Assembly: GCF_000421565.1 (NCBI RefSeq)
Contig: NZ_ATXG01000001.1
Span: 372,001 to 436,000, forward strand
Source: Agromyces subbeticus DSM 16689
Lineage (GTDB): Bacteria > Actinomycetota > Actinomycetes > Actinomycetales > Microbacteriaceae
Reading direction: 5' to 3'
Length of the DNA: 64,000 nucleotides
This document shows, piece by piece, positions 1 to 64,000 of the stretch. Every line of letters begins with the position of its first letter. Within the stretch, counting starts at the first letter, position 1. The notes under the pieces are model-generated. The model was not told where the DNA came from and ran no database searches. It worked only from the letters and a program-made list of their open reading frames with translations. Both the position numbers and the translations under genes were made by a program.

Positions 1-2433
1 GAGCCGAGCGCCTGGGGCACGGGTGAGGGCGACGGGCTGCCGTCGCTCACCACCGGCGCCGAGGTGGCCAACCCGTTGGTCGACGCCACCGATCCGTCGC
101 TCGCCACGGTCACGAGCGCGGGCGGGGAGAGCGTCTCGGCACTCGTCGACAACACCTCGCGCACGCAGGTGACCTTCGCCGACGCTACGCCTGCCGTGAC
201 CGTCGCCTACAAAGGTGCCAAGCAGAAGCCCACCTTCTACACGATCACGTCGGGGGCGACGGCGGATGCCGACCCGTCGGCGTGGACGCTCGAGGGGAGC
301 AACGACGGCATGACGTGGACCGAGGTCGACTCGCGCACGGATCGCGAGTTCGCGAACCGCTCCGAGACCGTGCCGTTCAAAATCGCGAACCCTGCCGCCT
401 TCCAGCAGTTCCGACTGACGGTGACGGCCGGCGACGGCTCGATCTCGCTCTCGGAGATCGAACTGCTCACCGACGGCAGCGGCGCCGAGGCGAACACGCT
501 CACGTTCAGCCCCAGCGCCGGTCTCGGGGCCACCTCGGGTGTCGCGAGTGAGTTCGATCTCGGCATCCTGTCGGGCGGCGTGGCCGAGGGCTACGCGGCG
601 ACCGTCGACTGGGGTGACGGCACCGCCGTCGACGCGGCGACCATCGAGGCGGCGAAGCTCGGCAACCACCCGGTCTCCGCCGGTCACACGTACGCCGAGC
701 CCGGTGTCTACCGGGCCACGGTCACGGCGACCGACGGCGTCTCGAGCTTCGCGGCATCCGTTCCGATCACCGTGGACTACCTCGAACCGGGCTCGCTGCG
801 CGCGGCCTTCGACAGTGTCTGCATCGGCGACGACGGCGTGGGTGCCGATTGCGATGCGAAGGGCTTCTCGTTCCCGCGCAAGGGTCTCGCCGACGGCGGT
901 CTCACCGCCGGCGTCGAGCACGACGTGCCGGGAACCGACCTGACCTTCACGATGCCGGTCGTTCCGGCCGGCGCTCCCGACAACGCGACGGGCGCAGGCC
1001 AGACCATCGCGGTCGACCTCGGCGAGGGTGCCACGAAGCTCTCCTTCATCGGAGCGGCGACGGAGCGCAACCAGGACACGACGGCCACGGTGAACTTCAC
1101 CGAGGGCGACCCGGTCACCATCCCGCTGCAGTTCTCCGACTGGACGAAGGGCGGCAACGCGAACGCGACGGCACCCTACGGCAACCTCGAGGTCGTGAAG
1201 TCGGCGTACCGACTGGCCGGCGGATCGGTGCAGAACACCGCGTCGTACTTCTTCTCCACGGTTCCCTACGAGATCCCCACGGGTCGCACGGTCGCGAGCA
1301 TCACGATGCCCGTGCAGCCGGGCGCGCCCGGGGTCGAGGGGCGGGTGCACGTGTTCGCGATCGCGTCGAACGGCACGCAGCCCGACCTCGGCTTCGAGGC
1401 GACCGCCGGCGAGGACATCACCGGCACCGCGGGCGAGCCCCTGGAGGCCACGCTCGCGGCAATCACCCAGGCGGATGCCGCCGCTGACGCGCCCATCGTG
1501 CGCGTGCAGTGGGGCGACGGCACCGTGACGGAGAACGCCGACGTAGCGGCATCCGACGATGGCCTCACTGCCACCGGGGGCCACACCTACGCGGCGGCGG
1601 GCAATTACACGGTCTCGGTGACCGTCGCGACGGGCGCACGCACGACGCACCTGACGCTCACCGCGGAGATCGAGGCGGCTCCGGTCTACGAGACCACGCT
1701 GACGGCCGACCCGGCCGACGACGTGCTCGCGGGTACTGAGATCGCCGTGACGGGTGACGGCTTCAAGGCCGGCGAATCCGTGACGGTCGTGCTGCAGACG
1801 CCGACGCCGGTGGAGTCGACGGTCGACGCCGATTCCGACGGTCACGTCGCCACCACGGTGACGGTGCCGGCGGATGCCGCTCCGGGCCTCTACGCGATCG
1901 TCGCCACCGGCGCCGAGTCGGCGATGCCGGCGACGGCGACGGTGAACGTGGTTCCGGATGAAACGGACCCGGTCTACACGCCGCAGTTGCACTCCGACTC
2001 CACCTCGGGTCGCCCCGGCGACCTGGTGACGGTCACCGGTGAGGGCTTCGCGCCGGGCGAGAAGATCACCGTCGAGGTGCACTCCGACCCCGTGGTGGTC
2101 GGCACGGCCACGGCCACGGCCAGGGGCGCATTCAGCCTCACGTTCACCCTGCCGGACGTTCCCGTCGGCGCACACCGAGTGGTCGTGACGGGGGAGACCT
2201 CAGCGGTTCCCGTGTCGTTTGCCTTCGAGGTGCTCCCCGCACAGGTGCCGGGTGACGGCAGCAGCGGAACGGGTGGCCCGACCGATCCCTCGGTCGCGGC
2301 CCTGAGCAACACCGGTGTGGACGGAACGTTGCTGGCCATCGTCGGTGGTGCCGCGGCACTCCTCGTGCTCATCGGTGCGGCGCTCGTGTTCCTGCGTCGC
2401 CGCGCCGTGAAGGGCGCCGCAACCGGGGCGTAG
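1..2433 (+). CDS. Large sortase-anchored surface protein, C-terminal part (5' end outside window)
   Basis: The frame is open from base 1, so the true start lies upstream; 810 residues are visible. In order I see an F5/8-type-C (discoidin)-like region with WTLEGSNDGMTW, two PKD-like modules around WGDGTAV and WGDGTVT, two repeated IPT/Ig-like modules (GDGFKAGESVTVVL and GEGFAPGEKITVEV), and a cell-wall sorting tail. The tail is LSNTG (2302-2316), a hydrophobic helix and a terminal Arg-rich stretch, an LPXTG-like signal for class E-type sortases. The discoidin segment resembles the one carried by actinobacterial GH92 alpha-mannosidases, so the missing N-terminal part may be a glycosidase; that is inference. 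It is followed by two strong hairpins and a convergent kinase gene. Confidence 0.8.
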   Translation, partial: EPSAWGTGEGDGLPSLTTGAEVANPLVDATDPSLATVTSAGGESVSALVDNTSRTQVTFADATPAVTVAYKGAKQKPTFYTITSGATADADPSAWTLEGSNDGMTWTEVDSRTDREFANRSETVPFKIANPAAFQQFRLTVTAGDGSISLSEIELLTDGSGAEANTLTFSPSAGLGATSGVASEFDLGILSGGVAEGYAATVDWGDGTAVDAATIEAAKLGNHPVSAGHTYAEPGVYRATVTATDGVSSFAASVPITVDYLEPGSLRAAFDSVCIGDDGVGADCDAKGFSFPRKGLADGGLTAGVEHDVPGTDLTFTMPVVPAGAPDNATGAGQTIAVDLGEGATKLSFIGAATERNQDTTATVNFTEGDPVTIPLQFSDWTKGGNANATAPYGNLEVVKSAYRLAGGSVQNTASYFFSTVPYEIPTGRTVASITMPVQPGAPGVEGRVHVFAIASNGTQPDLGFEATAGEDITGTAGEPLEATLAAITQADAAADAPIVRVQWGDGTVTENADVAASDDGLTATGGHTYAAAGNYTVSVTVATGARTTHLTLTAEIEAAPVYETTLTADPADDVLAGTEIAVTGDGFKAGESVTVVLQTPTPVESTVDADSDGHVATTVTVPADAAPGLYAIVATGAESAMPATATVNVVPDETDPVYTPQLHSDSTSGRPGDLVTVTGEGFAPGEKITVEVHSDPVVVGTATATARGAFSLTFTLPDVPVGAHRVVVTGETSAVPVSFAFEVLPAQVPGDGSSGTGGPTDPSVAALSNTGVDGTLLAIVGGAAALLVLIGAALVFLRRRAVKGAATGA

Positions 2434-2440
2434 GCGGGCT

Positions 2441-2512
2441 GCGGGGCGCGGTGTTCACGCCCGCGCCCCGCGTGCCGGAGCCGGCGTCGACCCCACGGGT
2501 CGGCGCCGGCTC
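2441..2512. terminator. Two consecutive hairpins between convergent genes
   Basis: The first hairpin has an 11-bp perfect stem, GCGGGGCGCGG (2441-2451) pairing with 2461-2471. The second has a 16-bp stem with one G-T pair (2478-2493 with 2497-2512) and a 3-nt loop. They lie between the surface protein stop and the stop of the convergent kinase and probably end transcription from both sides. Neither has a long U-tract, as is usual in GC-rich actinobacteria. Confidence 0.7.
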
Positions 2513-2675
2513 ATCGTCATGCGCTCAGCGCTGCTCGAAGGGCGCCGTCACGTGGCTCGCAAGGAGGTCGGGGTCGACCGTCGCGGTCGACGGTGAGCTG
2601 CACGAGATAACCCTGCACAGTGGTCGGGATGGTATCGGCGAGGGCATGCCGGTCACCGAGGGAGTCCTGGCTGGA

Positions 2676-3632
2676 TCAAGGGCGCGCGCGCGAGACGAGC
2701 GACGCGAGCACACTTGCATCCGTGACCTGGGCGAGGGTCTCGGCACCGTCGAGCGGGTCTGCATCGGCGATCTGGATGTCGGCGTCGGGGAGGAGAGCGT
2801 GGAGTGCGGACGTGAAGTCGGCCACGATGTGCGCGCTTCGGAACACCCCACCCGCCGCCCTGATCTTGGGGTGCGGGGCGACGTGCTCGCCGACGCGGCG
2901 AAGTCCGGTGAACGCCGCGAGTGCCAGTTCACCCGCGCCGCGAGCGAGGATCGTTCGGGCGACCACATCGTGATCGGCCAACCCCGAGACCTGCCGCGCA
3001 TATGCGGCGATGCGTTCCACGCGGCTCGGGTCGGCCTGCAATTCGATGTACGCGGCTTCGGGGTCAAGGAAGTCGGACTTGAGGACCTCGAGGAGGTCGG
3101 TCTGCGGGCCGCGACCGTCGTGGGCGCGCATCGCGGCATCCAATGCCTCCCGTCCGATCCAGTACCCGCTGCCGGCATCGCCCATCAGGTTGCCCCATCC
3201 GTCGATGCGTGCGACCTCGGTTGCGCCGACCGCGAAGGCGACCGACCCGGTGCCTGACGCGATGACGACGCCGCGGTCGTCACCCAACGCCCCGAGGAAC
3301 GCGGTGACGGAGTCATGTGCGAGCGTGATCGACTTCACGCCGAGCTCCAGTGCGCCGGACTGGAGGAGCGGGTTCGCATCCGATTCGTGCCGGGTCAAGC
3401 CCGATACCCCGACACCGACCATCGTCGGTCGGCAGCCGCGCTCGAACGCATCGCGGATCACGTCGGCGAGCTGCGGCCGCAGCGGGAGATCAGTACGGAT
3501 GCCGGGACGTGCCCACTCGTGCAGATCAGCGTCGCGGTACCGGACCTTGATCCCCGACTGGCCGGCATCAACCGCCAGGACCGCGTTTCCCCCACTGCCG
3601 CCGTCTCTGGGCGCCACCACCTCGGACCCCAT
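2676..3632 (-). CDS. BadF/BadG/BcrA/BcrD-type N-acetylglucosamine kinase
   Basis: Predicted cytoplasmic sugar kinase (318 residues) of the ASKHA fold. The phosphate-binding motif VDAGQSGIKVRY is near the N-terminus, followed by the second glycine-rich loop ASGTGSVAFAV and GDAGSGYWIG, which are typical of the BadF-type GlcNAc kinase family. The ATG at 3632 is chosen because GGGAGG sits 7 nt upstream; another ATG at 3638 is too close to it. The gene faces away from the LacI regulator and the monosaccharide importer. It may phosphorylate an imported amino sugar, but the real substrate cannot be read from sequence. It ends at a stop codon 160 bp from the terminator hairpins. Confidence 0.82.
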   Translation of the reverse strand: MGSEVVAPRDGGSGGNAVLAVDAGQSGIKVRYRDADLHEWARPGIRTDLPLRPQLADVIRDAFERGCRPTMVGVGVSGLTRHESDANPLLQSGALELGVKSITLAHDSVTAFLGALGDDRGVVIASGTGSVAFAVGATEVARIDGWGNLMGDAGSGYWIGREALDAAMRAHDGRGPQTDLLEVLKSDFLDPEAAYIELQADPSRVERIAAYARQVSGLADHDVVARTILARGAGELALAAFTGLRRVGEHVAPHPKIRAAGGVFRSAHIVADFTSALHALLPDADIQIADADPLDGAETLAQVTDASVLASLVSRARP

Positions 3633-3711
3633 GACCATTCCTCCCGCTCGTGCATCCGAGCGCGCACCCGCGACCGCCGACATCCGATCTCCCCGACAGG
3701 GAGTCCGGGTC

Positions 3712-3741
3712 ATGCTAAGCGCCCGCCGATGTCCCAGTCAA
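3712..3741 (-). promoter_or_regulatory. Sigma-70-type promoter of the GlcNAc-type kinase
   Basis: On the minus strand TTGACT (3741-3736) is followed after 18 nt by TAGCAT (3717-3712), about 80 nt upstream of the kinase ATG. The copy of the CGTTGACAT word at 3747-3755 lies just upstream of this -35 box. Confidence 0.5.
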
Positions 3742-3746
3742 TTCGC

Positions 3747-3755
3747 ATGTCAACG
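3747..3755 (-). promoter_or_regulatory. CGTTGACAT word, copy 1 (possible LacI half-site)
   Basis: The plus strand reads ATGTCAACG, the reverse complement of CGTTGACAT. The same nonamer recurs exactly at 3860-3868 and 4942-4950 and with one change at 4984-4992. All four copies lie in the short non-coding stretches around the lacI gene. This suggests an operator, although TTGACA alone could also be a -35 box. Confidence 0.4.
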
Positions 3756-3859
3756 ATGGACTTCGTTTCTGCTGGTGGGTTCCGATCGTGCGCGGTTCTG
3801 TGAAAAGCTGTGGAGAGCACGCGATGCCACGAGTGCCGCCGGCGTCGTCGCCGGCTGAT

Positions 3860-3868
3860 CGTTGACAT
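3860..3868 (+). promoter_or_regulatory. CGTTGACAT word, copy 2, overlapping the lacI start codon
   Basis: CGTTGACAT runs into the ATG (3867) of the LacI-family gene. If it is an operator the position would allow autorepression. It could also arise by chance, since TGACATG contains the start codon. Confidence 0.3.
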
Positions 3869-4892
3869 GGAGATTCCGATCCAACCCAGGGCGACCCTTC
3901 ACGACGTGGCGAGACTTGCGGGAGTCAGTGCCAAGACAGTTTCGCGCGTCTACAGCGGCTCCTCGAGGGTGCTCCCCGAGACCCGCGAGCGCATTCTCGA
4001 CGCGGCGAAACGACTGCGCTTCCGACCGAACACCCTGGCGCGCAATCTCCGGCAGGGTGGGAAGACCGCGACGGTCGCGTTCGTGATGGGCGACATTCGC
4101 AATCCGTTCTACTTCCAGGTCGCCGCCGGCATCGAGCAGGAGCTCTCGAAGAGCGGATTCACGATGTTGCTCGCGAGCACGGGCGACGCGCCCGAGAGCG
4201 AGCCGGTCGTGGTGGATGCGCTCCTGAACCAACTGGTGCGCGCTCTCGTGCTGATCCCGATCGCCGCTGACCAGTCCTACCTCGAGGGTGAGCGCCACCT
4301 GGGCACTCCGATCATCACGGTCGACCGCCCGGCCAACGACCTCATTGCAGACACTGTCGTACTCGCGAATCGAAGCGGCATGGCGGAGGCCGTGCGCTCT
4401 CTGACCGCGCTCGGTCATCGCAAGATCGGTTTCGTCAGCAACCCATCCGAGATGTACACGCTCTCCGAGCGACTGGCCGGCTATCGACAGGCGCTCATGG
4501 AGGCGGGCGTCTCCGACTCGACGCCATGGGAGCGACTGGGCAATGACCCGTCCATCTCGCCGGAGTCGCAGGTGCGTTCGTTGCTGGACTCGATCGATCC
4601 GCCCACCGCGATCGTCACGGGCAACAACCGTGCGACGACGGGGGCGATGCGCGAGCTGCGAACGAGAAGCGAGCCGGTCGCCCTCATCGGATTCGACGAC
4701 TTCGAGCTCGCCGAGATGTTGGGGATCTCGGTCGTGGCGCACGACCCCGTCGAACTCGGCCGCGCGGCCGGCCGTCTCGCGCTCGAACGCATCGAGAACC
4801 ACGACGGACCCACCAAGCTCGTCGAGATTCCGACCTGGCTGGTGAAGCGCGGATCCGGTGAGATCGCCGCGCCGGTCGGCTCCGTGGACTGA
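3867..4892 (+). CDS. LacI-family transcriptional regulator
   Basis: Cytoplasmic DNA-binding repressor of 341 residues from the ATG at 3867. This start places the helix-turn-helix ATLHDVARLAGVSAKTVSRV at residues 9-28, followed by the hinge helix RPNTLARNLR. The rest is a periplasmic-binding-protein-like effector domain (TVAFVMGDIRNPFYFQVAAG ... VALIGFDDFELAEM), the standard LacI/GalR layout and length. An upstream in-frame extension to 3810 is Arg-rich and unlikely to be translated. The gene lies between the divergent sugar kinase and the ABC importer operon and probably controls both through the CGTTGACAT words nearby. The inducer is probably an imported monosaccharide. Confidence 0.88.
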   Translation: MEIPIQPRATLHDVARLAGVSAKTVSRVYSGSSRVLPETRERILDAAKRLRFRPNTLARNLRQGGKTATVAFVMGDIRNPFYFQVAAGIEQELSKSGFTMLLASTGDAPESEPVVVDALLNQLVRALVLIPIAADQSYLEGERHLGTPIITVDRPANDLIADTVVLANRSGMAEAVRSLTALGHRKIGFVSNPSEMYTLSERLAGYRQALMEAGVSDSTPWERLGNDPSISPESQVRSLLDSIDPPTAIVTGNNRATTGAMRELRTRSEPVALIGFDDFELAEMLGISVVAHDPVELGRAAGRLALERIENHDGPTKLVEIPTWLVKRGSGEIAAPVGSVD

Positions 4893-4941
4893 GGCGGCTC
4901 GAGCACGCCGCCGGTCGTCTTGGCGATCGGTTCATGACCCA

Positions 4942-4992
4942 CGTTGACATTTCCCGTCAGCCTGTGCGAACCTGCCATGACAACGCTGACAT
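4942..4992 (+). promoter_or_regulatory. Promoter/operator region of the monosaccharide ABC operon
   Basis: CGTTGACAT at 4942-4950 supplies a consensus -35 (TTGACA 4944-4949), with a weak -10 candidate GAACCT 18 nt downstream. GTTGACAT is also half of an imperfect inverted repeat with CCGTCAGC (4954-4961). CGCTGACAT at 4984-4992 repeats the word 42 bp further on. Two copies flanking the start of transcription fit repression by the adjacent LacI protein. Confidence 0.45.
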
Positions 4993-5013
4993 GCACCTTC
5001 CCGAAAGTAGACG

Positions 5014-6570
5014 ATGAAGTTGAACACCGAGCAGCACGCGCTCCTCGAGATGCGTTCCATCACGAAGGAGTTCCCCGGCGTCAAGGCGCTGTCGGATGTG
5101 TCGATCACGGTGCATCCCGCAGAGATCCATGCGATCTGCGGTGAGAACGGCGCCGGCAAGTCGACGCTCATGAAGGTGCTCTCGGGCGTTTACCCGGCGG
5201 GCACGTTCACGGGTGAGATCCGGTTCCGCGGCGAGCTCGTCGAGTTCAGAGACATCCGCGCCTCGGAGCACGCCGGAATCGCCATCATCCACCAGGAATT
5301 GGCGCTCATCCCCGAGCTGTCGGTCACCGAGAACATCTTCCTCGGCAACGAGATCAACCACGGCGGCCGCATCGACTGGGTCGCCCAGAAGGCTCGCGCG
5401 CTCGACCTGTTGGCGCGAGTCGGCCTCGACGAAGACCCCGACACGCAGATCAAGCACCTCGGCGTCGGCAAGCAGCAGCTCGTCGAGATCGCGAAGGCAC
5501 TGGCCAAAGACGTGAAGCTGCTGATCCTCGACGAGCCGACCGCCGCGCTCAACGAAGACGACTCGCAGCACCTGCTCGACCTGATTCGAGGTCTCAAGGG
5601 CAAGGGCATCGCGTCGATCATGATCTCCCACAAGCTCAACGAGATCGAGGCCGTCGCCGACCGGATCACGATCATCCGCGACGGACATGCGATCGAGACG
5701 CTCGACGTGCACGCGGGCGGCGTCGATGAGGACCGCATCATCCGCGGCATGGTCGGCCGCTCGCTCGAGAGCCGGTTCCCTCCGCGCACGCCGAGCATCG
5801 GCGATGTGTTCTTCGAGGTGAAGGACTGGACGATCCAGCACCCGCAGGTGCCTGAGCGACTCGTGGCCAAAGGCTCCAGTCTCAACGTGCGTCGTGGCGA
5901 GATCGTGGGTATCGCCGGTCTCATGGGCGCCGGCAGAACCGAGTTGGCGATGAGCATCTTCGGCCGCTCCTACGGCAACTACCTGTCCGGCACCATCATG
6001 AAGGACGGGAAGGAGATCGTCCTGAAGGACGTCGAGTCCGCCATCGAACACGGGCTCGCCTACGTGAGCGAGGACCGCAAGCAACTCGGCCTCAACCTGC
6101 TCGACACGATCAAGCGCTCCGTCGTCGCGGCGAAGCTCACGAAGATCGCGAAGGCGGGGGTCATCGACGACTCGCAGGAATTCGGCATCGCCGAGGACTA
6201 CCGCAAGCTGCTGCGGATCAAGACGCCGAGCGTCGAAGCCGGCGTCTCGAAGCTCTCTGGCGGAAACCAGCAGAAAGTCGTGCTGGCGAAGTGGATGTTC
6301 ACCGACCCCGACCTGCTCATCCTCGACGAGCCGACGCGCGGCATCGACGTGGGTGCGAAGTACGAGATCTACACGATCATCCGGGCACTTGCAGCACAGG
6401 GCAAGGGCGTCATCCTCATCTCGAGCGAACTGCCCGAGCTGCTCGGCATGGCCGACCGCATCTACACGGTGTTCGAGGGCCAGATCACCGACAACATCCC
6501 GGCAACCGAAGCGAACCCCGAGGCGCTCATGCGCAGCATGACCTCGGCGAAGAAGAAGGCGAACGCATGA
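5014..6570 (+). CDS. mmsA: Multiple-monosaccharide ABC importer, tandem ATP-binding protein (MmsA/GguA type)
   Basis: ATPase subunit (518 residues) of a CUT2 sugar importer at the inner face of the membrane. Two nucleotide-binding domains are fused in tandem. The first has Walker [10 protein letters not shown] and Walker [12 protein letters not shown]. The second has the degenerate GLMGAGRTE loop, the signature LSGGNQQK and Walker [13 protein letters not shown], as is normal for XylG/MmsA/RbsA proteins. [11 protein letters not shown] between the halves is typical of the MmsA/GguA subgroup. The gene overlaps the permease by ATGA. An internal ATG at 5050 is an alternative start. It provides energy for uptake through the next gene and the ChvE-like binding protein. 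Confidence 0.88.
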
Positions 6571-7922
6571 GCACGACGGCGAACGATCCGGCCGCACCGA
6601 AGAAGGGCGGTCTCTCCGACCTCCGCAAGGTCTTCGGAGGCGGGCAGTCCAGCCTGCGCCAATTCGGCATCCTCGGCAGCCTGATCGTCATCATCCTGAT
6701 CTTCCAGATCTGGACCGGCGGACTGACCCTGTCGCCGACGAACCTCATCAACGTCGTCAACCAGTACTCCTACATCCTGATCCTCGCGATCGGCATGGTG
6801 ATGGTCATCATCATGGGCCACATCGACCTCTCGGTCGGATCGGTGGCGGCGTTCACCGGCATCATCGTCGCGAAGTCGATGGCCGAATGGAACCTGCCCT
6901 GGCCGTGGGCGATCGTGCTCGGCATCGCCGTGGGTGCCGCGATCGGCGCCTGGCAGGGGTTCTGGGTCGCGTACATCGGGGTTCCGGCGTTCATCGTGAC
7001 CTTGGCCGGCATGCTCATCTTCCGCGGCGGCAACCAGTTCATCGGCCAGTCGACGACCACGCCGGTGCCGCAGGAGTTCGGCATCATCGGTGCCGGCTAC
7101 CTGCCCGAACTCGCGGTGCCGCTGAACTTCAACGTGCTGACGATGATCCTCGGTGTCGTCGGGGCCGGATGGATCGTCTGGAACGAGGTCCGCGCACGCC
7201 GGGTGCAGCAGAAGATGGGTTCCGAGCGGGCACCGATGTGGGTGAGCGTCGTGAAGGTCGTCGTGCTCGCCGGCGTCATCCTCTGGGCGGCCTGGCTGTT
7301 CGCGACCGGCCGCCCGGGCACGAGCTTCCCGATCTCGGGCATCATCCTCGTCGCCCTCGTCATCCTCTACTCGTTCATCACGAACAACACGATCTTCGGT
7401 CGCCACATCTACGCCGTCGGCGGCAACCGCATCGCCGCCACGCTCTCGGGCGTCAAGGATCGCCGAGTCGACTTCTTCGTCATGATGAACATGTCGGTGC
7501 TCGCTGCCATCGCCGGCATGATCTACGTCGCCCGGGCGACGGCATCGGGGCCACAAGACGGCAACGGTTGGGAGCTCGACGCGATCGCGGCGGTCTTCAT
7601 CGGCGGCGCCGCGGTCTCCGGCGGTATCGGCACGGTGATCGGTTCCGTCATCGGCGGTCTCGTGATGGCGTTCCTCAACAACGGCCTGCAGCTCATCGGC
7701 GCCGACGCCGACGTCGTGCAGATCATCAAGGGCCTCGTGCTGCTCTTCGCGGTCGGAGTCGACGTCTGGAGCAAGAGCCAGGGACGCCCGTCGATCCTGG
7801 GCATCTGGGGCAACCGCCGCAAGGCGCGACTCCAGACCGAGGCGCCCGACGAGGCGCCGACGACGGTGCCCGGCACGCAGTCCAATCTGTCATCGCAACC
7901 TGAAGACGCGCGACGCCCCTGA
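6567..7922 (+). CDS. mmsB: Multiple-monosaccharide ABC importer, permease (MmsB/GguB type)
   Basis: Integral membrane permease (451 residues) of the BPD_transp_2 family. The ATG at 6567 overlaps the ATPase stop as ATGA. After a short hydrophilic N-terminus there are about ten hydrophobic segments, with the CUT2 hallmark [28 protein letters not shown] and [20 protein letters not shown]. The long loop between the middle helices and the length above 400 residues fit the GguB/MmsB subgroup rather than RbsC. It forms the translocation channel with the ATPase upstream and the lipoprotein downstream. Confidence 0.87.
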
Positions 7923-8018
7923 TCAGTCGCACAAGGTGTTCCACGGTCGTCCGACAACGGATCCCTCGCGTTCCATCCAAGAGAAGACAGTCAATTCCAA
8001 TCAGAAAGTGAACGATCA

Positions 8019-9137
8019 ATGAAGAAAATCACTCTTGCGGCCACCGCACTCGCTGCGGTCGCCGCACTCGCCCTCGCGGGCTGCTCTGGAGGCGACCGCG
8101 GCGGTGACGCGGGCGGCGCGAGCGACGCAGCCGGCTTCGCGGCCGACGCCACGATCGGCGTCGCACTGCCCGACAAGACGTCGGAGAACTGGGTGCTCGC
8201 CGGCGGCCTGTTCGAAGCGGGCCTCGAGGAGGCCGGCTTCAAGGGCGATGTGCAGTACGCACCCGCCTCGAACACCGTCGCCGAGCAGCAGAACCAGATC
8301 TCGGCCATGGTCACGAACGGCGCCAAGGTCATCGTCATCGGTGCGAAGGACGGCAAGCAGCTCGGCACGCAGTTGCAGCAGGCCGCCGACGCCGGCGTCA
8401 AGATCATCGCGTACGACCGCCTGATCGAGAACACCGAGAACGTCGACTACTACGTGGCCTTCGACAACTTCGAGGTCGGCAAGCTCCAGGGCCAGGCGCT
8501 GCTCGACGGTCTCGCCGAGCGCTCGGGCCACGAAGCGCCGTGGAACATCGAGCTGTTCTCGGGCTCGCCCGATGACGCCAACGCTGCCGTGTTCTTCAAC
8601 GGTGCCATGGAGGTTCTTCAGCCGAAGATCGACGACGGCACGCTCGTCGTCGCCTCGGGCCAGACCGACATCGCCCAGACCGCGACCCAGGGCTGGGAAG
8701 CAGAGAACGCCCAGAGCCGCATGGACTCGATCCTGACCTCGACCTACTCGAGCGCCAACATCGACGGTGTGCTCTCGCCGAACGACACGCTCGCTCGCGC
8801 GATCATCACGTCGGCCAAGCAGGCCGGCAAGGACATCGCGGCGATCACGGTCACCGGTCAGGACTCCGAGGTGGAGTCGGTCAAGTCGATCATGGCGGGC
8901 GAGCAGTACTCGACCATCAACAAGGACACGACCCTGCTCGTGGAGCAGACGATCAAGATGATCCAGCAGCTCCAGAAGGGCGAAGAAGCTGAGGTCAACG
9001 ACACGGAGCAGTACGACAACGGCGTGAAGGTCGTTCCCGCGTACCTGCTCGCGCCGGTCATCGTGACCAAGGAGAACGCGGCCGAGGCATACGCCAACAA
9101 CCCGAACCTCCTCGAGATCGTCACCGCCGCGAAGTGA
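8019..9137 (+). CDS. chvE: ChvE-like multiple-sugar-binding lipoprotein
   Basis: Extracytoplasmic substrate-binding protein (372 residues) anchored by a lipid: signal peptide MKKITLAATALAAVAALALAGC with lipobox LAGC. The mature part is a Peripla_BP_4 fold (IGVALPDKTSENWVLAG, IVIGAKDGKQLG, AYDRLIENTENVDYYVAFDN) that closely matches the ChvE/SbpA type partnered with GguA/GguB. Here the binding protein comes last in the operon instead of first. ChvE proteins bind pyranoses such as arabinose, galactose, glucose or xylose; the exact ligand here is unknown. A strong terminator follows. Confidence 0.87.
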   Translation: MKKITLAATALAAVAALALAGCSGGDRGGDAGGASDAAGFAADATIGVALPDKTSENWVLAGGLFEAGLEEAGFKGDVQYAPASNTVAEQQNQISAMVTNGAKVIVIGAKDGKQLGTQLQQAADAGVKIIAYDRLIENTENVDYYVAFDNFEVGKLQGQALLDGLAERSGHEAPWNIELFSGSPDDANAAVFFNGAMEVLQPKIDDGTLVVASGQTDIAQTATQGWEAENAQSRMDSILTSTYSSANIDGVLSPNDTLARAIITSAKQAGKDIAAITVTGQDSEVESVKSIMAGEQYSTINKDTTLLVEQTIKMIQQLQKGEEAEVNDTEQYDNGVKVVPAYLLAPVIVTKENAAEAYANNPNLLEIVTAAK

Positions 9138-9221
9138 GATCTCTCGCACGCATGAGACGGGCGATCCGCTGAGCTGACGCTGAGTCGATCCCCTCGGGTA
9201 TGCGCGCTCATCACGAGCGAC

Positions 9222-9259
9222 AGAAGGGCGCCGTCCGCATCCGCGGACGGCGCCCTTCT
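9222..9259. terminator. Terminator after the monosaccharide ABC operon
   Basis: A perfect 17-bp stem, AGAAGGGCGCCGTCCGC (9222-9238) with 9243-9259, and a 4-nt loop. It lies between the convergent chvE-like and tautomerase genes and could serve both. Confidence 0.85.
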
Positions 9260-9288
9260 CGTGTCTCAGGACGAACCGGGTTGACGGC

Positions 9289-9513
9289 TCAGCTGGTCGC
9301 GAGCTTCGAGACCACGCTCGCGCGCGAGGCATCCTCACTGGCGAGCGTGCCGCCATTGGCGACGTGATCGGCGGTGATCTCCTCGAACAGGATGCGCACA
9401 TCCTGCTGACGCGCGCCGAGCGCTTCGACGGCCGATCGCGTCACCTGTTCCGCGAACTGCCGACGCTGCTCGACGCTGCGTCCGGCCAGAAGTTCGACAC
9501 GGATGTTGGGCAT
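9289..9513 (-). CDS. 4-oxalocrotonate tautomerase family protein
   Basis: Small enzyme of 74 residues beginning MPNIRVELLAGRS. Proline 2 becomes the N-terminal catalytic base after methionine removal, and the beta-alpha-beta layout and length are those of 4-OT monomers. AAGGAGG lies just upstream of the ATG. It is 14 bp downstream of the IclR regulator on the same strand and so is probably cotranscribed with it. The family interconverts keto and enol forms of 2-oxo acids, which would fit handling of a sugar-acid intermediate from the divergent kdu operon; that link is inference. Confidence 0.82.
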   Translation of the reverse strand: MPNIRVELLAGRSVEQRRQFAEQVTRSAVEALGARQQDVRILFEEITADHVANGGTLASEDASRASVVSKLATS

Positions 9514-9527
9514 GGGTCCTCCTTGTT

Positions 9528-10328
9528 TCAGATGGCAGTACGCCGGCGACCGAACTGCCGACTCAGCTCTTCGCGAGCCGAGTGGAGCAATTCGATGACG
9601 GCACGTTCTTTCGCGTCGTCGAGACGAGCGATCGGAATCGAGCAGCTGATGGCGTCTTTCGACGGCGACTGAAACGGCAGGCAGACGGCGAAGCAGCGCA
9701 TGCCGACCCCGGCTTCTTCGTCATCGACCGCGTAGCCCACGCGACGCACCTCGGCGAGGTGCTCGATGAGCGCCTCGCGAGAAGTGATGGTGTGCGAGGT
9801 CGAGCCGGGGAGCGTCGGCGGGAGCAGGGTCCGCACCGCGTCGTCGGAGAGCTCGGCGAGGGCCGCTTTGCCGAGCGCGGTGGCGTGCGCGGGCAGTCGC
9901 CGGCCGATCGCGGAGAACATCCGCAGTGGGTGCACTGATTCCCGCTTCGCGAGGTACACGACGTCGGGAAGCTCGAGCCTGGCGAGGTGGATGGTCTCGC
10001 CGGTGTCGACGGCGAGGCGGTCCATGATGTCGGACGTGCGGATCACCGTCGGATCTTGATCGACGTAGGACGAGCCGATCAGCAGTGCGCTCATGCCAAG
10101 GCTGTGGATCGAACGGGAGGCGTCGGTTTCAACCCAGCCGCGACGCTCGAGGGTGCGCAGGATGCTGTGCAGGCTGCTCTTCGGTATCCCGAGGCGAGTC
10201 GAGAGCTCGGCGAGGGTCGCTCCGCCTCCCGACAGGGACTCGAGCACATCGAGGGTGCGGTCTGCGGATTTCACCGGGGTGAAGTCCTGCTCATCGGCAC
10301 GCATCAGTTCGGTCGTCTGCTTCGACAT
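9528..10328 (-). CDS. IclR-family transcriptional regulator
   Basis: Regulator of 266 residues. An N-terminal winged helix (SADRTLDVLESLSGGGATLAELSTRLGIPKSSLHSILRTLERRGW) is followed by the IclR effector domain (GETIHLARLELPDVVYLAKRES, RLPAHATALGKAALAELSD, GMRCFAVCLPFQ). It is divergent from kduI across a 120-bp gap. IclR relatives (KdgR) commonly govern KDG and uronate catabolism, so control of the kduI-kduD-ABC operon is the natural reading. The inducer may be a keto-deoxy sugar acid. Confidence 0.87.
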   Translation of the reverse strand: MSKQTTELMRADEQDFTPVKSADRTLDVLESLSGGGATLAELSTRLGIPKSSLHSILRTLERRGWVETDASRSIHSLGMSALLIGSSYVDQDPTVIRTSDIMDRLAVDTGETIHLARLELPDVVYLAKRESVHPLRMFSAIGRRLPAHATALGKAALAELSDDAVRTLLPPTLPGSTSHTITSREALIEHLAEVRRVGYAVDDEEAGVGMRCFAVCLPFQSPSKDAISCSIPIARLDDAKERAVIELLHSAREELSRQFGRRRTAI

Positions 10329-10374
10329 GTTGGGGGCCCTCCTTCGTCCAGCATATCGGATGACATTCTCATAC

Positions 10375-10403
10375 TTGACTCATCGGCGAGCGTAGCCTAC
10401 GGT
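10375..10403 (+). promoter_or_regulatory. Promoter of the kduI operon
   Basis: TTGACT (10375-10380), a 17-nt spacer and TACGGT (10398-10403) precede the GTG start of kduI by 45 nt. GATGA and TCATC flank the -35 region (about 10359 and 10380) as a weak inverted repeat that could be the IclR site. Confidence 0.6.
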
Positions 10404-10448
10404 CGGCGTACAAGCTACAGAACATCGTTCAAGGATGAGGATGAACCC

Positions 10449-11264
10449 GTGATCACAGATCGACCCGCTGTCGACGCCATTCGCGCCCGTGCCGCGAGCA
10501 CGCAAGATCTGCGCGACGGATTCCTGATCGACGAACTGTTCGTCGAGGGTGAGGCCCGTGCGGTGCACACCGCGGAGGATCGGATGCTGGTCGCCGGCGT
10601 CGTGCCCGGTTCCGGCGAATTGACGTTGCCCGACATCGAGGCGCTCGGCGAGGGCGGTCTCGCCCGGCGGGAGTTCGGCGTCATCAACATCGGCGAGGCC
10701 GGCGAGGTCGTCGTCGATGGCCGGCGTTACGCGCTCGAGCACCGCGACGGGCTCTACATCGGCCGCGGGAGTGTATTCGCCTTCGCCGGCGAGGGCGCGC
10801 GGTTCTACGTCGTCTCGGCGCTCGCGCATGCAGACTTCCCGACCGTGCACACTCCCTTCGCGCAGAGCGAGCCGCTCATGCTCGGCGACACGGATGGCGC
10901 GGGTCGTCGTGGTCTCCACCGCTACGTGTGGGGCGGCGGCGACATCGACTCCTGCCAGCTGCAATTCGGCGTGACGGTGCTCGAGCCGGGCGCGGTGTGG
11001 AACACGTTCCCGCCGCACCTTCACGCACGCCGCACCGAGATCTACCTCTATTTCGAGCTCGGCGACGCCGCGGTCGTGCACCTCATGGGCGAGCCCGAGC
11101 ACACGCGCCACCTCATCGTCCGCGACGAACAGGCCGTCATCGCCCCGAGGTGGTCGATCCACTCCGGCGCGGGCACCGGCCGATACGCCTTCGTCTGGGC
11201 GATGGCGGGCGACAACCGCGACTACGGCGACCTCGCGCCCGTGCCCCCGGCTGAGCTGCGATGA
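10449..11264 (+). CDS. kduI: 5-dehydro-4-deoxy-D-glucuronate isomerase
   Basis: Cytoplasmic metal-dependent isomerase of 271 residues converting 4-deoxy-5-keto-uronate to 3-deoxy-D-glycero-2,5-hexodiulosonate, a step after unsaturated uronates are released from pectin or glycosaminoglycans. The cupin metal site is visible as HLHARRTE plus a later His in WSIHSGAG. The GTG at 10449 is chosen because it gives the family N-terminus (DGFLIDELFVEGEARAVHTAEDRMLVAG) and the usual length of about 275. The stop overlaps kduD by ATGA. The gene product feeds KduD directly. Confidence 0.9.
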   Translation: MITDRPAVDAIRARAASTQDLRDGFLIDELFVEGEARAVHTAEDRMLVAGVVPGSGELTLPDIEALGEGGLARREFGVINIGEAGEVVVDGRRYALEHRDGLYIGRGSVFAFAGEGARFYVVSALAHADFPTVHTPFAQSEPLMLGDTDGAGRRGLHRYVWGGGDIDSCQLQFGVTVLEPGAVWNTFPPHLHARRTEIYLYFELGDAAVVHLMGEPEHTRHLIVRDEQAVIAPRWSIHSGAGTGRYAFVWAMAGDNRDYGDLAPVPPAELR

Positions 11265-12010
11265 GCCTCGGCACTCTCTTCTCCCTCGAGGGGCGCTCCG
11301 CGCTCGTCACTGGCGGCGGCACGGGCATCGGCCGGGGCATCGCGCACGGGCTCGCTCGCGCCGGAGCATCCGTCATCGTCGTCGGCCGCTCCGCTGCGGT
11401 CGATCAGACCAGAGACGAGATCGAGACGGCCGGTGGTTCCGCCGTCGCGATCCGGGCCGATCTGAGCGACCGCGCCGCGCTCGCCGGTCTGACCCGCGAT
11501 CGTGAGATCGACGTGCTCGTCAACTGCGCAGGCATGATCCGGCGGGGGCCGTTCCTCGACGTCTCCGACGACGACTGGCACGAAGTGATCGCGGTGAACC
11601 TCGACGCGCCCCGCCGTCTGAGCCGCCTCGTCGGCGCGGGGATGCTTGCGCGACGGCGCGGCAAGATCATCAACATCGCGAGCCTGCTGTCGTTCCAGGG
11701 CGGTCGCGAGGTCGCCGGATACACCGTCAGCAAGCATGCACTCGTGGGCCTCACCCGCGCGCTCGCCAATGAATGGGCCGGTGGCGGAGTGCAGGTGAAC
11801 GCCATCGCCCCCGGCTACATCGCCACCGACAACACGGCGCCGCTCCGAGCCGACGCCGACCGCGACGCCGAAATCCTCTCCCGCATCCCGAGCGGCAGGT
11901 GGGGCACGCCAGACGACCTCGTCGGCGCCGCCGTCTTCCTCGCCTCACCGGCCTCCGACTACGTCACCGGGCACACCCTCGTCGTCGACGGCGGGTGGAT
12001 GTCGCGCTGA
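11261..12010 (+). CDS. kduD: 2-dehydro-3-deoxy-D-gluconate 5-dehydrogenase (SDR)
   Basis: Classical short-chain dehydrogenase of 249 residues. The Rossmann motif TGGGTGIGRG is at residues 18-27, NCAG follows, and the catalytic Ser (NIASLLSFQGG) and YTVSK complete the active site. Adjacent to kduI and overlapping it by four bases, it most likely reduces the KduI product to 2-keto-3-deoxygluconate. The expected next enzymes, KDG kinase and KDPG aldolase, are not in the window and must be elsewhere. Confidence 0.88.
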   Translation: MSLGTLFSLEGRSALVTGGGTGIGRGIAHGLARAGASVIVVGRSAAVDQTRDEIETAGGSAVAIRADLSDRAALAGLTRDREIDVLVNCAGMIRRGPFLDVSDDDWHEVIAVNLDAPRRLSRLVGAGMLARRRGKIINIASLLSFQGGREVAGYTVSKHALVGLTRALANEWAGGGVQVNAIAPGYIATDNTAPLRADADRDAEILSRIPSGRWGTPDDLVGAAVFLASPASDYVTGHTLVVDGGWMSR

Positions 12011-12054
12011 CCACAGCCCCCTCTCCACCAAACAACGAACAGGAGCACCGCACC

Positions 12055-13149
12055 ATGAACAACACAGCTGTCCGCGGCACGCGAGCGATGACGCTCGCGC
12101 TCGCCGCAACGACCGCGTTCATCCTCGCCGGATGCGCGAGCACCGCCGGAGGCGGGGAAGCCGCACCGGAAGCGGGCTGCGCGCCCGAGGACATCCAACT
12201 CATCGGGCAGGTCCGCAACGAGACGAACCCGTACGAGAAGGCCTGGCTCGACGGCGGCGACGCGTTCGCCGAATCGGTCGATCTCGAGCAGACCCGCCTC
12301 ACATACGACGGCGAATCGCCGAAGCAGCAGGAACAATTGCGCCAGGCGCTCAGCACCGGCAACCCCGAGTGCATGGTGCTGAACGTGCTGCCGAACGGCG
12401 ACTCCGACACGACCCCCATCGTGAAGGAAGCGGATGCCGCCGGCGCCTACCTCGTGACGCAGTGGAACAAGCCCGCGGACCTGAACCCGTGGGACGGCTA
12501 CGACACCTGGATCTCGCACATCACGTTCGACGGCGTGGACTCGGGTCGCCAGATCGCCGAGGCCATGTTCGAGCAGATGGGCGGCTCGGGCGGCATCATC
12601 GCGCTGCAGGGCATCCTCGACACGGCTGCCGCGAAGGATCGGTTCGCCGGCCTCCAGGAGGCCCTCGCCGAGAACCCAGACATCGAGCTGCTCGACGAGC
12701 AGACCGCCGACTTCGACCGCACGACCGGATTCGAGGTCACCAAGACCCTCATCACGAAGCACGGCGACGCGATCCGCGGCGTGTGGGCGGCCAACGACGA
12801 CATGCCCCTCGGTGCGCTGCAGGCGCTCGAGGCCGCGGGTATGACAGATGTCGCCGTGGTCGGCATCGACGCGGTCCCCGAGGCGGTCCAGGCGGTCGCC
12901 GACGGCACCATGACCGCGACGGTCTCCGTCGATGGTCCCTGGCAGGGCGGTGTCGGCCTTGCAATGGGCTACTGCGCACTGACGGGCGAGCTCGACGTCG
13001 CCGGCCTCAGTGACGAGCAGCGTGCGTTCTTCGCGGAACAGACGCTGATCAACGCTGAGAACGCAGAGGAGAACCTGACTCCGAAGGCCAACGTCGAGGA
13101 CTTCGAGTGCGGCAACCTGTTCGACCGCGTCACCGGGCCGGTGAGCTGA
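12055..13149 (+). CDS. Sugar ABC importer, substrate-binding lipoprotein
   Basis: Lipoprotein of 364 residues. The signal peptide ends in the lipobox LAGC and is followed by a Gly/Glu-rich linker. The mature part is a Peripla_BP_4 fold (DIQLIGQVRNETNPYEKAWL, GVWAANDDMPLGALQALEAAG, VVGIDAVPEA) as in ribose/xylose-type CUT2 systems. It is the first gene of the transporter unit behind kduI-kduD and 45 bp from kduD. The ligand is presumably a uronate derivative or deoxy sugar acid, inferred only from context. The start ATG has AGGAG about 10 nt upstream. Confidence 0.83.
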   Translation: MNNTAVRGTRAMTLALAATTAFILAGCASTAGGGEAAPEAGCAPEDIQLIGQVRNETNPYEKAWLDGGDAFAESVDLEQTRLTYDGESPKQQEQLRQALSTGNPECMVLNVLPNGDSDTTPIVKEADAAGAYLVTQWNKPADLNPWDGYDTWISHITFDGVDSGRQIAEAMFEQMGGSGGIIALQGILDTAAAKDRFAGLQEALAENPDIELLDEQTADFDRTTGFEVTKTLITKHGDAIRGVWAANDDMPLGALQALEAAGMTDVAVVGIDAVPEAVQAVADGTMTATVSVDGPWQGGVGLAMGYCALTGELDVAGLSDEQRAFFAEQTLINAENAEENLTPKANVEDFECGNLFDRVTGPVS

Positions 13150-13150
13150 C

Positions 13151-14185
13151 GTGGCGCCCGCCCGGCTCGGGCTGGCCCCGCCCGAGACCGGGCGGGCCGC
13201 CGGCTCGCCCCGTCCGTCGCGGCGTCCGGATCGCGCCACGATCCTGGCCGACTTCGGCCCGCTCGGCGCCCTCGTGCTGCTGTGCATCCTGTTCGCGTTC
13301 CTCAGCCCGCAGTTCGCGACGTGGGGGAACGTGCGCAACGTGCTCGACTCGGCGTCCGTACTCGCGGTCATCGCCGTCGGACTCACGTTCGTGCTCCTGC
13401 TCGGAGCGATCGACCTGTCGATCGAGGGCGTCATGGCCACGGCCGCACTGAGCGTCGCGCTCCTCGTGGCCAACAGTCGCAACGATCTCGACTTCGGCTT
13501 CATGGGCGTCCTCGCGGCGGTGGCGATCGGCGCCGGCTTCGGACTCGCGAGCGGACTGCTCTCGACCGGGCTGAAGATCCCGTCGTTCATGACGACCCTC
13601 GGCATGTCGGCCATCGGCATCGGCATCGCGACGGTGCTGTTCGGCGGCGTCCAGCCCGCGCTGCGGTCGCCCGAACTCGCCGAGTGGGCGTCCGGACAGT
13701 GGTTCGGGCTCACGCGCCTCACGTACGTCGCGGTCGCGGTCGTGCTCATCGGGCTCCTCGTCCAGCGGTACACGCGGCTCGGCCGGTACGCGCGGGCCAT
13801 CGGCGGCGCCGAGGAACTGGCGCTGCTCTCGGGCATCCCCGTGCGCCGCTACAAGACCCTGGCGTTCACGTTCGCGGGCGCCACGTACGGGCTCGCCGGC
13901 GTCATGGTCACCACCCAGCTCGGGTCCGGCATCGTGCAGGCCGGCGTCGGTCAGAACTTCGCGGCCATCACGGCGGCCGTCGTCGGCGGCACGCTCCTGT
14001 CGGGCGGCCGCGGCGGCGTGCTCCACTCGATCGTGGGCGTGCTCATCGTGACGGTCCTGGTCAACGGGCTCGTGCTCATCGGCGTGAGCCCGTACGTGCA
14101 GGGTGCCGTGCAGGGCGTCATCGTCGTCGCGGCCGTCGTCATCACGGCGTGGCCGCTGCGGAAGAGATTGAGAGTGGTCAAGTGA
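13151..14185 (+). CDS. Sugar ABC importer, permease 1
   Basis: Membrane permease of 344 residues (GTG start two bases after the preceding stop) of the RbsC/BPD_transp_2 family. After a Pro/Arg-rich cytoplasmic N-terminus there are eight to ten hydrophobic segments with the CUT2 motif GAIDLSIEGVMATAALS and GGTLLSGGRGGVLHSIVGVLI. It overlaps the ATPase gene by GTGA. Because a second permease follows the ATPase, the channel is likely a heterodimer. Confidence 0.85.
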   Translation: MAPARLGLAPPETGRAAGSPRPSRRPDRATILADFGPLGALVLLCILFAFLSPQFATWGNVRNVLDSASVLAVIAVGLTFVLLLGAIDLSIEGVMATAALSVALLVANSRNDLDFGFMGVLAAVAIGAGFGLASGLLSTGLKIPSFMTTLGMSAIGIGIATVLFGGVQPALRSPELAEWASGQWFGLTRLTYVAVAVVLIGLLVQRYTRLGRYARAIGGAEELALLSGIPVRRYKTLAFTFAGATYGLAGVMVTTQLGSGIVQAGVGQNFAAITAAVVGGTLLSGGRGGVLHSIVGVLIVTVLVNGLVLIGVSPYVQGAVQGVIVVAAVVITAWPLRKRLRVVK

Positions 14186-15744
14186 ACCCCGACATCGACA
14201 CGACCGTCGATACCGCACAGCCTCAGGGCGCTCCGCCGGTGCTGGCGGTGCGCGACCTGCGCAAGCGGTTCGCCGAGACCACAGCCCTCGACGGGGTGAC
14301 GTTCGAGGTGCGCCCCCACGAGGTGGTCGGGCTCATCGGCGAGAACGGCGCGGGCAAGTCGACACTGCTGAAGATGCTCGTCGGGCTCGCGCAGCCCGAC
14401 TCCGGCACGATCGAGTTGCGCGGTGAACGCATCAAGATGCGCGGCATCGCGCAGGCCGGCGCCGCGGGCATCGGCATGGTCTTCCAGGAGCAGTCGCTCA
14501 TCCCCAACCTGACCGTCGCCGAGAACATCCTCCTCGGTGCAGAGGGCCCGGCTGTCGTCGGCGGCCTCTACCGCTGGCGTGAACTGCGCCGACGTGCGCA
14601 GGTGCAGCTCGACAAGATCGGCTCGGAGATCTCGGTCGACGCCGTCACCGAGAGCCTGAGCTTCGCCGACCGGCAGCTCGTCGAGGTCGCGAAGGTACTG
14701 GCGACCGAGGAGCGCACGAATGCCGAGCCGGTCGTGCTCCTCGACGAGCCGACCTCGGTGCTCGACCGGGACGAGACCGAAGTGCTCTTCGCGCAGATCG
14801 AGCGGTTGCGCACGCGCGCGTCCGTCGTCTTCGTCTCACACCGTCTCGACGAGGTCCTGCGCGTCTCGGACCGCGTCTACGTGCTGCGGAACGGGCGGAC
14901 CGTCGCCGAATGCGTGCCCGGCGACGTCGACGAGGCGACGCTGCGCAAGCTCATGATCGGCCGCGACCTCGCGGGCAGCCATTACGACGAGGAGCGACAG
15001 CTGCCGGCTCGCGAGGCCGTCAGGCTCGCGGTGCGCGGCCTCACCGTCAAGGGCGTGTGCGACAGTATCGACTTCGACCTCCACGAGGGCGAGGTGGTCG
15101 GCATCGCGGGCGTGCAGGGATCAGGCCGAGAGGAGCTCTGCCGGAGTCTCTTCGGCGCGCTCTCGAGTCGAAGCGAGTCGGTCACGATGCACGGGCGGCC
15201 GCTCAAGGTCCGCTCGCCCCGGGCCGCGATCGCCTCGGACATCGGCTACGTCCCCGCGGAGCGCCGCCGGGAGGGCATGGTCGGCTCGATGTCGGTCGCC
15301 GAGAACATCACGCTCCCGCACATCTCCGAGGTGTGCGCCGGCCCGCTGCTGCAACGCCGCAAGGAGCGAGCGCTCGCCGACGAGTGGATCGAGCGGTTGC
15401 GCATCCGCACGCCGTCGGCCTCGGCGCCGCTCGGCTCGCTCTCGGGAGGCAACCAGCAGAAGGCGGTGCTCGCCCGGTGGCTCGTCTCCGACTCGCTGCG
15501 CCTGCTGATCCTCGACCACCCGACGCGCGGCCTCGACGTCGGCGCCAAGACGGAGGTCTACCAACTCATCCGCGATCTCACGGCTGACGGCGTGTCGGTG
15601 CTCCTCATGGCCGACAGCCTCGAGGAACTCATCGCCATGAGCCATCGCGTGCTCGTCATGAAGGACGGACGTGTGACCGAGATCATCGATGCACCTGCGG
15701 GTGCGAAGCCCACGCCCCTCCGCGTGCTGGAAGGGATGGTCTGA
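14182..15744 (+). CDS. Sugar ABC importer, tandem ATP-binding protein
   Basis: ATPase of 520 residues starting at a GTG that overlaps the permease stop. Two nucleotide-binding domains are present. The N-terminal half has GENGAGKST and VVLLDEPTSVLD. The C-terminal half has [24 protein letters not shown] and LLILDHPTRGLDVG, with His in place of the usual Glu after the Walker B Asp, as in several RbsA/XylG proteins. In the first half the signature is also degenerate (LSFADRQ), which is common in this family. It energises the two flanking permeases. Confidence 0.86.
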   Translation: MNPDIDTTVDTAQPQGAPPVLAVRDLRKRFAETTALDGVTFEVRPHEVVGLIGENGAGKSTLLKMLVGLAQPDSGTIELRGERIKMRGIAQAGAAGIGMVFQEQSLIPNLTVAENILLGAEGPAVVGGLYRWRELRRRAQVQLDKIGSEISVDAVTESLSFADRQLVEVAKVLATEERTNAEPVVLLDEPTSVLDRDETEVLFAQIERLRTRASVVFVSHRLDEVLRVSDRVYVLRNGRTVAECVPGDVDEATLRKLMIGRDLAGSHYDEERQLPAREAVRLAVRGLTVKGVCDSIDFDLHEGEVVGIAGVQGSGREELCRSLFGALSSRSESVTMHGRPLKVRSPRAAIASDIGYVPAERRREGMVGSMSVAENITLPHISEVCAGPLLQRRKERALADEWIERLRIRTPSASAPLGSLSGGNQQKAVLARWLVSDSLRLLILDHPTRGLDVGAKTEVYQLIRDLTADGVSVLLMADSLEELIAMSHRVLVMKDGRVTEIIDAPAGAKPTPLRVLEGMV

Positions 15745-16745
15745 TGAGCGTCACTGACAAGACCGGCGCGTTCTCGCGCCTCGGCGACGCGCCCCGGCTC
15801 ACGCAATCGGCACGGCGCCAGCTCCTGCTGACGGTCATGCCCATGGTCGTGCTCGCGGCGCTCGTCGCTGCGATCGCGATCGCGAACCCGAACTTCCTCC
15901 GCGCCTCGAGCGTCTGGACGGTGCTCGATTCGGCGGTGCCGCTGATGATCCTCGCGTCGGGGGCGATGCTCGTCATCCTGGTCGGCGGCATCGACCTCTC
16001 GGTCGCGTCGCTCGCATCGATGGCCTCGGTGCTCGTCGCCCTCTGGATTCCCGCGCTCGGGGGGTGGGCCGTCCCCGTGGTGATCATCGTCTGCGCGCTC
16101 GCCGGGCTGCTCCAGGGCGCCATCCACGTCGTCGCGCAGGTTCCGTCGTTCCTCGTGACGCTCGGCGGCCTCGCGGTCTGGTCGGGCGTCGCGCTCCTGG
16201 CCTCCGGCGCGTCGACGATCCCGGTCTCGGGTACCACGCTCGACTGGACGTTCACGCGGATCGGTGCCTGGAACGTCCCGAGCGCGGTACTCATCGCGGC
16301 GGCGCTCGTCACGGTGTTCGCCCTCGTGCTCGCCTTCACGCCGGTGCGACGCTGGCTCATCTCGATCGGCAGCAGCGAGCCGGCCGCCCTCATGGCCGGC
16401 GCGCCCGTCACGCAGACGAAGATCGCGGCCTTCGTCGTCTCGGCCGCCTGTGCGGGTTTCGCGGGCATCATGCTCGTCGGCCGCACCTACAGCGGGGCTC
16501 CGACCCTCGCGGATTCCCTCCTTCTGCCGGTGGTCGCCGCAATCGTCGTGGGTGGAACGGCGATCACCGGTGGGTTCGGGGGCATCGGACGCACCGTCGT
16601 CGGCGTGCTCATCATCACGGTGCTCAGGGTCGGCCTGTCGGTGGCCGGCGTCGACTCCTCGTACGAGCAGATCTTCTACGGTGTACTCGTGATCGCCGCC
16701 GTCGCCATGACCATCGACCGCTCGAAGCTCCCCTTCGTCAAGTGA
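15744..16745 (+). CDS. Sugar ABC importer, permease 2
   Basis: Second RbsC-type permease of the operon (333 residues), starting at ATG 15744 overlapping the ATPase stop by one base. Hydrophobic segments and GGIDLSVASLASMASVL plus VGGTAITGGFGGIGRTVVGVL identify the family. It is clearly diverged from permease 1 and not a recent duplicate. It completes an apparently heteromeric channel. An aldehyde dehydrogenase follows after 20 bp. Confidence 0.85.
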   Translation: MSVTDKTGAFSRLGDAPRLTQSARRQLLLTVMPMVVLAALVAAIAIANPNFLRASSVWTVLDSAVPLMILASGAMLVILVGGIDLSVASLASMASVLVALWIPALGGWAVPVVIIVCALAGLLQGAIHVVAQVPSFLVTLGGLAVWSGVALLASGASTIPVSGTTLDWTFTRIGAWNVPSAVLIAAALVTVFALVLAFTPVRRWLISIGSSEPAALMAGAPVTQTKIAAFVVSAACAGFAGIMLVGRTYSGAPTLADSLLLPVVAAIVVGGTAITGGFGGIGRTVVGVLIITVLRVGLSVAGVDSSYEQIFYGVLVIAAVAMTIDRSKLPFVK

Positions 16746-16765
16746 CGACAATCGAAAGGACCATC

Positions 16766-18250
16766 ATGACCAACGCAGCCCTGCTCCCGAGCGTCGCCGC
16801 GTTCATCGGATCGCCGAGGCAGCTCCTCATCGACGGTGAACTGCAGGATGCCGCCGACGGCCGCACCTTCGCGACGATCGACCCCGCGACGGAGGATGCG
16901 ATCACCCAGGTGGCGCAGGCCGGGGCCGAAGACGTGAACCGCGCCGTCGCCGCGGCGCGCCGAGCGTTCGAGCACGGTTCGGCATGGAGCCGGTTCACGC
17001 CCCGCCAGCGCGGACGCCTGCTGTGGAGGATCGCCGACCTCCTGGAGGAGAACGCCGACGAGTTCGCGCAGCTCGAGGCGCTCGACGGCGGCAAGCCGTT
17101 CGTCGGGGCGCGCGACGGCGACGTGGCCACGGCCGCCGAGCTATTCCGCTACTTCGCCGGCTGGGCGAACAAGATCGAGGGCACGACGATCCCGCTCTCG
17201 AGCGAGACCTCGCAGTTCCTCGCGTACACGGTGCGCGAGCCGATCGGCGTCGTCGCCGGCATCGTCCCGTGGAACTTCCCGCTGACGATGGCCGCCTTCA
17301 AGATCGTCCCCGCGATCACGGTCGGCAACACCGTCGTGCTGAAGCCAGCTGAGCAGACGCCGCTCAGCGCGCTGCGGCTCGGCGAACTGCTCCTCGAGGC
17401 GGGACTGCCCGCGGGCGTCGTCAACGTCCTCTCCGGCTTCGGCGACACCGGCGCGGCTCTCGTGGCGCACCGCGATGTCGACAAGGTCGCGTTCACCGGC
17501 TCCACCGAGGTGGGCAAGAAGATCGCCGCCGCGGCGAGCCAGAACCTGAAGAAGGTCTCCCTCGAACTCGGTGGCAAGGCGCCCAACATCGTCTTCGACG
17601 ACGCCGACCTCGCCAAGGCGATCCCCGGCTCGGCGCACGCCGCGTTCTTCAACCAGGGCCAGTGCTGCGTGAACGGCTCGCGCCTCTACGTGCAGCGCGG
17701 CGTGTTCGACGAGGTCGTGGCCGGCATCGCGGAGATCGCCCGCGGCATCCGGGTCGGCAGCGCCTTCGACGAGCGCACCGACATGGGTCCGCTCATCTCC
17801 GACGAGCAGTTCGCGAAGGTCACCGGCTACCTCGAGGCGGGCGTCGCCGAGGGCGCGACGGTGGCCGAGGGCGGCGTCCGCGTCGGCGATCGCGGCTACT
17901 TCGTACGGCCGACGGTGTTCACCGGGGTCTCCGAGCGGATGTCGATCCAGCAGGACGAGATCTTCGGCCCGGTCGTCACCGCGGTGCCGTTCGACACCGC
18001 AGAGGAAGCCATCGATCTGGCGAACAACACCCGCTACGGCCTGGCCGCCGGGGTCTGGTCGCGCGACATCGGCACCGCGCACCGCGTCGGCGGCCGGCTG
18101 CGCGCCGGCACGGTGTGGCTCAACACCTGGCACGCCGACGATGTCACCCTGCCCCGCGGCGGCTACAAGGAGTCGGGCTGGGGACGCGAGCTGGGTTCGT
18201 TCGGCATCGAGGACTACACCGAGCTCAAGACGGTCATCGCCGAACTCTGA
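16766..18250 (+). CDS. NAD(P)-dependent aldehyde dehydrogenase
   Basis: Soluble enzyme of 494 residues of the ALDH superfamily. It has PWNFPLTMAAFK near the cofactor site, FTGSTEVGKK, the catalytic Glu in LELGGKAPNIVFDDAD, the catalytic Cys in NQGQCCVNGSRLYV, and EIFGPVV. GAAAGGA precedes the ATG. As the last gene of the kdu-transport operon it probably oxidises an aldehyde made in the same pathway, for example an alpha-ketoglutarate-semialdehyde-like or short hydroxyaldehyde product. Sequence alone does not fix the substrate; the family also includes betaine and phenylacetaldehyde dehydrogenases. Confidence 0.87.
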   Translation: MTNAALLPSVAAFIGSPRQLLIDGELQDAADGRTFATIDPATEDAITQVAQAGAEDVNRAVAAARRAFEHGSAWSRFTPRQRGRLLWRIADLLEENADEFAQLEALDGGKPFVGARDGDVATAAELFRYFAGWANKIEGTTIPLSSETSQFLAYTVREPIGVVAGIVPWNFPLTMAAFKIVPAITVGNTVVLKPAEQTPLSALRLGELLLEAGLPAGVVNVLSGFGDTGAALVAHRDVDKVAFTGSTEVGKKIAAAASQNLKKVSLELGGKAPNIVFDDADLAKAIPGSAHAAFFNQGQCCVNGSRLYVQRGVFDEVVAGIAEIARGIRVGSAFDERTDMGPLISDEQFAKVTGYLEAGVAEGATVAEGGVRVGDRGYFVRPTVFTGVSERMSIQQDEIFGPVVTAVPFDTAEEAIDLANNTRYGLAAGVWSRDIGTAHRVGGRLRAGTVWLNTWHADDVTLPRGGYKESGWGRELGSFGIEDYTELKTVIAEL

Positions 18251-18265
18251 TCTCCAGTCGAATGC

Positions 18266-18292
18266 AGTGGCCGCCCCGACGGGGCGGCCACT
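18266..18292 (+). terminator. Terminator after the kdu operon
   Basis: A perfect 12-bp stem, AGTGGCCGCCCC (18266-18277) with 18281-18292, with a GAC loop followed by TTCGTGTTT. Confidence 0.8.
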
Positions 18293-18381
18293 TCGTGTTT
18301 GGCAAAGCAATTGCGCAATAGCCTCTCACCTGACGCCGGCAATGGCCTCGGGCGTGGGTTACGTTGGCGCGAAATCCGCTA

Positions 18382-18433
18382 TTGACACCTCATTGTGAAA
18401 CCTGTTTACTAAACTCACTCGTGAACCAGGTTC
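18382..18433 (+). promoter_or_regulatory. Promoter of the oligosaccharide importer with two 11-bp palindromes
   Basis: TTGACA (18382-18387), a 17-nt spacer and TTTACT (18405-18410) form a near-consensus promoter. The perfect palindrome GTTTACTAAAC (18404-18414) covers the -10 box. A second palindrome, GAACCAGGTTC (18423-18433), is centred 19 bp downstream. TTTAC/GTAAA-type sites are typical of ROK repressors, and a ROK regulator is encoded at the end of this operon. Confidence 0.65.
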
Positions 18434-18550
18434 AACCGGTTCTCGCGCTCGGAGTCTCGAGCTCGAGCCCGACGTGTCCATGAGCCGCACCCGCACCATC
18501 GTCCTGCACCTCACTCGCGGCACCGACGCCGCGCATCACAAGGAGAGACC

Positions 18551-19876
18551 ATGCGCACCACACGATTCGCGACGGCCGGTGCCCTGAGCATCGCCGCCGT
18601 CTTCGCGCTCGCCTCATGCTCGGGTTCCGGCGCAGCCGCCGGTCCCGACGGCGGGCCCCTCGTCGTTCCCACCACGAAGGCCGAGGGCGAGAGCCTGACG
18701 GTCTGGGTGATGGAGGGCGACTACCAAGACGCGACGCTCGAGGCGATCAACGACGCCTTCACCGAGCAGACCGGCGCCGAGGTCGACCTGCAGATCCAGC
18801 AGTGGGACGGCATCACCACGAAGATCAGCACGGCGCTGTCGACCTCGACACCGCCCGACGTCATCGACATCGGCAACACCCAGGTGTCGGGGTACGCCGC
18901 GAACGGCGGGCTGCTCGACCTCACGGCGTACGAAGACGACCTGATGCAGGGCGCGACGTGGCTCACCGGCCTTGAGGAGCCGGCCCGCATCGACGGCTTG
19001 CTCTATGCGGTTCCCGGGTTCGCAGGTACACGCGCAGTCATCTACAACACGGCGATGTGGGCCGAGGCCGGCGTCACCGAGATTCCGACGACGTACGAGG
19101 AGCTCACCGCGGCGCTCGATGCCGTCGCTGCCCAGCACACCGAGGCGGACTTCTCGCCGTTCTACTTCCCGGGCCAGTACTGGCAGTCGAGCATGCAGTT
19201 CGTCTGGGATGCCGGCGGCGAGATCGCCGTCGACTCCGACGGCACCTGGACCGGCGGGTTCTCGACGCCGGAGGCGCAGCAGGGTCTCGAGGAGTTCGTC
19301 GAGTTCCAGAACACCTACTCGACGGGGGCGTCGGCGACGCTCGACAACATCACCCCCGACCAGAACCAGCTCTTCGCCGATGGCAAGACCTCGGCCCTGC
19401 TGAACACGGGAGGCGGCATCGCCGGCATCAAGAAAGCGAACCCGGCGATCACCGACGACATGCTCGGCACGTTCCCCTTCCCCGGTCGTTCGGGTGAGCA
19501 GCAGCCCGCCATGCTCGGCGGATCCGTGTGGGGCATCGCCGCGAAGTCGCAGCACAGCGACCTCGCGCTGCAGTGGGCGAAGATCGCCGGGAGCCCCAAG
19601 ATGCAGGAAGAGTACGTCTTCGGCGTCGACGGGTGGATCCCGAACAGCGTCGAGGCCGTCGAGGCGGCACAGGAGAGCGGGCTCACCGAGCAGCAGGCCG
19701 GCTTCTTCGCGGCAGCGCTCGTCTCGAAGGCGACGCCGGCCGCTGCCGACTGGCCGACCATCGAAGGCGACAAGAGCATCGCAGAGTTCTTCGGCTCGAT
19801 CGCCTCGGGAGCCAAGTCGCCGGCGGATGCGGCGAAGGCCTTCGACGCGCACCTCGAAGACGTGCTGAACGGCTGA
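18551..19876 (+). CDS. Extracellular solute-binding lipoprotein of a CUT1 oligosaccharide importer
   Basis: Lipoprotein of 441 residues with lipobox LASC after the signal peptide and a SBP_bac_1 fold (SLTVWVMEGDYQDATLEAIND, STSTPPDVIDIGNTQVSGYA, LYAVPGFAGTRAVIYNT). AAGGAGAG precedes the ATG. The fold and operon (two MalF/MalG-like permeases, GH20) match NgcE/DasA-type chitobiose or GlcNAc importers, so a short chito-oligosaccharide is the likely ligand. No ATPase is encoded here; such systems often share an MsiK-type ATPase encoded elsewhere. Confidence 0.85.
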   Translation: MRTTRFATAGALSIAAVFALASCSGSGAAAGPDGGPLVVPTTKAEGESLTVWVMEGDYQDATLEAINDAFTEQTGAEVDLQIQQWDGITTKISTALSTSTPPDVIDIGNTQVSGYAANGGLLDLTAYEDDLMQGATWLTGLEEPARIDGLLYAVPGFAGTRAVIYNTAMWAEAGVTEIPTTYEELTAALDAVAAQHTEADFSPFYFPGQYWQSSMQFVWDAGGEIAVDSDGTWTGGFSTPEAQQGLEEFVEFQNTYSTGASATLDNITPDQNQLFADGKTSALLNTGGGIAGIKKANPAITDDMLGTFPFPGRSGEQQPAMLGGSVWGIAAKSQHSDLALQWAKIAGSPKMQEEYVFGVDGWIPNSVEAVEAAQESGLTEQQAGFFAAALVSKATPAAADWPTIEGDKSIAEFFGSIASGAKSPADAAKAFDAHLEDVLNG

Positions 19877-19919
19877 GCGGCGAACAGATGAGCACGAGCA
19901 GATTCCCGCGAGCGACGGT

Positions 19920-20894
19920 ATGACCGTCATGGCCGATCCGGTCGTTCGCGAAGAGCACGCCGCCGCGGTGGGGGATTCACCGCGGCGGCGGCCGCCGCGG
20001 CGCGGTCGACGTCAATGGGCACCGCTGTGGCTGCTCACCCCCGCCGGCCTCGTGATGGGCGTGGTGACGGTCGTGCCGATCGTGCTGCTGGTGCTCATCT
20101 CGGTCACCGACTACGACCAGCGTTCGCTCTTCACCGGCGCGTTCGCGTTCGTCGGCTTCGAGCAGTACGCCGCCATCTTCACCGACTCCGACTTCTGGTG
20201 GTCGCTCGTGCGCACCATCGTGTTCACCGTCGCCATGGTGGTCGGCAGCGTCGCTGTCGGCATGGGCGTCGCCCAGCTGATGACCCGCCTCGGCACCGTG
20301 ATGCGGTACGTCGTCACCGTCGTCTTGATCTGCGCATGGGCGATGCCGAACGTCGCCTCCTCGCTCGTGTGGAACTGGCTGTTCCAACCGGGCTACGGCG
20401 TCGTCAACTGGCTGCTGACCCAGCTGCGGGTCTTCGGCGACATGACGGATGTCGCGTGGTCGCAGCATCCGCTGCTCTCGGCCACGAGCATCTGGGCGCT
20501 CATCGTCTGGCAGGCGGTGCCGTTCATCGCCCTCACCCTCTACGCCGCGCAAGTGCAGGTGCCGCAGGAGTACTACGAGGCGGCGCGCCTCGACGGAGCG
20601 AGCGAGTGGACGGTCTATCGATCGATCACGCTCGTGTTCCTGCGCCCGACCCTGCTGCTCATCACCATCCTCTCGATCATCTGGGACTACAACGTGTTCA
20701 ACCAGATCTGGCTCATCTCGCAGGGCGGCCCCGATGCCACGACGACGACGCTCGGAATCTTCACCTACAAGACGGCGTTCGTCGGGTTCGATCTCGGCGG
20801 CGGTGCGGCGATCTCGGTCGTGACCACGCTGATCCTGCTCGTGCTGACCGCGGTCTACATCCGCAACCTCGTGCGATCGGGGGAAGACCTGTGA
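19920..20894 (+). CDS. CUT1 ABC permease (MalF/UgpA type)
   Basis: Membrane permease of 324 residues with six predicted transmembrane segments and the EAA loop EYYEAARLDGASEWTVYRSI that contacts the ATPase. The ATG at 19920 overlaps the stop of a 12-codon frame (19888-19923); a second ATG at 19929 is possible. The N-terminus carries a Pro/Arg-rich cytoplasmic tail. It pairs with the following MalG-type permease, which it overlaps by GTGA. Confidence 0.86.
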   Translation: MTVMADPVVREEHAAAVGDSPRRRPPRRGRRQWAPLWLLTPAGLVMGVVTVVPIVLLVLISVTDYDQRSLFTGAFAFVGFEQYAAIFTDSDFWWSLVRTIVFTVAMVVGSVAVGMGVAQLMTRLGTVMRYVVTVVLICAWAMPNVASSLVWNWLFQPGYGVVNWLLTQLRVFGDMTDVAWSQHPLLSATSIWALIVWQAVPFIALTLYAAQVQVPQEYYEAARLDGASEWTVYRSITLVFLRPTLLLITILSIIWDYNVFNQIWLISQGGPDATTTTLGIFTYKTAFVGFDLGGGAAISVVTTLILLVLTAVYIRNLVRSGEDL

Positions 20895-21820
20895 GCACCG
20901 CATCACTTCCCTCGAGCGCCGCAGCGGCGGTCGACGAAACGATCGGGCTCGACGAGCGGATGCCCCGTCGTGCCACGCTTCCCCCAGGCCGCCGCCGACG
21001 CAAGCGCCGGTGGGTGAGCAACCTCATCGCGGTCGTGTTCAGCGTCGTGTGGATCTTCCCCGTGTACTGGATGGTCAACACCGCGTTCAAGCCGCGGGCC
21101 GAGATCATGACGCCGACGCCGATCTTCCTGCCGCAGCATCCGTCGATCGACAACTTCATCGTCGCGGTGACGCAGTCGAACTTCCTGACCGACCTGCGCA
21201 ACAGCCTCATCGTCGTCGTCGCGACGGTCGTGCTCTCGATCGTGCTCGGCTTCTTCGCAGCGGCAGCGCTGTCGCGGTTCCGCTTCCGCGGGCGTCGCAC
21301 GATCATGGTGTTCATCCTCGTCGTGCAGATGCTGCCGGGCACGGCGCTGCTCATCCCGACGTTCCTGATGTTCAACAGCCTCAACCTGCTCGGCACCTTC
21401 TTCGGCCTGGCCCTCGCCTACGTCGCGGCGGTGCTGCCGTTCTCGATCTGGGTGATGCGGGGCTTCTTCATCGCCATCCCGATGGAGATCGAGGAGGCGG
21501 CCAAGATGGACGGCGCGAACACCTGGGTGATCCTCACCCGTGTGCTCTTCCCGCTCGTCGGACCCGGCGTCATCGCGACGAGCATCTTCGCCTTCATCGC
21601 GGCGTGGAACGACTACCTCATCGCGTACACCTTCATGAAGGACCAGGCGATGTACACGCTGCCCGTGTGGCTCGCCTCGTTCACGACGCCCGCGGCCGGC
21701 ACCGACTTCGGCGGCCAGATGGCCGGCTCGGTGCTGTTCTCGCTGCCGGTGATCATCTTCTTCCTCATCATCCAACGCAATCTCGTCGCCGGCATGTCCG
21801 CCGGCGCCGTGAAGGGTTGA
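20891..21820 (+). CDS. CUT1 ABC permease (MalG type)
   Basis: Second permease (309 residues) starting at GTG 20891 overlapping the previous stop. After an Arg-rich N-terminus come six hydrophobic segments (SNLIAVVFSVVWIFPVYWM first) and the EAA loop EIEEAAKMDGANTWVILTRV. It forms the heterodimeric channel with the upstream gene. The ATPase must be supplied in trans. Confidence 0.86.
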   Translation: MSTASLPSSAAAAVDETIGLDERMPRRATLPPGRRRRKRRWVSNLIAVVFSVVWIFPVYWMVNTAFKPRAEIMTPTPIFLPQHPSIDNFIVAVTQSNFLTDLRNSLIVVVATVVLSIVLGFFAAAALSRFRFRGRRTIMVFILVVQMLPGTALLIPTFLMFNSLNLLGTFFGLALAYVAAVLPFSIWVMRGFFIAIPMEIEEAAKMDGANTWVILTRVLFPLVGPGVIATSIFAFIAAWNDYLIAYTFMKDQAMYTLPVWLASFTTPAAGTDFGGQMAGSVLFSLPVIIFFLIIQRNLVAGMSAGAVKG

Positions 21821-21825
21821 ACCGA

Positions 21826-23451
21826 ATGCTCCTTCCCCGTGCTCGCCACCGCTTCACCGCGACGGGCGACTCGCCCCGGCACGATTACGAGTTGACGGTC
21901 TCGGCGGGCATCGCCGCAGACGCGGAGCTCATCCCGGTCGGCGAGTTGCTGCAGGCAGCGCTGCGCCCGGCGACCGGGTTGGCGCTGCCGGTTGGCCCAG
22001 CCGGCGACATCCGTCTCGCGATCGACGGGTCACTGTCCGCCGAGGCGTATCGGCTGCGGGTGACCCGCGACGGGGTCGAGATCGCGGGCGGATCGCCCGC
22101 CGGCGTCTTCTACGGATGCCAGAGCCTCGTGCAGCTGCTGCCGCCCGAGATCCACCGGCGTGCGCGAGTGGATGGGGTGCGCTGGACCGTGCCGGTTGCC
22201 GAGGTCGACGATGAGCCGCGGTTCGCGTGGCGTGGCACGATGCTCGACGTTGTGCGCCACTTCATGCCGAAGCACGACGTGATGCGCTTCATCGACCTGA
22301 TGGCGATGCACAAGCTCAACGTCCTGCACTTCCACCTCACCGACGATCAGGGCTGGCGCGTCGAGATCCGCAAGTACCCGCGGCTCACCGAGGTGGGCGG
22401 CTGGCGGCATGAGAGCGCGATCGGTGCCGAACCGGATGCCCCGGGCGACGGCCGGCCGCACGGCGGCTTCTACACTCAGGCCGACCTGCGCGAGATCGTC
22501 GACTACGCCGCGGCTCGCTTCGTGACGGTCGTGCCCGAGATCGAGTCGCCGGGGCACGTGCAGGCCGCGCTCGCAGCGTATCCCGAGCTCGGAGTGGTCG
22601 ACGGCCCCTTCGAGGTCTGGCCGAAGTGGGGCATCAACCCCAATGTGCTGAACGCCGAGGAATCCACGGTGCAGTTCTTCCTCGACGTCTTCGACGAGGT
22701 GATGGACATCTTTCCGAGCCCGTTCATCGGGGTCGGCGGCGACGAGTGCCCGCGGGAGCAATGGGCGGCGAGTCCACGGGTGCAGCAGCGCATCCGTGAG
22801 CTCGGGCTCGCGGATGATTCATCCGTGCAGAACTGGTTCATCGGCCGTCTCGGCGAGCGATTGCGCGAACGAGGCCGCCGCATCTTCGCGTGGGATGAAG
22901 TGCTCGAGGGCGAACTCGCCGACGACGCGCTCGTCTTGTCGTGGCGAGGCATGGCCGGTGCGGCGGTCGCAGCACGCCGCGGGTACGACGTGATCTCCTG
23001 CCCCGACGACGTCGTCTACCTCGACTACCGGCAATCGGATGGGCCTGACGAGCCGATCCCCGTGTCGATTCCGGTGACCGTGCGCGACGCGTATCGTTTC
23101 AACCCCGTGCCTGTTGAACTCGACGAAACCGAGGCGCGACATGTGCTCGGCGGCCAGGCGAACATCTGGACGGAGTACATGGATTCGCCGCGAACCGTCG
23201 ACTTCTTCGCCTTCCCGCGCCTCTGCGCGATCGCGGAGGTGCTGTGGTCGGGTGCCGGCGGCGACGAGCACGACTTCATGATGCGACTCGACGAGCACTT
23301 GCGACGGCTCGATGCGATCGGCGTGGAGTACCGCCACGACGCCGGGCCGCGACCCTGGCAACGGCGACCTGGCATCCAGGGGCGGCCCGAGACACGGGCG
23401 CAGCGAGAGGCGCACATCGCGAGGCTGCTCGCCGGCCTGCCGGGCGCGTGA
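21826..23451 (+). CDS. GH20 beta-N-acetylhexosaminidase, apparently cytoplasmic
   Basis: Glycoside hydrolase of 541 residues. An N-terminal GH20b-like domain is followed by the TIM barrel (DEPRFAWRGTMLDVVRHFMP, KLNVLHFHLTDDQGWRVEI) with the catalytic Asp306-Glu307 pair in VGGDECPREQW. The mechanism is substrate-assisted hydrolysis of terminal GlcNAc/GalNAc. There is no signal peptide, so it probably cleaves imported oligosaccharides such as chitobiose brought in by the upstream transporter. The ATG at 21826 is 6 bp after the permease stop. Confidence 0.9.
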   Translation: MLLPRARHRFTATGDSPRHDYELTVSAGIAADAELIPVGELLQAALRPATGLALPVGPAGDIRLAIDGSLSAEAYRLRVTRDGVEIAGGSPAGVFYGCQSLVQLLPPEIHRRARVDGVRWTVPVAEVDDEPRFAWRGTMLDVVRHFMPKHDVMRFIDLMAMHKLNVLHFHLTDDQGWRVEIRKYPRLTEVGGWRHESAIGAEPDAPGDGRPHGGFYTQADLREIVDYAAARFVTVVPEIESPGHVQAALAAYPELGVVDGPFEVWPKWGINPNVLNAEESTVQFFLDVFDEVMDIFPSPFIGVGGDECPREQWAASPRVQQRIRELGLADDSSVQNWFIGRLGERLRERGRRIFAWDEVLEGELADDALVLSWRGMAGAAVAARRGYDVISCPDDVVYLDYRQSDGPDEPIPVSIPVTVRDAYRFNPVPVELDETEARHVLGGQANIWTEYMDSPRTVDFFAFPRLCAIAEVLWSGAGGDEHDFMMRLDEHLRRLDAIGVEYRHDAGPRPWQRRPGIQGRPETRAQREAHIARLLAGLPGA

Positions 23452-23507
23452 GCCTCGAACACGCCAAGATGGGAAGATCGGCGATCGCCGGGAGAGGGAG
23501 CAGGCGC

Positions 23508-24635
23508 GTGAGCGGCAACATCGGCAGCGGCGGGGCGAGCCTGCGCAGCATGAACTCCCGCGAGATTCTGGGGGCCTTGCATGCGGCCGATCACGCGCAG
23601 ACGGTCGCGGAGCTCGCCGAAGCCGTCGGCCTGACTCGGCCCACCGTCGACGCCGTACTCGCCGAACTGCTCACGATGGGATGGGTCGAGGACTTCGCGC
23701 CCGAGCCGAGTCCGAACCGCGTGGGGCGTCGGGCACGCCGGTTCCGCTTCAACGCCGCCGCCGGACTGCTCATGGGCATCGACGTCGGCCCGCACACGGT
23801 GACCTGTCTCATCGCCGACCTCTCGGGTGCCGTCGTGCACTCCGAAGAGGAGAAGTACGACGACCACGGTGACGCCGAGACGGCGTGGAACACCATTCGC
23901 GCCGTCGTCGACCGCGCGCTCGAAGCGGTGCGCACCGAGCGACTCCTCGCGACCACGGTCGGGGTTCCCGCCGTCGTCGGGCCCGATGGCGTCATCGCCT
24001 ACTCCGTCGTCGTGCCGGGCTGGTTGCGCTCCGGCATCCCGTCGCTCATCACCACCTCCTTCCCCTCAGACATCACCTACTTCGACAACGACGTGAAGCT
24101 CGCGACGCTCGCCGAGGCCGAATGGGGCCGACTCGCGGGCGTCGAGCACGCGATCTTCCTGCTCGCGGGCCGCCAGATCGGCGCCGGCATCGTCGTGAAC
24201 GGGCAGCTCACGAGGGGAGCCAACGGCGCGGCGGGCGAGATCGGTGGATTGCAACACGTGGGCTGGGGGGCCGCGCCGATCGCGCTGCTCGACGCCTTCG
24301 AGCCGGCGCTCGACATCGAGCAGATCTTCACGCTCGCCGCTGAGGGCGACCCCGTGGCCTCCGGCGCGGTGGCCGTCTTCGCCCGTGACATCGCCGAAGG
24401 CGTCGCGGCGCTCGCGCTCACCATCGACCCCGAGGTCGTCGTCGTGGCGGGTGAAGCGGCACTCGCCGGCGACGCGTTCCTCGTGCCGCTCCGACGGGCG
24501 CTCTCGGTGCTGTGTCTCTCGACGCCGCGAATCGAAGTGACGTCGCTCGGCACCCGCGCGGTCGCGCTCGGTGCCGTGGCCCGGTCACTCAACCACGTTC
24601 GCGTCGCCGTTCTGGAACTGCCTCCTCCAGCGTAG
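23508..24635 (+). CDS. ROK-family transcriptional repressor (NagC/XylR-like)
   Basis: Regulator of 375 residues from the GTG at 23508, chosen because GGAGAGGGAG lies 7 nt upstream; in-frame alternatives are at 23448 and 23469. The N-terminal winged helix (SREILGALHAADHAQTVAELAEAVGLTRPTVDAVLAEL) is followed by a ROK sugar-binding domain (GIDVGPHTVTCLIADLSG, GAGIVVNGQLTRGANGAAGEIG). The CXCGXXGC zinc motif of ROK kinases is absent, so kinase activity is unlikely. It most likely represses the importer operon through GTTTACTAAAC at 18404. Confidence 0.86.
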   Translation: MSGNIGSGGASLRSMNSREILGALHAADHAQTVAELAEAVGLTRPTVDAVLAELLTMGWVEDFAPEPSPNRVGRRARRFRFNAAAGLLMGIDVGPHTVTCLIADLSGAVVHSEEEKYDDHGDAETAWNTIRAVVDRALEAVRTERLLATTVGVPAVVGPDGVIAYSVVVPGWLRSGIPSLITTSFPSDITYFDNDVKLATLAEAEWGRLAGVEHAIFLLAGRQIGAGIVVNGQLTRGANGAAGEIGGLQHVGWGAAPIALLDAFEPALDIEQIFTLAAEGDPVASGAVAVFARDIAEGVAALALTIDPEVVVVAGEAALAGDAFLVPLRRALSVLCLSTPRIEVTSLGTRAVALGAVARSLNHVRVAVLELPPPA

Positions 24636-24860
24636 GTACCGTCGCGGCGTCGGTTCGCGCTTCGATCGCCGCGATCACCGCCGACATGTCTTCGCGCCGG
24701 TAATCGAGGTCGAGGCACTCCGCGAAGAGTGCGCTCGCGAGGTCGAGCATCGGGGTGGCGATGTTGCGTTCGCGCGCGGATGCCGCGATCAGCCGGGTGC
24801 TCGCGAAACCGTCGGTGACGGCCGCCTGCATGGTCAGTCGTCCTTGCTCGCGGCTGCGTG
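24589..24860 (-). pseudogene. C-terminal remnant of an NAD-dependent 3-hydroxyisobutyrate-type dehydrogenase
   Basis: The minus-strand frame reads like the helical C-terminal domain of the 3-HIBADH/6PGDH superfamily (GFASTRLIAASARERNIATP ... DMSAVIAAIEA). The Rossmann domain and active site are missing and no plausible start is present. Its 3' end overlaps the end of the ROK gene by 47 bp. I read it as a decayed fragment left at the border of the variable region. Confidence 0.45.
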
Positions 24861-24937
24861 TGCGGAGCGTCGCAGACTCGTCGCGATGCATACGCCCAAG
24901 CTGCTGCCCCTCATGCTCACCTACGAGTCGCAGGCAG

Positions 24938-25531
24938 TCACCGCGCTCGCAGTCCATTCAGTGCGAGATCGACGCAGCTCTCCAGGAACGTTTCGTCGAG
25001 GTCGTGCGGTGTGAGGAGCAGCCGGATGTATATCTGACCGTAAAGCAGTTCGGTGGCCCGATATGGGTCGACGCCGGGATCGATCTCTCCTCCGTCCTGT
25101 GCGCGTACGATTCGCGCGATCGCCCGTTCGCTGGATGGAACGATCAACCGTTCCCAGAGGCGGGCCGCGAGGTCGGTGTCGTGTTGCGCTTCTCCTATCA
25201 GCGCGGCGATGAGGGGCGCTGAATCACCCACGGCGTGGATCCACGTGTCCCGCACCATCGTGACCAGGTCTTCACGGATGTCCGCAGTCACTGTGGGCTC
25301 GTTGCGCATGAGGGGGCTGCTCTCGAGAAGTTGAGCGTATGCATCCAGCACGACTGCTCCCTTCGAGGGCCACCACCGATAGATCGTCCGTTTGCCTACT
25401 CCGGCGCGCGCAGCGATGCCCTCGATGGTGACCCTGGGCCAACCTTCGCTGTGTGCCAGTTCGAGTGCTGCGCGCAGGATCGCGTCGGTGGACTTCTGGC
25501 TTCGACGCGTCGAATTCGGGACCTGGCTCAT
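24938..25531 (-). CDS. TetR-family transcriptional regulator
   Basis: Repressor of 197 residues. The N-terminal helix-turn-helix reads LAHSEGWPRVTIEGIAARAGVGKRTIYRWWPSKGAVVLDAY, and the C-terminal domain (TetR_C_11-like, LIAALIGEAQHDTDLAARLWERLI) is helical. It is divergent from the membrane protein/epimerase pair. The inverted repeat GAGACGATACGG/CCGTATCGTCTC in the shared gap is its likely target. Base composition is lower in GC than in the neighbouring sugar operons. Confidence 0.87.
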   Translation of the reverse strand: MSQVPNSTRRSQKSTDAILRAALELAHSEGWPRVTIEGIAARAGVGKRTIYRWWPSKGAVVLDAYAQLLESSPLMRNEPTVTADIREDLVTMVRDTWIHAVGDSAPLIAALIGEAQHDTDLAARLWERLIVPSSERAIARIVRAQDGGEIDPGVDPYRATELLYGQIYIRLLLTPHDLDETFLESCVDLALNGLRAR

Positions 25532-25548
25532 CCGAACACTCTACGCGG

Positions 25549-25624
25549 GAGACGATACGGATCGTATTGACAGTTGAGCAGGGTGCGTCTATCTTGCTTG
25601 AAGGGAGCCGAACCGTATCGTCTC
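25549..25624 (+). promoter_or_regulatory. TetR-controlled promoter flanked by a 12-bp inverted repeat
   Basis: GAGACGATACGG (25549-25560) is repeated as its exact reverse complement CCGTATCGTCTC (25613-25624). Between them TTGACA (25567-25572), 17 nt and TATCTT (25590-25595) make a consensus promoter for the 25650 gene. The left element also forms ATACG-GAT-CGTAT (25555-25567), touching the -35. This is a typical two-site repressor arrangement. Confidence 0.7.
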
Positions 25625-25649
25625 ATTTCCGTGCAGGAGAGGAACTCAA

Positions 25650-26051
25650 TTGCTGATTGTTCGTGTGATCGTCGTGGTCGCCGCATTTTCCATGCTGGTC
25701 ACGGGGTCGTGGGCGCGCCTCTCACCCGATACTTTCGCCGAATGGGCGAAATGGCCTGATCACGTGCACTTCCTGCACGACGCAGGCGTATTTCAGATCG
25801 GAATCGGCGTGATGATGCTGCTAGCGCTCTGGTGCCGTGACGCCATCGTTGTCGTGCTCACCGGGTTCATCGTCACCAACACCTTTCATGCGCTCAATCA
25901 CGCGCTCGACGCACATCTAGGGGGTCATACCTCAGACAGCTGGGTGCTCCTGGCGCTCTCCGCGATCGCGTCGCTCGGGCTCGTCTTGCGGGTGCGGGCG
26001 GTGCGCCAGAGCGTTCGTGAGCGGGACGTCACTGAACGGTTGGGAGCATGA
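25650..26051 (+). CDS. Small four-helix membrane protein of unknown function
   Basis: Predicted 133-residue membrane protein starting at TTG 25650 with GGAGAGGA 6 nt upstream. Four hydrophobic segments are visible (LIVRVIVVVAAFSMLVTGSW, a second around GIGVMMLLALW, DAIVVVLTGFIVTNTF, and SWVLLALSAIASLGLVL), with a conserved-looking His-rich stretch HALNHALDAHLGGH. I do not recognise the family with certainty. It overlaps the next gene by ATGA and shares the TetR-controlled promoter, so it probably acts with the epimerase-like enzyme. Confidence 0.75.
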   Translation: MLIVRVIVVVAAFSMLVTGSWARLSPDTFAEWAKWPDHVHFLHDAGVFQIGIGVMMLLALWCRDAIVVVLTGFIVTNTFHALNHALDAHLGGHTSDSWVLLALSAIASLGLVLRVRAVRQSVRERDVTERLGA

Positions 26052-26968
26052 AGGTGCTGGTGGCAGGAGCCACCGGAACGATCGGCGGAACGCTTGTCGC
26101 TCAGCTGCTGGCCTCGGGGCATGCCGTGTACGGGCTAACCCGGTCCAAACGCGGCGCACAGCGGCTCAATGCCGCGGGCGCGGATGCGGTTGTGGTGGAT
26201 CTGTTGGATGCGGACAGGCTGCTCACTTCGCTGGACGGTCGTGCATTCGATGCGATCATTCATCAGGCGACGGCGATCACAGGCATGCCGACTTCGCACC
26301 GCAGCCTCTACGCCACTGATGCGCTGCGCGAGCAGGGAACCATCAACCTCATGCGCATTGCCGAGTCCACAGGGGCGACGCGCTTCATCACACAATCGTT
26401 CTTTCACGGTTACGGCTATCGGGACCACGGTAGCGAGCCGGTGGCAGAGGACGGCTCCTTCGGAGAACTGACCGGGCATCGAGGGATCGACCGGCACATG
26501 CGCGCGCTGCGCCTGAACGAGCAACTGGTTCTGCAGACACCGGGTATCGACGGGATCGCCCTTCGATACGGGATGTTCTACGGCCCGGAACCGATGACGA
26601 TGCAGCTGGCGAGCTGGACCCGGCGCAGGCTGCTCCCCGTGTTCCGGCCATCGGGGGTCACGTCGCCGATCCATATCTCCGATGCCGCGTCGGCCGCGGT
26701 CGCCGCGCTCACGCGTGGACGCCCTGGCCAGGCGTACAACATCGCCGATGAGTGCCCCGTAGGTTTCGACGACTACGTTCGAGCGCTCGCTCACGTTTCA
26801 GGAGCTCCACAGCCGCTCACACTGCCCGCTTGGTCGTTGCGTGCCGTGCCGTATGTGCACACGCTCATGGTCGGGACCAGCATCCGGCTGTCCACCGTCA
26901 AGGCCCGGGATGAACTGAATTGGACGCCGATCTATCCATCGATTCACGAGGGGCTGGCATCGCTGTGA
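26048..26968 (+). CDS. NAD-dependent epimerase/dehydratase family protein
   Basis: Extended-SDR enzyme of 306 residues. The nucleotide-binding GATGTIGG is at residues 7-14, and there is an RYGMFYGP motif and a C-terminal substrate domain with SPIHISDAASAAVAAL. The usual YxxxK is not obvious: the position around FHGYGYRDHG has tyrosines but no properly spaced lysine. It may therefore be an atypical or non-catalytic member. It is cotranscribed with the upstream membrane protein. The substrate is unknown. Confidence 0.8.
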   Translation: MKVLVAGATGTIGGTLVAQLLASGHAVYGLTRSKRGAQRLNAAGADAVVVDLLDADRLLTSLDGRAFDAIIHQATAITGMPTSHRSLYATDALREQGTINLMRIAESTGATRFITQSFFHGYGYRDHGSEPVAEDGSFGELTGHRGIDRHMRALRLNEQLVLQTPGIDGIALRYGMFYGPEPMTMQLASWTRRRLLPVFRPSGVTSPIHISDAASAAVAALTRGRPGQAYNIADECPVGFDDYVRALAHVSGAPQPLTLPAWSLRAVPYVHTLMVGTSIRLSTVKARDELNWTPIYPSIHEGLASL

Positions 26969-27065
26969 GCCAGCCTGCTGCCCTGCCGACTCGATGACTC
27001 GGCTGTCGGGTTGGTGGAATTCTGGAACGGCGCGGGGCCGCAGATGTCGTGTGACCGCTCGGTCT

Positions 27066-28307
27066 TTAGCTCAGAGATCGGGTGCTCTGTTTCACACAGA
27101 TGTGCCCAGTGTTGCCGTTGACGGTGACCACGGACGGTGGCGTGAGGACTTCGGTCGCGCGTGGGACTGCGAGCACAGCGGGTATCCCGACTTCTCTGGC
27201 GACGATCGCGGCGTGGGAGAGCACTCCACCTGTTTCGGTCACCACTGCCGACGCGATCGTGAACAGCGGTGTCCATGCAGGGTCTGTGTGTCGGCATACC
27301 AATACGTCCCCGCGTTTGACCTTGGGGAAGTCGGCCGGTCCGCGGACCAGGCGGACAGGACCGGAGGCTACCCCTGGGCTGGCTGGTTCTCCACTGATGG
27401 TGACACTGCCGGCAGTCGTCGGGCCCGGTGCGGAGGAGCCAGGGACGAGCGCGGTGACGGGGCGGGCTTGAAGGACCCAAATCGTGCCGTCGTCGATGGC
27501 CCATTCGACGTCTCGGGGGCCGCCCAATGTGGTGGAGACCTCCTCGCCGAGGGCGCGCAAGCGGAGGATGTCGTGGTCCGTGAGGCAGAGTTCCGTCTGC
27601 TCTGCCGACGTTGTGTGTCGGGTGATGAGTTGCCCGTCGTGGCGGTCGGTACGCTCGGACTTGGATCCTGGTCGGCGCTCGATGCCGGAGTCTGTGATGC
27701 GCCAGGAATCCGGGGTGATGTGGCCGGCGACGAGTCGCTCTCCGATGCCCCACGTGGCTTCAACCACGGTGGTGGCGCCAGTGAACATGACCCCGGAAAC
27801 GCTGGCATCCACGAACCGTTGAACGATCACGGCCATGCCGACAGCAGCCTGCGAGGCTTGACGAGCTTTGTATGCGACGGCGCGCTCCGTCCATAGCGAG
27901 GCCCAGCATTGGAGGATCGCCTGGCACACCTGCTCGGTTCCGCGCACGGCAAGGACACTGTCATGCTGTCCCGCGGCAGAGGCGTAGGCGCTGTCCTCCG
28001 CTATCGAGGATGAACGCACTGCCACGTAGTCAGTCGATGCCGCCTCCGTGACGGCCTTCAGCGCCCGAGAGACGTCATCGACCACGCCGTCCGGGAGGCG
28101 AGAGCGCAGGATTCGTGACCGAGCTTCTTCGGCGCGATCGATGGAAAGCTCGGCAAGGCCAAGGGCCGTGGCTGCGGCTTGGTAGGTGGTCGCTGGCACC
28201 ACGAATCCGGTGGGAACATTGAAGCCAGCCCGCGCCAGCTCGGCCAAGGGGGAGGCTTTGCCGCCGACGGTCGCGTGTTCGGCGTCGACGAGATCCACGA
28301 TGCTCAC
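27066..28307 (-). CDS. Two-domain PEP-synthase-like protein (PEP/pyruvate-binding plus phosphohistidine domain)
   Basis: Protein of 413 residues starting at GTG 28307 (GGGAG 6 nt upstream), overlapping the phosphatase gene by GTGA. Residues 1-290 are a PPDK_N ATP-grasp-type domain (VGGKASPLAELARAGFNVPTG, VAVRSSSIAEDSAYASAAGQ, DVEWAIDDGTIWVLQARPV). Residues 305-413 are the swivelling PEP-utilizers domain with phosphorylatable His365 in GGVLSHAAIVAREVGIPAVL. The PEP-binding TIM barrel and the rifampin-binding domain are both absent. The protein therefore resembles rifampin phosphotransferase or PEP synthase reduced to ATP-binding and His domains. The acceptor is unknown. Confidence 0.83.
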   Translation of the reverse strand: MSIVDLVDAEHATVGGKASPLAELARAGFNVPTGFVVPATTYQAAATALGLAELSIDRAEEARSRILRSRLPDGVVDDVSRALKAVTEAASTDYVAVRSSSIAEDSAYASAAGQHDSVLAVRGTEQVCQAILQCWASLWTERAVAYKARQASQAAVGMAVIVQRFVDASVSGVMFTGATTVVEATWGIGERLVAGHITPDSWRITDSGIERRPGSKSERTDRHDGQLITRHTTSAEQTELCLTDHDILRLRALGEEVSTTLGGPRDVEWAIDDGTIWVLQARPVTALVPGSSAPGPTTAGSVTISGEPASPGVASGPVRLVRGPADFPKVKRGDVLVCRHTDPAWTPLFTIASAVVTETGGVLSHAAIVAREVGIPAVLAVPRATEVLTPPSVVTVNGNTGHICVKQSTRSLS

Positions 28308-28909
28308 AGCGGTCTCCCGCCGGCGAAGCCTGTCCACCGCAGTTCGTCTGGTAGATGAGACATGTCGTTGACCATCACCACGCCCGGGGGTTCCCCGTCG
28401 GTGTGCTCGATCACTGTCAGCCCCGTGTTCGCGACACCGGCTAGCGACATCCATCGGGCGGGTGGGGCGCTGAGTGCTTCGCGAATCATCCAAGCAATGG
28501 GATACGCGTGGGTCACGACTACCTCGTGGGTTGGGCGCTGTGCCCGGGCGTTCGGCCTGCCGAACCGTGCCGCTAGGGCGTCTGCGGTCCGTCGACCCGA
28601 AGCGGCCTCGCTGCGGTCGTAGCCATCGAAGAACCCCACCCACGAGGGCGAGAGGTCTTCGGGGTCAGGAACGAACGGAACATGGTCGGCGACTTCGGCG
28701 ACCTCGTCGACCAAAACGCGCGGCATCTCGGCTGCGACTATCTGAGCGCTCTCGACAGCCCGTGGCAGTGGGGAATGCCACACCACGTCGATAGGCAGCC
28801 GGGCGAGTCGTCGGCCTATCAATCGAGACTGTTCCCGTCCCTGGTCGGTCAGCTGGCCCCAGGTGTCAGCCGCCCCGTGGCGCACGAAATAGATTGTGCG
28901 AGCGGCCAT
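28304..28909 (-). CDS. Histidine phosphatase superfamily protein
   Basis: Predicted phosphatase of 201 residues (phosphoglycerate-mutase-like fold). The N-terminal FVRHGAAD carries the nucleophilic His and its Arg, and the second catalytic His is in VVVTHAYPIAWM. The ATG at 28909 is preferred to a GTG at 28912 because AGGAGG lies 6 nt upstream. It overlaps the regulator before it (TGATG) and the PEP-synthase-like gene after it (GTGA). A phosphatase coupled to an enzyme with a phosphohistidine suggests they act on the same phosphorylated small molecule or protein; this is inference. Confidence 0.85.
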   Translation of the reverse strand: MAARTIYFVRHGAADTWGQLTDQGREQSRLIGRRLARLPIDVVWHSPLPRAVESAQIVAAEMPRVLVDEVAEVADHVPFVPDPEDLSPSWVGFFDGYDRSEAASGRRTADALAARFGRPNARAQRPTHEVVVTHAYPIAWMIREALSAPPARWMSLAGVANTGLTVIEHTDGEPPGVVMVNDMSHLPDELRWTGFAGGRPL

Positions 28910-29556
28910 CACCGTCCTCCTGGATGTAATTCCGCGGAACGGTCACGGCCGAGGCTGGACAGCAGGTCCTCATGGAGCTCCGCCCACACGACGTGGTAAG
29001 AGAGCCTGCCCACGCCAGCCACCCACTGATGGTCGCCCGCGCGCACCTTCTCCAAAGCCGCCGAGAACTGCCGCGGGTACCGAGCGAATCGGGGGAGGTG
29101 GGTACACAGTTCGACCATGAGGTCGCCGAGAGAGTCGGCGAGGTCCGTCAGCTCCCGCAATACCTCGATACTGCGGTCCGTCCGGTCGCCGGAAGTGTCA
29201 AGCTGCCAGTCGGTCACCGCCCGCACCAGACGAGGATTGACGCTGCTCTCGAACTCCTCAACCGTGGCTTGGAGGATCGGCTGCGCCCCGGCCGCGTCAA
29301 GTTCTTCCCGGAGCAGTTCGCCGTCTCGACTCTTGCCCGCTTCCGTGAGAATCCAGCCCCCGGAGTCGGCGAACGTCAAGCGCTCGACAAGGTGCTGCAC
29401 TTCGAGAACGCGGAGAGTTTCACCGACAATGCTGGCTGGCAGAGCGACGCGGTCAGCGACCGCCGCGGTGTCCGCGAACCCGGCGAGACGGACCGCGTGA
29501 AGCACCAGCAGCTCGTCACGGGACCGCCACGTCATATCGGACCGTTCAGCCGTCAC
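28909..29556 (-). CDS. Winged-helix protein with an uncharacterised C-terminal domain
   Basis: Protein of 215 residues. Residues 12-75 look like a MarR-like winged helix (DELLVLHAVRLAGFADTAAVADRVALP ... LVERLTFADSGGWILTEAGK). The remaining 140 residues are helical and include a long acidic/hydrophobic region (SIEVLRELTDLADSLGDLMVELCTHLPRF) I do not recognise. It overlaps both neighbours, so it is made together with the phosphatase and the PEP-synthase-like enzyme. It may be the operon's regulator or a sensor of its substrate. Confidence 0.72.
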   Translation of the reverse strand: MTAERSDMTWRSRDELLVLHAVRLAGFADTAAVADRVALPASIVGETLRVLEVQHLVERLTFADSGGWILTEAGKSRDGELLREELDAAGAQPILQATVEEFESSVNPRLVRAVTDWQLDTSGDRTDRSIEVLRELTDLADSLGDLMVELCTHLPRFARYPRQFSAALEKVRAGDHQWVAGVGRLSYHVVWAELHEDLLSSLGRDRSAELHPGGR

Positions 29557-29957
29557 TCTGATCGCTCCGCGGCGTCGCCGGCCTGGGAGCGAGTCGACAC
29601 CCTCTGGAAGCGCTGCTGAGCTGCCTGCGGGGACTTCACGCCGAGCTGCTTGGCGATGTCAGGCCAGGTCAGCCCCTCCGCCCTCGCGATCAGCGTCAAA
29701 CCTGCCTCGAGAGCATCGAGGCCAGCTCGTGCCGACTCCACTAGTGCCAGCGCCGCACGAAGATCGTCGTGAGAAGCCTCGCCAACCGTGGAATTCGCCC
29801 GCCACATGGCAAAACGCAGCAGGGTCACATCTTCCGGCACGGCCCCCGGCAGGAGCCAGGGGAGCGCGGGCAGCCGGTCGGCGCCAGACTCGCACAGTCG
29901 TCGCCGCGCGGAGTCCAGCACGCTCAATTCGCCAAATTCATCCGGAATGGGAACCAT
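29553..29957 (-). CDS. Small helix-turn-helix protein, first gene of the PEP-synthase-like operon
   Basis: Protein of 134 residues from ATG 29957; a TTG at 29975 is also in frame. The C-terminal part contains a helix-turn-helix of the type GLTWPDIAKQLGVKSPQAAQQRF, seen in many actinobacterial DNA-binding proteins of about this size. The N-terminal part is helical. Two tandem CAACA-N3-TGTTG palindromes lie 20-46 nt upstream of the start, so autoregulation is likely. The gene overlaps the next one by ATGA. Confidence 0.72.
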   Translation of the reverse strand: MVPIPDEFGELSVLDSARRRLCESGADRLPALPWLLPGAVPEDVTLLRFAMWRANSTVGEASHDDLRAALALVESARAGLDALEAGLTLIARAEGLTWPDIAKQLGVKSPQAAQQRFQRVSTRSQAGDAAERSE

Positions 29958-29976
29958 GTCGCAAGCCTCACGCAAT

Positions 29977-30003
29977 CAACATCGTGTTGTCAACATGATG
30001 TTG
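29977..30003. promoter_or_regulatory. Tandem 13-bp palindromes upstream of the PEP-synthase-like operon
   Basis: CAACATCGTGTTG (29977-29989) and CAACATGATGTTG (29991-30003) are two perfect CAACA-N3-TGTTG inverted repeats with centres 14 bp apart. A minus-strand TTGACA lies between them (29993-29988), so a bound protein would cover a -35 box. I do not find a good -10 at the proper distance. The rest of the gap up to 30152 shows no gene. Confidence 0.6.
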
Positions 30004-30152
30004 ATCCTTGGAGCTCGGTATCAAATGCCGCGCCGAGAACAAATCGCTCATGGATTGTCTGCACGACGCACGCGGCCACGAATGTCAAGGGCTGCTCGAT
30101 GTCAGTCTCGCCGTCGAGGATGTCCGCCGGCATCCCGCGAGCACCGTGACTA

Positions 30153-30722
30153 TCACGGCAGCGGGGATGACGGCAAGGAACCGCTGGCGTCGTCTCGCGG
30201 GGCAGCTTCGTCAAGCGGCCTGGCCAACTCGAGCAGATCGCCTGGTGCGAACTTGTGCGGGCGGGTCCGGCCGGTCGGTGAGAAGCTGTGTCTCCTGTAG
30301 AACCGGATCGCGGGCTCTGAGCCCTCGTAGACGTACAGCCGTAGGCGTGTGGTACGGGGGAGTGCCCATTGGATCACGAGTGCCATCAGCTGGTCGGCGA
30401 CCTTGGGAGTCCGGCTCCGGTATTCGGGCACGACGTAGACGCCAGTGAGCACGGGGTCCTCTCCCTCGTCGTCATGACTCTGCGCGCTCATCATGCCGAC
30501 CCAGCGGCCGGTCTCCTGTTCGATGGCCACGAACGATGCAGCGTCGTCCTGCTCGCCGCGACGGGCGCGCATCCGCCAGTCGCCCTCGGTCAGGGCGAGC
30601 ACGTGCTCCAGAGAAGCACCGAACGAAATCGGGTGCTCGGTCGCGTTCTCGATGCGGAACGCACGCACGAGCGGCCAATCGACCTCCCGCGTGCCCCGGA
30701 TGAGAATGTCTGCGGCAGGCAT
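30153..30722 (-). CDS. GNAT-family N-acetyltransferase
   Basis: Predicted acetyl-CoA-dependent acetyltransferase of 189 residues from ATG 30722; a GTG at 30731 is possible. The GNAT core is visible: beta-4 VGMMSAQSHDDEGEDPVLTG, motif A VYVVPEYRSRTPKVADQLM with the pyrophosphate loop in a variant form (R-S-R-T-P-K-V-A instead of R-x-x-G-x-G/A), and motif B LYVYEGSEPAIRFYRRHSF. The substrate is unknown; relatives acetylate antibiotics, polyamines or protein N-termini. A TTGACA on the minus strand at 30791-30786 may be its -35. Confidence 0.83.
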   Translation of the reverse strand: MPAADILIRGTREVDWPLVRAFRIENATEHPISFGASLEHVLALTEGDWRMRARRGEQDDAASFVAIEQETGRWVGMMSAQSHDDEGEDPVLTGVYVVPEYRSRTPKVADQLMALVIQWALPRTTRLRLYVYEGSEPAIRFYRRHSFSPTGRTRPHKFAPGDLLELARPLDEAAPRDDASGSLPSSPLP

Positions 30723-31030
30723 GCTGGTCACCCTATCGACGGAGGATCAGTCACCTCGGCAGCCACTGCGATGAGAGTCGAACCATGTCAAGTTCCGTGC
30801 GCCCGGGCAGGGATCTGACCGTGGACAAGGGCTCGTTGCTGAAGCTGCTAGCGGACCAAGGGGCTGAGAGCGAAGTGGGTGCCCGCACCTCCAGCGGCTC
30901 GAGTGCCGGAGTCTTCGACCTGTGAATCGTGGGATCGCAGGATGTTGCGTAAGTTCCGTTGGGTTGCCGCCCGGACCCTCCTCGTCGCACGAGTATGGTG
31001 ATGAAGCGTCATGAGCGGGGCGGGGGAGCG

Positions 31031-31924
31031 ATGACAGGAACTGACTTGGCCGAACAAGCCGCGGCGCACCGTCAGCACTTGATCCGAGTGGCGTTTCGGA
31101 TCGTGGGCTCGCTGACCGACGCGGAAGACGCGGTGCAGGAGGCCTTCGAGCGCTGGTACCGCCTGCCCGTTGCAGACCGGCGCGACGTCCGCAATTCCGC
31201 TGCATGGTTGACAACGGTCGTCTCCCGGATCTGCCTGGACCTGCTCGGGTCTGCGGCTCACCGTCGGGAAGAGTACGTCGGACCGTGGCTACCCGAACCG
31301 ATACCAGGCACGGGGCCCCTCGTCTCGGACGATGACCCGGTCGATCAGGCGATCATGCGCGAATCGGTGAGCACTGCGATGCTTCGGCTCATGGAACACA
31401 TGACTCCTGCAGAGCGTGTCGCTTTCGTGTTACATGATGTGTTCCACTACTCCTTCACCGAGGTCGGATCCGTGCTCGACCGCTCAGCGGGTGCCGCACG
31501 GGAGTTGGCGTCGTCTGGCCGCCGACGCCTGTCCGGCGGGAAGCGAGCCGACGTCGACGCAGCACGAAACCGCGAGGTCGTCGAGGCGTTCCTCATAGCC
31601 GCAGGCACGGGAGAGCTCGCCGCACTGGTGCGCCTGCTTGACCCACGCGTCGTACTCACCTCCGACGGCGGTGGCATCGCCCGCGCCGCACTCAATCCGA
31701 TCTACGGATCCGACAAGGTGGCTCGTTTCGTACTCGGCGTGAGACGGCGCAACCCCGGTGTCCGCGTCACGCTCGGTGAGACTGCTGACGGCGCCGCGAT
31801 CCTGTTTTCGGACGAGGCTGGTGTGAGCGGCGTGCTGAATTTCGAGGTCGTGGACGGCGCCGTCTCTCAGATATGGATCCAATGGAACCCACGCAAACTC
31901 GGCCTGTGGAAGGCGCCCGCCTGA
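31031..31924 (+). CDS. ECF sigma factor, ECF41-type with C-terminal SnoaL-like domain
   Basis: Sigma factor of 297 residues from ATG 31031 with GGGGGAG upstream. Region 2 (HRQHLIRVAFRIVGSLTDAEDAVQEAFERW) and region 4 (MTPAERVAFVLHDVFHYSFTEVGSVL) are clear. They are followed by about 100 residues of SnoaL-like fold (AFLIAAGTGELAALVRLLDPRVVLTSDGGG) that regulates activity in the ECF41/SigJ group. No anti-sigma gene is adjacent, as is usual for ECF41. The next gene is an oxidoreductase, the expected partner type. The 308 bases upstream contain no gene and I see no convincing ECF41-type TGTCACA promoter there. Confidence 0.85.
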   Translation: MTGTDLAEQAAAHRQHLIRVAFRIVGSLTDAEDAVQEAFERWYRLPVADRRDVRNSAAWLTTVVSRICLDLLGSAAHRREEYVGPWLPEPIPGTGPLVSDDDPVDQAIMRESVSTAMLRLMEHMTPAERVAFVLHDVFHYSFTEVGSVLDRSAGAARELASSGRRRLSGGKRADVDAARNREVVEAFLIAAGTGELAALVRLLDPRVVLTSDGGGIARAALNPIYGSDKVARFVLGVRRRNPGVRVTLGETADGAAILFSDEAGVSGVLNFEVVDGAVSQIWIQWNPRKLGLWKAPA

Positions 31925-31980
31925 CATTCTCCCCGTCTGCTTCGTCGAATAGAGCGAAGGCATAAACCAGAAGGAGAGTC

Positions 31981-32898
31981 ATGCGAGCAATCATCGTGAG
32001 CGACAGGGAAGCCGGCGCGAAAGGAATGCGGCTGGCGGAACATCCGCGCGCACACGCCGCAGAGAACGATGTGGTCGTGCGGGTGCGCGCCTCAGGGTTC
32101 ACGCCGGGCGAACTCACGTGGCCGGGCACCTGGGAGGACAGGTCCGGCAAGGACCGTACTCCGTCTGTCCCCGGCCACGAGGTCGCCGGCTACGTTGACG
32201 AACTCGGATACGGCACCACCGGTCTCACCGTGGGGCAGCGGGTCGTCGGGCTCGCCGACTGGGCCCGAGACGGCTCGCTTGCTGAATACGTTGCCGTCGA
32301 AGCGCGAAACCTCGTCCCGCTCCCGGCCGACATCGATTTCGTCACCGCCGCCAGTCTGCCGATATCCGGCCTGACCGCATGGCAGGCACTCTTCGTTCAT
32401 GCCGACCTGCGGGCGGGACAGAGCGTGCTCGTCCACGGGGCAGCGGGTGGCGTCGGATCAGTCGCAGTACAGCTCGCCCGCGAAGTCGGTGCCTATGTGA
32501 TCGGCACCGGTAGACCTCGGGACCGCGACACGGTCCTCGGCCTCGGCGCGCACGAGTTCCTGGACCTCGGGACCGCCGACTGGACCTCCCGCGAGGAAGT
32601 CGACGTAGTGCTCGACGTGATCGGAGGGCAGATCGGTGAAGCGTCCAACAAACTCGTCCGCGCCGGCGGCGTACTCGTAACGATTGCCGAACCTCCCGCT
32701 CGCCAGCCGGCGCAAGGCCGCGCGGTGTTCTTCATCGTCGAACCAGACAGAGCACAACTTCTTGAGATCATCCAGCGTGTTCGCGCCGGGCGGCTGCATG
32801 TATCGGTTGGTACTGTCGCTCCGCTGGAGCATGCGGTCGCTGCGCTCACTTCTCGCAGCCACGTGCCCGGCAAGACCATCATCAGCGTTGGCGACTAG
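31981..32898 (+). CDS. NADP-dependent quinone-oxidoreductase-like MDR enzyme
   Basis: Zinc-independent medium-chain reductase of 305 residues. The N-terminal GroES-like domain (VRVRASGFTPGELTWPG, PSVPGHEVAGYV) is followed by a Rossmann domain with the NADPH motif VLVHGAAGGVGSVAVQLA. AAGGAGAG precedes the ATG. It lies 56 bp after the ECF41 sigma factor. Carboxymuconolactone decarboxylases, oxidoreductases or epimerases are the known conserved neighbours and targets of ECF41 factors, so this is its likely regulon member. The substrate is unknown. Confidence 0.86.
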   Translation: MRAIIVSDREAGAKGMRLAEHPRAHAAENDVVVRVRASGFTPGELTWPGTWEDRSGKDRTPSVPGHEVAGYVDELGYGTTGLTVGQRVVGLADWARDGSLAEYVAVEARNLVPLPADIDFVTAASLPISGLTAWQALFVHADLRAGQSVLVHGAAGGVGSVAVQLAREVGAYVIGTGRPRDRDTVLGLGAHEFLDLGTADWTSREEVDVVLDVIGGQIGEASNKLVRAGGVLVTIAEPPARQPAQGRAVFFIVEPDRAQLLEIIQRVRAGRLHVSVGTVAPLEHAVAALTSRSHVPGKTIISVGD

Positions 32899-32937
32899 AC
32901 GGTACTGTACGGAAGCAACGACTCTCAAAGGACGACG

Positions 32938-33549
32938 ATGAGCATCGCATTCCTGCTGACCACCCTCGTGGTGGTCGCTACTCCCGGCACGGGAGCGGTG
33001 TTCTCCATTGCGGCCGGGCTATCTCGTGGTACCAAGGCTGGGCTCGTGGCCGCGTTCGGCTGCACGCTCGGCGTGATCCCTCACATGGTCGCTGCGATCA
33101 CCGGGCTCGCGGCGATCCTGAACGCCTCCGCGATCGCGTTTCAGACGATCAAGTGGCTCGGCGTCGCGTACCTGCTCTACCTGGCCTGGCAGACCTTCCG
33201 CGACAAGTCGCTGATCGACGTCGATGCCAACGCGGCCCCGGTGTCGTTCTGGCGGGTGATCCGCACCGCCATTCTCATCAACCTTCTCAACCCGAAGCTG
33301 ACGATCTTCTTCTTCGCGTTCCTGCCTCAGTTCGTCCCGGCGGGCGAGGCGAATGGCACTTGGCACATGGTCGGCCTGAGCTTGGTCTTCATGGTGCTGA
33401 CCTTCGTCGTGTTCGCTCTCTACGGGGTGTTCGCCGCGACGATGCGTAACCAGGTCATCACGCGCCCGAAGGTCATGGCGTGGCTGCGTCGCACGTTCGC
33501 GGCGACGTACGTCCTTCTCGCTGGCCGGCTCGCCCTCGAAACCCGATAG
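32938..33549 (+). CDS. LysE/RhtB-family amino-acid exporter
   Basis: Membrane protein of 203 residues with six hydrophobic segments. The family hallmark ATPGTGAVFSIAAGLSRG lies near the N-terminus, with KWLGVAYLLYLAWQTFR and AILINLLNPKLTIFFFAFLPQF further on. It exports small amino acids or related metabolites by proton exchange; the ligand cannot be predicted. The ATG follows CAAAGGACGACG. It is 39 bp after the oxidoreductase and could be cotranscribed with it. Confidence 0.86.
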   Translation: MSIAFLLTTLVVVATPGTGAVFSIAAGLSRGTKAGLVAAFGCTLGVIPHMVAAITGLAAILNASAIAFQTIKWLGVAYLLYLAWQTFRDKSLIDVDANAAPVSFWRVIRTAILINLLNPKLTIFFFAFLPQFVPAGEANGTWHMVGLSLVFMVLTFVVFALYGVFAATMRNQVITRPKVMAWLRRTFAATYVLLAGRLALETR

Positions 33550-33555
33550 CCGGCG

Positions 33556-33695
33556 ATGCAGTTCAGTCACGACCCCGCGCTGCGCGCCGAGTTCCCGCAG
33601 CTCGCCGCGTGAGCGAAGCGCTCCACGACACCGCGCCCGCCGACATCGACGCGCTACGATCCGAGCTGTCCAGGGCGCTCGGACAGCACTGGTAG
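33556..33695 (+). pseudogene. Remnants of a B3/B4-domain-like protein
   Basis: MQFSHDPALRAEFPQLAA (33556-33612) resembles the N-terminus of actinobacterial B3/B4 tRNA-binding-domain proteins and stops abruptly. The overlapping frame at 33609-33695 (SEALHDTAPADIDALRSELS) looks like a C-terminal piece of the same kind of protein. A large internal deletion would explain both. The evidence is short and weak. Confidence 0.3.
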
Positions 33696-33713
33696 ACGAA
33701 CCGAAACTCCGCC

Positions 33714-33743
33714 CGAAACCGATCGTCCCGTAACTCGGTTTCG
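33714..33743. terminator. Hairpin downstream of the LysE-type gene
   Basis: CGAAACCGA (33714-33722) pairs perfectly with TCGGTTTCG (33735-33743) around a 12-nt loop. It lies between the convergent exporter and RidA genes and may terminate transcription. No U-tract follows. Confidence 0.4.
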
Positions 33744-33826
33744 AAAGGGCACACGTGCGGTCACGCTACAGCTTCCCCTGTGGGATGCCTCCCGCAATCG
33801 ATCGGGTCCGGCACAAGGTCGGCCGC

Positions 33827-34252
33827 TCAGTCCTTTCGCGCGGCGATCGCTTCGACTTCGACGAACCACATGGGATCGAGGAGCTGTTGCACCACCACAG
33901 TGCGGGCCGTCAGCGTGACCCCAAGATGCTCAGCCAGAACGTCAACGTTGGCCGGATCGAAGTCCGCAGACGTCAGAAAGAACCGTAGCGAAACAAGGTC
34001 GCCGTACCCCATCCGTGCGGCATTCAGAGCCGCACCCAAGTGCGCCCAGACATTCCGCACCTGTTCTTCGAACGTGCCGGGGAGCGTTTCGCCAGTGGCG
34101 TCGTAGCCATTGAGTCCGCTGATGTAGAGCGTTCGGGCACCAGGGGGGACTTCGATCGCGTGAGCGTAGTTGCGGTACGGGGAGAAGATGGCCGAGGGGT
34201 TGTGGGCGACGTTGGCTGAAGGCGTGTCGTGCTGGACTGTGTTCTTGGTCAT
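33827..34252 (-). CDS. RidA/YjgF/UK114-family protein
   Basis: Protein of 141 residues from ATG 34252 (the frame opens at 34288). The RidA core is present: ARTLYISGLNGYDATGETLPG, TFEEQVRNVWAHLGAALNAA and LVSLRFFLTSADFDPAN, with an LLDPMWFVEVEAIAAR end. Members deaminate reactive enamine/imine intermediates or act on related substrates. The final region keeps the E of VEVEAIA, but the Arg equivalent to catalytic Arg105 of canonical RidA is not obvious. It may thus belong to a non-archetypal Rid subfamily. About 280 bases of gene-free DNA separate it from the divergent APC permease. Confidence 0.83.
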   Translation of the reverse strand: MTKNTVQHDTPSANVAHNPSAIFSPYRNYAHAIEVPPGARTLYISGLNGYDATGETLPGTFEEQVRNVWAHLGAALNAARMGYGDLVSLRFFLTSADFDPANVDVLAEHLGVTLTARTVVVQQLLDPMWFVEVEAIAARKD

Positions 34253-34459
34253 GCGTCGATGATGGTCCTCGGATGCGTCGTTATCCACCTGCGGTCCGAG
34301 GCGAGCTGCCCGCGTGTGAATGAATCCGTCGCGGCAACGGCGACGAAGTCGGCAAGCGACGCAGCAATTTCACGTCGACGTTAGAGCGAGATGAACCCTG
34401 AGGATTCTGCGCGCAGCCCGATGGACATGAACGTGGATCCACTCATCATGCGTCATTAT

Positions 34460-34503
34460 GAACATTTCTGATGTACGATCAGACATGTCAAATGTTCGAT
34501 CAG
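34460..34503. promoter_or_regulatory. Repeated motif upstream of the APC permease (probable DeoR site)
   Basis: GAACATTT (34460-34467) is inverted as AAATGTTC (34490-34497). TGTACGATCAG (34472-34482) is repeated as TGTTCGATCAG (34493-34503) exactly 21 bp later, two helical turns apart. The cluster ends 29 bp before the permease ATG and is the best candidate operator for the DeoR-family gene at 36022. Confidence 0.55.
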
Positions 34504-34532
34504 CAGATTCTCGGTTCAAAGGGGAACAGGAA

Positions 34533-35978
34533 ATGTCAATCAGCCAGTCCGAGGCGCGGCCAGACGAGGTGAGCACGACGCAGAGCGGACTCCGAACGGG
34601 ATCCATCGGCCTCGGCGGGACGCTCATGCAGTCGATCGCACAGATCTCGCCCACCCTCGGCATCTTCTACACCATTGCATTCACCACAGGTCAGGCCGGC
34701 GTCAGTGCACCGTTGACCTATCTCGCCGCGTTCGCCGTGTGCATGGCGATCGCTGTCCCGATGCGCGGTCTCGCGCGACACCTGCCTTCGGCCGGCGGGT
34801 TCTACACCTACGTGTCGGCCGGTATCGGTCCGAAGGCGGGCTTCATCACGGGCTGGCTCTACGCAGTCATGGTCACGATCGTGCCCGCCGCGCTCGCCGC
34901 CTTCACCGGTGCGATCCTGCAGGACGAGTTGGGCGGCAAATACGGCATCCTGGTGCCCTGGTGGGTCTACGCCGTCGTGATCCTCGCGATCTGCTTCGCG
35001 TGTGCCTACCGCGGCATCGTCATCTCGATCAAGTTCCTCGTCGTCATGACGATCTTCGAGATGGCCGTCGGTCTCGGCCTTGCGATCGCGGGCATCGTGA
35101 ACCCCGGCCCGGGTGGCGTCTCTCTTGAGGGCTTCAACCCCGCGAACATCGAGAACGGCAGCGGCTTCTTCCTCGCGATCGTGCTGTCGATCTTCGCCTT
35201 CACGGGCTTCGAGAGCGCGGCTGCGGTCGGCGAGGAGTCGCGCGATCCCAAGCGCATCGTGCCGAAGGCGATCATCGGCTCGCTCGTGCTGATCGGCCTC
35301 TTCTACGTCTTCACGGCGTGGGGCCTGCAGGTCGGCTGGGGCGTCGACGACCTCGACGCGCTCGCCTCCTCGCCCACGGCGCCCGCGTTCGTACTGGCCG
35401 ACCGCGTGTTCGACGGTGCCTCGCTCATCATCCTCATCGCCCTCGTGAACTCCGGCCTCGGCGTCTGCATCGCCTGCACCACGAGTGCGACCCGAACGAT
35501 CTACGGCATCGCCCGCACCGGTGCACTGCCCTCGGTGTTCGCCCGGGTGCAGCGCACGCATCGCACACCCGTCGTCGCCGTGTTCGCGCAGTCGGCGATC
35601 GCCATGATCGTCTGCCTCGCGATCGGGCTGCCGCTCGGCCCGTACAACCTGTTCAACATGCTCGGCACGACCGGTACGTTCGTCTACATCCCGATCTTCG
35701 TGCTCATGAACATCGCGGCGTTCCAGTTCTTCCGGCGCAAGCACCCCGATGAGTTCAACATCTGGGCATACGTCGTCGCGCCGATCGTGTCGACCGCCGC
35801 GCTCGGGCTCATCGCCTGGAACAGCCTCGTGCCGCTGCCGGCCTTCCCGGTGCTGCTCGCGCCGTTCATCGCCCTCTTCTACCTGGCGCTCGGCCTCGTC
35901 GTGCTGATCGGCCGCAACCTCCGCCCTGGCAAGCGGGCGTGGATGTCGCGTGCCGGTGAGCTACCTGAGGTTGACTGA
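34533..35978 (+). CDS. APC-superfamily amino-acid/amine permease
   Basis: Membrane transporter of 481 residues with about twelve hydrophobic segments and APC-type motifs (SPTLGIFYTIAF, GGFYTYVSAGIGPKAGFITGW, FTGFESAAAVGEESRDPKR, RTIYGIARTGALP). The ATG at 34533 is preferred over 34458 because AGGGGAACAGG lies just upstream and the family begins near there. It imports an amino acid or amino-acid derivative with cations. It leads an operon with DeoR, GMC, SIS and ROK kinase genes. That context is like FrlA, the fructoselysine permease, so an Amadori-type or amino-sugar conjugate is a reasonable but untested ligand. Confidence 0.83.
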   Translation: MSISQSEARPDEVSTTQSGLRTGSIGLGGTLMQSIAQISPTLGIFYTIAFTTGQAGVSAPLTYLAAFAVCMAIAVPMRGLARHLPSAGGFYTYVSAGIGPKAGFITGWLYAVMVTIVPAALAAFTGAILQDELGGKYGILVPWWVYAVVILAICFACAYRGIVISIKFLVVMTIFEMAVGLGLAIAGIVNPGPGGVSLEGFNPANIENGSGFFLAIVLSIFAFTGFESAAAVGEESRDPKRIVPKAIIGSLVLIGLFYVFTAWGLQVGWGVDDLDALASSPTAPAFVLADRVFDGASLIILIALVNSGLGVCIACTTSATRTIYGIARTGALPSVFARVQRTHRTPVVAVFAQSAIAMIVCLAIGLPLGPYNLFNMLGTTGTFVYIPIFVLMNIAAFQFFRRKHPDEFNIWAYVVAPIVSTAALGLIAWNSLVPLPAFPVLLAPFIALFYLALGLVVLIGRNLRPGKRAWMSRAGELPEVD

Positions 35979-35993
35979 ACACGAGAAGTGTTC
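35977..35993. promoter_or_regulatory. GAACAC-N5-GTGTTC inverted repeat before the DeoR gene
   Basis: A perfect 6-bp inverted repeat with 5-nt spacer begins in the permease stop codon and ends 28 nt before the DeoR start. Its GAACA/TGTTC halves match those in front of the permease, suggesting the same regulator binds both. Confidence 0.45.
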
Positions 35994-36021
35994 TGTCGCA
36001 CATGAAGGAAGGCAATCGATC

Positions 36022-36780
36022 GTGAACGCAGAGACCCGCCAGCAGGAGATCCTCGAGCAGCTCGCCAAGCGCGGCGAGACGAGCATCGCCGAACTCAGCG
36101 CCCGCTTCGACGTGTCCGAAATGACCGTGCGCCGCGATGTCAATCAACTGGCGGCCGCCGGCCTCGTGGTGCGCACGCACGGCGGGGCAGCGCCCGCGGC
36201 GAGCGGCAGCTTCGAGCCGCCGTTCGCGCTGCGTAGTCGCACCAACAGCGAGGCCAAGCGGCGCATCGCCGTCGCCATCGCCCGCGAGGTCATCGACGGC
36301 CAGACCGTCATCCTCGACGGCGGCTCGACAGGGCTCGCGATCGCCGAGGAGCTCCTCGGACGCAACCTCACGATCTGCGCGCTGAACCTGCGAGTCGCCG
36401 AGGTGCTCTCGGCCGATGCCGCGACCCGGGTGATGATCCCAGGCGGACTCATCCGCCCTGGGGAGTCGAGCGTCGTCGGCTCGGAAGCGGAGGCGTCACT
36501 GCGCGCATACCGCTTCGATGCGTACATCATGACCGCATCGGCCGCGGACGCCTCCGCCGGATTCACCGAGTGGAACATCGAGGATGCCGCGATCAAGCGC
36601 ACCGCACGTGCGGCATCTCGCCGCACCCTGGTCGCGATCGACTCGTCGAAATTCGGTCGTGAGGCCTTCGCGCGGATCTGCGGCCTCGACGAGGTCGATG
36701 TCATGGTGACGGATGCCTCGCTCACTGACCAACAACGCCAGGAACTCTCGGTCGCGGGGGCCGAGATCCTGATCGCATAG
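36022..36780 (+). CDS. DeoR-family transcriptional regulator
   Basis: Repressor of 252 residues from GTG 36022 with GAAGGAAGG upstream. The N-terminal DeoR helix-turn-helix is QQEILEQLAKRGETSIAELSARFDVSEMTVRRDVNQL. The C-terminal sugar-phosphate-sensing domain includes VILDGGSTGLAIAEELLGRNL and the KFGREAF motif near the end. These regulators usually respond to a phosphorylated sugar intermediate, here probably the product of the ROK kinase at 39377. The gene sits between the permease and the catabolic genes. Confidence 0.88.
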   Translation: MNAETRQQEILEQLAKRGETSIAELSARFDVSEMTVRRDVNQLAAAGLVVRTHGGAAPAASGSFEPPFALRSRTNSEAKRRIAVAIAREVIDGQTVILDGGSTGLAIAEELLGRNLTICALNLRVAEVLSADAATRVMIPGGLIRPGESSVVGSEAEASLRAYRFDAYIMTASAADASAGFTEWNIEDAAIKRTARAASRRTLVAIDSSKFGREAFARICGLDEVDVMVTDASLTDQQRQELSVAGAEILIA

Positions 36781-36801
36781 CCCCCCGCGTCTAGGAACCC
36801 C

Positions 36802-38334
36802 ATGAACACCTCTCATCCCACCCTTCCGACGTACGTCGACACGCTCGTCATCGGCGGCGGCACCGGCGGCGCCTCGTTCGCCGGCACGCTCGCGGCCGGC
36901 AGCGACGAGTCCGTGCTGCTGGTCGAAGCCGGCCCCGACTACGGCCCGTTCTCCGATGGTGCCTGGCCCGTCGACATGCTCGACGGCCGGTCGATCCCGC
37001 TGTCGCACGACTACACCCTGCACACCACTCGCACCGCGGGCGAAGGCGTCCTCGACCTCCCGCGCGCCCGCATCCTCGGCGGGTGCTCGGCGCACAACGG
37101 CTGCACCGCGTCGGTGAGCGCCCGGTACGACTACGACGAGTGGGCCGCATTCGGCAACCCGGGTTGGTCGGCGGCCGAGGTCGAGCCGCTGCTCGAGTCG
37201 GTGCGCGAGCGGTTCCGGGTGCGCCGCTACACGATGGACGAGCTGACCCCGCCGCAACGCGCTTTCGTGAACGCCGGGCTCGCCGCCGGACTTCCGTTCG
37301 CCGACGACCTCGACGACATCGAGGCGGCCGAGGGAATTGGCCCGATGCCGGTGAACATCTCCGACGGAGTTCGCTGGAACAGCGCGTTCGTCTTCCTCGA
37401 CCCGGTGCGCGACCGCCCCAACCTCGTCATCGCGGGCGACGCGAAGGTCACTATGTTGACCTTCGAGGGCGGCACCGTGACCGGCGCGTTCATCGAGCGC
37501 AACGACGAGCTCGTTCACGTGTCGGCGGGCCGCGTGGTGGTCGCCGCCGGCGCCTACCACTCGCCGGCCATCCTGCTGCGTTCAGGCGTCGGCCCGGCCG
37601 ACGAGCTCGCGGCGCTCGGCATCGACGTCGTCGCCGACCTGCCGGGTGTCGGCAAGCACCTGCTCGATCACGAATGCGTGCAGCTCGACTTCGCGGGCCC
37701 CGGTCTCGTCGATGAACTCGCCGCCCTCGACTGGAACCCCGACGAGCAGTCGCTCGGCCGGGCGCGCTCGAGCCGCTGCGACGACGGACCCTACGACATC
37801 CACGTGTTCATGGTCGCGGGCGCGAACAGCGGCCACCCGGGGCTGCCGCCCATCTCGCTCTACGGCGGCGCGATGCGCGCCCGCTCCGAAGGCACCGTGA
37901 CACTCGGCGCCGACCTCGACTTGGCCAACCCGATCATCGACCACCGCTACGGCACCGACCCCGAGGGGTACGACCGGGCGGTGCTCGGCGAGGCACTCGA
38001 CCTGCTCGAACGCATGGTCGTGCAGCCCGAACTCGCCGAGATGCTGGGCGAGCGCGTCGGCGACGCCGACCCGCTCGACGACATCGTGAACTACTGCCAT
38101 CCTGCCGGCACCTGCAAGATGGGCCCCGCGAGCGACCCGCTGGCGGTGGTCGGCCACGACGGCCAGGTGCACGGCGTCACCGGTCTCTATGTCGCTGACG
38201 CCTCGATCATGCCGACGATCACGCGAGGCAACATCAACCTGCCCACCGCGATGATCGGCATGAACGTCGCGCGGCACCTGCTCGACGGCCAAGCCTCGAC
38301 GGTGGCCCTGACCGGAGCGGAGGAGACCCGATGA
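36802..38334 (+). CDS. GMC-family FAD-dependent oxidoreductase
   Basis: Flavoenzyme of 510 residues. The ADP-binding motif VIGGGTGGASFAGTLA followed by LLVEAGPDYG is at the N-terminus. GMC signature 1 (LPRARILGGCSAHNGCTASVSA) and signature 2 (GAYHSPAILLRSGVGP) follow, and the catalytic His region is CHPAGTCKMG with a later NINLPTAMIG. The family oxidises alcohols, sugars or amines. The stop overlaps the SIS-domain gene by ATGA. Its presence in an frl-like operon is unusual and may mean that the imported compound is oxidised before or instead of phosphorylation. Confidence 0.87.
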   Translation: MNTSHPTLPTYVDTLVIGGGTGGASFAGTLAAGSDESVLLVEAGPDYGPFSDGAWPVDMLDGRSIPLSHDYTLHTTRTAGEGVLDLPRARILGGCSAHNGCTASVSARYDYDEWAAFGNPGWSAAEVEPLLESVRERFRVRRYTMDELTPPQRAFVNAGLAAGLPFADDLDDIEAAEGIGPMPVNISDGVRWNSAFVFLDPVRDRPNLVIAGDAKVTMLTFEGGTVTGAFIERNDELVHVSAGRVVVAAGAYHSPAILLRSGVGPADELAALGIDVVADLPGVGKHLLDHECVQLDFAGPGLVDELAALDWNPDEQSLGRARSSRCDDGPYDIHVFMVAGANSGHPGLPPISLYGGAMRARSEGTVTLGADLDLANPIIDHRYGTDPEGYDRAVLGEALDLLERMVVQPELAEMLGERVGDADPLDDIVNYCHPAGTCKMGPASDPLAVVGHDGQVHGVTGLYVADASIMPTITRGNINLPTAMIGMNVARHLLDGQASTVALTGAEETR

Positions 38335-39380
38335 GCAACGTGCGTCCTGCCGGGCCGACCCCGTTCGAGCTCGACATCTTCGCGCAGCCGGAGGCGTTGC
38401 GAGCCCTCGCAGCGGCCGGCGCCGATGCCCGGCTCGCCGAGATCGCGGGCCGGCCGTGGTCGCGCGTCGTGCTCACCGGCATGGGCAGCTCGCACTTCGC
38501 CGGGTTGCCGACGTGGCGCGCGCTCACCTCGATCGGCCTGCCGGTCTGGACCGTCGATGCCGGGCAGTTGCTCGACACCCCCGGGCTGATCACGCCAGAC
38601 ACGCTCGTCATCGCGACCTCGCAGTCGGGCGCGAGCGGCGAAGTGGTCGAGCTCATCGAGCGCGCCGAGGCGGGCGAACTCCACTGGGGCGGGCTGATCG
38701 GCGTCGCGGCGAACGAGTCGAGCCCGCTCGCTCGGGCCGCCGACCTCTTCCTTCCGTTGCGCAGCGGCGAGGAGGCGACGGTGAGCACGAAGAGCTATCT
38801 CAATACTCTCGCCGTCCATCGTCGTATCGCCGCCGCGTTCGGCGCCGACGACGAGGCATCCGTCGAGCGCGACATCGTCGAGACCGCTGAGCGCGTCGCG
38901 CCGCTCGTGACGTTCGACACGACCGAACTCGCACGCACGGCGCTCGCGTTCGGCCGGCCCCGCCTCGTCGCGGTCGGTTGGGGTGACTCGGCGGCGACCG
39001 CCCAGTACGCCGCACTCATCGTGAAGGAGTCGTCGAAGGTGCCGATCGAGGGCTTCGTCGGCGGGCAGTTCCGACATGGGCCCTACGAGCTCGCCGGGCC
39101 GGGCCTGACGGCGGTGCTCTTCGGGGCGTCTGCCGCTGATCCCGACGGCCCGCTCGCTCGTATCGCCCGCGACCTCGTCGCAACCGGCGCCGCGGTCGTG
39201 CTGGTCGGCGACCTCGAGATCGACGGTGCGACCACGTTGCGCATCGAGCAGGACGGCTCGCTCGCCGCGCTCGCGGCCGAGTCGGTCGTCGCCGAGTCGC
39301 TCGCGGTCGCCGTGGCCCACGCGAACGGCGTCGAGCCGGGTGCCTTCGCCTACGGCAGCAAGGTGACGGTCAAGCTGTGA
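38331..39380 (+). CDS. SIS-domain sugar isomerase/deglycase (GlmS C-terminal/FrlB-like)
   Basis: Protein of 349 residues with two SIS domains. The first holds VLTGMGSSHFAGLPTWRAL and IATSQSGASGEVVELIERAE. The second includes VIVKESSKVPIEGFVGGQFRHGP-like elements (IVKESSKVPIEGF, GGQFRHGPYELA) that mirror the isomerase half of GlmS and FrlB-type deglycases. There is no glutaminase domain. It probably interconverts or deglycates a 6-phospho-amino-sugar or Amadori product generated by the ROK kinase. It overlaps GMC by ATGA and the kinase by GTGA. Confidence 0.83.
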   Translation: MSNVRPAGPTPFELDIFAQPEALRALAAAGADARLAEIAGRPWSRVVLTGMGSSHFAGLPTWRALTSIGLPVWTVDAGQLLDTPGLITPDTLVIATSQSGASGEVVELIERAEAGELHWGGLIGVAANESSPLARAADLFLPLRSGEEATVSTKSYLNTLAVHRRIAAAFGADDEASVERDIVETAERVAPLVTFDTTELARTALAFGRPRLVAVGWGDSAATAQYAALIVKESSKVPIEGFVGGQFRHGPYELAGPGLTAVLFGASAADPDGPLARIARDLVATGAAVVLVGDLEIDGATTLRIEQDGSLAALAAESVVAESLAVAVAHANGVEPGAFAYGSKVTVKL

Positions 39381-40324
39381 ACCTCGCCGACGAATCGGAT
39401 GCCTCGGACGGAGCCGTGCGCATCGGCATCGACCTCGGCGGTACGGGCACCCGCTTCGTCGCGCTCGACGGCGAGGCCGTCGCCGCGTCGGCCTCCTTCG
39501 CGACACCGTCGGAGGCCGACGCAACGGCGGTCGTCGCCTTCCTCGTCGAGCAAGTGCGTGCTGTGGCATCCGACCGGCCGATCGCGTACATCGGTATCGG
39601 CGCGAGCGGCCCGGTCGACGCCGCCGGCATGATCCGCAACCCCGACACGCTGCCGGCGTTCACGGGCGTCGAGCTGCGACGACCGCTCATCGAGGCGTTC
39701 GGCGTTCCCGTCACGATCGACAACGACGCCGTGGCCGCGGCGGTGTTCGAAGTGCGTGCCGGCGCGGCGCGCGGGTTCGCCAGCACCCTCGTGGTGACCC
39801 TCGGCACGGGTGTCGGCGTGGCAGCACTGCGCGGGGTTCAGCCGATGCGGGGAGCCGACGGCCAGCACCCCGAGGCAGGGCACCTGAGCGTGAACGGCGC
39901 CGACGCGCCCTGCTACTGCGGGCGATCGGCGTGCTTCGAGCAGCTCGTCTCGCGGGCGGCGTTGCAGCGCTCCGCCGCCGCGCTCATCGCGCAGTCACCG
40001 GCGATACCTGCCGATGGGGCGGCCGTGATCGACCAGGCGGCCGAACTGGCCCGTGCCGGACACCCCGGCGCGCTCGCCCTCTTCGAGCGCTTCGGCACCC
40101 TGCTGGCGGCGGGCGTCGCCGACCTCGTGACGGTTTTCCGCCCGGACTGCGTGGTCATCGGCGGCAGCGCGGCGCGGTTCTCGAGCGAGTATTCAGAGGC
40201 GTTCCAGCGTCGACTGTCACAGCTCGAGGTCTACCGCGCGCATCCGGGGGTGCGATTCTCGGCCGCCGGCGACTTCGGCGGGGCGATCGGGGCCGCCCTG
40301 CAGGAGCCCCGGGCACAGGCCTGA
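39377..40324 (+). CDS. ROK-family sugar kinase
   Basis: Kinase of 315 residues starting at GTG 39377 overlapping the SIS gene stop. It has the phosphate-binding motif IGIDLGGTGTRFVALDG, DNDAVAAAVFEV with the catalytic Asp, LGTGVGVAAL, the zinc motif CYCGRSACFEQ and EAGHLSV. Typical ROK ligands are glucose, fructose, GlcNAc or ManNAc. In this operon it would supply the 6-phosphate needed by the SIS protein, replacing the PfkB-type FrlD kinase of enteric frl operons; that is inference. Confidence 0.87.
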   Translation: MNLADESDASDGAVRIGIDLGGTGTRFVALDGEAVAASASFATPSEADATAVVAFLVEQVRAVASDRPIAYIGIGASGPVDAAGMIRNPDTLPAFTGVELRRPLIEAFGVPVTIDNDAVAAAVFEVRAGAARGFASTLVVTLGTGVGVAALRGVQPMRGADGQHPEAGHLSVNGADAPCYCGRSACFEQLVSRAALQRSAAALIAQSPAIPADGAAVIDQAAELARAGHPGALALFERFGTLLAAGVADLVTVFRPDCVVIGGSAARFSSEYSEAFQRRLSQLEVYRAHPGVRFSAAGDFGGAIGAALQEPRAQA

Positions 40325-40475
40325 TCACGGACAAACCATGCGTGCTGTCGGCGTGCTCGTCCTGAACGGCGCCGCACACCGGTTGATCGGACCCCGAAGC
40401 CGAGACCCTCCGAATTCTGACGTTGCCTCTCGAGAGAGATCGCTACAGATTGCAAGGGAGATCGGTTTCCAACGA

Positions 40476-40504
40476 GCGCGGGTTCGAGTCCCGCCCTCGC
40501 TACA
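40476..40504 (+). other. tRNA 3'-end-like fragment (possible integration scar)
   Basis: Bases 40478-40494 form a perfect tRNA T-arm (5-bp stem GCGGG/CCCGC around TTCGAGT) followed by a 7-nt acceptor-like strand CCTCGCT and A. No matching 5' half, anticodon arm or CCA is found upstream in the expected 73 nt. The word TCGCTACA also occurs at 40440-40447. Such ends are left by elements that integrate into tRNA genes. The 248-base gap holds no other gene. Confidence 0.5.
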
Positions 40505-40572
40505 AATAAATGCCCTCTGAACAGGAATCTCGTTCGGGCAAGTGGCCGGCGACGCTGGACTGGCCGCGAGTC

Positions 40573-41781
40573 TCAGCCGCGGCGGCGGCGGGCTCGGGTG
40601 CCGAACGCGTCCAGCGCAGCGAGGATCTCCGGCGCCTGCCAGATACGGTTTCGTCTGCCGGCGCTGATCTTCGTGAGCACCTCGGCGTCGACGAGGCGAT
40701 CGATGGCGCCTTGCGCTGCGACTTCGCTGATCTCGAGCTGGGCGGCGACCGTCCTCGTGTTCACGACCGGCTGGCGGAGCAAGTACTCCTTCACCCGGTG
40801 CACCGAGGAGTCTCTTCGGGCGGTGACCTGACTGTCCCAGCGCGTCGCGGCGGCTTGGATGTCGCCGACGAGCGCGCGGCCGTTCTGCACGGCGAAGAAC
40901 GCAGCTTCGGCCACGGCCGTCACGATGGCGTCCGGGCGGCCTGCCCGGTACTCGGTCAAGGCGCTGAAATATGCGTCGGTGTCGTGCAGGAGCCCCGCGG
41001 ACACAGGCACAGTGACGTTGCGGGTGAGGCGGCCGTGGCGGAGCATGCCCTGCAGAAGTGCGCGTCCGGTTCGGCCGTTGCCGTCTGGGAACGGGTGGAT
41101 GGTCTCGAACTGCGCATGTGCGATCGCCGCCTGGGTGAGCACCGGCACGTCAGTGCGCCGGGCGAAAGCAACCACATCAGCCATGAGCTCAGGCACCCGA
41201 CTCTGGTGAGGCGGCACGAACGACGCTGCGTGCGGAGAGATGCTCCCGCCGCCGATCCAGACCTGCTCATCGCGCCAGCGCCCGACGTACTCGGGAGCCG
41301 AATCCCGGAGGAGCGCGTCGTGCATGGCGAGGATCGAGGCTTCGTCCAGGCGGTCCGAGAGTTCGATGGCGGCGCTCATGGCGCGAACGTTCGCCACGAC
41401 CAGTCTTGCGTTGCCGGACTGCGACTCGCCGATCTCCGCGAGAGCCACCTGCTTGGCGCTCGAGGTGAGGTTTTCGACCTCCGAGCTCGACGCGGACTCC
41501 GTGCGCAGCAAGATCGAGGCGAACGGGGCAGCGATCGTGCCGGCCTCCGCGTCGAACCGGGCCAGCTCCTGGCTGGCGTCATCCGCCAGCGCGATCGTTG
41601 CTGCAGCCAGCGCCACCGGGGTGCTGGCGATGAGCGGCGGGACGGCGGCTTGATAGTCGCCGTGAGCCGCGCGCAGGGTCCGGCGTGAGGCGACCTCATC
41701 GCCGGTACGCTCCCACGGGTGCGGCTCGTACGCGGTCGCGGGCCAGACGCCGGCCTGAGCTTGCTGCCGATCCGTGGTCAT
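40573..41781 (-). CDS. Fic-domain protein, class II (self-inhibited adenylyltransferase)
   Basis: Protein of 402 residues. The Fic core motif HPFPDGNGRTGR starts at His229, the catalytic base that promotes AMP transfer. An N-terminal inhibitory helix motif S99-x3-E103-N104 (within SSSEVENLTS) marks a class II Fic protein whose Glu blocks ATP in the resting state. The C-terminal 60 residues form a winged helix (VNTRTVAAQLEISEVAAQGAIDRL). It likely AMPylates a protein target and may bind DNA to regulate itself. No separate antitoxin gene is adjacent, as expected for class II. It lies beside the tRNA-like scar, suggesting acquisition by transfer. Confidence 0.87.
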   Translation of the reverse strand: MTTDRQQAQAGVWPATAYEPHPWERTGDEVASRRTLRAAHGDYQAAVPPLIASTPVALAAATIALADDASQELARFDAEAGTIAAPFASILLRTESASSSEVENLTSSAKQVALAEIGESQSGNARLVVANVRAMSAAIELSDRLDEASILAMHDALLRDSAPEYVGRWRDEQVWIGGGSISPHAASFVPPHQSRVPELMADVVAFARRTDVPVLTQAAIAHAQFETIHPFPDGNGRTGRALLQGMLRHGRLTRNVTVPVSAGLLHDTDAYFSALTEYRAGRPDAIVTAVAEAAFFAVQNGRALVGDIQAAATRWDSQVTARRDSSVHRVKEYLLRQPVVNTRTVAAQLEISEVAAQGAIDRLVDAEVLTKISAGRRNRIWQAPEILAALDAFGTRARRRRG

Positions 41782-41794
41782 GCTCCAAGCATAG

Positions 41795-41818
41795 CAAAGG
41801 GTAGCTGTTTAGCCTTTG
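41795..41818. promoter_or_regulatory. Palindrome upstream of fic
   Basis: CAAAGG (41795-41800) and CCTTTG (41813-41818) frame a 24-bp imperfect palindrome whose inner bases (TA...TA) also pair partly. It is 14 bp from the fic ATG and overlaps a minus-strand -10-like TATGCT (41793-41788). The winged helix of Fic may bind here. Confidence 0.45.
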
Positions 41819-41925
41819 ATATGGAGGGGATAGCAAGGGGAGCAATCGGTGCCCGCGGGCGGGGCATCAGGGATGCTTGCGCGCAAGCCCTTTCGTCGGC
41901 GGCGCAACCGTCGTAGCTTTTCGGC

Positions 41926-42933
41926 ATGAGTTCGCAAGGGATGTCCCGAGTGTCAAGCGAGGGTGGGCGTCGGGCTGCGCTGGTGTACAACCCGGTGAAG
42001 CTGGAAGCGGACGAGCTGAGGCCCCTGTTGGATGCCGCCGAGCGGGATGTCGGTTGGCGTCCCACCTTGTGGCTGGAGACGACCGAGGAGGATCCTGGGG
42101 CGGGCCAGACCAGGGAAGCGCTGGAGGCGGGTGTCGATGTCGTGATCGCGGCCGGCGGTGATGGCACCGTTCGGGTCGTCGCTGAAGTGCTCCGCGGGTC
42201 CGGGGTGCCGCTCGCGTTGCTGCCGTCGGGCACCGGGAATCTGCTGGCGCGGAACCTGGACCTCACGCTTGATGACTCAGAGCATTCACTCCGCACCGCA
42301 TTCACGGGTGTGGACCGTCCGATCGACATGGCGATGATCGAGATCCGCGATGAGGGCGGCACCCTCAACCGGCACGCGTACCTGGTGATGGCGGGGCTGG
42401 GGCTTGATTCGAAGATGCTCGCGAACACCGATGACGAGCTGAAGGCGAAAGCGGGTTGGCTCGCGTATGTCAAAGCGATCGGACAGGCTCTCGGCGACAA
42501 GAACCGGCTGCGAATGCGGTACAAGCTCAACGGTGGCAAGACCCGCGCCCTGCGTGCGCACACGATCATGATCGGCAACTGCGGTTCGCTGCCCGCCAAT
42601 ATCCTGCTGCTGCCCGACGCGGCCGTCGACGACGGCGAGTTCGACATCGTGGTCTTGCGACCGGAGGGGTTCGTCGGCTGGGTCCAGATCATGGTCAAGA
42701 TCTTCTGGGAGAACGGCGTGCTTCGCCGTACGACGGCAGGCCGCCGGCTCATGGGCGCGACGAAGGAAGTACGCGCACTCAACTATCTCCGCGGTACAGA
42801 GCTGGTCGTCTCACTGAGTCGTCCGGAACCGATCCAGCTCGACGGCGACGGTTTCGGTGACGCGCGTGCGTTCAAGACCTGGATCGACCCGGCCTCGCTG
42901 CTCGTGCGGATACCGTCGACGCACGCGCACTGA
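41926..42933 (+). CDS. Diacylglycerol-kinase-family lipid kinase
   Basis: Protein of 335 residues. The DAGK catalytic domain is visible as ALVYNPVKLEADEL, then VVIAAGGDGTVRVVAEVL with the ATP-binding GGDGT, and LLPSGTGNLLARNLDL. The C-terminal YegS/LCB5-type lipid-binding domain has the conserved DGEFDIVVL and LDGDGFGD. It phosphorylates diacylglycerol or a related lipid at the membrane. ATGs at 41926 and 41941 are both possible starts and no clear ribosome site separates them. No functional link to its neighbours is evident. Confidence 0.85.
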   Translation: MSSQGMSRVSSEGGRRAALVYNPVKLEADELRPLLDAAERDVGWRPTLWLETTEEDPGAGQTREALEAGVDVVIAAGGDGTVRVVAEVLRGSGVPLALLPSGTGNLLARNLDLTLDDSEHSLRTAFTGVDRPIDMAMIEIRDEGGTLNRHAYLVMAGLGLDSKMLANTDDELKAKAGWLAYVKAIGQALGDKNRLRMRYKLNGGKTRALRAHTIMIGNCGSLPANILLLPDAAVDDGEFDIVVLRPEGFVGWVQIMVKIFWENGVLRRTTAGRRLMGATKEVRALNYLRGTELVVSLSRPEPIQLDGDGFGDARAFKTWIDPASLLVRIPSTHAH

Positions 42934-42964
42934 AGAGAGTTCTCGACGTGGTGCGGTGCCGGTT

Positions 42965-43912
42965 TCAGCGGCGAGCATCGAATCGGCGTCGGTAGCTCGA
43001 CGGCGTGCTGCCGAAGGCTGAAGCGAAGTTCTGGCGAAGCGTGACCGGGTTGCCGAAGCCGCACGAGGCAGCGATCTGGTCGATCGAGAGGTCGGTCGTC
43101 TCGAGCATGCTGCGGGCCGCATCGAGACGCCGGGACCGCACCCATGCTGCAGGTGTCGAGCCGGTCGTGACTCGGAAGGCCCGAATGAACGAGCGGCGGC
43201 TCATGTGCGCCACCTCGGCGAGTCGTTCGACGCTGAGTTCCTCGTCGAGGTGCAACAGTGCCCAGGCGGATGTTGCGGCGATCGGTTCGCTGCCGGCGCC
43301 CACCGAGATCGGTCGTTCGATGTACTGAGCTTGCCCGCCTTCACGGTGCGGTGCCACGACGAGACTGCGAGCGACCCGGTTGGCGGCATCGGCCCCGAGG
43401 CGTGTGCGGACGATGTGCAGACACGCGTCGATGGCCGAAGCCGTGCCGGCGGAGGTGACCACGTCTCCGTGGTCGAGATAGAGCACGGAGGCATCCACGG
43501 TGATGTCGGGGTGGCGGGCTGCGAGGCGGTCGACGGAGTGCCAGTGCGTCACGGCACTGCGCCCCGTGAGCAGGCCCGCGTCGGCCACTGCGATGGCGCC
43601 GAGACAGAGGCCGGCGACGGTGGCCCCGCGCTCGTGTGCGTTGATGAGCGCCCGGCGGAATGCCGGTCGGGGGTCGCGGCCGTCGTCGACCCAGGACGGC
43701 ACCACGACGACATCCGCGTCTTCGGCAGCGCTGAGCCCCCGAATGCCGCCGATGCTGTAGCCCTCAGCGGTCTGAACCGACCCGGCACGGTCTGAGAACA
43801 GCACCGTCTGCCAGTCGCCGAGGCCCAGACGGGCGACCTCATCGAACACCATCTGCGGCACCGACAGGTGGAACATGGTCACGCCGTCGAAGGCGTAGAT
43901 CGTGATCTTCAT
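42965..43912 (-). CDS. GlxA-family AraC-type regulator with DJ-1/PfpI domain
   Basis: Regulator of 315 residues from ATG 43912. Residues 1-180 are a DJ-1/PfpI amidotransferase-like domain (ITIYAFDGVTMFHLSVPQMV, GATVAGLCLGAIAVADAGLL with the nucleophile-elbow Cys). The C-terminal 100 residues are two AraC helix-turn-helices (SVERLAEVAHMSRRSFIRAFRVTTG and IDQIAASCGFGNPVTLRQNF). It is divergent from the isochorismatase-like hydrolase 127 bp away and very probably activates it. GlxA-type regulators often sit beside such hydrolases. Confidence 0.88.
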   Translation of the reverse strand: MKITIYAFDGVTMFHLSVPQMVFDEVARLGLGDWQTVLFSDRAGSVQTAEGYSIGGIRGLSAAEDADVVVVPSWVDDGRDPRPAFRRALINAHERGATVAGLCLGAIAVADAGLLTGRSAVTHWHSVDRLAARHPDITVDASVLYLDHGDVVTSAGTASAIDACLHIVRTRLGADAANRVARSLVVAPHREGGQAQYIERPISVGAGSEPIAATSAWALLHLDEELSVERLAEVAHMSRRSFIRAFRVTTGSTPAAWVRSRRLDAARSMLETTDLSIDQIAASCGFGNPVTLRQNFASAFGSTPSSYRRRFDARR

Positions 43913-44039
43913 GGTTCCCTCGTTTGGCCTGTTTTCATCATAACGCGGCATTCGTGCCAATGGCATTCGGGGGCGCGACGCGTCAGTATCGTGAGGTCGC
44001 GGCAATCGCGACTCCCCGAATCACCAGGAGTAGATGACA

Positions 44040-44666
44040 ATGAGCACCCCCCGTCGTGCACTGATCCTCGTCGACGTGCAGCAGGAGTACTTCGACGGAC
44101 CGCTGGAGATCCAGTACCCGCCGCACGCGGAATCGCTGCCGAAGATCGTCGCGGCGATCGACGCCGCGACGTCTGCGGGAGTTCCCGTGGCCGTGTTCCA
44201 GCACACGTCCGGAGACGACGCGCCCGTGTTCAACCCGACCACGCAGGGCTTCCAGCTGCACCCGGAGATCGCGCAGCGCCAGAGCCTTCAGTGGAAGGCG
44301 GTGACGAAGCAGTTCGGCACCGTCTTCGCCGGGACCGACCTGCTCGAGTGGTTGCGCGAGCACGACGTCGACACGATCACGCTCGTCGGGTACATGACGA
44401 ACAACTGCATTCTCGCCTCGGCCGCCGAGTCGGAGACACACGGCCTGGCCGCGGAGGTGCTCTCAGACGCCACCGGTGCCATCAACATCGCCAATGACGC
44501 CGGTTTCGCCGACGCCGAGACGGTGCACACCACGCTCATGGCCCTGCTGAACTCGAACTTCGCCGCCGTCGGTACCACCGACGACTGGACTCGTGCCCTC
44601 GGTGAGGGCACGGCGCTCCCGAAGGACAACCTGCCCGGTTCCGCCCTCCGCGGCGCGGCGCGCTGA
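44040..44666 (+). CDS. Isochorismatase-family cysteine hydrolase
   Basis: Hydrolase of 208 residues. The catalytic triad is visible as Asp12 in LILVDVQQEYF, Lys in QWKAVTKQFG and Cys in VGYMTNNCILAS, with the cis-peptide GY-M before it. The ATG at 44040 is chosen because AGGAG is 9 nt upstream; ATG 44034 is only 3 nt from it. Members cleave amides such as nicotinamide, ureidoacrylate or biuret, or vinyl ethers. The specificity is unknown. It is controlled, by context, by the divergent GlxA-type regulator. Confidence 0.86.
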   Translation: MSTPRRALILVDVQQEYFDGPLEIQYPPHAESLPKIVAAIDAATSAGVPVAVFQHTSGDDAPVFNPTTQGFQLHPEIAQRQSLQWKAVTKQFGTVFAGTDLLEWLREHDVDTITLVGYMTNNCILASAAESETHGLAAEVLSDATGAINIANDAGFADAETVHTTLMALLNSNFAAVGTTDDWTRALGEGTALPKDNLPGSALRGAAR

Positions 44667-44726
44667 ACGAAGACCTGCTCGGGATGCCCCGGGAGCGCAT
44701 CCGCACTCTCGGGGGCCGTTCCGTGC

Positions 44727-45347
44727 CTACCGACCGTAGCGGGCCGTGATCGTTCGGGCTGCCTCGTCGACGGTGTGGAGCACCTCGTCGTCAGTGAGCG
44801 ACCAATTGCCGTGGACGAGCCGTGGCCAGAACACGACGGTCGCGATCATGCCGAGGAACTGCGCCGCGGCGACGTCGAGGTCGCTCACGTTCGCGGTTCC
44901 CTGAGCATTCGCCTGCTGGAAGAAGCGCCGGAGCGCCCGGAGCACGGGCAGCGTGCCGAAATCGAACGTGCGTTCGCGCAGTTCTGGGAACCGCGCGGAT
45001 TCGGCGATCACCGCCCGGATCAGGTCTGCGATTCGGGGCCGCGACAACAGTTCGGCGTATGCCTCGCCGAGACTGACCAAGCCCGCATGGAAGTCGTCGG
45101 ACGGCGGCTCCAGGGGCTCGGAGTCCGGCGTCGCGCCCGCCGCGAGCACCGTTGCCTCGAAGAGCTCCGCCTTGGTCGGGAACTGTTTGAACAGCGTCGC
45201 CTTCGAGACGCCGGCGTTGTCGGCGACTCGGGCCAATGGAGTTCGGTCGTAGCCGAGTTCGAGGAACAGGCCGGCCGCAGCCTCGAGGATCGCCGCGCGA
45301 TTCTGGGCGGCGACCTGTCGATGGTACGCAGAGAGTTCGCGTGGCAT
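44727..45347 (-). CDS. TetR-family transcriptional regulator
   Basis: Repressor of 206 residues from ATG 45347. The helix-turn-helix is NRAAILEAAAGLFLELGYDRTPLARVADNAGVSKATLFKQFPTKAELF, with an AcrR-like helical C-terminal domain. It is divergent from the RibD-like reductase. Two palindromes of the GTGAGTC-N4-GACTCAC type in the shared gap, the first 21 bp from its own start, make it the likely controller of both genes. Confidence 0.88.
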   Translation of the reverse strand: MPRELSAYHRQVAAQNRAAILEAAAGLFLELGYDRTPLARVADNAGVSKATLFKQFPTKAELFEATVLAAGATPDSEPLEPPSDDFHAGLVSLGEAYAELLSRPRIADLIRAVIAESARFPELRERTFDFGTLPVLRALRRFFQQANAQGTANVSDLDVAAAQFLGMIATVVFWPRLVHGNWSLTDDEVLHTVDEAARTITARYGR

Positions 45348-45367
45348 GCATCCAGTATGACGCAAAG

Positions 45368-45431
45368 GTGAGTCGGTTGACTCACGTCAGCGGAGTCGGT
45401 ACTCTCGGCAGAAGTGAGTCGCCTGACTCGC
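45368..45431. promoter_or_regulatory. Promoter of the RibD-like gene with two TetR palindromes
   Basis: GTGAGTC-GGTT-GACTCAC (45368-45385) is perfect. GTGAGTC-GCCT-GACTCGC (45414-45431) has one mismatch and lies 46 bp downstream. TTGACT (45377-45382), 17 nt and TACTCT (45400-45405) form the promoter. The first palindrome overlaps the -35 and the second covers the early transcribed region. Confidence 0.75.
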
Positions 45432-45471
45432 CTCTCATGAGATCGACTCGGACGCGTTCAAGGAGAAGCAG

Positions 45472-46014
45472 ATGTCGAAGGTATTCATTCACGCGACGGT
45501 GACCCTCGATGGGTTCATGGCCGACCTGGACGGAGGGGTCGACTGGATGAACGGCTTCCCCTCGGCTCCTGAAGACGAAGAGGTCGTCGAGCGGGTGATT
45601 CAGCAACTCGGCGCCGTCGTCGGAGGCGCCAATAAGACGCAAACCATCGAAGAAGGAGAGGTTCCGTACGGCGCCATGGTCAAGGTGCCGGTGTACCTGA
45701 TGACCCACAGTGCTCACGAACCGATCGAGATGGACGGTGTGACGTACACCTTCGTCGTCGACGACATCGCGCAGGCTGTTGAAGCCGCCGAACAGGCGGC
45801 GGGGGACAAGTGGGTCAGCCTTCTCGGAGGCAGCATCTCGAGACAGTGCCTCGAACTCGGGCTCGTCGATGAGATCCACTTGGACGTCGTGCCGATTCTG
45901 CTCGGAGAGGGGATCTCGCTCTTCACCGGACTGCGCAAGCGCATCAAGCTCGAACGTCTCGAGACGTCGGCGTTCGCGAGCGAGACCCACCTCCGCTACC
46001 GCGTTCTTGCGTAG
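45472..46014 (+). CDS. Dihydrofolate-reductase/RibD-C-like reductase
   Basis: Protein of 180 residues of the RibD C-terminal/DHFR-like fold. MSKVFIHATVTLDGFMAD at the start, VVGGANKTQTIEEG in the middle and DKWVSLLGGSISRQCLELGLVDEIHLDVVPILLGEG are family hallmarks. It probably reduces a small molecule with NADPH. AAGGAGAAG precedes the ATG. Direct TetR control suggests a response to a xenobiotic rather than riboflavin synthesis. A strong terminator follows. Confidence 0.85.
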   Translation: MSKVFIHATVTLDGFMADLDGGVDWMNGFPSAPEDEEVVERVIQQLGAVVGGANKTQTIEEGEVPYGAMVKVPVYLMTHSAHEPIEMDGVTYTFVVDDIAQAVEAAEQAAGDKWVSLLGGSISRQCLELGLVDEIHLDVVPILLGEGISLFTGLRKRIKLERLETSAFASETHLRYRVLA

Positions 46015-46070
46015 CCGGCGGCTGCCGCGCCTTCTTCATCGAACTCGGCAGTCAGGCCCACGAGTCGACG

Positions 46071-46104
46071 GAAGGCCGGTCGGGGAGGTTCCCGACCGGC
46101 CTTC
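46071..46104. terminator. Terminator between the RibD-like gene and the GH43 operon
   Basis: A perfect 14-bp stem, GAAGGCCGGTCGGG (46071-46084) with 46091-46104, and a 6-nt loop. It lies between two convergent genes and can serve both directions. Confidence 0.85.
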
Positions 46105-46139
46105 GTCGTTGTGGTGCTGACCGCGGTGCGGGCTGAGCG

Positions 46140-48344
46140 TCAGCAGCCGATCGCGGGATGCGCCGCCGTGACCGTCATCGATCGGCTCGGGTCGGCGGCA
46201 TCGGTGCCCGAGACCGTGACCGACCCTGCACCGATCGTTCTCGTGCGGGTCGAGAACGCCGCGCTGCTCGACGCGCCGGCCTCGAGCGCGAACGACTTCG
46301 AGCCGTAGGTGCCGGCCGCGGTCACGTCGAGGGCGACCACGTCGGCATTGCGCACCGTGGCCACCACGACGGCCTTGCCGGCGACGCAGCGCGCCGTGGC
46401 CGTGGCCTCGAGTGCCGGTGTCGCGACCGGGTCGGTCGCGACCGAGGCGATGCGGTAGCGCTGGCAGTCGTTGTTCAGCACGCTGTACTGGTGGATGCGG
46501 GTGCCGTCGGCTGCAGCGCAGAACGAGAGGTCGAGCGCCTTCAGGCTCGTGCCGTTGCGGAACTCGACGGTGCCGTCGTTGCCGACGAGCACTCGCCACG
46601 TGCTGCCCGCGATGGCGCACGCGCCCTGCGTGACCGCCACGCTGTCGGCCGTCGACCCGCCGGCCACGGCGAGGCACTTCTCGGGCGCTGAGGCGAGGTG
46701 CAGCTCGGCCTCGCCGTTCGCGGCAGCGGTGAAGCTGACGCTCTGGCAGGGCGCAGCGAGGTACTCCCGCTGCTGCAGGATGGCGCCGTCGGCCGTCGAG
46801 CACCCGGGCAGGTCGAACGACTTGCCAGAGACGATCGAGGTGACCACGACCTGGCCCGCGGGGCGCAGCGCCCAGTCCTGCCCGGCCGAGGCGTTCACCG
46901 TCGACTGCACGAGCGCGACGCCGGTCGCCTCGCCGGCCGCCGCGCCCGCGTCGAGCACCTTGCCGCTCGTGCGGTTCGTGAGCTTCGACCAGCCGCCGGT
47001 CGTCGAAGCGACGGCCCACTGCTGGCATCCCGTGGTGAGGAACGGGGTCTGCACCACCGCCGCGCTCTCGGCAGTCGAGCACTCGACCGGCCCCAACGAT
47101 TCGCCGCTCACCGCGTTCACGACCCGCAGGTAACCGTCGCCGGTGGTGTCGAGCACGAAGCGAGCACGTGACGAGGAGCAGTCGCCCTGCGCGACGGCAG
47201 CACCGGCTGCATCGCTCGGTGCCGTGGCGCAGAGCCCCGTGCTGCGGCTGACGAGGTTCCACCTGGCACCTTCCACCTGGGCGGTGATCGGCGCGTTCTC
47301 GCCACTCGGCACCTGCACCTGCGTGCTGGTCGCCTGCGGGATACCGAAGTCGGGCTCACCGTCGGCGCCCCAGTTCACGATCTGCGCACGGGCCGAGCGT
47401 TCGCGACTGCATCCGCCGTTCGGTCGGTTGTTGGCGTGGTAGAGATTCCACGTCTCGGTGCCGTCGGGCGAGGTGAAGAAGTCGTTGTGACCCGTGCCGT
47501 AGACGCCGTTCGCCTTCGAGAACACCGGCCCGTCGCTCTTCCGCCACGAGGTCGACAGCACGGGGTCGCCGCCGAGGTACTCGAGCGTGCCGAGCTGGTA
47601 GTCCTCGGTGCCGCAGAAGCTCGCCGAGTAGACGATCCAGGTCTTCCCATCCTTCTGCAGGGGAATCGGGCCCTCGTTCACCGGTTGGCCGATGACCTCC
47701 CACGGCTCGGTCGGCTGCGACAGGATATTGAGCGGCCCGGTCGCCGACCACGGCGTCGTCATGCGTGCGATGTAGTTGCTCTGCAAGCCGTCGGGCGCGA
47801 ACGCCGACCAGGTCACGAAGAGCTCGCCGTTCAGCTCCAGGTACGCGCCGTCGATGTTCCAGTCGTCGGTCGGAATCGGTCGGCCCTTGTAGGTGTACGG
47901 GCCCATCGGGTCATCCGCTGCGCTCTCGATCACCTGCAGGTGCTGCGTGCCGAAATTGCCGGAGACGCCCATCGTGTACATCAGGTACCAGCGCCAGCCG
48001 TTCGGCCCTTCGATGCGCTCGAGCTCGGGAGCCCACATGTTGCCGTTGCGGCCGGCGTTGGTGTCGGAGTAGACCGTCACCGGCTTGGTCGTGCCGAGGC
48101 CCGCGAGCGTCGGCGCCTTGCGCATGACGACCTTGTTGTCCCACGTCGTCGCCACCATGTAGTAGTTGCCGTCGTGGAACTCGATCGTCGGATCGGCCGT
48201 GTCGGGCGCCAGGGGATTGGTGAAGGTGTCCTCCCCGATCGCCTGAGCGGCCGGGGCCTGTGCGGCGTCGATGGCGGTGAGGCCGCCGAACGCGAGCGCG
48301 GCGACCAGCGCCGCGCGCATCACGGTTCGAAACGGTCTCAGCAT
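46140..48344 (-). CDS. Secreted GH43 glycosidase with ricin-type lectin repeats and shared C-terminal domain
   Basis: Secreted protein of 734 residues. It has a signal peptide (about 1-36), a GH43 five-bladed propeller (about 40-345), ricin-type beta-trefoil repeats (about 360-640) with several QxW-like ends, and the shared domain from ARCVAGK (last 86 residues). The GH43 residues can be placed as Asp51 (TADPTIEF), Asp165 (WNIDGAYLE) and Glu224 (PVNEGPIPL), with spacing normal for the family. The activity is probably alpha-L-arabinofuranosidase/arabinanase or beta-xylosidase. Its ATG lies inside the end of the preceding gene (ATGCTGA overlap), so the two are translationally coupled. Confidence 0.88.
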   Translation of the reverse strand: MLRPFRTVMRAALVAALAFGGLTAIDAAQAPAAQAIGEDTFTNPLAPDTADPTIEFHDGNYYMVATTWDNKVVMRKAPTLAGLGTTKPVTVYSDTNAGRNGNMWAPELERIEGPNGWRWYLMYTMGVSGNFGTQHLQVIESAADDPMGPYTYKGRPIPTDDWNIDGAYLELNGELFVTWSAFAPDGLQSNYIARMTTPWSATGPLNILSQPTEPWEVIGQPVNEGPIPLQKDGKTWIVYSASFCGTEDYQLGTLEYLGGDPVLSTSWRKSDGPVFSKANGVYGTGHNDFFTSPDGTETWNLYHANNRPNGGCSRERSARAQIVNWGADGEPDFGIPQATSTQVQVPSGENAPITAQVEGARWNLVSRSTGLCATAPSDAAGAAVAQGDCSSSRARFVLDTTGDGYLRVVNAVSGESLGPVECSTAESAAVVQTPFLTTGCQQWAVASTTGGWSKLTNRTSGKVLDAGAAAGEATGVALVQSTVNASAGQDWALRPAGQVVVTSIVSGKSFDLPGCSTADGAILQQREYLAAPCQSVSFTAAANGEAELHLASAPEKCLAVAGGSTADSVAVTQGACAIAGSTWRVLVGNDGTVEFRNGTSLKALDLSFCAAADGTRIHQYSVLNNDCQRYRIASVATDPVATPALEATATARCVAGKAVVVATVRNADVVALDVTAAGTYGSKSFALEAGASSSAAFSTRTRTIGAGSVTVSGTDAADPSRSMTVTAAHPAIGC

Positions 48345-51229
48345 GAGCGGCCTCCGTACGCAGCCGTGGTGATGGCGCCGTCGGCCGCCGTCGAGACCTC
48401 ACCGGCGGCCACCGTCGCGAGACGGCTCGAGAACGTCGCCGACTGGCTCGAGCCCGCCGCGATCGTCACGACGCGCTCGCCGAAGGGCGTGCTGATCGTG
48501 ACGCTCGACGCCTGGGTCGACTGGTTGGTGGCCTTGGCGACGATGACGACCTTGCCGGCCACGCACCGGGTCGAGGCCGCCACGTCGATGCCGGGCGCGA
48601 CGATCACGGTCGCCGCCACCGGCATCCGCGAATCGTCGTGCGCGACGCCGCGCACCGTGAAGGTGCCTGGCGCTTCGTAGTCGGCGGGCGAGACGCCCTC
48701 CCACGTGACGTCGACTTGCTCGGTGGTGCCGTCGATCATGGTGAGCGAAGCACCGGGAAGCACCGGTGCCTGGCCGGGGCGCGTGGTCACCTCGATAGGG
48801 GCGACCTCGGCGACCGCGACCGCGGGAGCGTAGGCCTCGAGCACCGTCTGGTACTCGGCCCTGGTCACCGGGATCACGGTGCCGTGACGCGGCTTGCCGC
48901 CGTCGCTGTTCTGCGGCAGGTGCTCGCGCAGCGTGGCGCCCAGTGGCTGCCACGACGAGCCGTCGGCGATGTCGTTCGAGCCGAACGGGATGTAGTAGTT
49001 CGGGCCGCCGTGATACGAGGGCTGGTCGATGAACAGGAACCAGTCGAGGCCGTTCACGTCACCGGGGTTCGCGGCGAAGATGCTCGGCCCCTCGCCGCTC
49101 GAGTACGTGCCGCCCGGCTCGCCGTTGGGCAGGCCGGTCGCGATCTGCTCCTTGATGAGCGTCCACTCGTCGTCGGCGCCCGTGGTGCCGGGCAGCGAGC
49201 CGCTGATCGTCGCGAGCAGGTCGGTCGACTTCTCCTCACGGATCGTCATGGACGCCTCGTCTTTCGTGAAGCGGTAGTAGGTGTCGTCGACCTTCGCGAC
49301 CGTCGAGTCGATCAGGCCGCGGCCGGTTCCCCGCTTCACGTCCGACCAGATCTGAGGCTCCGAGAAGGTCACGAAGTCGTCGGTCGTGGCGTACATCATG
49401 CGGTTGTAGGTGACGGCGGTGCGTGCAGCCGCGTCGGTGCCCGGGTAGAGGTTCGACGCCCAGAACACCACGTAGCGGCCGAGCTCGTCGTCCCAGTACG
49501 CCTCGGGCGCCCAGGTGTTGCCCGCGTAGGGCGTCGAGACCTGCACGTGCCGCTGATCCGACCAGTTCACGAGGTCGGTCGACTCCCACACCTCGATGCC
49601 GAGCGAGCCCGAGATCTGCGCCGTCGTGAAGCCGCCGGGCAGGCCGGCGACCTTCAGGTCGGTGGCGAGCATGTAGAACTTGTCGCCCTCGTGCGAGCGG
49701 ATGATGAACGGGTCGCGCAGCCCGCTCGTGCCCTGCGTCGAGGTGAAGATGGGCTCGCCGTCGTTCAGCGTGTTCCAGCGCAACGCATCGTTGCCCTTGG
49801 ATGCCGCGAGGCTGACCCGCTCGGCACCGGCGCCCTCGCCCGTGAAGAAGGCCCAGACATAGGCCTCGGGGTCGGCCGCGTCTGCCGGCGCCGCCGGCAC
49901 GGTGAGCGTGAAGCTGCGCGAGGCGGTCGCGTCGCCGCTCGTCGCGGTCGCGGTGAGCACGACGTCGGATGCCGCGGCGGGACGCGTGATCGCGATGGTC
50001 GCGGTGCCCGTCTTGACGCCGTCGCGGAGCGCCGCGATGCCATCGCCCGAGGTGACGGCCCACGAGATGGTCGAGCCGTTCGCTCCGGTCGTCGGAACCG
50101 CGAAGCTCGTGCGCACGTCGGCGGCTCCGGGAATGGCGAGGGCCGCAGCATCCGCGTCGACCTTCGCCTGGTCGGAGAGTTGCGCTGGCACCGTCACGGT
50201 GTAGCTGCGGGTCGCCGTCGCGCTCCCTGCGGTGAAGCCGGCCGTCAAGGTGACCACGGCGTCCGCCGAGCCGCCCGCCGGGCGGGTGACCGTCGCCGTT
50301 CCGCCCGACACGGCGATCGCGGCACCGTCTGACGCCCACGAGACGGATGCGCCGTGGCTCGTCGTCGGCAGGGCGAAGTCGGCCGTCGCGCTCGCCGGAG
50401 GCGACACCGCCGCGGTCGCGCGCTCGATCGCCTGGTCGGCGAACACCTGCTGCACGGTCGTCGCGTCGAGCGCTTCGGCGTACACGGCGAAGTCGTCGAT
50501 GTCACCGGCCCAGCCCGGGTCGTTGTAGGTCGAGCGACCGAGGTACGACGCCAGGCTGGTGCCGAACGATGACACGTCGCGCGCGATCGTGTGCTGGCCG
50601 ATCTGCTGGCCGTTGACGTACACCGTGAGCTTCGCGTTCACGCCGTCGATGACGGTCGTGTAGAGCGCCATGCCCGACGGCGTGCGTGCGCCGGTCGTCG
50701 CGGTGTTCGTCGCACCGGGGCCGACCTCGGTGCCCCAGGGGGCGCCCGCGTTGACCGTGTTCGTCACGACCGACTTCACGTAGCCGCTCGGGTTCGTCGG
50801 GTTCAGCATCCAGTAGGCGCTCGAGTACGAGGCTCCCGACGCGACCGGCGCGCCGATGAACGCGGCCCCGACGTTCGCCGGGCCCGAGCGGTTGCTGAGC
50901 CAGGTCGAGATCGTGAGCTGCTTCTTGCCGACGAGCCCGGCAGTCGGGATCTCGACGTAGGCGGCGCTCGCCCGCGCACCACCGGGAAGTGACAGGGCGC
51001 CGGCGGCGACCGTGGCGCCGCTCTGCTTGATGACGCCGTCGTAGCCGTTGCCCGACGCATCGCCGACGACACCGCCGGCGGCGGCATCGAAGGTGTAGTG
51101 GATCAGCGGGGCGGGCGCCTCGATGGCACCGGCGGCCTGCGGGGCGATGGTGCCCGCAACCGCGAGGGCGGCGACGGCCGCAGCAGCTGCGGCCCCCGTT
51201 CGCAGCTTTCGCACGAGGATGTCGCGCAT
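48338..51229 (-). CDS. Secreted multidomain GH43 protein (LamG, Ig-like, GH43, shared C-terminal domain)
   Basis: Secreted protein of 963 residues. The parts are a signal peptide (to about 35), a LamG/concanavalin-like domain (about 41-270), two Ig-like modules ending in RSYTVTVPA and RSFTLTVPA (about 275-350 and 352-446), GH43 (about 455-800), a Big_4-like module (about 815-880) and the RCVAGK domain (last 79 residues). Likely catalytic residues are Asp506 (GLRDPF), Asp641 (LIDSTV) and Glu713 (SGEGPSIF), plus NTWAPEAYWDD. CGAAGGAGTGAC precedes the ATG. The target is probably an arabinose-containing polysaccharide, judged by the neighbouring beta-L-arabinofuranosidase. It is separated from the upstream GH43 gene by a terminator and repeats. 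Confidence 0.88.
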   Translation of the reverse strand: MRDILVRKLRTGAAAAAAVAALAVAGTIAPQAAGAIEAPAPLIHYTFDAAAGGVVGDASGNGYDGVIKQSGATVAAGALSLPGGARASAAYVEIPTAGLVGKKQLTISTWLSNRSGPANVGAAFIGAPVASGASYSSAYWMLNPTNPSGYVKSVVTNTVNAGAPWGTEVGPGATNTATTGARTPSGMALYTTVIDGVNAKLTVYVNGQQIGQHTIARDVSSFGTSLASYLGRSTYNDPGWAGDIDDFAVYAEALDATTVQQVFADQAIERATAAVSPPASATADFALPTTSHGASVSWASDGAAIAVSGGTATVTRPAGGSADAVVTLTAGFTAGSATATRSYTVTVPAQLSDQAKVDADAAALAIPGAADVRTSFAVPTTGANGSTISWAVTSGDGIAALRDGVKTGTATIAITRPAAASDVVLTATATSGDATASRSFTLTVPAAPADAADPEAYVWAFFTGEGAGAERVSLAASKGNDALRWNTLNDGEPIFTSTQGTSGLRDPFIIRSHEGDKFYMLATDLKVAGLPGGFTTAQISGSLGIEVWESTDLVNWSDQRHVQVSTPYAGNTWAPEAYWDDELGRYVVFWASNLYPGTDAAARTAVTYNRMMYATTDDFVTFSEPQIWSDVKRGTGRGLIDSTVAKVDDTYYRFTKDEASMTIREEKSTDLLATISGSLPGTTGADDEWTLIKEQIATGLPNGEPGGTYSSGEGPSIFAANPGDVNGLDWFLFIDQPSYHGGPNYYIPFGSNDIADGSSWQPLGATLREHLPQNSDGGKPRHGTVIPVTRAEYQTVLEAYAPAVAVAEVAPIEVTTRPGQAPVLPGASLTMIDGTTEQVDVTWEGVSPADYEAPGTFTVRGVAHDDSRMPVAATVIVAPGIDVAASTRCVAGKVVIVAKATNQSTQASSVTISTPFGERVVTIAAGSSQSATFSSRLATVAAGEVSTAADGAITTAAYGGRSC

Positions 51230-51261
51230 GTCACTCCTTCGTGATGGTCGAACCGTTTGCC

Positions 51262-51300
51262 GGTCGAAACGTGGTGGTCGAAACGTGGTGGTCGGAACGG
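51262..51300. repeat. Tandem 14-bp repeats upstream of the 48338-51229 gene
   Basis: GGTCGAAACGTGGT occurs exactly at 51262-51275 and 51276-51289. A partial third copy, GGTCGGAACGG, follows at 51290-51300, and a related ATGGTCGAACCG lies upstream (51244-51255). They occupy the untranslated leader or promoter of the GH43 gene, next to the hairpin of the preceding gene. Confidence 0.6.
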
Positions 51301-51341
51301 CGAATCGGATGCCTCGGCACGCCGCCGAGGCATCCGATTCG
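51301..51341 (-). terminator. Terminator after the 51343-54312 GH43 gene
   Basis: CGAATCGGATGCCTCGGC (51301-51318) pairs perfectly over 18 bp with 51324-51341 around a 5-nt loop, immediately after the stop codon of the upstream gene on the minus strand. It would separate that gene from the next GH43 gene or let only part of the transcripts through. Confidence 0.8.
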
Positions 51342-51342
51342 T

Positions 51343-54312
51343 TCAGCCGCAGTTGGCGGGCGGGGTACTGAACGAACCCTCGAAGGCGCTGCCGTCGGCG
51401 GTGCTGCCGGTCAGCGTGAGCGAGCCCGCGGCGATCGACGCCGCTCGGGTCGCGAACGCGGCCGAGGCGGAGCCGCCGGCGGCGATCGAGACGCTCTTGC
51501 CGCCGTACAGGGTCTGGATCGCGACCGCGGCTCGCTGGTCGTCGGCGTTCTGCACCGTGACCACGAGCTGCACCTTGCCGGCGACGCAGCGAGTCGTCGC
51601 CGTGGCGTCGAGCTCGAGGCCGCCGTGCAGGTCGACGGACTCCGACGTGGAGGTGGCCACGAGCGCGTCACGGTAGCCGTCGTAGGTCGCGGTGACCGAC
51701 GCGACCCCTGCGGGTGCGGTGACGGTCGCCGTGCCGTTCTGCAGCGACACCGTGGTGCTCCAGTCGCCGCCCGAGAACGTCACCGTGCCGGCGATGTCGC
51801 CGTCGTCGGCGGCGGTCACTTCGGCCGTGACGTCACGGCCGTCGGCGGTCAGCTGCGTGGTCGACGCGACGGCGGTGATGCCGGTCCAGTCGTGCATGGC
51901 CGTGAGCACCGTCTGCGGCACGCTCACGAACGCGCCGTGCCGCGGGCTCGCCGGCAGTCCGCCGACCGGGCGCACGTTCCAGTTCGAGCGCTGCGAGATC
52001 CGGTCGCTCTGCGAACTCGAGGCGATCTCGGCGCCCGTCGTCGCGAAGGCGCGGTAGCCGCCGGCACCGTAGTTGTCGACGAGGAAGACGTAGCCGTCGC
52101 CCGAGACGTTGTTCGGGTCGCCCTCGTTGAGCTTCACGATCTCGGGCCCTTCGCCGGCCTGACCGGTCTCGAGGCTCGTCATGCGGGTGTCGGTGAGCTG
52201 CCACGTCGTGGCGGGGTCGGCGCTCCAGCTCGACGAGGTCGTCGGTGCGGTGAGCACCTTCGAACGCTCGAGGAAGATGTCCTTGCCGGCCTCGAGCGTG
52301 CCTGCGGCACCGCCCTCCTCGTTCTTCGTGAAGCGGTAGTAGTAGTCGTCGATCTTGGTGACCGTCGAGTCGATGCGGGCGTACCCCGTGTCCTGCCACG
52401 TCGCGGGCGGCGAGGTGAAGGTCCTGAAATCGCGCGTGAGCACCGAGAACATGCGGGCGTAGAGCTTGTCGGTGTTGGTGTGCGAGGCATCCGAATAGAG
52501 GCGCGACGCGAAGAACACGACGTACGACTGCAGCTCGTCGTCCCAGTACGCCTCGGGCGCCCAGGTCATGCCGGCTTCGGGCTGGTTGACCGTGATGCCG
52601 GTGTCGATGCCGTTCGTGCGCGTCCAGTGCACGAGGTCGACCGACTCCCAGACCTCGATCTTCAGGCTGCCGGCGGATTGGGCCGGGCCCCAGCCCGTGC
52701 CGCAGCCGATGCAGAGGTCGGTGGCGACCATGTAGTACTTGTCGCCGTCGTGCGATCGCAGGATGAACGGATCGCGCAGTCCCTTGGTGTCGGTGGTCGA
52801 CGTGATCACCGCTGCGCCGCCGTTGACCGGCGAGAACGTGAAGAAGTCGTTGCCCGAGGTCGCGGCCTGGTAGATCTTCTCGTCGCCGTCGGACTTGAAG
52901 TAGGCGGCGGCGTAGCCGGCGTCGGGCGCCGAGCGTGCATGTTCAGCGACCGCGACGGTGAACGACTTCTCGACGGCGGACTCGCCGAGCACCGCGTGCG
53001 CGGTGAGCGTGACCTCGCGATCGCCGTCGCCGTAGGCGGGACGCTCGACGAGGCCGCCGCCCTCGAACGGGTCGGGGGCGCCGACCGCGGGAGCGGTGTA
53101 GCCGGTGTCGGTCGGCGTGACCAGCGCGGGGTCGGAAGACGTCCACGTGATGGTCGCGCCGTTGACCGAACCGGTCGTGACGAGCGGCAGGTTCTCGGTC
53201 GTGCGGGCCGCGAGCGAGATCGCCTCGAGGTCGGCCGACGCCGAGGCGGCGAGCACGGTGAGGTCGAAGGAGATCGTGGTGCCGAGCGAGGTCGTGGCCG
53301 TGACGGTCACCGGGGTGTCGGCGGTGACGGCGCGCGAGACGACGCCGGTGTTCGAGATCACCGAACTGTCGCTCGAGGCCCAGCTCAGCGTGACGCCGTT
53401 GACGGATGCCGGCAGCGAGAGGTTCTGCGAGACGGCATCGGCCGACGGGTTGCCCGCGAGCACGGTCGGCAGCAGGTCGGCGCGCAGCATCGCGTCGGTC
53501 GTGGCCGACTTCGCCGCCGCCGTCGGCATGCTCTCGGATACCTGCGCCTGGCTCAGGGCGACGTCCCAGAACTTCACGTCGGTGACGTCGGCCTGCAGCA
53601 TCGGGTCGGGGGCGTAGAGCGAGCGGCCGAGGTAGCCGAGCGTCGTGCCGGCCGGCACGATCGAGCTCATGGCGTACGAGTGGGTGACCGTCGAGGCCTG
53701 CACGCCGTCGCGGTAGAGCGTGATGGTGTTGCCGCTGCCCACGAGGGTCAGCGTGGTGAAGCCCGGGTTGAGTCCGCCGCCGTTCGGCAGGCGCACCTCG
53801 CCGTTGCTCGTGCCGGTCTTCACCCGGATTCCCGAGAGCACTGCGCTGGCGTAGGAAGACTCGCTCGAGCGCGGGTTGACGAACACGTGGTTGCCGAGCG
53901 CGGTGGTGTTCCATGCGCCGACGCCGTCACCGATCACCCAGCCGAACTGGTTGCCGGCGGTCTGGCTCGAGACGGTGTACTCGACGGTGAAGTCGTTGTC
54001 GGCTGCGGTCACGAGACCCTTGGGCAGCGCGGCGTAGCCGTTCTTCTTGAACCGGAGCACGGCGTCGCCACCGGCATCGGCGAACGAGGCGTCGGTGAGG
54101 CCGGTGAGTGCCGCGTTGCGACCGTTGCCCGAGATGTCGAGCAGTGCGCCGCCCGCGTGCGACATGTCGTAGTGAGCGGTGACGGGGGGCAGCTCGGCGG
54201 CCGACGCGGAGAGCGGAGCCGTGGCGCACAGGCCGGCGACCACGGCGCCGGTGAGGCCCGCGGCGAGCAGTCGTCGCGCACGAGTTGGGGGGAGAGCGGC
54301 AGACGGGCGCAT
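51343..54312 (-). CDS. Secreted multidomain GH43 protein (LamG, Ig-like, GH43, shared C-terminal domain)
   Basis: Secreted protein of 989 residues from ATG 54312, preferred over 54333 because AAGGAG lies 4 nt upstream. It has a signal peptide, a LamG-like domain (TAHYDMSHAGGALLDISGNG onward), two bacterial Ig-like modules (VTLSWASSDSSVISNTGVVS and ATITWTSSDPALVTPTD), GH43 with GLRDPFILRS, ARIDSTVTKIDD and AGEGPEIV as the catalytic Asp, Asp and Glu regions, another Ig-like module and the RCVAGK domain (last 85 residues). It is paralogous to its neighbours but well diverged. It is divergent from the 54540 gene, with LacI-type palindromes between them. Confidence 0.88.
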   Translation of the reverse strand: MRPSAALPPTRARRLLAAGLTGAVVAGLCATAPLSASAAELPPVTAHYDMSHAGGALLDISGNGRNAALTGLTDASFADAGGDAVLRFKKNGYAALPKGLVTAADNDFTVEYTVSSQTAGNQFGWVIGDGVGAWNTTALGNHVFVNPRSSESSYASAVLSGIRVKTGTSNGEVRLPNGGGLNPGFTTLTLVGSGNTITLYRDGVQASTVTHSYAMSSIVPAGTTLGYLGRSLYAPDPMLQADVTDVKFWDVALSQAQVSESMPTAAAKSATTDAMLRADLLPTVLAGNPSADAVSQNLSLPASVNGVTLSWASSDSSVISNTGVVSRAVTADTPVTVTATTSLGTTISFDLTVLAASASADLEAISLAARTTENLPLVTTGSVNGATITWTSSDPALVTPTDTGYTAPAVGAPDPFEGGGLVERPAYGDGDREVTLTAHAVLGESAVEKSFTVAVAEHARSAPDAGYAAAYFKSDGDEKIYQAATSGNDFFTFSPVNGGAAVITSTTDTKGLRDPFILRSHDGDKYYMVATDLCIGCGTGWGPAQSAGSLKIEVWESVDLVHWTRTNGIDTGITVNQPEAGMTWAPEAYWDDELQSYVVFFASRLYSDASHTNTDKLYARMFSVLTRDFRTFTSPPATWQDTGYARIDSTVTKIDDYYYRFTKNEEGGAAGTLEAGKDIFLERSKVLTAPTTSSSWSADPATTWQLTDTRMTSLETGQAGEGPEIVKLNEGDPNNVSGDGYVFLVDNYGAGGYRAFATTGAEIASSSQSDRISQRSNWNVRPVGGLPASPRHGAFVSVPQTVLTAMHDWTGITAVASTTQLTADGRDVTAEVTAADDGDIAGTVTFSGGDWSTTVSLQNGTATVTAPAGVASVTATYDGYRDALVATSTSESVDLHGGLELDATATTRCVAGKVQLVVTVQNADDQRAAVAIQTLYGGKSVSIAAGGSASAAFATRAASIAAGSLTLTGSTADGSAFEGSFSTPPANCG

Positions 54313-54370
54313 GGGTCTCCTTGCAGTCGCCATTGACGGGGGCCCGACGATGTTCGTCGGATCGCCAGAA

Positions 54371-54384
54371 TGTTACCGGACACA
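54371..54384. promoter_or_regulatory. LacI-type operator, site 1 (GH43 divergent promoter)
   Basis: TGTTACCGGACACA is an imperfect palindrome matching TGTTACCGGTAACA at 11 of 14 positions. It is 59 bp upstream of the minus-strand GH43 start and 99 bp, centre to centre, from site 2. Confidence 0.55.
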
Positions 54385-54469
54385 TTGCCGGAATAACAAG
54401 GATCGGTGACGAAGTGCCCGTCTGCCGAAATCTTCTGGCGACACTTCTCGACTGTGTGCTACGGTCTGG

Positions 54470-54483
54470 CGTTACCGGTAACA
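54470..54483. promoter_or_regulatory. LacI-type operator, site 2, at the promoter of the 54540 GH43 gene
   Basis: GTTACCGGTAAC (54471-54482) is a perfect 12-bp palindrome with the central CG step typical of LacI-family sites. It starts a few bases after a -10-like TACGGT (54460-54465), the same geometry as at 61516-61542. A repressor bound here would block initiation. Confidence 0.75.
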
Positions 54484-54539
54484 ATGCGAGTATCGCCGGT
54501 TCGCCCCGCCACCGAAGTCGTAGGCCCGAGGAGCTGTCA

Positions 54540-57245
54540 ATGTCGACGCACGCCGCCACCGTCCGCGCGTTCCGCGGCACCGCGATCGCCCTCGGCGCCG
54601 CACTCCTGGCGGGCGCCGCCGCAGCAGGCCCGCTGGTGCCAACCGCGGCCAGCGCCGCTCCGAACACTGCGCCGAATGCCGCCCCCGCCGACGCCCCGCG
54701 CGACGGCCTGCTGGCCGAGTACCTCTTCACCCAGACCACGGGCAGTGCCGTGCCGAACACGGCCGGCGCTGCGTCGCCGCTCGGGCCGGCCACGGTCGTC
54801 AACGGCAGCGACGCCCTCTGGACGGGATCCTCACTGCGCTTCACCGGCGGCGCCAAGACCAGCACGGCCGACTGGGTGCGCCTGCCCGACGCGCTGCTCG
54901 CCGGGGAGCAGTCGGCCACGATCACCGTCGAGACGAAGTTCGACGCCTCGATGGCCTCGAACTGGCACTTCCTCTGGAACATCGGCAGCGACAGCACGAG
55001 CTCGTACTACTTCGCGACACTGAAAGACCCGGCGCGCACTGCGATCACGACTGCGAGCAATGGGGGAGAGGCCAACGCCCGCACCACCTCGCCGCTCGTG
55101 CCCGACCGCTGGTACAGCGTCACCTCGGTGATCGACGGCGCTGCCGACACGATCTCGTTCTACATCGACGGGGTGCGCGTGGGGCAGACGGCCACCGCAC
55201 TGACCCCGGCCTCGATCACCGACCAGACCGTCAACGCGATCGGCCGCTCGCCGTGGCCCGACGGGTTCTACAAGGGCGAGGTGTCGACGTTCCGGGCGTA
55301 CGACCGCGCGCTGTCGGCAGCCGAGGTGGCCGCGGTGTCCGACGCCGACAGCAGTCTGCACGCCTCGTCGTTCCAAGCGAGCGCGCAGGCGTCGCTCGAC
55401 TCGATCCAGCCGATCGACATGTCGGATTCCTCCATCACCCTGCCCACCGCCAACGGGGCGACGCTCAGTTGGTCGAACCCCTCAGACGGTCTCGCGCTCG
55501 GCTCGGCCGGTACGACGCTCCAGGCCGTGCAGCCGGCACCCGGCTCGTCCGAGCTGACCGGCACGGTGACCGCGACGGCCACCGTGCGCGGAGTGAGCGT
55601 GTCGAAGGAGATTCCCGTGACGGTGGCTCCCGCGGCCGCGGCGGGCGATGACTACGGCTACCTGATGGTGCACTTCATCGAGGACTCGGCCGGCTATGCC
55701 GAGAAGATCTACCTCGACGTTTCACGCGGCGACGACCCCGAGCAGTGGGACCCGCTGAACGGCGGCGAGCCGATCCTCGCGTCGCAACTCGGCACCACCG
55801 GGATCCGCGACCCGTACCTCACTCGCAACCCCGAAACCGGCACGTACTACATCATCGCGACCGACCTGCGGGTCTTCGGCGGCGACGGCGGTGCCGGCGC
55901 GTGCACGAGCTGGTGCCACTGGACGACCAAGGGCAGCACGAAGCTGCTCGTCTGGGAGTCCACCGATCTCGTGAGCTGGGGCGAGCCGCGCAGCCTCGAC
56001 GTCTCACTCGACGCGAACGGCGGCGAGGTCGCCGAACTCGGCATGGCCTGGGCGCCAGAGGCGACCTGGGTCGACGACTACTTCCCCGACGGCCGCGGCG
56101 CCTTCGTCATGTACTGGTCGTCGAACCTCTACGAGAACCCCGAGCACACCGGCGCGAGCCACAACGAGGTGCTGTGGGGGGCCACGACCGACTTCACGCA
56201 AGGCACCTACGCCTACGGTGGGTCGTTCATCGACACCGGCGCGAACGCCATCGACACCACGATGATCCAGAACGACGGCACCACCTACCGCATCACGAAA
56301 GACAACGGCCTCGGCAACGGCATCTACATGGAGTCCACGACCGCCGAGCGCTGGTGGGAACCGGGCACCGCGTGGACCCAGCTGCAGTCGAGGATCGGCG
56401 CGGCCTGGGCCGGCGGCAACGCCGGCGGCGTCGAGGGCCCTGCGGTCTTCAAGAGCCACAGCGACGAGCGCTGGTACCTCTACGTCGACGTCATCCCGTC
56501 GACCGGATACCGCCCGATGACCACGACGAACCTCGATGCGGGCTGGAGCCAGCTGAACGACCCCTCGTTCTTCATGGCCCCGAGCACCAAGCACGGCGGC
56601 GTGATCTCGCTCACCAAGGCGCAGTACGACACCGTTCGGTCAGCGGATGCCGCGGCCGCCGTGTCATCCGACCTCGGCTCGATCGAGGTCGACGCCGGCA
56701 GCGATCCGAACGAACTGGCCGGCGCGCTGCCGGCGACCGCCGACGTCGTGCTCGCCTACGACCGGGGCACCGCGGCGCGGCCGGTCACGTGGAACGAGGC
56801 ATCCGTCGATCTCGACACCCCGGGCACCTACCCGATCACCGGAACGGTGAGCACGTACTCCGCCAACCTCGACACGTGGGTCGGCGCCGGCGGTTCGAGT
56901 GCCTGGAACGCGCCCGACCGGGTGCTCTCGAGCAGTGCGGCGATCACCGTGAACGCGACCGTGGTCGTGACCGCGCCAGCGGGCCCGTCGTTCACCGTAT
57001 TGGCCGACACCCGCTGCGTCGCGGGCAAGGTCGTGCTCGTCGCCAAGGCCGCGAACACCGGCGAGACCGCTGCCGAGATCGCGATCGTCACCCCATACGG
57101 CTCGAAGACGGTGCAGCTCGATGCCGGTGCCGGCAAGAGCCTGACGTTCTCATCGCGCCTCGCCTCCATTTCGGCGGGCAACGTCGAAGCAACCTCCGCC
57201 GGCGGCACGCAGTCGGCCGCGTTCGCGGCGCGCACCTGCAACTGA
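54540..57245 (+). CDS. Secreted multidomain GH43 protein (LamG, Ig-like, GH43, shared C-terminal domain)
   Basis: Secreted protein of 901 residues from ATG 54540 with GAGGAG 6 nt upstream. It has a signal peptide (to about 40), a LamG domain (LLAEYLFTQTTGSAVPNTAG to about 265), an Ig-like module, GH43 with TTGIRDPYLTRN, AIDTTMIQNDGTTYRITKD and GGVEGPAVF holding the likely catalytic Asp, Asp and Glu, a Big_4-like module and the RCVAGK domain (last 80 residues, 57003-57242). It is probably an arabinan- or arabinoxylan-active exo/endo enzyme; the precise activity cannot be set by eye. It is cotranscribed with the GH127-like gene 36 bp downstream. Confidence 0.88.
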   Translation: MSTHAATVRAFRGTAIALGAALLAGAAAAGPLVPTAASAAPNTAPNAAPADAPRDGLLAEYLFTQTTGSAVPNTAGAASPLGPATVVNGSDALWTGSSLRFTGGAKTSTADWVRLPDALLAGEQSATITVETKFDASMASNWHFLWNIGSDSTSSYYFATLKDPARTAITTASNGGEANARTTSPLVPDRWYSVTSVIDGAADTISFYIDGVRVGQTATALTPASITDQTVNAIGRSPWPDGFYKGEVSTFRAYDRALSAAEVAAVSDADSSLHASSFQASAQASLDSIQPIDMSDSSITLPTANGATLSWSNPSDGLALGSAGTTLQAVQPAPGSSELTGTVTATATVRGVSVSKEIPVTVAPAAAAGDDYGYLMVHFIEDSAGYAEKIYLDVSRGDDPEQWDPLNGGEPILASQLGTTGIRDPYLTRNPETGTYYIIATDLRVFGGDGGAGACTSWCHWTTKGSTKLLVWESTDLVSWGEPRSLDVSLDANGGEVAELGMAWAPEATWVDDYFPDGRGAFVMYWSSNLYENPEHTGASHNEVLWGATTDFTQGTYAYGGSFIDTGANAIDTTMIQNDGTTYRITKDNGLGNGIYMESTTAERWWEPGTAWTQLQSRIGAAWAGGNAGGVEGPAVFKSHSDERWYLYVDVIPSTGYRPMTTTNLDAGWSQLNDPSFFMAPSTKHGGVISLTKAQYDTVRSADAAAAVSSDLGSIEVDAGSDPNELAGALPATADVVLAYDRGTAARPVTWNEASVDLDTPGTYPITGTVSTYSANLDTWVGAGGSSAWNAPDRVLSSSAAITVNATVVVTAPAGPSFTVLADTRCVAGKVVLVAKAANTGETAAEIAIVTPYGSKTVQLDAGAGKSLTFSSRLASISAGNVEATSAGGTQSAAFAARTCN

Positions 57246-57281
57246 CCTCCCTTCCCTTCTCCGCACTCCAAAAGGACTCCC

Positions 57282-60200
57282 ATGTCGAAATCGGCTCGCA
57301 CCACCGCCATCGCGGCGATCGCCGCCGTCGGCGCGCTCTTCGGCGGCCTCGTCACGGCGACGATGCCCGCTGCCGCCGCAACGGGTGAACTCAGCATCGA
57401 GGCATCCAAGGTGCTCGAGCTGAACTTCGACGGCGACCTCGCCGACTCGAGCGCCAACGCCGCGAACGTCGGCCTGCAGAAGGGCGTCGCCGGCTACGCC
57501 GACGGCATCGACGGCCAGGCGTTCTCGTTCAACGGTGCCACGGCGCTGAACCTCGGAACGGCGTCGTACCTGCAGCCGCAGGACCTCACCGTCTCGTACT
57601 GGTACAACCCGAGCGCCGCGATGAGCGGCGAGCAGACCTTCGCCTGGAGCAAGACGACGTACAACTCCGACGGCTGGTATCTCACCTCCGAGAACGCCAC
57701 GACGCCGCTCGCGCTGTCGATCGGTCCCTCGGCCGGTCAGCCCTACAAGGTCGCGGTCGAGGCCGACCGTGCGGCCTTCTTCCCGCCCGGCCAATGGACC
57801 CACGTCGTGGCGAGCTACGACCACGAGAGCAAGGCCGTGGCGTTCTACCGCAACGGAATCCGCCAGCCCGCGATCGTGAAGATTCCGGTGAGCGCGACCG
57901 CTTCGGGCGTGCTCGGCGCCGAGAGCACGAGCACGAAGACCATCGGCTACAACGGCCCGACCTACAACGGTTCGCACGTGAGGGGCCTGCTCGACGACTA
58001 CGCACTGTTCGACGGGGTCGCCACCGTCGCCGACGTCGTGACGCTCACCCAACGAGGCACCCCCGGCTTCGACCCGGCGACCGTCGCGCGCGGCGATCTC
58101 GACGCGATCATCCTCCCCGAGAGCGCTGCCGTCGACTTCTCGGTGCCGACCGCCGGCGCCGGTGGCAGCGAGATCACCTGGACCTCCTCCGACGATTCGG
58201 TCATCTCGATCGACGACGATATGGCGCGAGTCACCCGCCCCGACGGCGCGGCGGCCCCGGTGCGCCTCAGCGCCAGCGCGAGCTACGGCGGCAGCGCGGA
58301 GGTCACTCGCGACTTCGACCTCGTGGTGCAACCCGCCGGCGAGACATCCACCGAGTACCTCGCGGACGCCGGCCTCGAGAACGTGACGCTCGCCGACGAC
58401 TACCTCCTGAACGCGAACCAGAAGACCATCGACTACCTGCTGAGCCTCGACCCCGAGAAATTCCTCTACTCCTGGTACCTGCAGGCCGGACTCACTCCGA
58501 CGACCGCGACCGGGTACGGCGGGTGGGAGCGCTCGACCGGCGCCCGCTTCCAGGGCCACTTCTTCGGCCACTACCTCTCCTCCCTGTCGCAGGCCTATGC
58601 GACCACGACGGATGCCTCGGTCAAGTCGCAGCTGCTCGCGAAGCTCACTGCAGCGGTCGAAGGCCTCGAGCGCTGTCAGGATGCCTGGGCGGCCGCCGAT
58701 CCCTCCAGTGCCGGGTACGTCGCGCCGTTCCCGCTGAACGCGCTTCCGAGCGGCCGCGACGGGCTGCTCGTGCCGTTCTACAACCTGCACAAGGTGCTCG
58801 CAGGCCTCATCGACGCGCACGAGCAGGCCCCGGCCGAGGTGTCGGCGAAGGCCCTCTCCGTGGCGTCCGGCTTCGGCTCGTGGGTGAAGAACTACGCGGC
58901 ATCGCTCTCGAACCCCGCCGTCATTCTCAACACCGAGTACGGCGGCATGAACGAGGCGCTCTACGAGCTCTTCAGCATCACGAGGAGCCCCGACCACAAG
59001 CGCGCGGCCGAGTACTTCGACGAGGTGCCGCTCTTCCAGGCGCTCGCGAACGGTCAGGACGTGTTGAACGGCAAGCACGCCAACACGACCATTCCGAAGC
59101 TCGTCGGCGCACTCAAGCGCTACACGCTCTTCATGGACGACGAAGAGCTCTACGCGACGCTCACGCAAGCCGAGAAGGACGCGCTGCCGATGTACCGCAC
59201 GGCGGCCGAGAACTTCTGGCAGATCGTGATCGACGACCACACCTACGCCAACGGTGCGAACAGTCACTCCGAGCACTTCCACGGCGCAGACACGCTGTAC
59301 CAGTTCGCGACCAACGGCGTCACGTCGGGCTACGGCGAGAACTCCACCGCCGAGGGCTGCAACGAGTACAACATGCTGAAGCTCAGCCATGCCCTGTTCG
59401 CGGTGACGAAAGACGTGAAGTACGCCGACTACTACGAGTCGACGTTCATCAACACGATCCTCGCCTCGCAGAGTCCAGAGACGGGCATGGTCACCTACTT
59501 CCAGCCGCAGACCTCGGGCTACGCGAAGATTTTCGGCACTCCGCTCGACCAGTTCTGGTGCGACCACGGCACGGGTGTCGAGAGCTTCACGAAGCTCGGC
59601 GACTCGATCTACTTCACCGACCCGACGGCGGTGTACGTGAATCAGTTCCGCAGTTCGGAGCTGCGCTCGGCGGCGCAGAACCTGCGCCTCACGCAGACGG
59701 CCGACGTGCCGGCGAGCCCGACCGTGCGGCTGACGGTCGCGGCCCTCGACGGCGGGGCGGTCGCGGCCGGCACCGTGCTGAAGCTGCGCGTGCCGAGCTG
59801 GGTCGCCTCGGCCCCGACGCTGACGGTCAACGGCGAGGTGACGGATGCCTCCGCCCTCACGAGCGACGGCTACATCACGCTGCCCGTCGCCGGCGGTGAC
59901 GAGATCGAGTACTCGCTGCCGGCGAAGGTCACCGTCGACGACGGCACCGAGAACCCGAACTGGGTCGCCTTCAAGTACGGCCCGGTGCTGCTCGCGACCG
60001 AACTCAGCCGCAGCAACGTCGACGCCAGCTACACCGCCGGCGTGCTCGTGCAGATGGGCGTCGCCGACAAGTCGCTGAGCTCCAACGTCGTCGTGGCCGA
60101 CGCGGCCGCGTGGAAGGCGAACGCCGAGACGAACATCGAGCGCATCGCCGACGGCGTGAACGCGAACGGCATGACCACCATGCGGTTCAAGCTGCACGGG

Positions 60201-61439
60201 GTCGACGCGACCTCGGCAGCCCTCACCTTCGAGCCGTACTACAGCCTCTACGACGCCCGCTACGCGACCTATATGACGCTCGTGCAGCCCGACTCGGCCG
60301 AAGCGCAGGCGCTGATCCTCAAGCACAAGCAGCAGTTGCGCGTCGACGAGACGACGATCGACTCGCTCACCTCGTTCGACGACAACAACAGCGAGGCCGA
60401 CAAGAACTACGCGTTCTCGAACTCGACCGTCGGCGTGTTCAACGGCAACAGCTTCCGGCATGCGCCGCCCGCCGCCGGGGCGTTCTTCCAGTACGACATG
60501 ATCGTCGACCCCTCGCAGCCCGCGAACTACCTGGCCGCCAGGTACTACGGCGGCGACAACGGGCGAACCTTCGACGTGTACCTCAACGACGTGCTGCTGA
60601 AGCACGAGCGGGTGACGAACGCCGGCGGAGCGACGAGCTGGTACCTCCAGTACGACGAGATCCCGCAGGCGATCCTCGACGGCATCGAGGCCGAAGACAG
60701 CTACAAGCGCGACCAGTCGGGCGAGTACGCGCTGGATGCCGCGGGGCAGAAGATCCCCATCGTGACGGTGCGGTTCCAGAGCAACGGCACGAGCTACGTG
60801 GGCGGACTGTTCGGCCTGCACACCTCGTCGACGAACCACTACGCCACGGACCCCGAGCTCTCGAAGCTCGAGGTCGCCGGCGGCACGTTGGCGCCCGCTC
60901 TGGCCGCGGGAACGCACGAGTACACGGCGACCGTGCCGCTCGACGCGACGAGCGTGCAGCTCGACGTCGACCCCGCCACCCCCAGCGGGCTCGTGTCCGT
61001 CGACGGCATCCTCATCGACGACACCGAGCCGCGCACGGTGGCGCTCGCGTCAGGGGATGCCCCGACGACCGTATCGATCGAGGCGTCCGCGCAGGACCAC
61101 ACGACGAAGGTCACCTACGCCGTGCAGATCGTGCGAGCCGCTCCGGAACCCGAGCTCGCCGTGTCGGCGGTTGCCAGCACACGGTGCGTGGCGGGCAAGG
61201 TCGTGGTGGTCGTGAAGACGACGAACGGCGCCGACGTGCCGGTGGAGGTCGTCGCGGCATCCGCTCATGGCACCGCGACCGGAACGCTCGCCGTCGGGGC
61301 CTCGGCGACGAAGGCCTTCTCGACCCGCGCCGCGTCGATCGACGCCGGTGCGGTGACGGTCACGGCGACCGCGACGGTCGACGGCGCACCGCGCTCGACG
61401 GAGATCGCGGCCGCATATGCGGCGCGCAACTGCGGCTGA
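57282..61439 (+). CDS. Secreted GH127/GH146-type beta-L-arabinofuranosidase-like protein with shared C-terminal domain
   Basis: Secreted protein of 1385 residues. It has a signal peptide (to about 33), LamG (about 40-260), an Ig-like module (about 270-350), the DUF1680/GH127 (alpha/alpha)6 barrel (about 360-960), further beta-sandwich modules and the RCVAGK domain (last 88 residues). Family landmarks are ARFQGHFFGHYL, NSHSEHFHG (Glu664), AEGCNEYNMLKL (Cys693) and QFWCDHGTGVES (Cys760). In characterised relatives zinc is held by a Glu and Cys residues that include two adjacent cysteines, one being the nucleophile. Here the second of that pair is Asp761. AAAAGGACTCCC precedes the ATG. It would release beta-L-arabinofuranose. 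Confidence 0.87.
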   Translation: MSKSARTTAIAAIAAVGALFGGLVTATMPAAAATGELSIEASKVLELNFDGDLADSSANAANVGLQKGVAGYADGIDGQAFSFNGATALNLGTASYLQPQDLTVSYWYNPSAAMSGEQTFAWSKTTYNSDGWYLTSENATTPLALSIGPSAGQPYKVAVEADRAAFFPPGQWTHVVASYDHESKAVAFYRNGIRQPAIVKIPVSATASGVLGAESTSTKTIGYNGPTYNGSHVRGLLDDYALFDGVATVADVVTLTQRGTPGFDPATVARGDLDAIILPESAAVDFSVPTAGAGGSEITWTSSDDSVISIDDDMARVTRPDGAAAPVRLSASASYGGSAEVTRDFDLVVQPAGETSTEYLADAGLENVTLADDYLLNANQKTIDYLLSLDPEKFLYSWYLQAGLTPTTATGYGGWERSTGARFQGHFFGHYLSSLSQAYATTTDASVKSQLLAKLTAAVEGLERCQDAWAAADPSSAGYVAPFPLNALPSGRDGLLVPFYNLHKVLAGLIDAHEQAPAEVSAKALSVASGFGSWVKNYAASLSNPAVILNTEYGGMNEALYELFSITRSPDHKRAAEYFDEVPLFQALANGQDVLNGKHANTTIPKLVGALKRYTLFMDDEELYATLTQAEKDALPMYRTAAENFWQIVIDDHTYANGANSHSEHFHGADTLYQFATNGVTSGYGENSTAEGCNEYNMLKLSHALFAVTKDVKYADYYESTFINTILASQSPETGMVTYFQPQTSGYAKIFGTPLDQFWCDHGTGVESFTKLGDSIYFTDPTAVYVNQFRSSELRSAAQNLRLTQTADVPASPTVRLTVAALDGGAVAAGTVLKLRVPSWVASAPTLTVNGEVTDASALTSDGYITLPVAGGDEIEYSLPAKVTVDDGTENPNWVAFKYGPVLLATELSRSNVDASYTAGVLVQMGVADKSLSSNVVVADAAAWKANAETNIERIADGVNANGMTTMRFKLHGVDATSAALTFEPYYSLYDARYATYMTLVQPDSAEAQALILKHKQQLRVDETTIDSLTSFDDNNSEADKNYAFSNSTVGVFNGNSFRHAPPAAGAFFQYDMIVDPSQPANYLAARYYGGDNGRTFDVYLNDVLLKHERVTNAGGATSWYLQYDEIPQAILDGIEAEDSYKRDQSGEYALDAAGQKIPIVTVRFQSNGTSYVGGLFGLHTSSTNHYATDPELSKLEVAGGTLAPALAAGTHEYTATVPLDATSVQLDVDPATPSGLVSVDGILIDDTEPRTVALASGDAPTTVSIEASAQDHTTKVTYAVQIVRAAPEPELAVSAVASTRCVAGKVVVVVKTTNGADVPVEVVAASAHGTATGTLAVGASATKAFSTRAASIDAGAVTVTATATVDGAPRSTEIAAAYAARNCG

Positions 61440-61492
61440 ACAGACCACGGCGACGGAACAGGAGACCATGCAGATGAGACGCACGCGACGCC

Positions 61493-61542
61493 TTGACGGT
61501 GCTTGGAACCATCTCTACTCTAGGAATGTTCCCGCTAACATT
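61493..61542 (+). promoter_or_regulatory. Promoter and LacI-type operator of the WxL-like/DUF916-like pair
   Basis: TTGACG (61493-61498), 17 nt and TACTCT (61516-61521) form a good promoter. It is followed by the palindrome AATGTTCCCGCTAACATT (61525-61542), whose core TGTTCCCGCTAACA matches TGTTACCGGTAACA at 12 of 14 positions. The operator sits over the expected transcription start. The remainder of the 249-base gap shows no gene. Confidence 0.75.
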
Positions 61543-61688
61543 GCAACGAACACGTGGCCCCCCGAAGGCCCGTACCCGGCAAGGACGCCGACCTCGGTCG
61601 CGACCAGAGCCACCACTGCGATCGTGTCAGCACCCTGCTGCACGACGGAACGGCTCGGCATGCGCCGACCGAGGAAACTGGAGACAAC

Positions 61689-62324
61689 ATGATCAGCAAA
61701 GGTGCTGCACTGCGTACCGCAGCAGGAGTGCTCGGCGGGCTCATGCTCGTCGGCGTCGGAAGCGCGGCGTTCGCTGCTTACCCCGACCCCACGAGCGGAT
61801 CCGACGTCGACGTGAACGTCGACATCGCAGCCGTCGAGAACGGCGCGTTGAGCCTCACGGTCGCCGCCAACGCCACGAGCCTCGCCGAGACCGGCTCGAA
61901 CGCCTCGTACCGTCAGTTCACCGGCACGCTGCCGAACGTCACGGTCACCGACACTCGCACCGACGTGCCGGCGGGCGTGTTCTGGTACGTCACGGGCCAG
62001 GCGAGCAGCTTCGTCGGGGCGACCGGCCAGCCCGACATCACCGCCGACCACCTCGGCTGGGCGCCGGCACTCGTGAACCCGGCCAATGCCGACGACGTGG
62101 TCGAAGGCCCCGCCGTCGACACCTCGCTCGACCCCACGACGCCGAACAACGTCGGCCTCGTCGGCGAAGAGCTGCTGGCGCTCAACCTGACCGACTCGCA
62201 GGCCGCGGCCACCGCCGGCCAGTGGACCGCCAACGCCGGTCTCGTGCTGAAGACCGCGGTCGATGTCGCTCCCGGTGCCTACACCTCGACGCTGACGCTG
62301 TCGCTCTTCGAGGACGCGCTCTAA
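61689..62324 (+). CDS. Small secreted WxL-domain-like surface protein
   Basis: Secreted protein of 211 residues from ATG 61689 (GGAG 5 nt upstream), with signal peptide LRTAAGVLGGLMLVGVGSAAFAA. The mature part is a single beta-rich domain (ENGALSLTVAANATSLAE ... ITADHLGWAPALVNPA ... APGAYTSTLTLSLFEDAL) whose end resembles the PGTYTATLTW-type end of WxL domains. The Trp-x-Leu motifs themselves are only partly kept (GWAPAL). It has no anchor. It is followed after 4 bp by a DUF916-like membrane protein, the classic WxL/WxLIP pairing of Firmicutes. I infer a surface protein bound to cell wall or to the partner. Confidence 0.68.
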   Translation: MISKGAALRTAAGVLGGLMLVGVGSAAFAAYPDPTSGSDVDVNVDIAAVENGALSLTVAANATSLAETGSNASYRQFTGTLPNVTVTDTRTDVPAGVFWYVTGQASSFVGATGQPDITADHLGWAPALVNPANADDVVEGPAVDTSLDPTTPNNVGLVGEELLALNLTDSQAAATAGQWTANAGLVLKTAVDVAPGAYTSTLTLSLFEDAL

Positions 62325-62328
62325 GCAC

Positions 62329-63387
62329 GTGAACCGATTTCGTCTCCGCCGCGCGCTCGCCGCCGTCGCCGCCGCACTCGCGGTCGGCGTCGGTGGCGTG
62401 CTCGCGGCCGCGGGCCCTGCCGCCGCTGAAGAGGCGGCACCCGTGTCGTGGTCGGTCACGCCGTCGGATGCCTCCGGGCCCGACGGGCGCTTCTCGGTCG
62501 AGCACGAGATCGACCCGGGTGCGAGCGTCGACGACTTCCTCGCGGTGCGCAACCTCGGCGCCGAGGAGGTCACGTTCGCGCTGTCGGCGGCCGACGGCTT
62601 CTACAACGACAACGGTCGCTTCGACATGCTGCCGTCGGGGGAGCAGTCCGTCGGCGCGGGCACCTGGATCAGCCTGCCGGAATCGGTCACCGTCGCCCCC
62701 GCCGGCACCGTCGTGGTGCCGTTCACCGTGACCGTGCCCGACAACGCCGAACCCGGCGACCACGCGGCCGGCATCGCCGCTTCCGTCATGTCGACGAGTT
62801 CTGGTGACGGGGCAGCGGTCGGCGTCGAGAGCCGCGTCGGGTTCCGAGTGATGACGCAGGTGACGGGCGAGCTCGAGCCCGTCTTCTCGGTGCAGCACGT
62901 CGTCGCCGACTACCGCACGTCGTGGAACCCCCTGCATCCCGGCGACATCGCCGTGTCGTTCGACGTGGTGAACGAGGGCAACGTGCGGCTCTCGGTCGGC
63001 GGCACCGTCGACATCGCGGGCAGGCAGGTCGCCTTCCCCGCCGACGCCGAGCGCCAGCAGGACATCCTGCCCGGCGAGCACCACACCTTCACAGCCGACC
63101 TCGACGGGGTCTGGCCGCTCTTCGGATTCGCGGGCGAGATCGTCGTCTCGCCGACCGTCACCACGGTCGGCGGCGACACCGCCGAGGTCGCCCCGGCCTC
63201 GACCTCGATCTTCGTGTGGGCGGTGCCGTGGTCCCAGTTGCTGGTGCTCATCGGGCTCGCCCTCATCATCGTGGCGCTCGTCTGGCGCCGCGGGCGCTCG
63301 AAGCGCCGCTTCGACATGCTGCTCGCCCAGGCCCGTGAAGCGGGCCGCCAGGACTCGGCCGCAGGAGGGCTGGAAGCGACTTCCTAG
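62329..63387 (+). CDS. DUF916-like (WxLIP-like) membrane-anchored surface protein
   Basis: Protein of 352 residues from GTG 62329, 4 bp after the previous stop. It has a signal peptide, then an Ig-like DUF916-type domain (SWSVTPSDASGPDGRFSVEHEIDPGASVDDFLAVRNLG ... SLPESVTVAPAGTVVVPFTVTVPDNAEPGDHAAGI) and a second beta domain (about 185-300, DUF3324-like position). It ends with one transmembrane helix (WSQLLVLIGLALIIVALVW) and a basic cytoplasmic tail of about 40 residues. This is the layout of WxL-interacting proteins. It probably tethers the small upstream protein, and perhaps other secreted proteins, to the membrane. Confidence 0.75.
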   Translation: MNRFRLRRALAAVAAALAVGVGGVLAAAGPAAAEEAAPVSWSVTPSDASGPDGRFSVEHEIDPGASVDDFLAVRNLGAEEVTFALSAADGFYNDNGRFDMLPSGEQSVGAGTWISLPESVTVAPAGTVVVPFTVTVPDNAEPGDHAAGIAASVMSTSSGDGAAVGVESRVGFRVMTQVTGELEPVFSVQHVVADYRTSWNPLHPGDIAVSFDVVNEGNVRLSVGGTVDIAGRQVAFPADAERQQDILPGEHHTFTADLDGVWPLFGFAGEIVVSPTVTTVGGDTAEVAPASTSIFVWAVPWSQLLVLIGLALIIVALVWRRGRSKRRFDMLLAQAREAGRQDSAAGGLEATS

Positions 63388-63502
63388 CTTGCCCCGAGGG
63401 CTCGCTGTTTCGACTCGCGGTTCCGCGCAGAGGCCGATGGATGCCTCGTGGCGCTCGTTCTGCACGCCTCGCCGGCGTGCCCGTCTGCACTGGAGGCAAC
63501 CG

Positions 63503-64000
63503 ATGATTCGAGAGACACCCATTCGAACGACGTCACCCGCTGCACGTCGTGATCGCAGGCTGACAACCGTGGCATCCCTCGTCGTCGGGGCCGCACTGGC
63601 CTCGTCGCTCGGCGCATCGCTGCCGGCGGCGGCAGAGGAGCCGGCCTCTCCGCAGCCGATCGCCGCCTACGCGTTCGACGATGGCACCCTGCACGACTCG
63701 GTCGGCGCGGCGGACCTCACCGCCTCGGGCACCGCCGCCCTCGTGACCGATGCCGATCGAGGCCAGGTGCTGCGCCTCGACGGTTCCGCGAACGGCTTCG
63801 CGGCCTTCCCGCAGGGCTTCTTCGACGGACGCGACGCCATGACGGTGTCGATGGACGTGAAGAGCGAGAAGACGAGCGGCAACTTCTTCACCTTCGCCTT
63901 CGGCGCCGATTCGACGAGGTACTCCTTTCTGCGGGTGCGGGGCGCCGACGTGCGCAGCGCGATCACGAATGCGTCGTGGCAGAGCGAGTCGGCCGTGACG
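63503..64000 (+). CDS. Secreted LamG-type protein, N-terminal part (cut by window end)
   Basis: The frame opens at ATG 63503 with GGAGG 6 nt upstream and is open to the window end (166 codons). The N-terminus is a long signal peptide (RRLTTVASLVVGAALASSLG ... AAAEEP), then the start of a LamG/concanavalin-like domain (IAAYAFDDGTLHDSVGAADL, AMTVSMDVKSEKTSGNFFTF). The layout matches the GH43 proteins at 48338-57245, so it is likely another multidomain glycosidase of the same locus. Whether it ends with the RCVAGK domain cannot be seen. It lies 115 bp after the DUF916-like gene. Confidence 0.75.
   Translation, partial: MIRETPIRTTSPAARRDRRLTTVASLVVGAALASSLGASLPAAAEEPASPQPIAAYAFDDGTLHDSVGAADLTASGTAALVTDADRGQVLRLDGSANGFAAFPQGFFDGRDAMTVSMDVKSEKTSGNFFTFAFGADSTRYSFLRVRGADVRSAITNASWQSESAVT

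Follow-up and report, generated by a model that had tools for sequence, protein, structure and literature searches.

A C-terminal RCVAGK domain of secreted actinomycete enzymes, linked to small WxL-like and DUF916 genes, as a candidate surface-docking tag

The closest described relatives of the gene arrangement reported here are the Csc/WxL clusters of Firmicutes, which encode a DUF916/WxLIP protein (CscA), a small WxL protein (CscB) and a large WxL protein (CscC), and for which a role in plant glycan use has been proposed (PMC1534035). A 2023 study gives one WxLIP together with two WxL proteins as the commonest cluster, and reports that DUF916 interacts with WxL, in AlphaFold2 models through an inserted strand (PMC10599100). 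More than 91% of the 938 WxL sequences in one survey came from Firmicutes (PMC9772566); a paper that mentions WxL together with Microbacterium and Actinomycetota deals with metal-binding domains, among whose gene neighbors is DUF916. Also relevant is Xyl_I of Cellulosimicrobium cellulans F16, a multi-enzyme complex of hemicellulases and peptidases purified from culture supernatant rather than cells and described as having no cohesin or dockerin; its authors regard the way it assembles as still ambiguous. The key subunit of Xyl_I (∼200 kDa) carries ThuA, GSDH, PKD, CBM6 and PKD in that order, and is reported free of the complex once its C-terminal ∼500 residues are lost (PMC4562250).

In many of the enzymes that soil actinobacteria secrete to degrade sugars, the last ∼90 residues form one shared module that begins with RCVAGK. 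We consider it probable (about 0.6) that this module serves as a docking tag by which enzymes are brought to a WxL/WxLIP surface platform, replacing the C-terminal WxL domain of Firmicutes. In searches of published open-access papers, we found no mention of the literal string RCVAGK and no earlier description.

Tagged glycosidases in Agromyces subbeticus

The window, a 64,000-nucleotide stretch of the Agromyces subbeticus DSM 16689 genome, contains the following features of the locus.

46140..48344, minus: secreted GH43 enzyme with ricin-type lectin domains, 734 aa; carries tag copy 1
46143..46400, minus: RCVAGK tag copy 1 (alignment and profile match)
48338..51229, minus: secreted GH43-like enzyme, 963 aa (Pfam: LamG, aBig_2 x2, GH43 sub-threshold, Big_4); its 3' end shares 7 bases with the start of gene 46140-48344
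48341..48577, minus: RCVAGK tag copy 2 (alignment and profile match)
51343..54333, minus: secreted GH43-like enzyme, 996 aa (Pfam: LamG, aBig_2 x2, GH43 sub-threshold)
51346..51600, minus: RCVAGK tag copy 3 (alignment and profile match)
54540..57245, plus: secreted arabinofuranosidase-like enzyme (LamG, Big_4); likely ATG at 54540, frame open from 54285
57003..57242, plus: RCVAGK tag copy 4 (alignment and profile match)
57282..61439, plus: secreted GH127 enzyme, 1385 aa (LamG, aBig_2, GH127 catalytic and middle domains, DUF6805, Cadherin-like)
61173..61436, plus: RCVAGK tag copy 5 (alignment and profile match)
61689..62324, plus: small WxL-like secreted protein, signal peptide and one ∼180-residue acidic beta domain (family profile A3)
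62329..63387, plus: DUF916/WxLIP-like membrane-anchored protein (PF06030)
63503..64000, continuing to 65725 in window numbering, plus: start of a sixth tagged GH43-like enzyme; likely ATG at 63503, tag outside the window

An earlier note, made from the letters alone, had placed five homologous modules at the ends of consecutive secreted glycosidases, and all five were found in place, with lengths of 86, 79, 85, 80 and 88 residues, each running up to the stop codon. The run is longer than that note had it: nine tagged glycosidases are present in the locus, the sixth beginning in the window and ending past its edge, with three more beyond. The note also left unremarked that copies 1–3 lie on the minus strand, where the plus-strand translation is unrelated; copies 4 and 5 are on the plus strand. 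An alignment of the nine locus copies has 11 invariant columns, including R-C, A-G, N and the final C, and a genome search with the profile of these copies returned 17 matches at E values from 1.6e-34 to 3.8e-5, which excludes chance.

The assignment of the five enzymes as four GH43 proteins and one GH127 protein was broadly right. The Pfam GH127 match is clear (263.8 bits); a GH43 match exceeds the Pfam cut-off in one protein (P0005) and is sub-threshold in two (29.7 and 23.5 against 32.2 bits), and the fourth owes its GH43 character solely to a partial, below-cut-off NCBIfam arabinofuranosidase match. As the note had observed, none of the five has an LPXTG signal; there is no room for one because the domain itself ends at the stop codon. 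The 62329..63387 product scores 27.9 bits against PF06030 in the six-frame search and 25.5 bits as a protein (cut-off 27.3), and its relatives exceed the cut-off.

A domain family at the ends of secreted enzymes

Up to 64 copies were compared with the curated Pfam and NCBIfam families, and none of these families describes the RCVAGK domain, in keeping with the view that it has no named family. Weak matches are most frequent to PLipase_C_C (PF05506), with 5 of 64 copies and a best E of 0.011. The strongest match, that of one copy, is to the general bacterial Ig family Big_3_5 (PF16640), at E 9.1e-6. These and other bacterial Ig-like families are of similar size and share an Ig-like strand pattern; none matches more than 5 of the 64 copies, and we know of no member with the cysteine pair and the RCVAGK start. 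The WxL domain itself (PF13731; 160–190 residues, two Trp-x-Leu) was ruled out, as the RCVAGK domain is ∼90 aa long, has no PF13731 match among those listed and lacks tryptophan in 147 of 158 copies.

The location that the earlier note proposed to check across genomes proved to be C-terminal in 191 of 196 distinct copies, the other five being divergent internal repeats of one protein; these 196 are a subset, and many tag matches of the multi-genome search are not among them. Because the domain ends the protein in these 191 copies, a sortase-anchored surface protein was also ruled out. Among the frames examined, no tagged enzyme had two tags. Copies are not mostly internal, and no known CBM or Ig family matches more than a few of them; by the earlier note, either finding would have spoken against a terminal tag.

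An AlphaFold model of the domain is a seven-strand Ig-like sandwich (pLDDT 98.2). With one 5'-truncated copy and the five internal matches set aside, both cysteines are kept in 176 copies and both lost in 14, and no copy has a single cysteine. The predicted small beta-sandwich with a cysteine pair agrees with both results, and the two cysteines likely close the sandwich as one disulphide.

Tags are borne by enzymes of the glycan families GH43, GH127, GH95, GH123, GH62, GH59, GH92, GH20, GH10, GH3, GH101, CE2 and PNGase A, and by a 3-keto-disaccharide hydrolase, PhoD, a subtilase (S8) and a 5'-nucleotidase/endonuclease-like protein, as read in part from Pfam tables that stop at 25 families, out of 44, 39 and 32. 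A tag common to so many unrelated catalytic families, and to a subtilase and a nuclease-like protein, is not substrate-specific. Tagged genes cluster in islands. Tag matches number 36 in Oerskovia flava and, with internal repeats set aside, 29 and 30 in two other tag-rich genomes (G636 and G678); the multi-genome searches scored 13, 14 or 8 candidates per genome, so copy numbers from them are lower bounds.

Linkage to small WxL-like and DUF916 genes

The gene logic at these loci is that of the Csc/WxL clusters. Common to both are a small acidic secreted single-domain protein, a DUF916 protein of 320–380 aa anchored in the membrane, and a large surface protein built of several domains and ending in a dedicated one. 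The DUF916 product at this locus has the signal peptide and C-terminal membrane helix of its Csc counterparts (a signal-like start and a hydrophobic helix near the end, as judged by eye). The small protein resembles small WxL proteins in architecture (signal peptide and single domain) and acidity (median net charge -25 across the small WxL proteins), but Pfam PF13731 gives no match to it and literal WxL motifs are absent. Distant relatives found with profile A3 are C-terminal on larger frames adjoining DUF916, as large WxL proteins are. In contrast to Csc clusters, these loci are in actinomycetes, the large proteins are mostly glycosidases with many per platform, and they end not in a WxL domain but in the two-cysteine Ig-like tag.

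The place of the large WxL protein is taken by an RCVAGK-tagged gene, directly upstream of the small WxL gene and on the same strand, in 38 of the 49 close loci, the other 11 having no tagged gene there; DUF916 is downstream of the small WxL gene in an equal number. We counted as close 49 of the 50 listed matches with E<1e-40, a line chosen after the list was seen; the 50th, at a contig start (L289), falls outside the set. Two borderline matches (E 1e-39) were counted as distant, and moving them to the close group gives 38/51. With the profile-seeding loci removed, the tag is upstream in 30 of 41 close loci and in 0 of 31 distant WxL-like matches (Fisher p = 2e-11). The distant group comprises 31 matches in 30 loci, the two borderline ones included; the 29 control loci (L203-L231) were hand-picked from the list, not random, and one is without a WxL-like match.

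Across 356 genomes, a close small WxL gene is present in 26, all of which have PF06030 and 25 of which have the tag, compared with 25 of the 330 genomes lacking a close small WxL (p = 2e-23); counted by genus, close small WxL and tag coincide in 9 of 10 (p = 3e-7). PF06030 is found in 37 of 50 tag-positive genomes and in 30 of 306 others. The co-occurrence with DUF916 that the earlier note anticipated therefore holds, although it had not recognized the small gene between enzyme and DUF916 gene as WxL-like. The order tag, tag, small WxL, DUF916 recurs in Herbidospora; in G636 and G678, the WxL-like gene beside DUF916 is borderline (E 1e-39) with no adjoining tag.

Docking and its alternatives

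We propose that secreted enzymes of many kinds carry a single tag copy at the very end and that, after export, this Ig-like sandwich with one disulphide and four conserved basic residues would bind a surface platform. The platform would consist of the very acidic WxL-like protein (61689-62324), tethered by the DUF916/WxLIP-like protein in the membrane (62329-63387), and may be seated on peptidoglycan, as published for Firmicutes. A single platform pair would serve many tagged enzymes per genome, giving a surface-bound multi-enzyme coat for glycan breakdown. Terminal position, cargo variety and gene linkage to WxL/DUF916 support the earlier suggestion of a sorting, wall-binding or complex-forming tag; from them we infer direct binding of tag and platform. 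Like dockerins in cellulosomes, the tag probably lets different enzymes join a single surface complex. Unlike in dockerin-cohesin systems, there is no dockerin or cohesin family match among those listed; the tag is an all-beta C-terminal sandwich rather than calcium helix-loop-helix repeats, ruling out a dockerin, and the scaffold would be the small protein plus WxLIP rather than a multi-cohesin scaffoldin.

It is unlikely that the domain is itself a wall-binding module, for an anionic wall polymer or peptidoglycan, with the WxL-like pair separate but co-regulated. Such a module, like docking to an acidic partner, would suit the basic residues (K/R at profile positions 6, 11, 37 and 55 in 84–92% of 158 copies) and the tag's median pI of 8.0 (quartiles 5.2–8.8), compared with 4.4 for the preceding 300 residues, the basicity holding for the median only (net charge +1; tenth-percentile pI 4.6). 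It would also suit the genomes with tags and no WxL pair, which tell against docking: a PF06030 match is absent in 13 and a close small WxL in 25 of the 50 tag-positive genomes, and two Saccharothrix genomes and one Promicromonospora have tags and no A3 match. However, wall binding leaves unexplained why, in 38/49 loci, the gene just before the small WxL gene is a tagged one, whatever its enzyme class.

Quite improbable is a carbohydrate-binding module, even though the tag is mostly on glycosidases and CBMs commonly fold as Ig-like beta-sandwiches. CBM families match only at noise level (CBM_35 in 2 of 64 copies, best E 0.065; CBM_19 in 1 of 9, E 7.5), any tryptophan occurs in just 11 of 158 copies, and conserved aromatics are limited to positions 34, 52 and 84 of the same 158, so membership of a CBM family was rejected. 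Moreover, one tag spans enzymes whose families act on arabinan, xylan, mucin-type glycans, N-glycans and protein, and CBM or lectin domains are already present in many of these enzymes. A folding or stability cap, a protease-resistant end with no partner, is less probable still: the compact, likely disulphide-closed and nearly always terminal model would fit, but a cap predicts neither the WxL/WxLIP linkage nor the conserved basic residues. That the linkage is hitch-hiking of genes that share glycan-utilisation islands, where neighbors are often tagged, is highly improbable given the upstream gap of 53–476 bp between matches, the 0/31 among distant matches, and the presence of both genes within 4 kb in all seven genomes that have one tag match and a close small WxL (G003, G004, G005 and G022 fully scored; G598, G633 and G655 in part, G633 and G655 being 72–73% complete).

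Docking to a WxL/WxLIP-type platform may also bear on Xyl_I. Tagged proteins with ThuA, GSDH, PKD and CBM6 in order are found in two scanned genomes, G636 (1894 and 2071 aa) and G008 (1886 aa), and resemble the key subunit in that order; two of the three have two PKD stretches, the matches giving no place for the second. Among 18 genomes, all picked as tag-positive, nine have a large ThuA frame with a tag, G757 is without ThuA, and none was seen in eight; elsewhere, no tag is listed for some of the large ThuA frames. A tag on the strain F16 subunits is predicted from these other genomes' proteins, and the lost C-terminal ∼500 residues are where it would be. We tentatively suggest, while thinking it the less probable outcome, that the RCVAGK domain supplies the missing means of assembly for multi-enzyme glycan degradation of a third kind, by an aerobic actinobacterial cohesin/dockerin-free "hemicellulosome" with Xyl_I as its biochemical face, in which dozens of glycosidases, esterases, peptidases and nucleases would dock onto the platform by the tag.

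Csc/WxL complexes are known mainly from Firmicutes, and the finding places a WxL/WxLIP-like platform in actinomycetes. Under the docking reading, every secreted enzyme ending in the RCVAGK tag would belong to the platform, and the surface enzyme set would be predictable from sequence. How the Cellulosimicrobium hemicellulosome assembles becomes testable and, if the tag docks, it would offer a small fusion tag for displaying or joining enzymes at Gram-positive surfaces.

The RCVAGK domain and its position

The RCVAGK domain, called the tag below, is real, widespread, unnamed and C-terminal. The earlier note had placed a homologous module at the end of five secreted enzymes, and each of the five intervals does contain one such module of 79–88 residues with a stop codon at its end. 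These five genes belong to a nine-gene tagged set, in which two genes separate the GH127 gene from the sixth tagged gene; three further tagged genes follow the sixth, the last ending 12.9 kb outside the window.

Features of the locus
46143–46400, minus strand, tag
48341–48577, minus strand, tag
51346–51600, minus strand, tag
57003–57242, tag
61173–61436, tag
61689–62324, first intervening gene: small WxL-like protein, signal peptide and one ~180-residue acidic domain
62329–63387, second intervening gene: DUF916/WxLIP-like protein with a membrane helix
~63503 to past the window edge, sixth tagged gene

A profile built from the nine tag copies of the locus returned 17 matches in the organism's own genome (best E 1.6e-34); the remaining eight are spread over the rest of contig 1 and further contigs, with one truncated by a contig end and another distant. 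Contig C31 (L288) breaks off within a ThuA-type protein's tag, and the first bases of C14 (L289) lie within a small WxL gene. Because exact stretches of these ends (95 and 200 bases) are found again in C16 (L087), a near-identical duplicated segment of tag plus small WxL probably broke the assembly.

The domain is not covered by any curated Pfam or NCBIfam family, in agreement with the earlier reading of it as unnamed. Pfam/NCBIfam scans of whole tagged proteins left the tag region without any match, and a family scan of the nine tag copies gave scattered noise only. The 64 tag copies scanned gave weak hits to PLipase_C_C in five cases (E 0.011 at best); a fimbrial NCBIfam model picked up four copies (lowest E 4e-4), and Big_3_5 a single one (E 9.1e-6). 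The AlphaFold2 model (64 alignment rows; pLDDT 98.2, pTM 0.86) contains seven strands, which structure comparison found in an Ig-like arrangement, as predicted for the proposed beta-sandwich. Positions conserved in the profile across 158 copies are R/K 6, C7, K/R 11, N20, Y/F 34, G35, K/R 37, F52, R/K 55 and C89; tryptophan is present in 11 of the 158.

Position and cysteines were scored in 196 distinct copies from 296 sequences. The strictly C-terminal location claimed earlier holds for 188 copies ending within five residues of the stop and for three ending 9–19 residues before it, within a longer last part, but not for five internal copies. The latter lack cysteines, are divergent (E 2e-5 to 3e-11) and all come from the repeats of a single protein, which two related genomes share (L286, L287). 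Leaving out one truncated tag, the C-terminal copies contain both cysteines in 176 cases, neither in 14 and exactly one in none, the pattern expected if, as had been proposed, a disulphide joins the two ends of the domain. Minority tags lacking both cysteines (L026, L049, L053, L065, L074:5382–5645, L089, L108, L109, L110) keep the remaining pattern and the C-terminal position. The ~1540-residue frame of L286:632–5251 (genome G636) and L287 (G678) has an ECF sigma factor-like start followed, as judged by eye, by extracytoplasmic Ig-like repeats, three of them RCVAGK-like and cysteine-free; the protein is possibly a regulator that senses substrate.

Linkage to small WxL-like and DUF916 genes

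The 61689–62324 product falls below a match to the Pfam WxL family; its conserved Trp motifs are W-Y-V and L-G-W. We call it WxL-like because lower-scoring matches to its family profile are C-terminal domains of larger frames, mostly with a DUF916 gene next, a layout the same as that published for large WxL proteins and WxLIP (PMC10599100, PMC9772566). The solved structures nearest to its model are FimA-type pilin subunits (Foldseek E 1.3e-4), a likeness that would fit donor-strand completion by DUF916.

Genomic evidence strongly supports the tag's participation in an actinomycete surface system of WxL/WxLIP type. Close small-WxL matches (E<1e-40) were listed at 50 loci, of which 49 were analysed: a tag match ended 53–476 bp upstream on the same strand in 38, or in 30 of 41 once the eight profile-seeding loci were removed, and DUF916 was next downstream in 38 of 49. 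Distant WxL-like hits had DUF916 downstream in 28 of 31 and a tag upstream in 0 of 31 (30 loci). In a named-genome set with tabulated coordinates, at least 15 of 21 small-WxL hits adjoin a listed tag; the 21 include three profile-seeding hits and two from Microbacterium gallinarum that share coordinates with G757 of the first set, and without those five the count is at least 11 of 16.

Of the 26 genomes that have a close small WxL, 25 carry the tag, versus 25 of the 330 others (by genus, 9 of 10), and all 26 have PF06030 (DUF916). Seven genomes combine a single tag hit with a close small WxL (G003, G004, G005, G022, G598, G633, G655); the distance is below 4 kb in all seven, with five directly adjacent and two on opposite strands. 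Half of the tag-positive genomes (25/50) have no close small WxL and 13/50 no PF06030 match, the other 37 showing the tag–DUF916 co-occurrence that the earlier note had suggested checking; the median number of tags is 1 without a close small WxL versus 6 with it (up to 14 counted per genome). G636 and G678 have no close small WxL, yet are among the tag-richest genomes. L183 belongs to G485, which alone among the 26 pairs a close small WxL with DUF916 yet has no tag detected.

Tagged enzymes and a candidate docking role

The tag occurs in 50 of 356 genomes of the order (19 of 105 genera) and is rare in a phylum-wide sample (7/396, narrower profile). Among the hosts with names are Microbacterium, Rathayibacter, Oerskovia, Promicromonospora, Saccharothrix and Herbidospora. 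Pfam scans covered 129 of 140 long tagged frames in sets of 54, 46 and 29. GH43 led the catalytic families (25, 16 and 7 members, respectively), alongside GH127, GH95, GH123, GH62, GH59, GH92, GH20, GH10, GH3, GH101, CE2, PNGase A, 3-keto-disaccharide hydrolase and PhoD-like phosphatase, plus one subtilase and one 5'-nucleotidase/endonuclease-like protein. Accessory domains include LamG (35/129), CBM6 (20/129), CBM35, CBM4_9 and F5/8C. With so varied an enzyme set, the tag would hardly be a substrate-specific binding module common to all.

Anatomy and linkage suggest that the tag would dock on the small WxL, which is acidic, or on its complex with WxLIP. Its median pI is 8.0 (quartiles 5.2, 8.8) versus 4.4 for the 300 residues before it; for the small WxL-like proteins the median net charge is −25. 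PMC10599100 reports peptidoglycan binding by WxL domains and an AlphaFold2 prediction that has the WxL sandwich completed by a strand from DUF916.

A comparable assembly may exist in Cellulosimicrobium cellulans F16, whose secreted complex has 26 or more subunits (mass spectrometry identified 27 proteins), among them glucanases, xylanases, mannases, peptidases and laccases; its genome has neither cohesin nor dockerin, and the authors could not explain the mode of assembly (PMC4562250). Its key subunit, ~200 kDa in the complex, reads ThuA, GSDH, PKD, CBM6, PKD, and both the proteinase K-released form and the free supernatant form lack the C-terminal ~500 residues (PMC4562250). Among 18 genomes, all chosen as tag-positive, nine encode a large ThuA protein sharing an open frame with a tag (G000, G008, G572, G636, G678, G661, G476, G447 and Oerskovia flava G769; the frames were paired by visual inspection, and the G000 tag is cut by the contig end). 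The small WxL of G008 and of G572 has the ThuA frame as its immediate upstream neighbour. In Pfam scans, three of these proteins (1894, 2071 and 1886 aa) read ThuA, GSDH, PKD, CBM6, with two PKD stretches in two of them, and end in the tag; CBM6 is followed by two stretches of GH43_C2/DUF1349 (position shown for one) before the tag. Loss of the would-be tag end would thus coincide with release, and we predict by analogy that the F16 subunit carries the tag at its C-terminal end.

Classical-looking large-WxL and DUF916 pairs of actinomycetes (L203–L231) have no RCVAGK tag nearby. In the Firmicutes system the large protein uses its own C-terminal WxL domain, whereas the RCVAGK tag would do the equivalent for many actinomycete enzymes. 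The apparent actinobacterial large-WxL/DUF916 system is little described in the literature searched. The tag stands a fair chance of being the docking module for multi-enzyme complexes of a new class.
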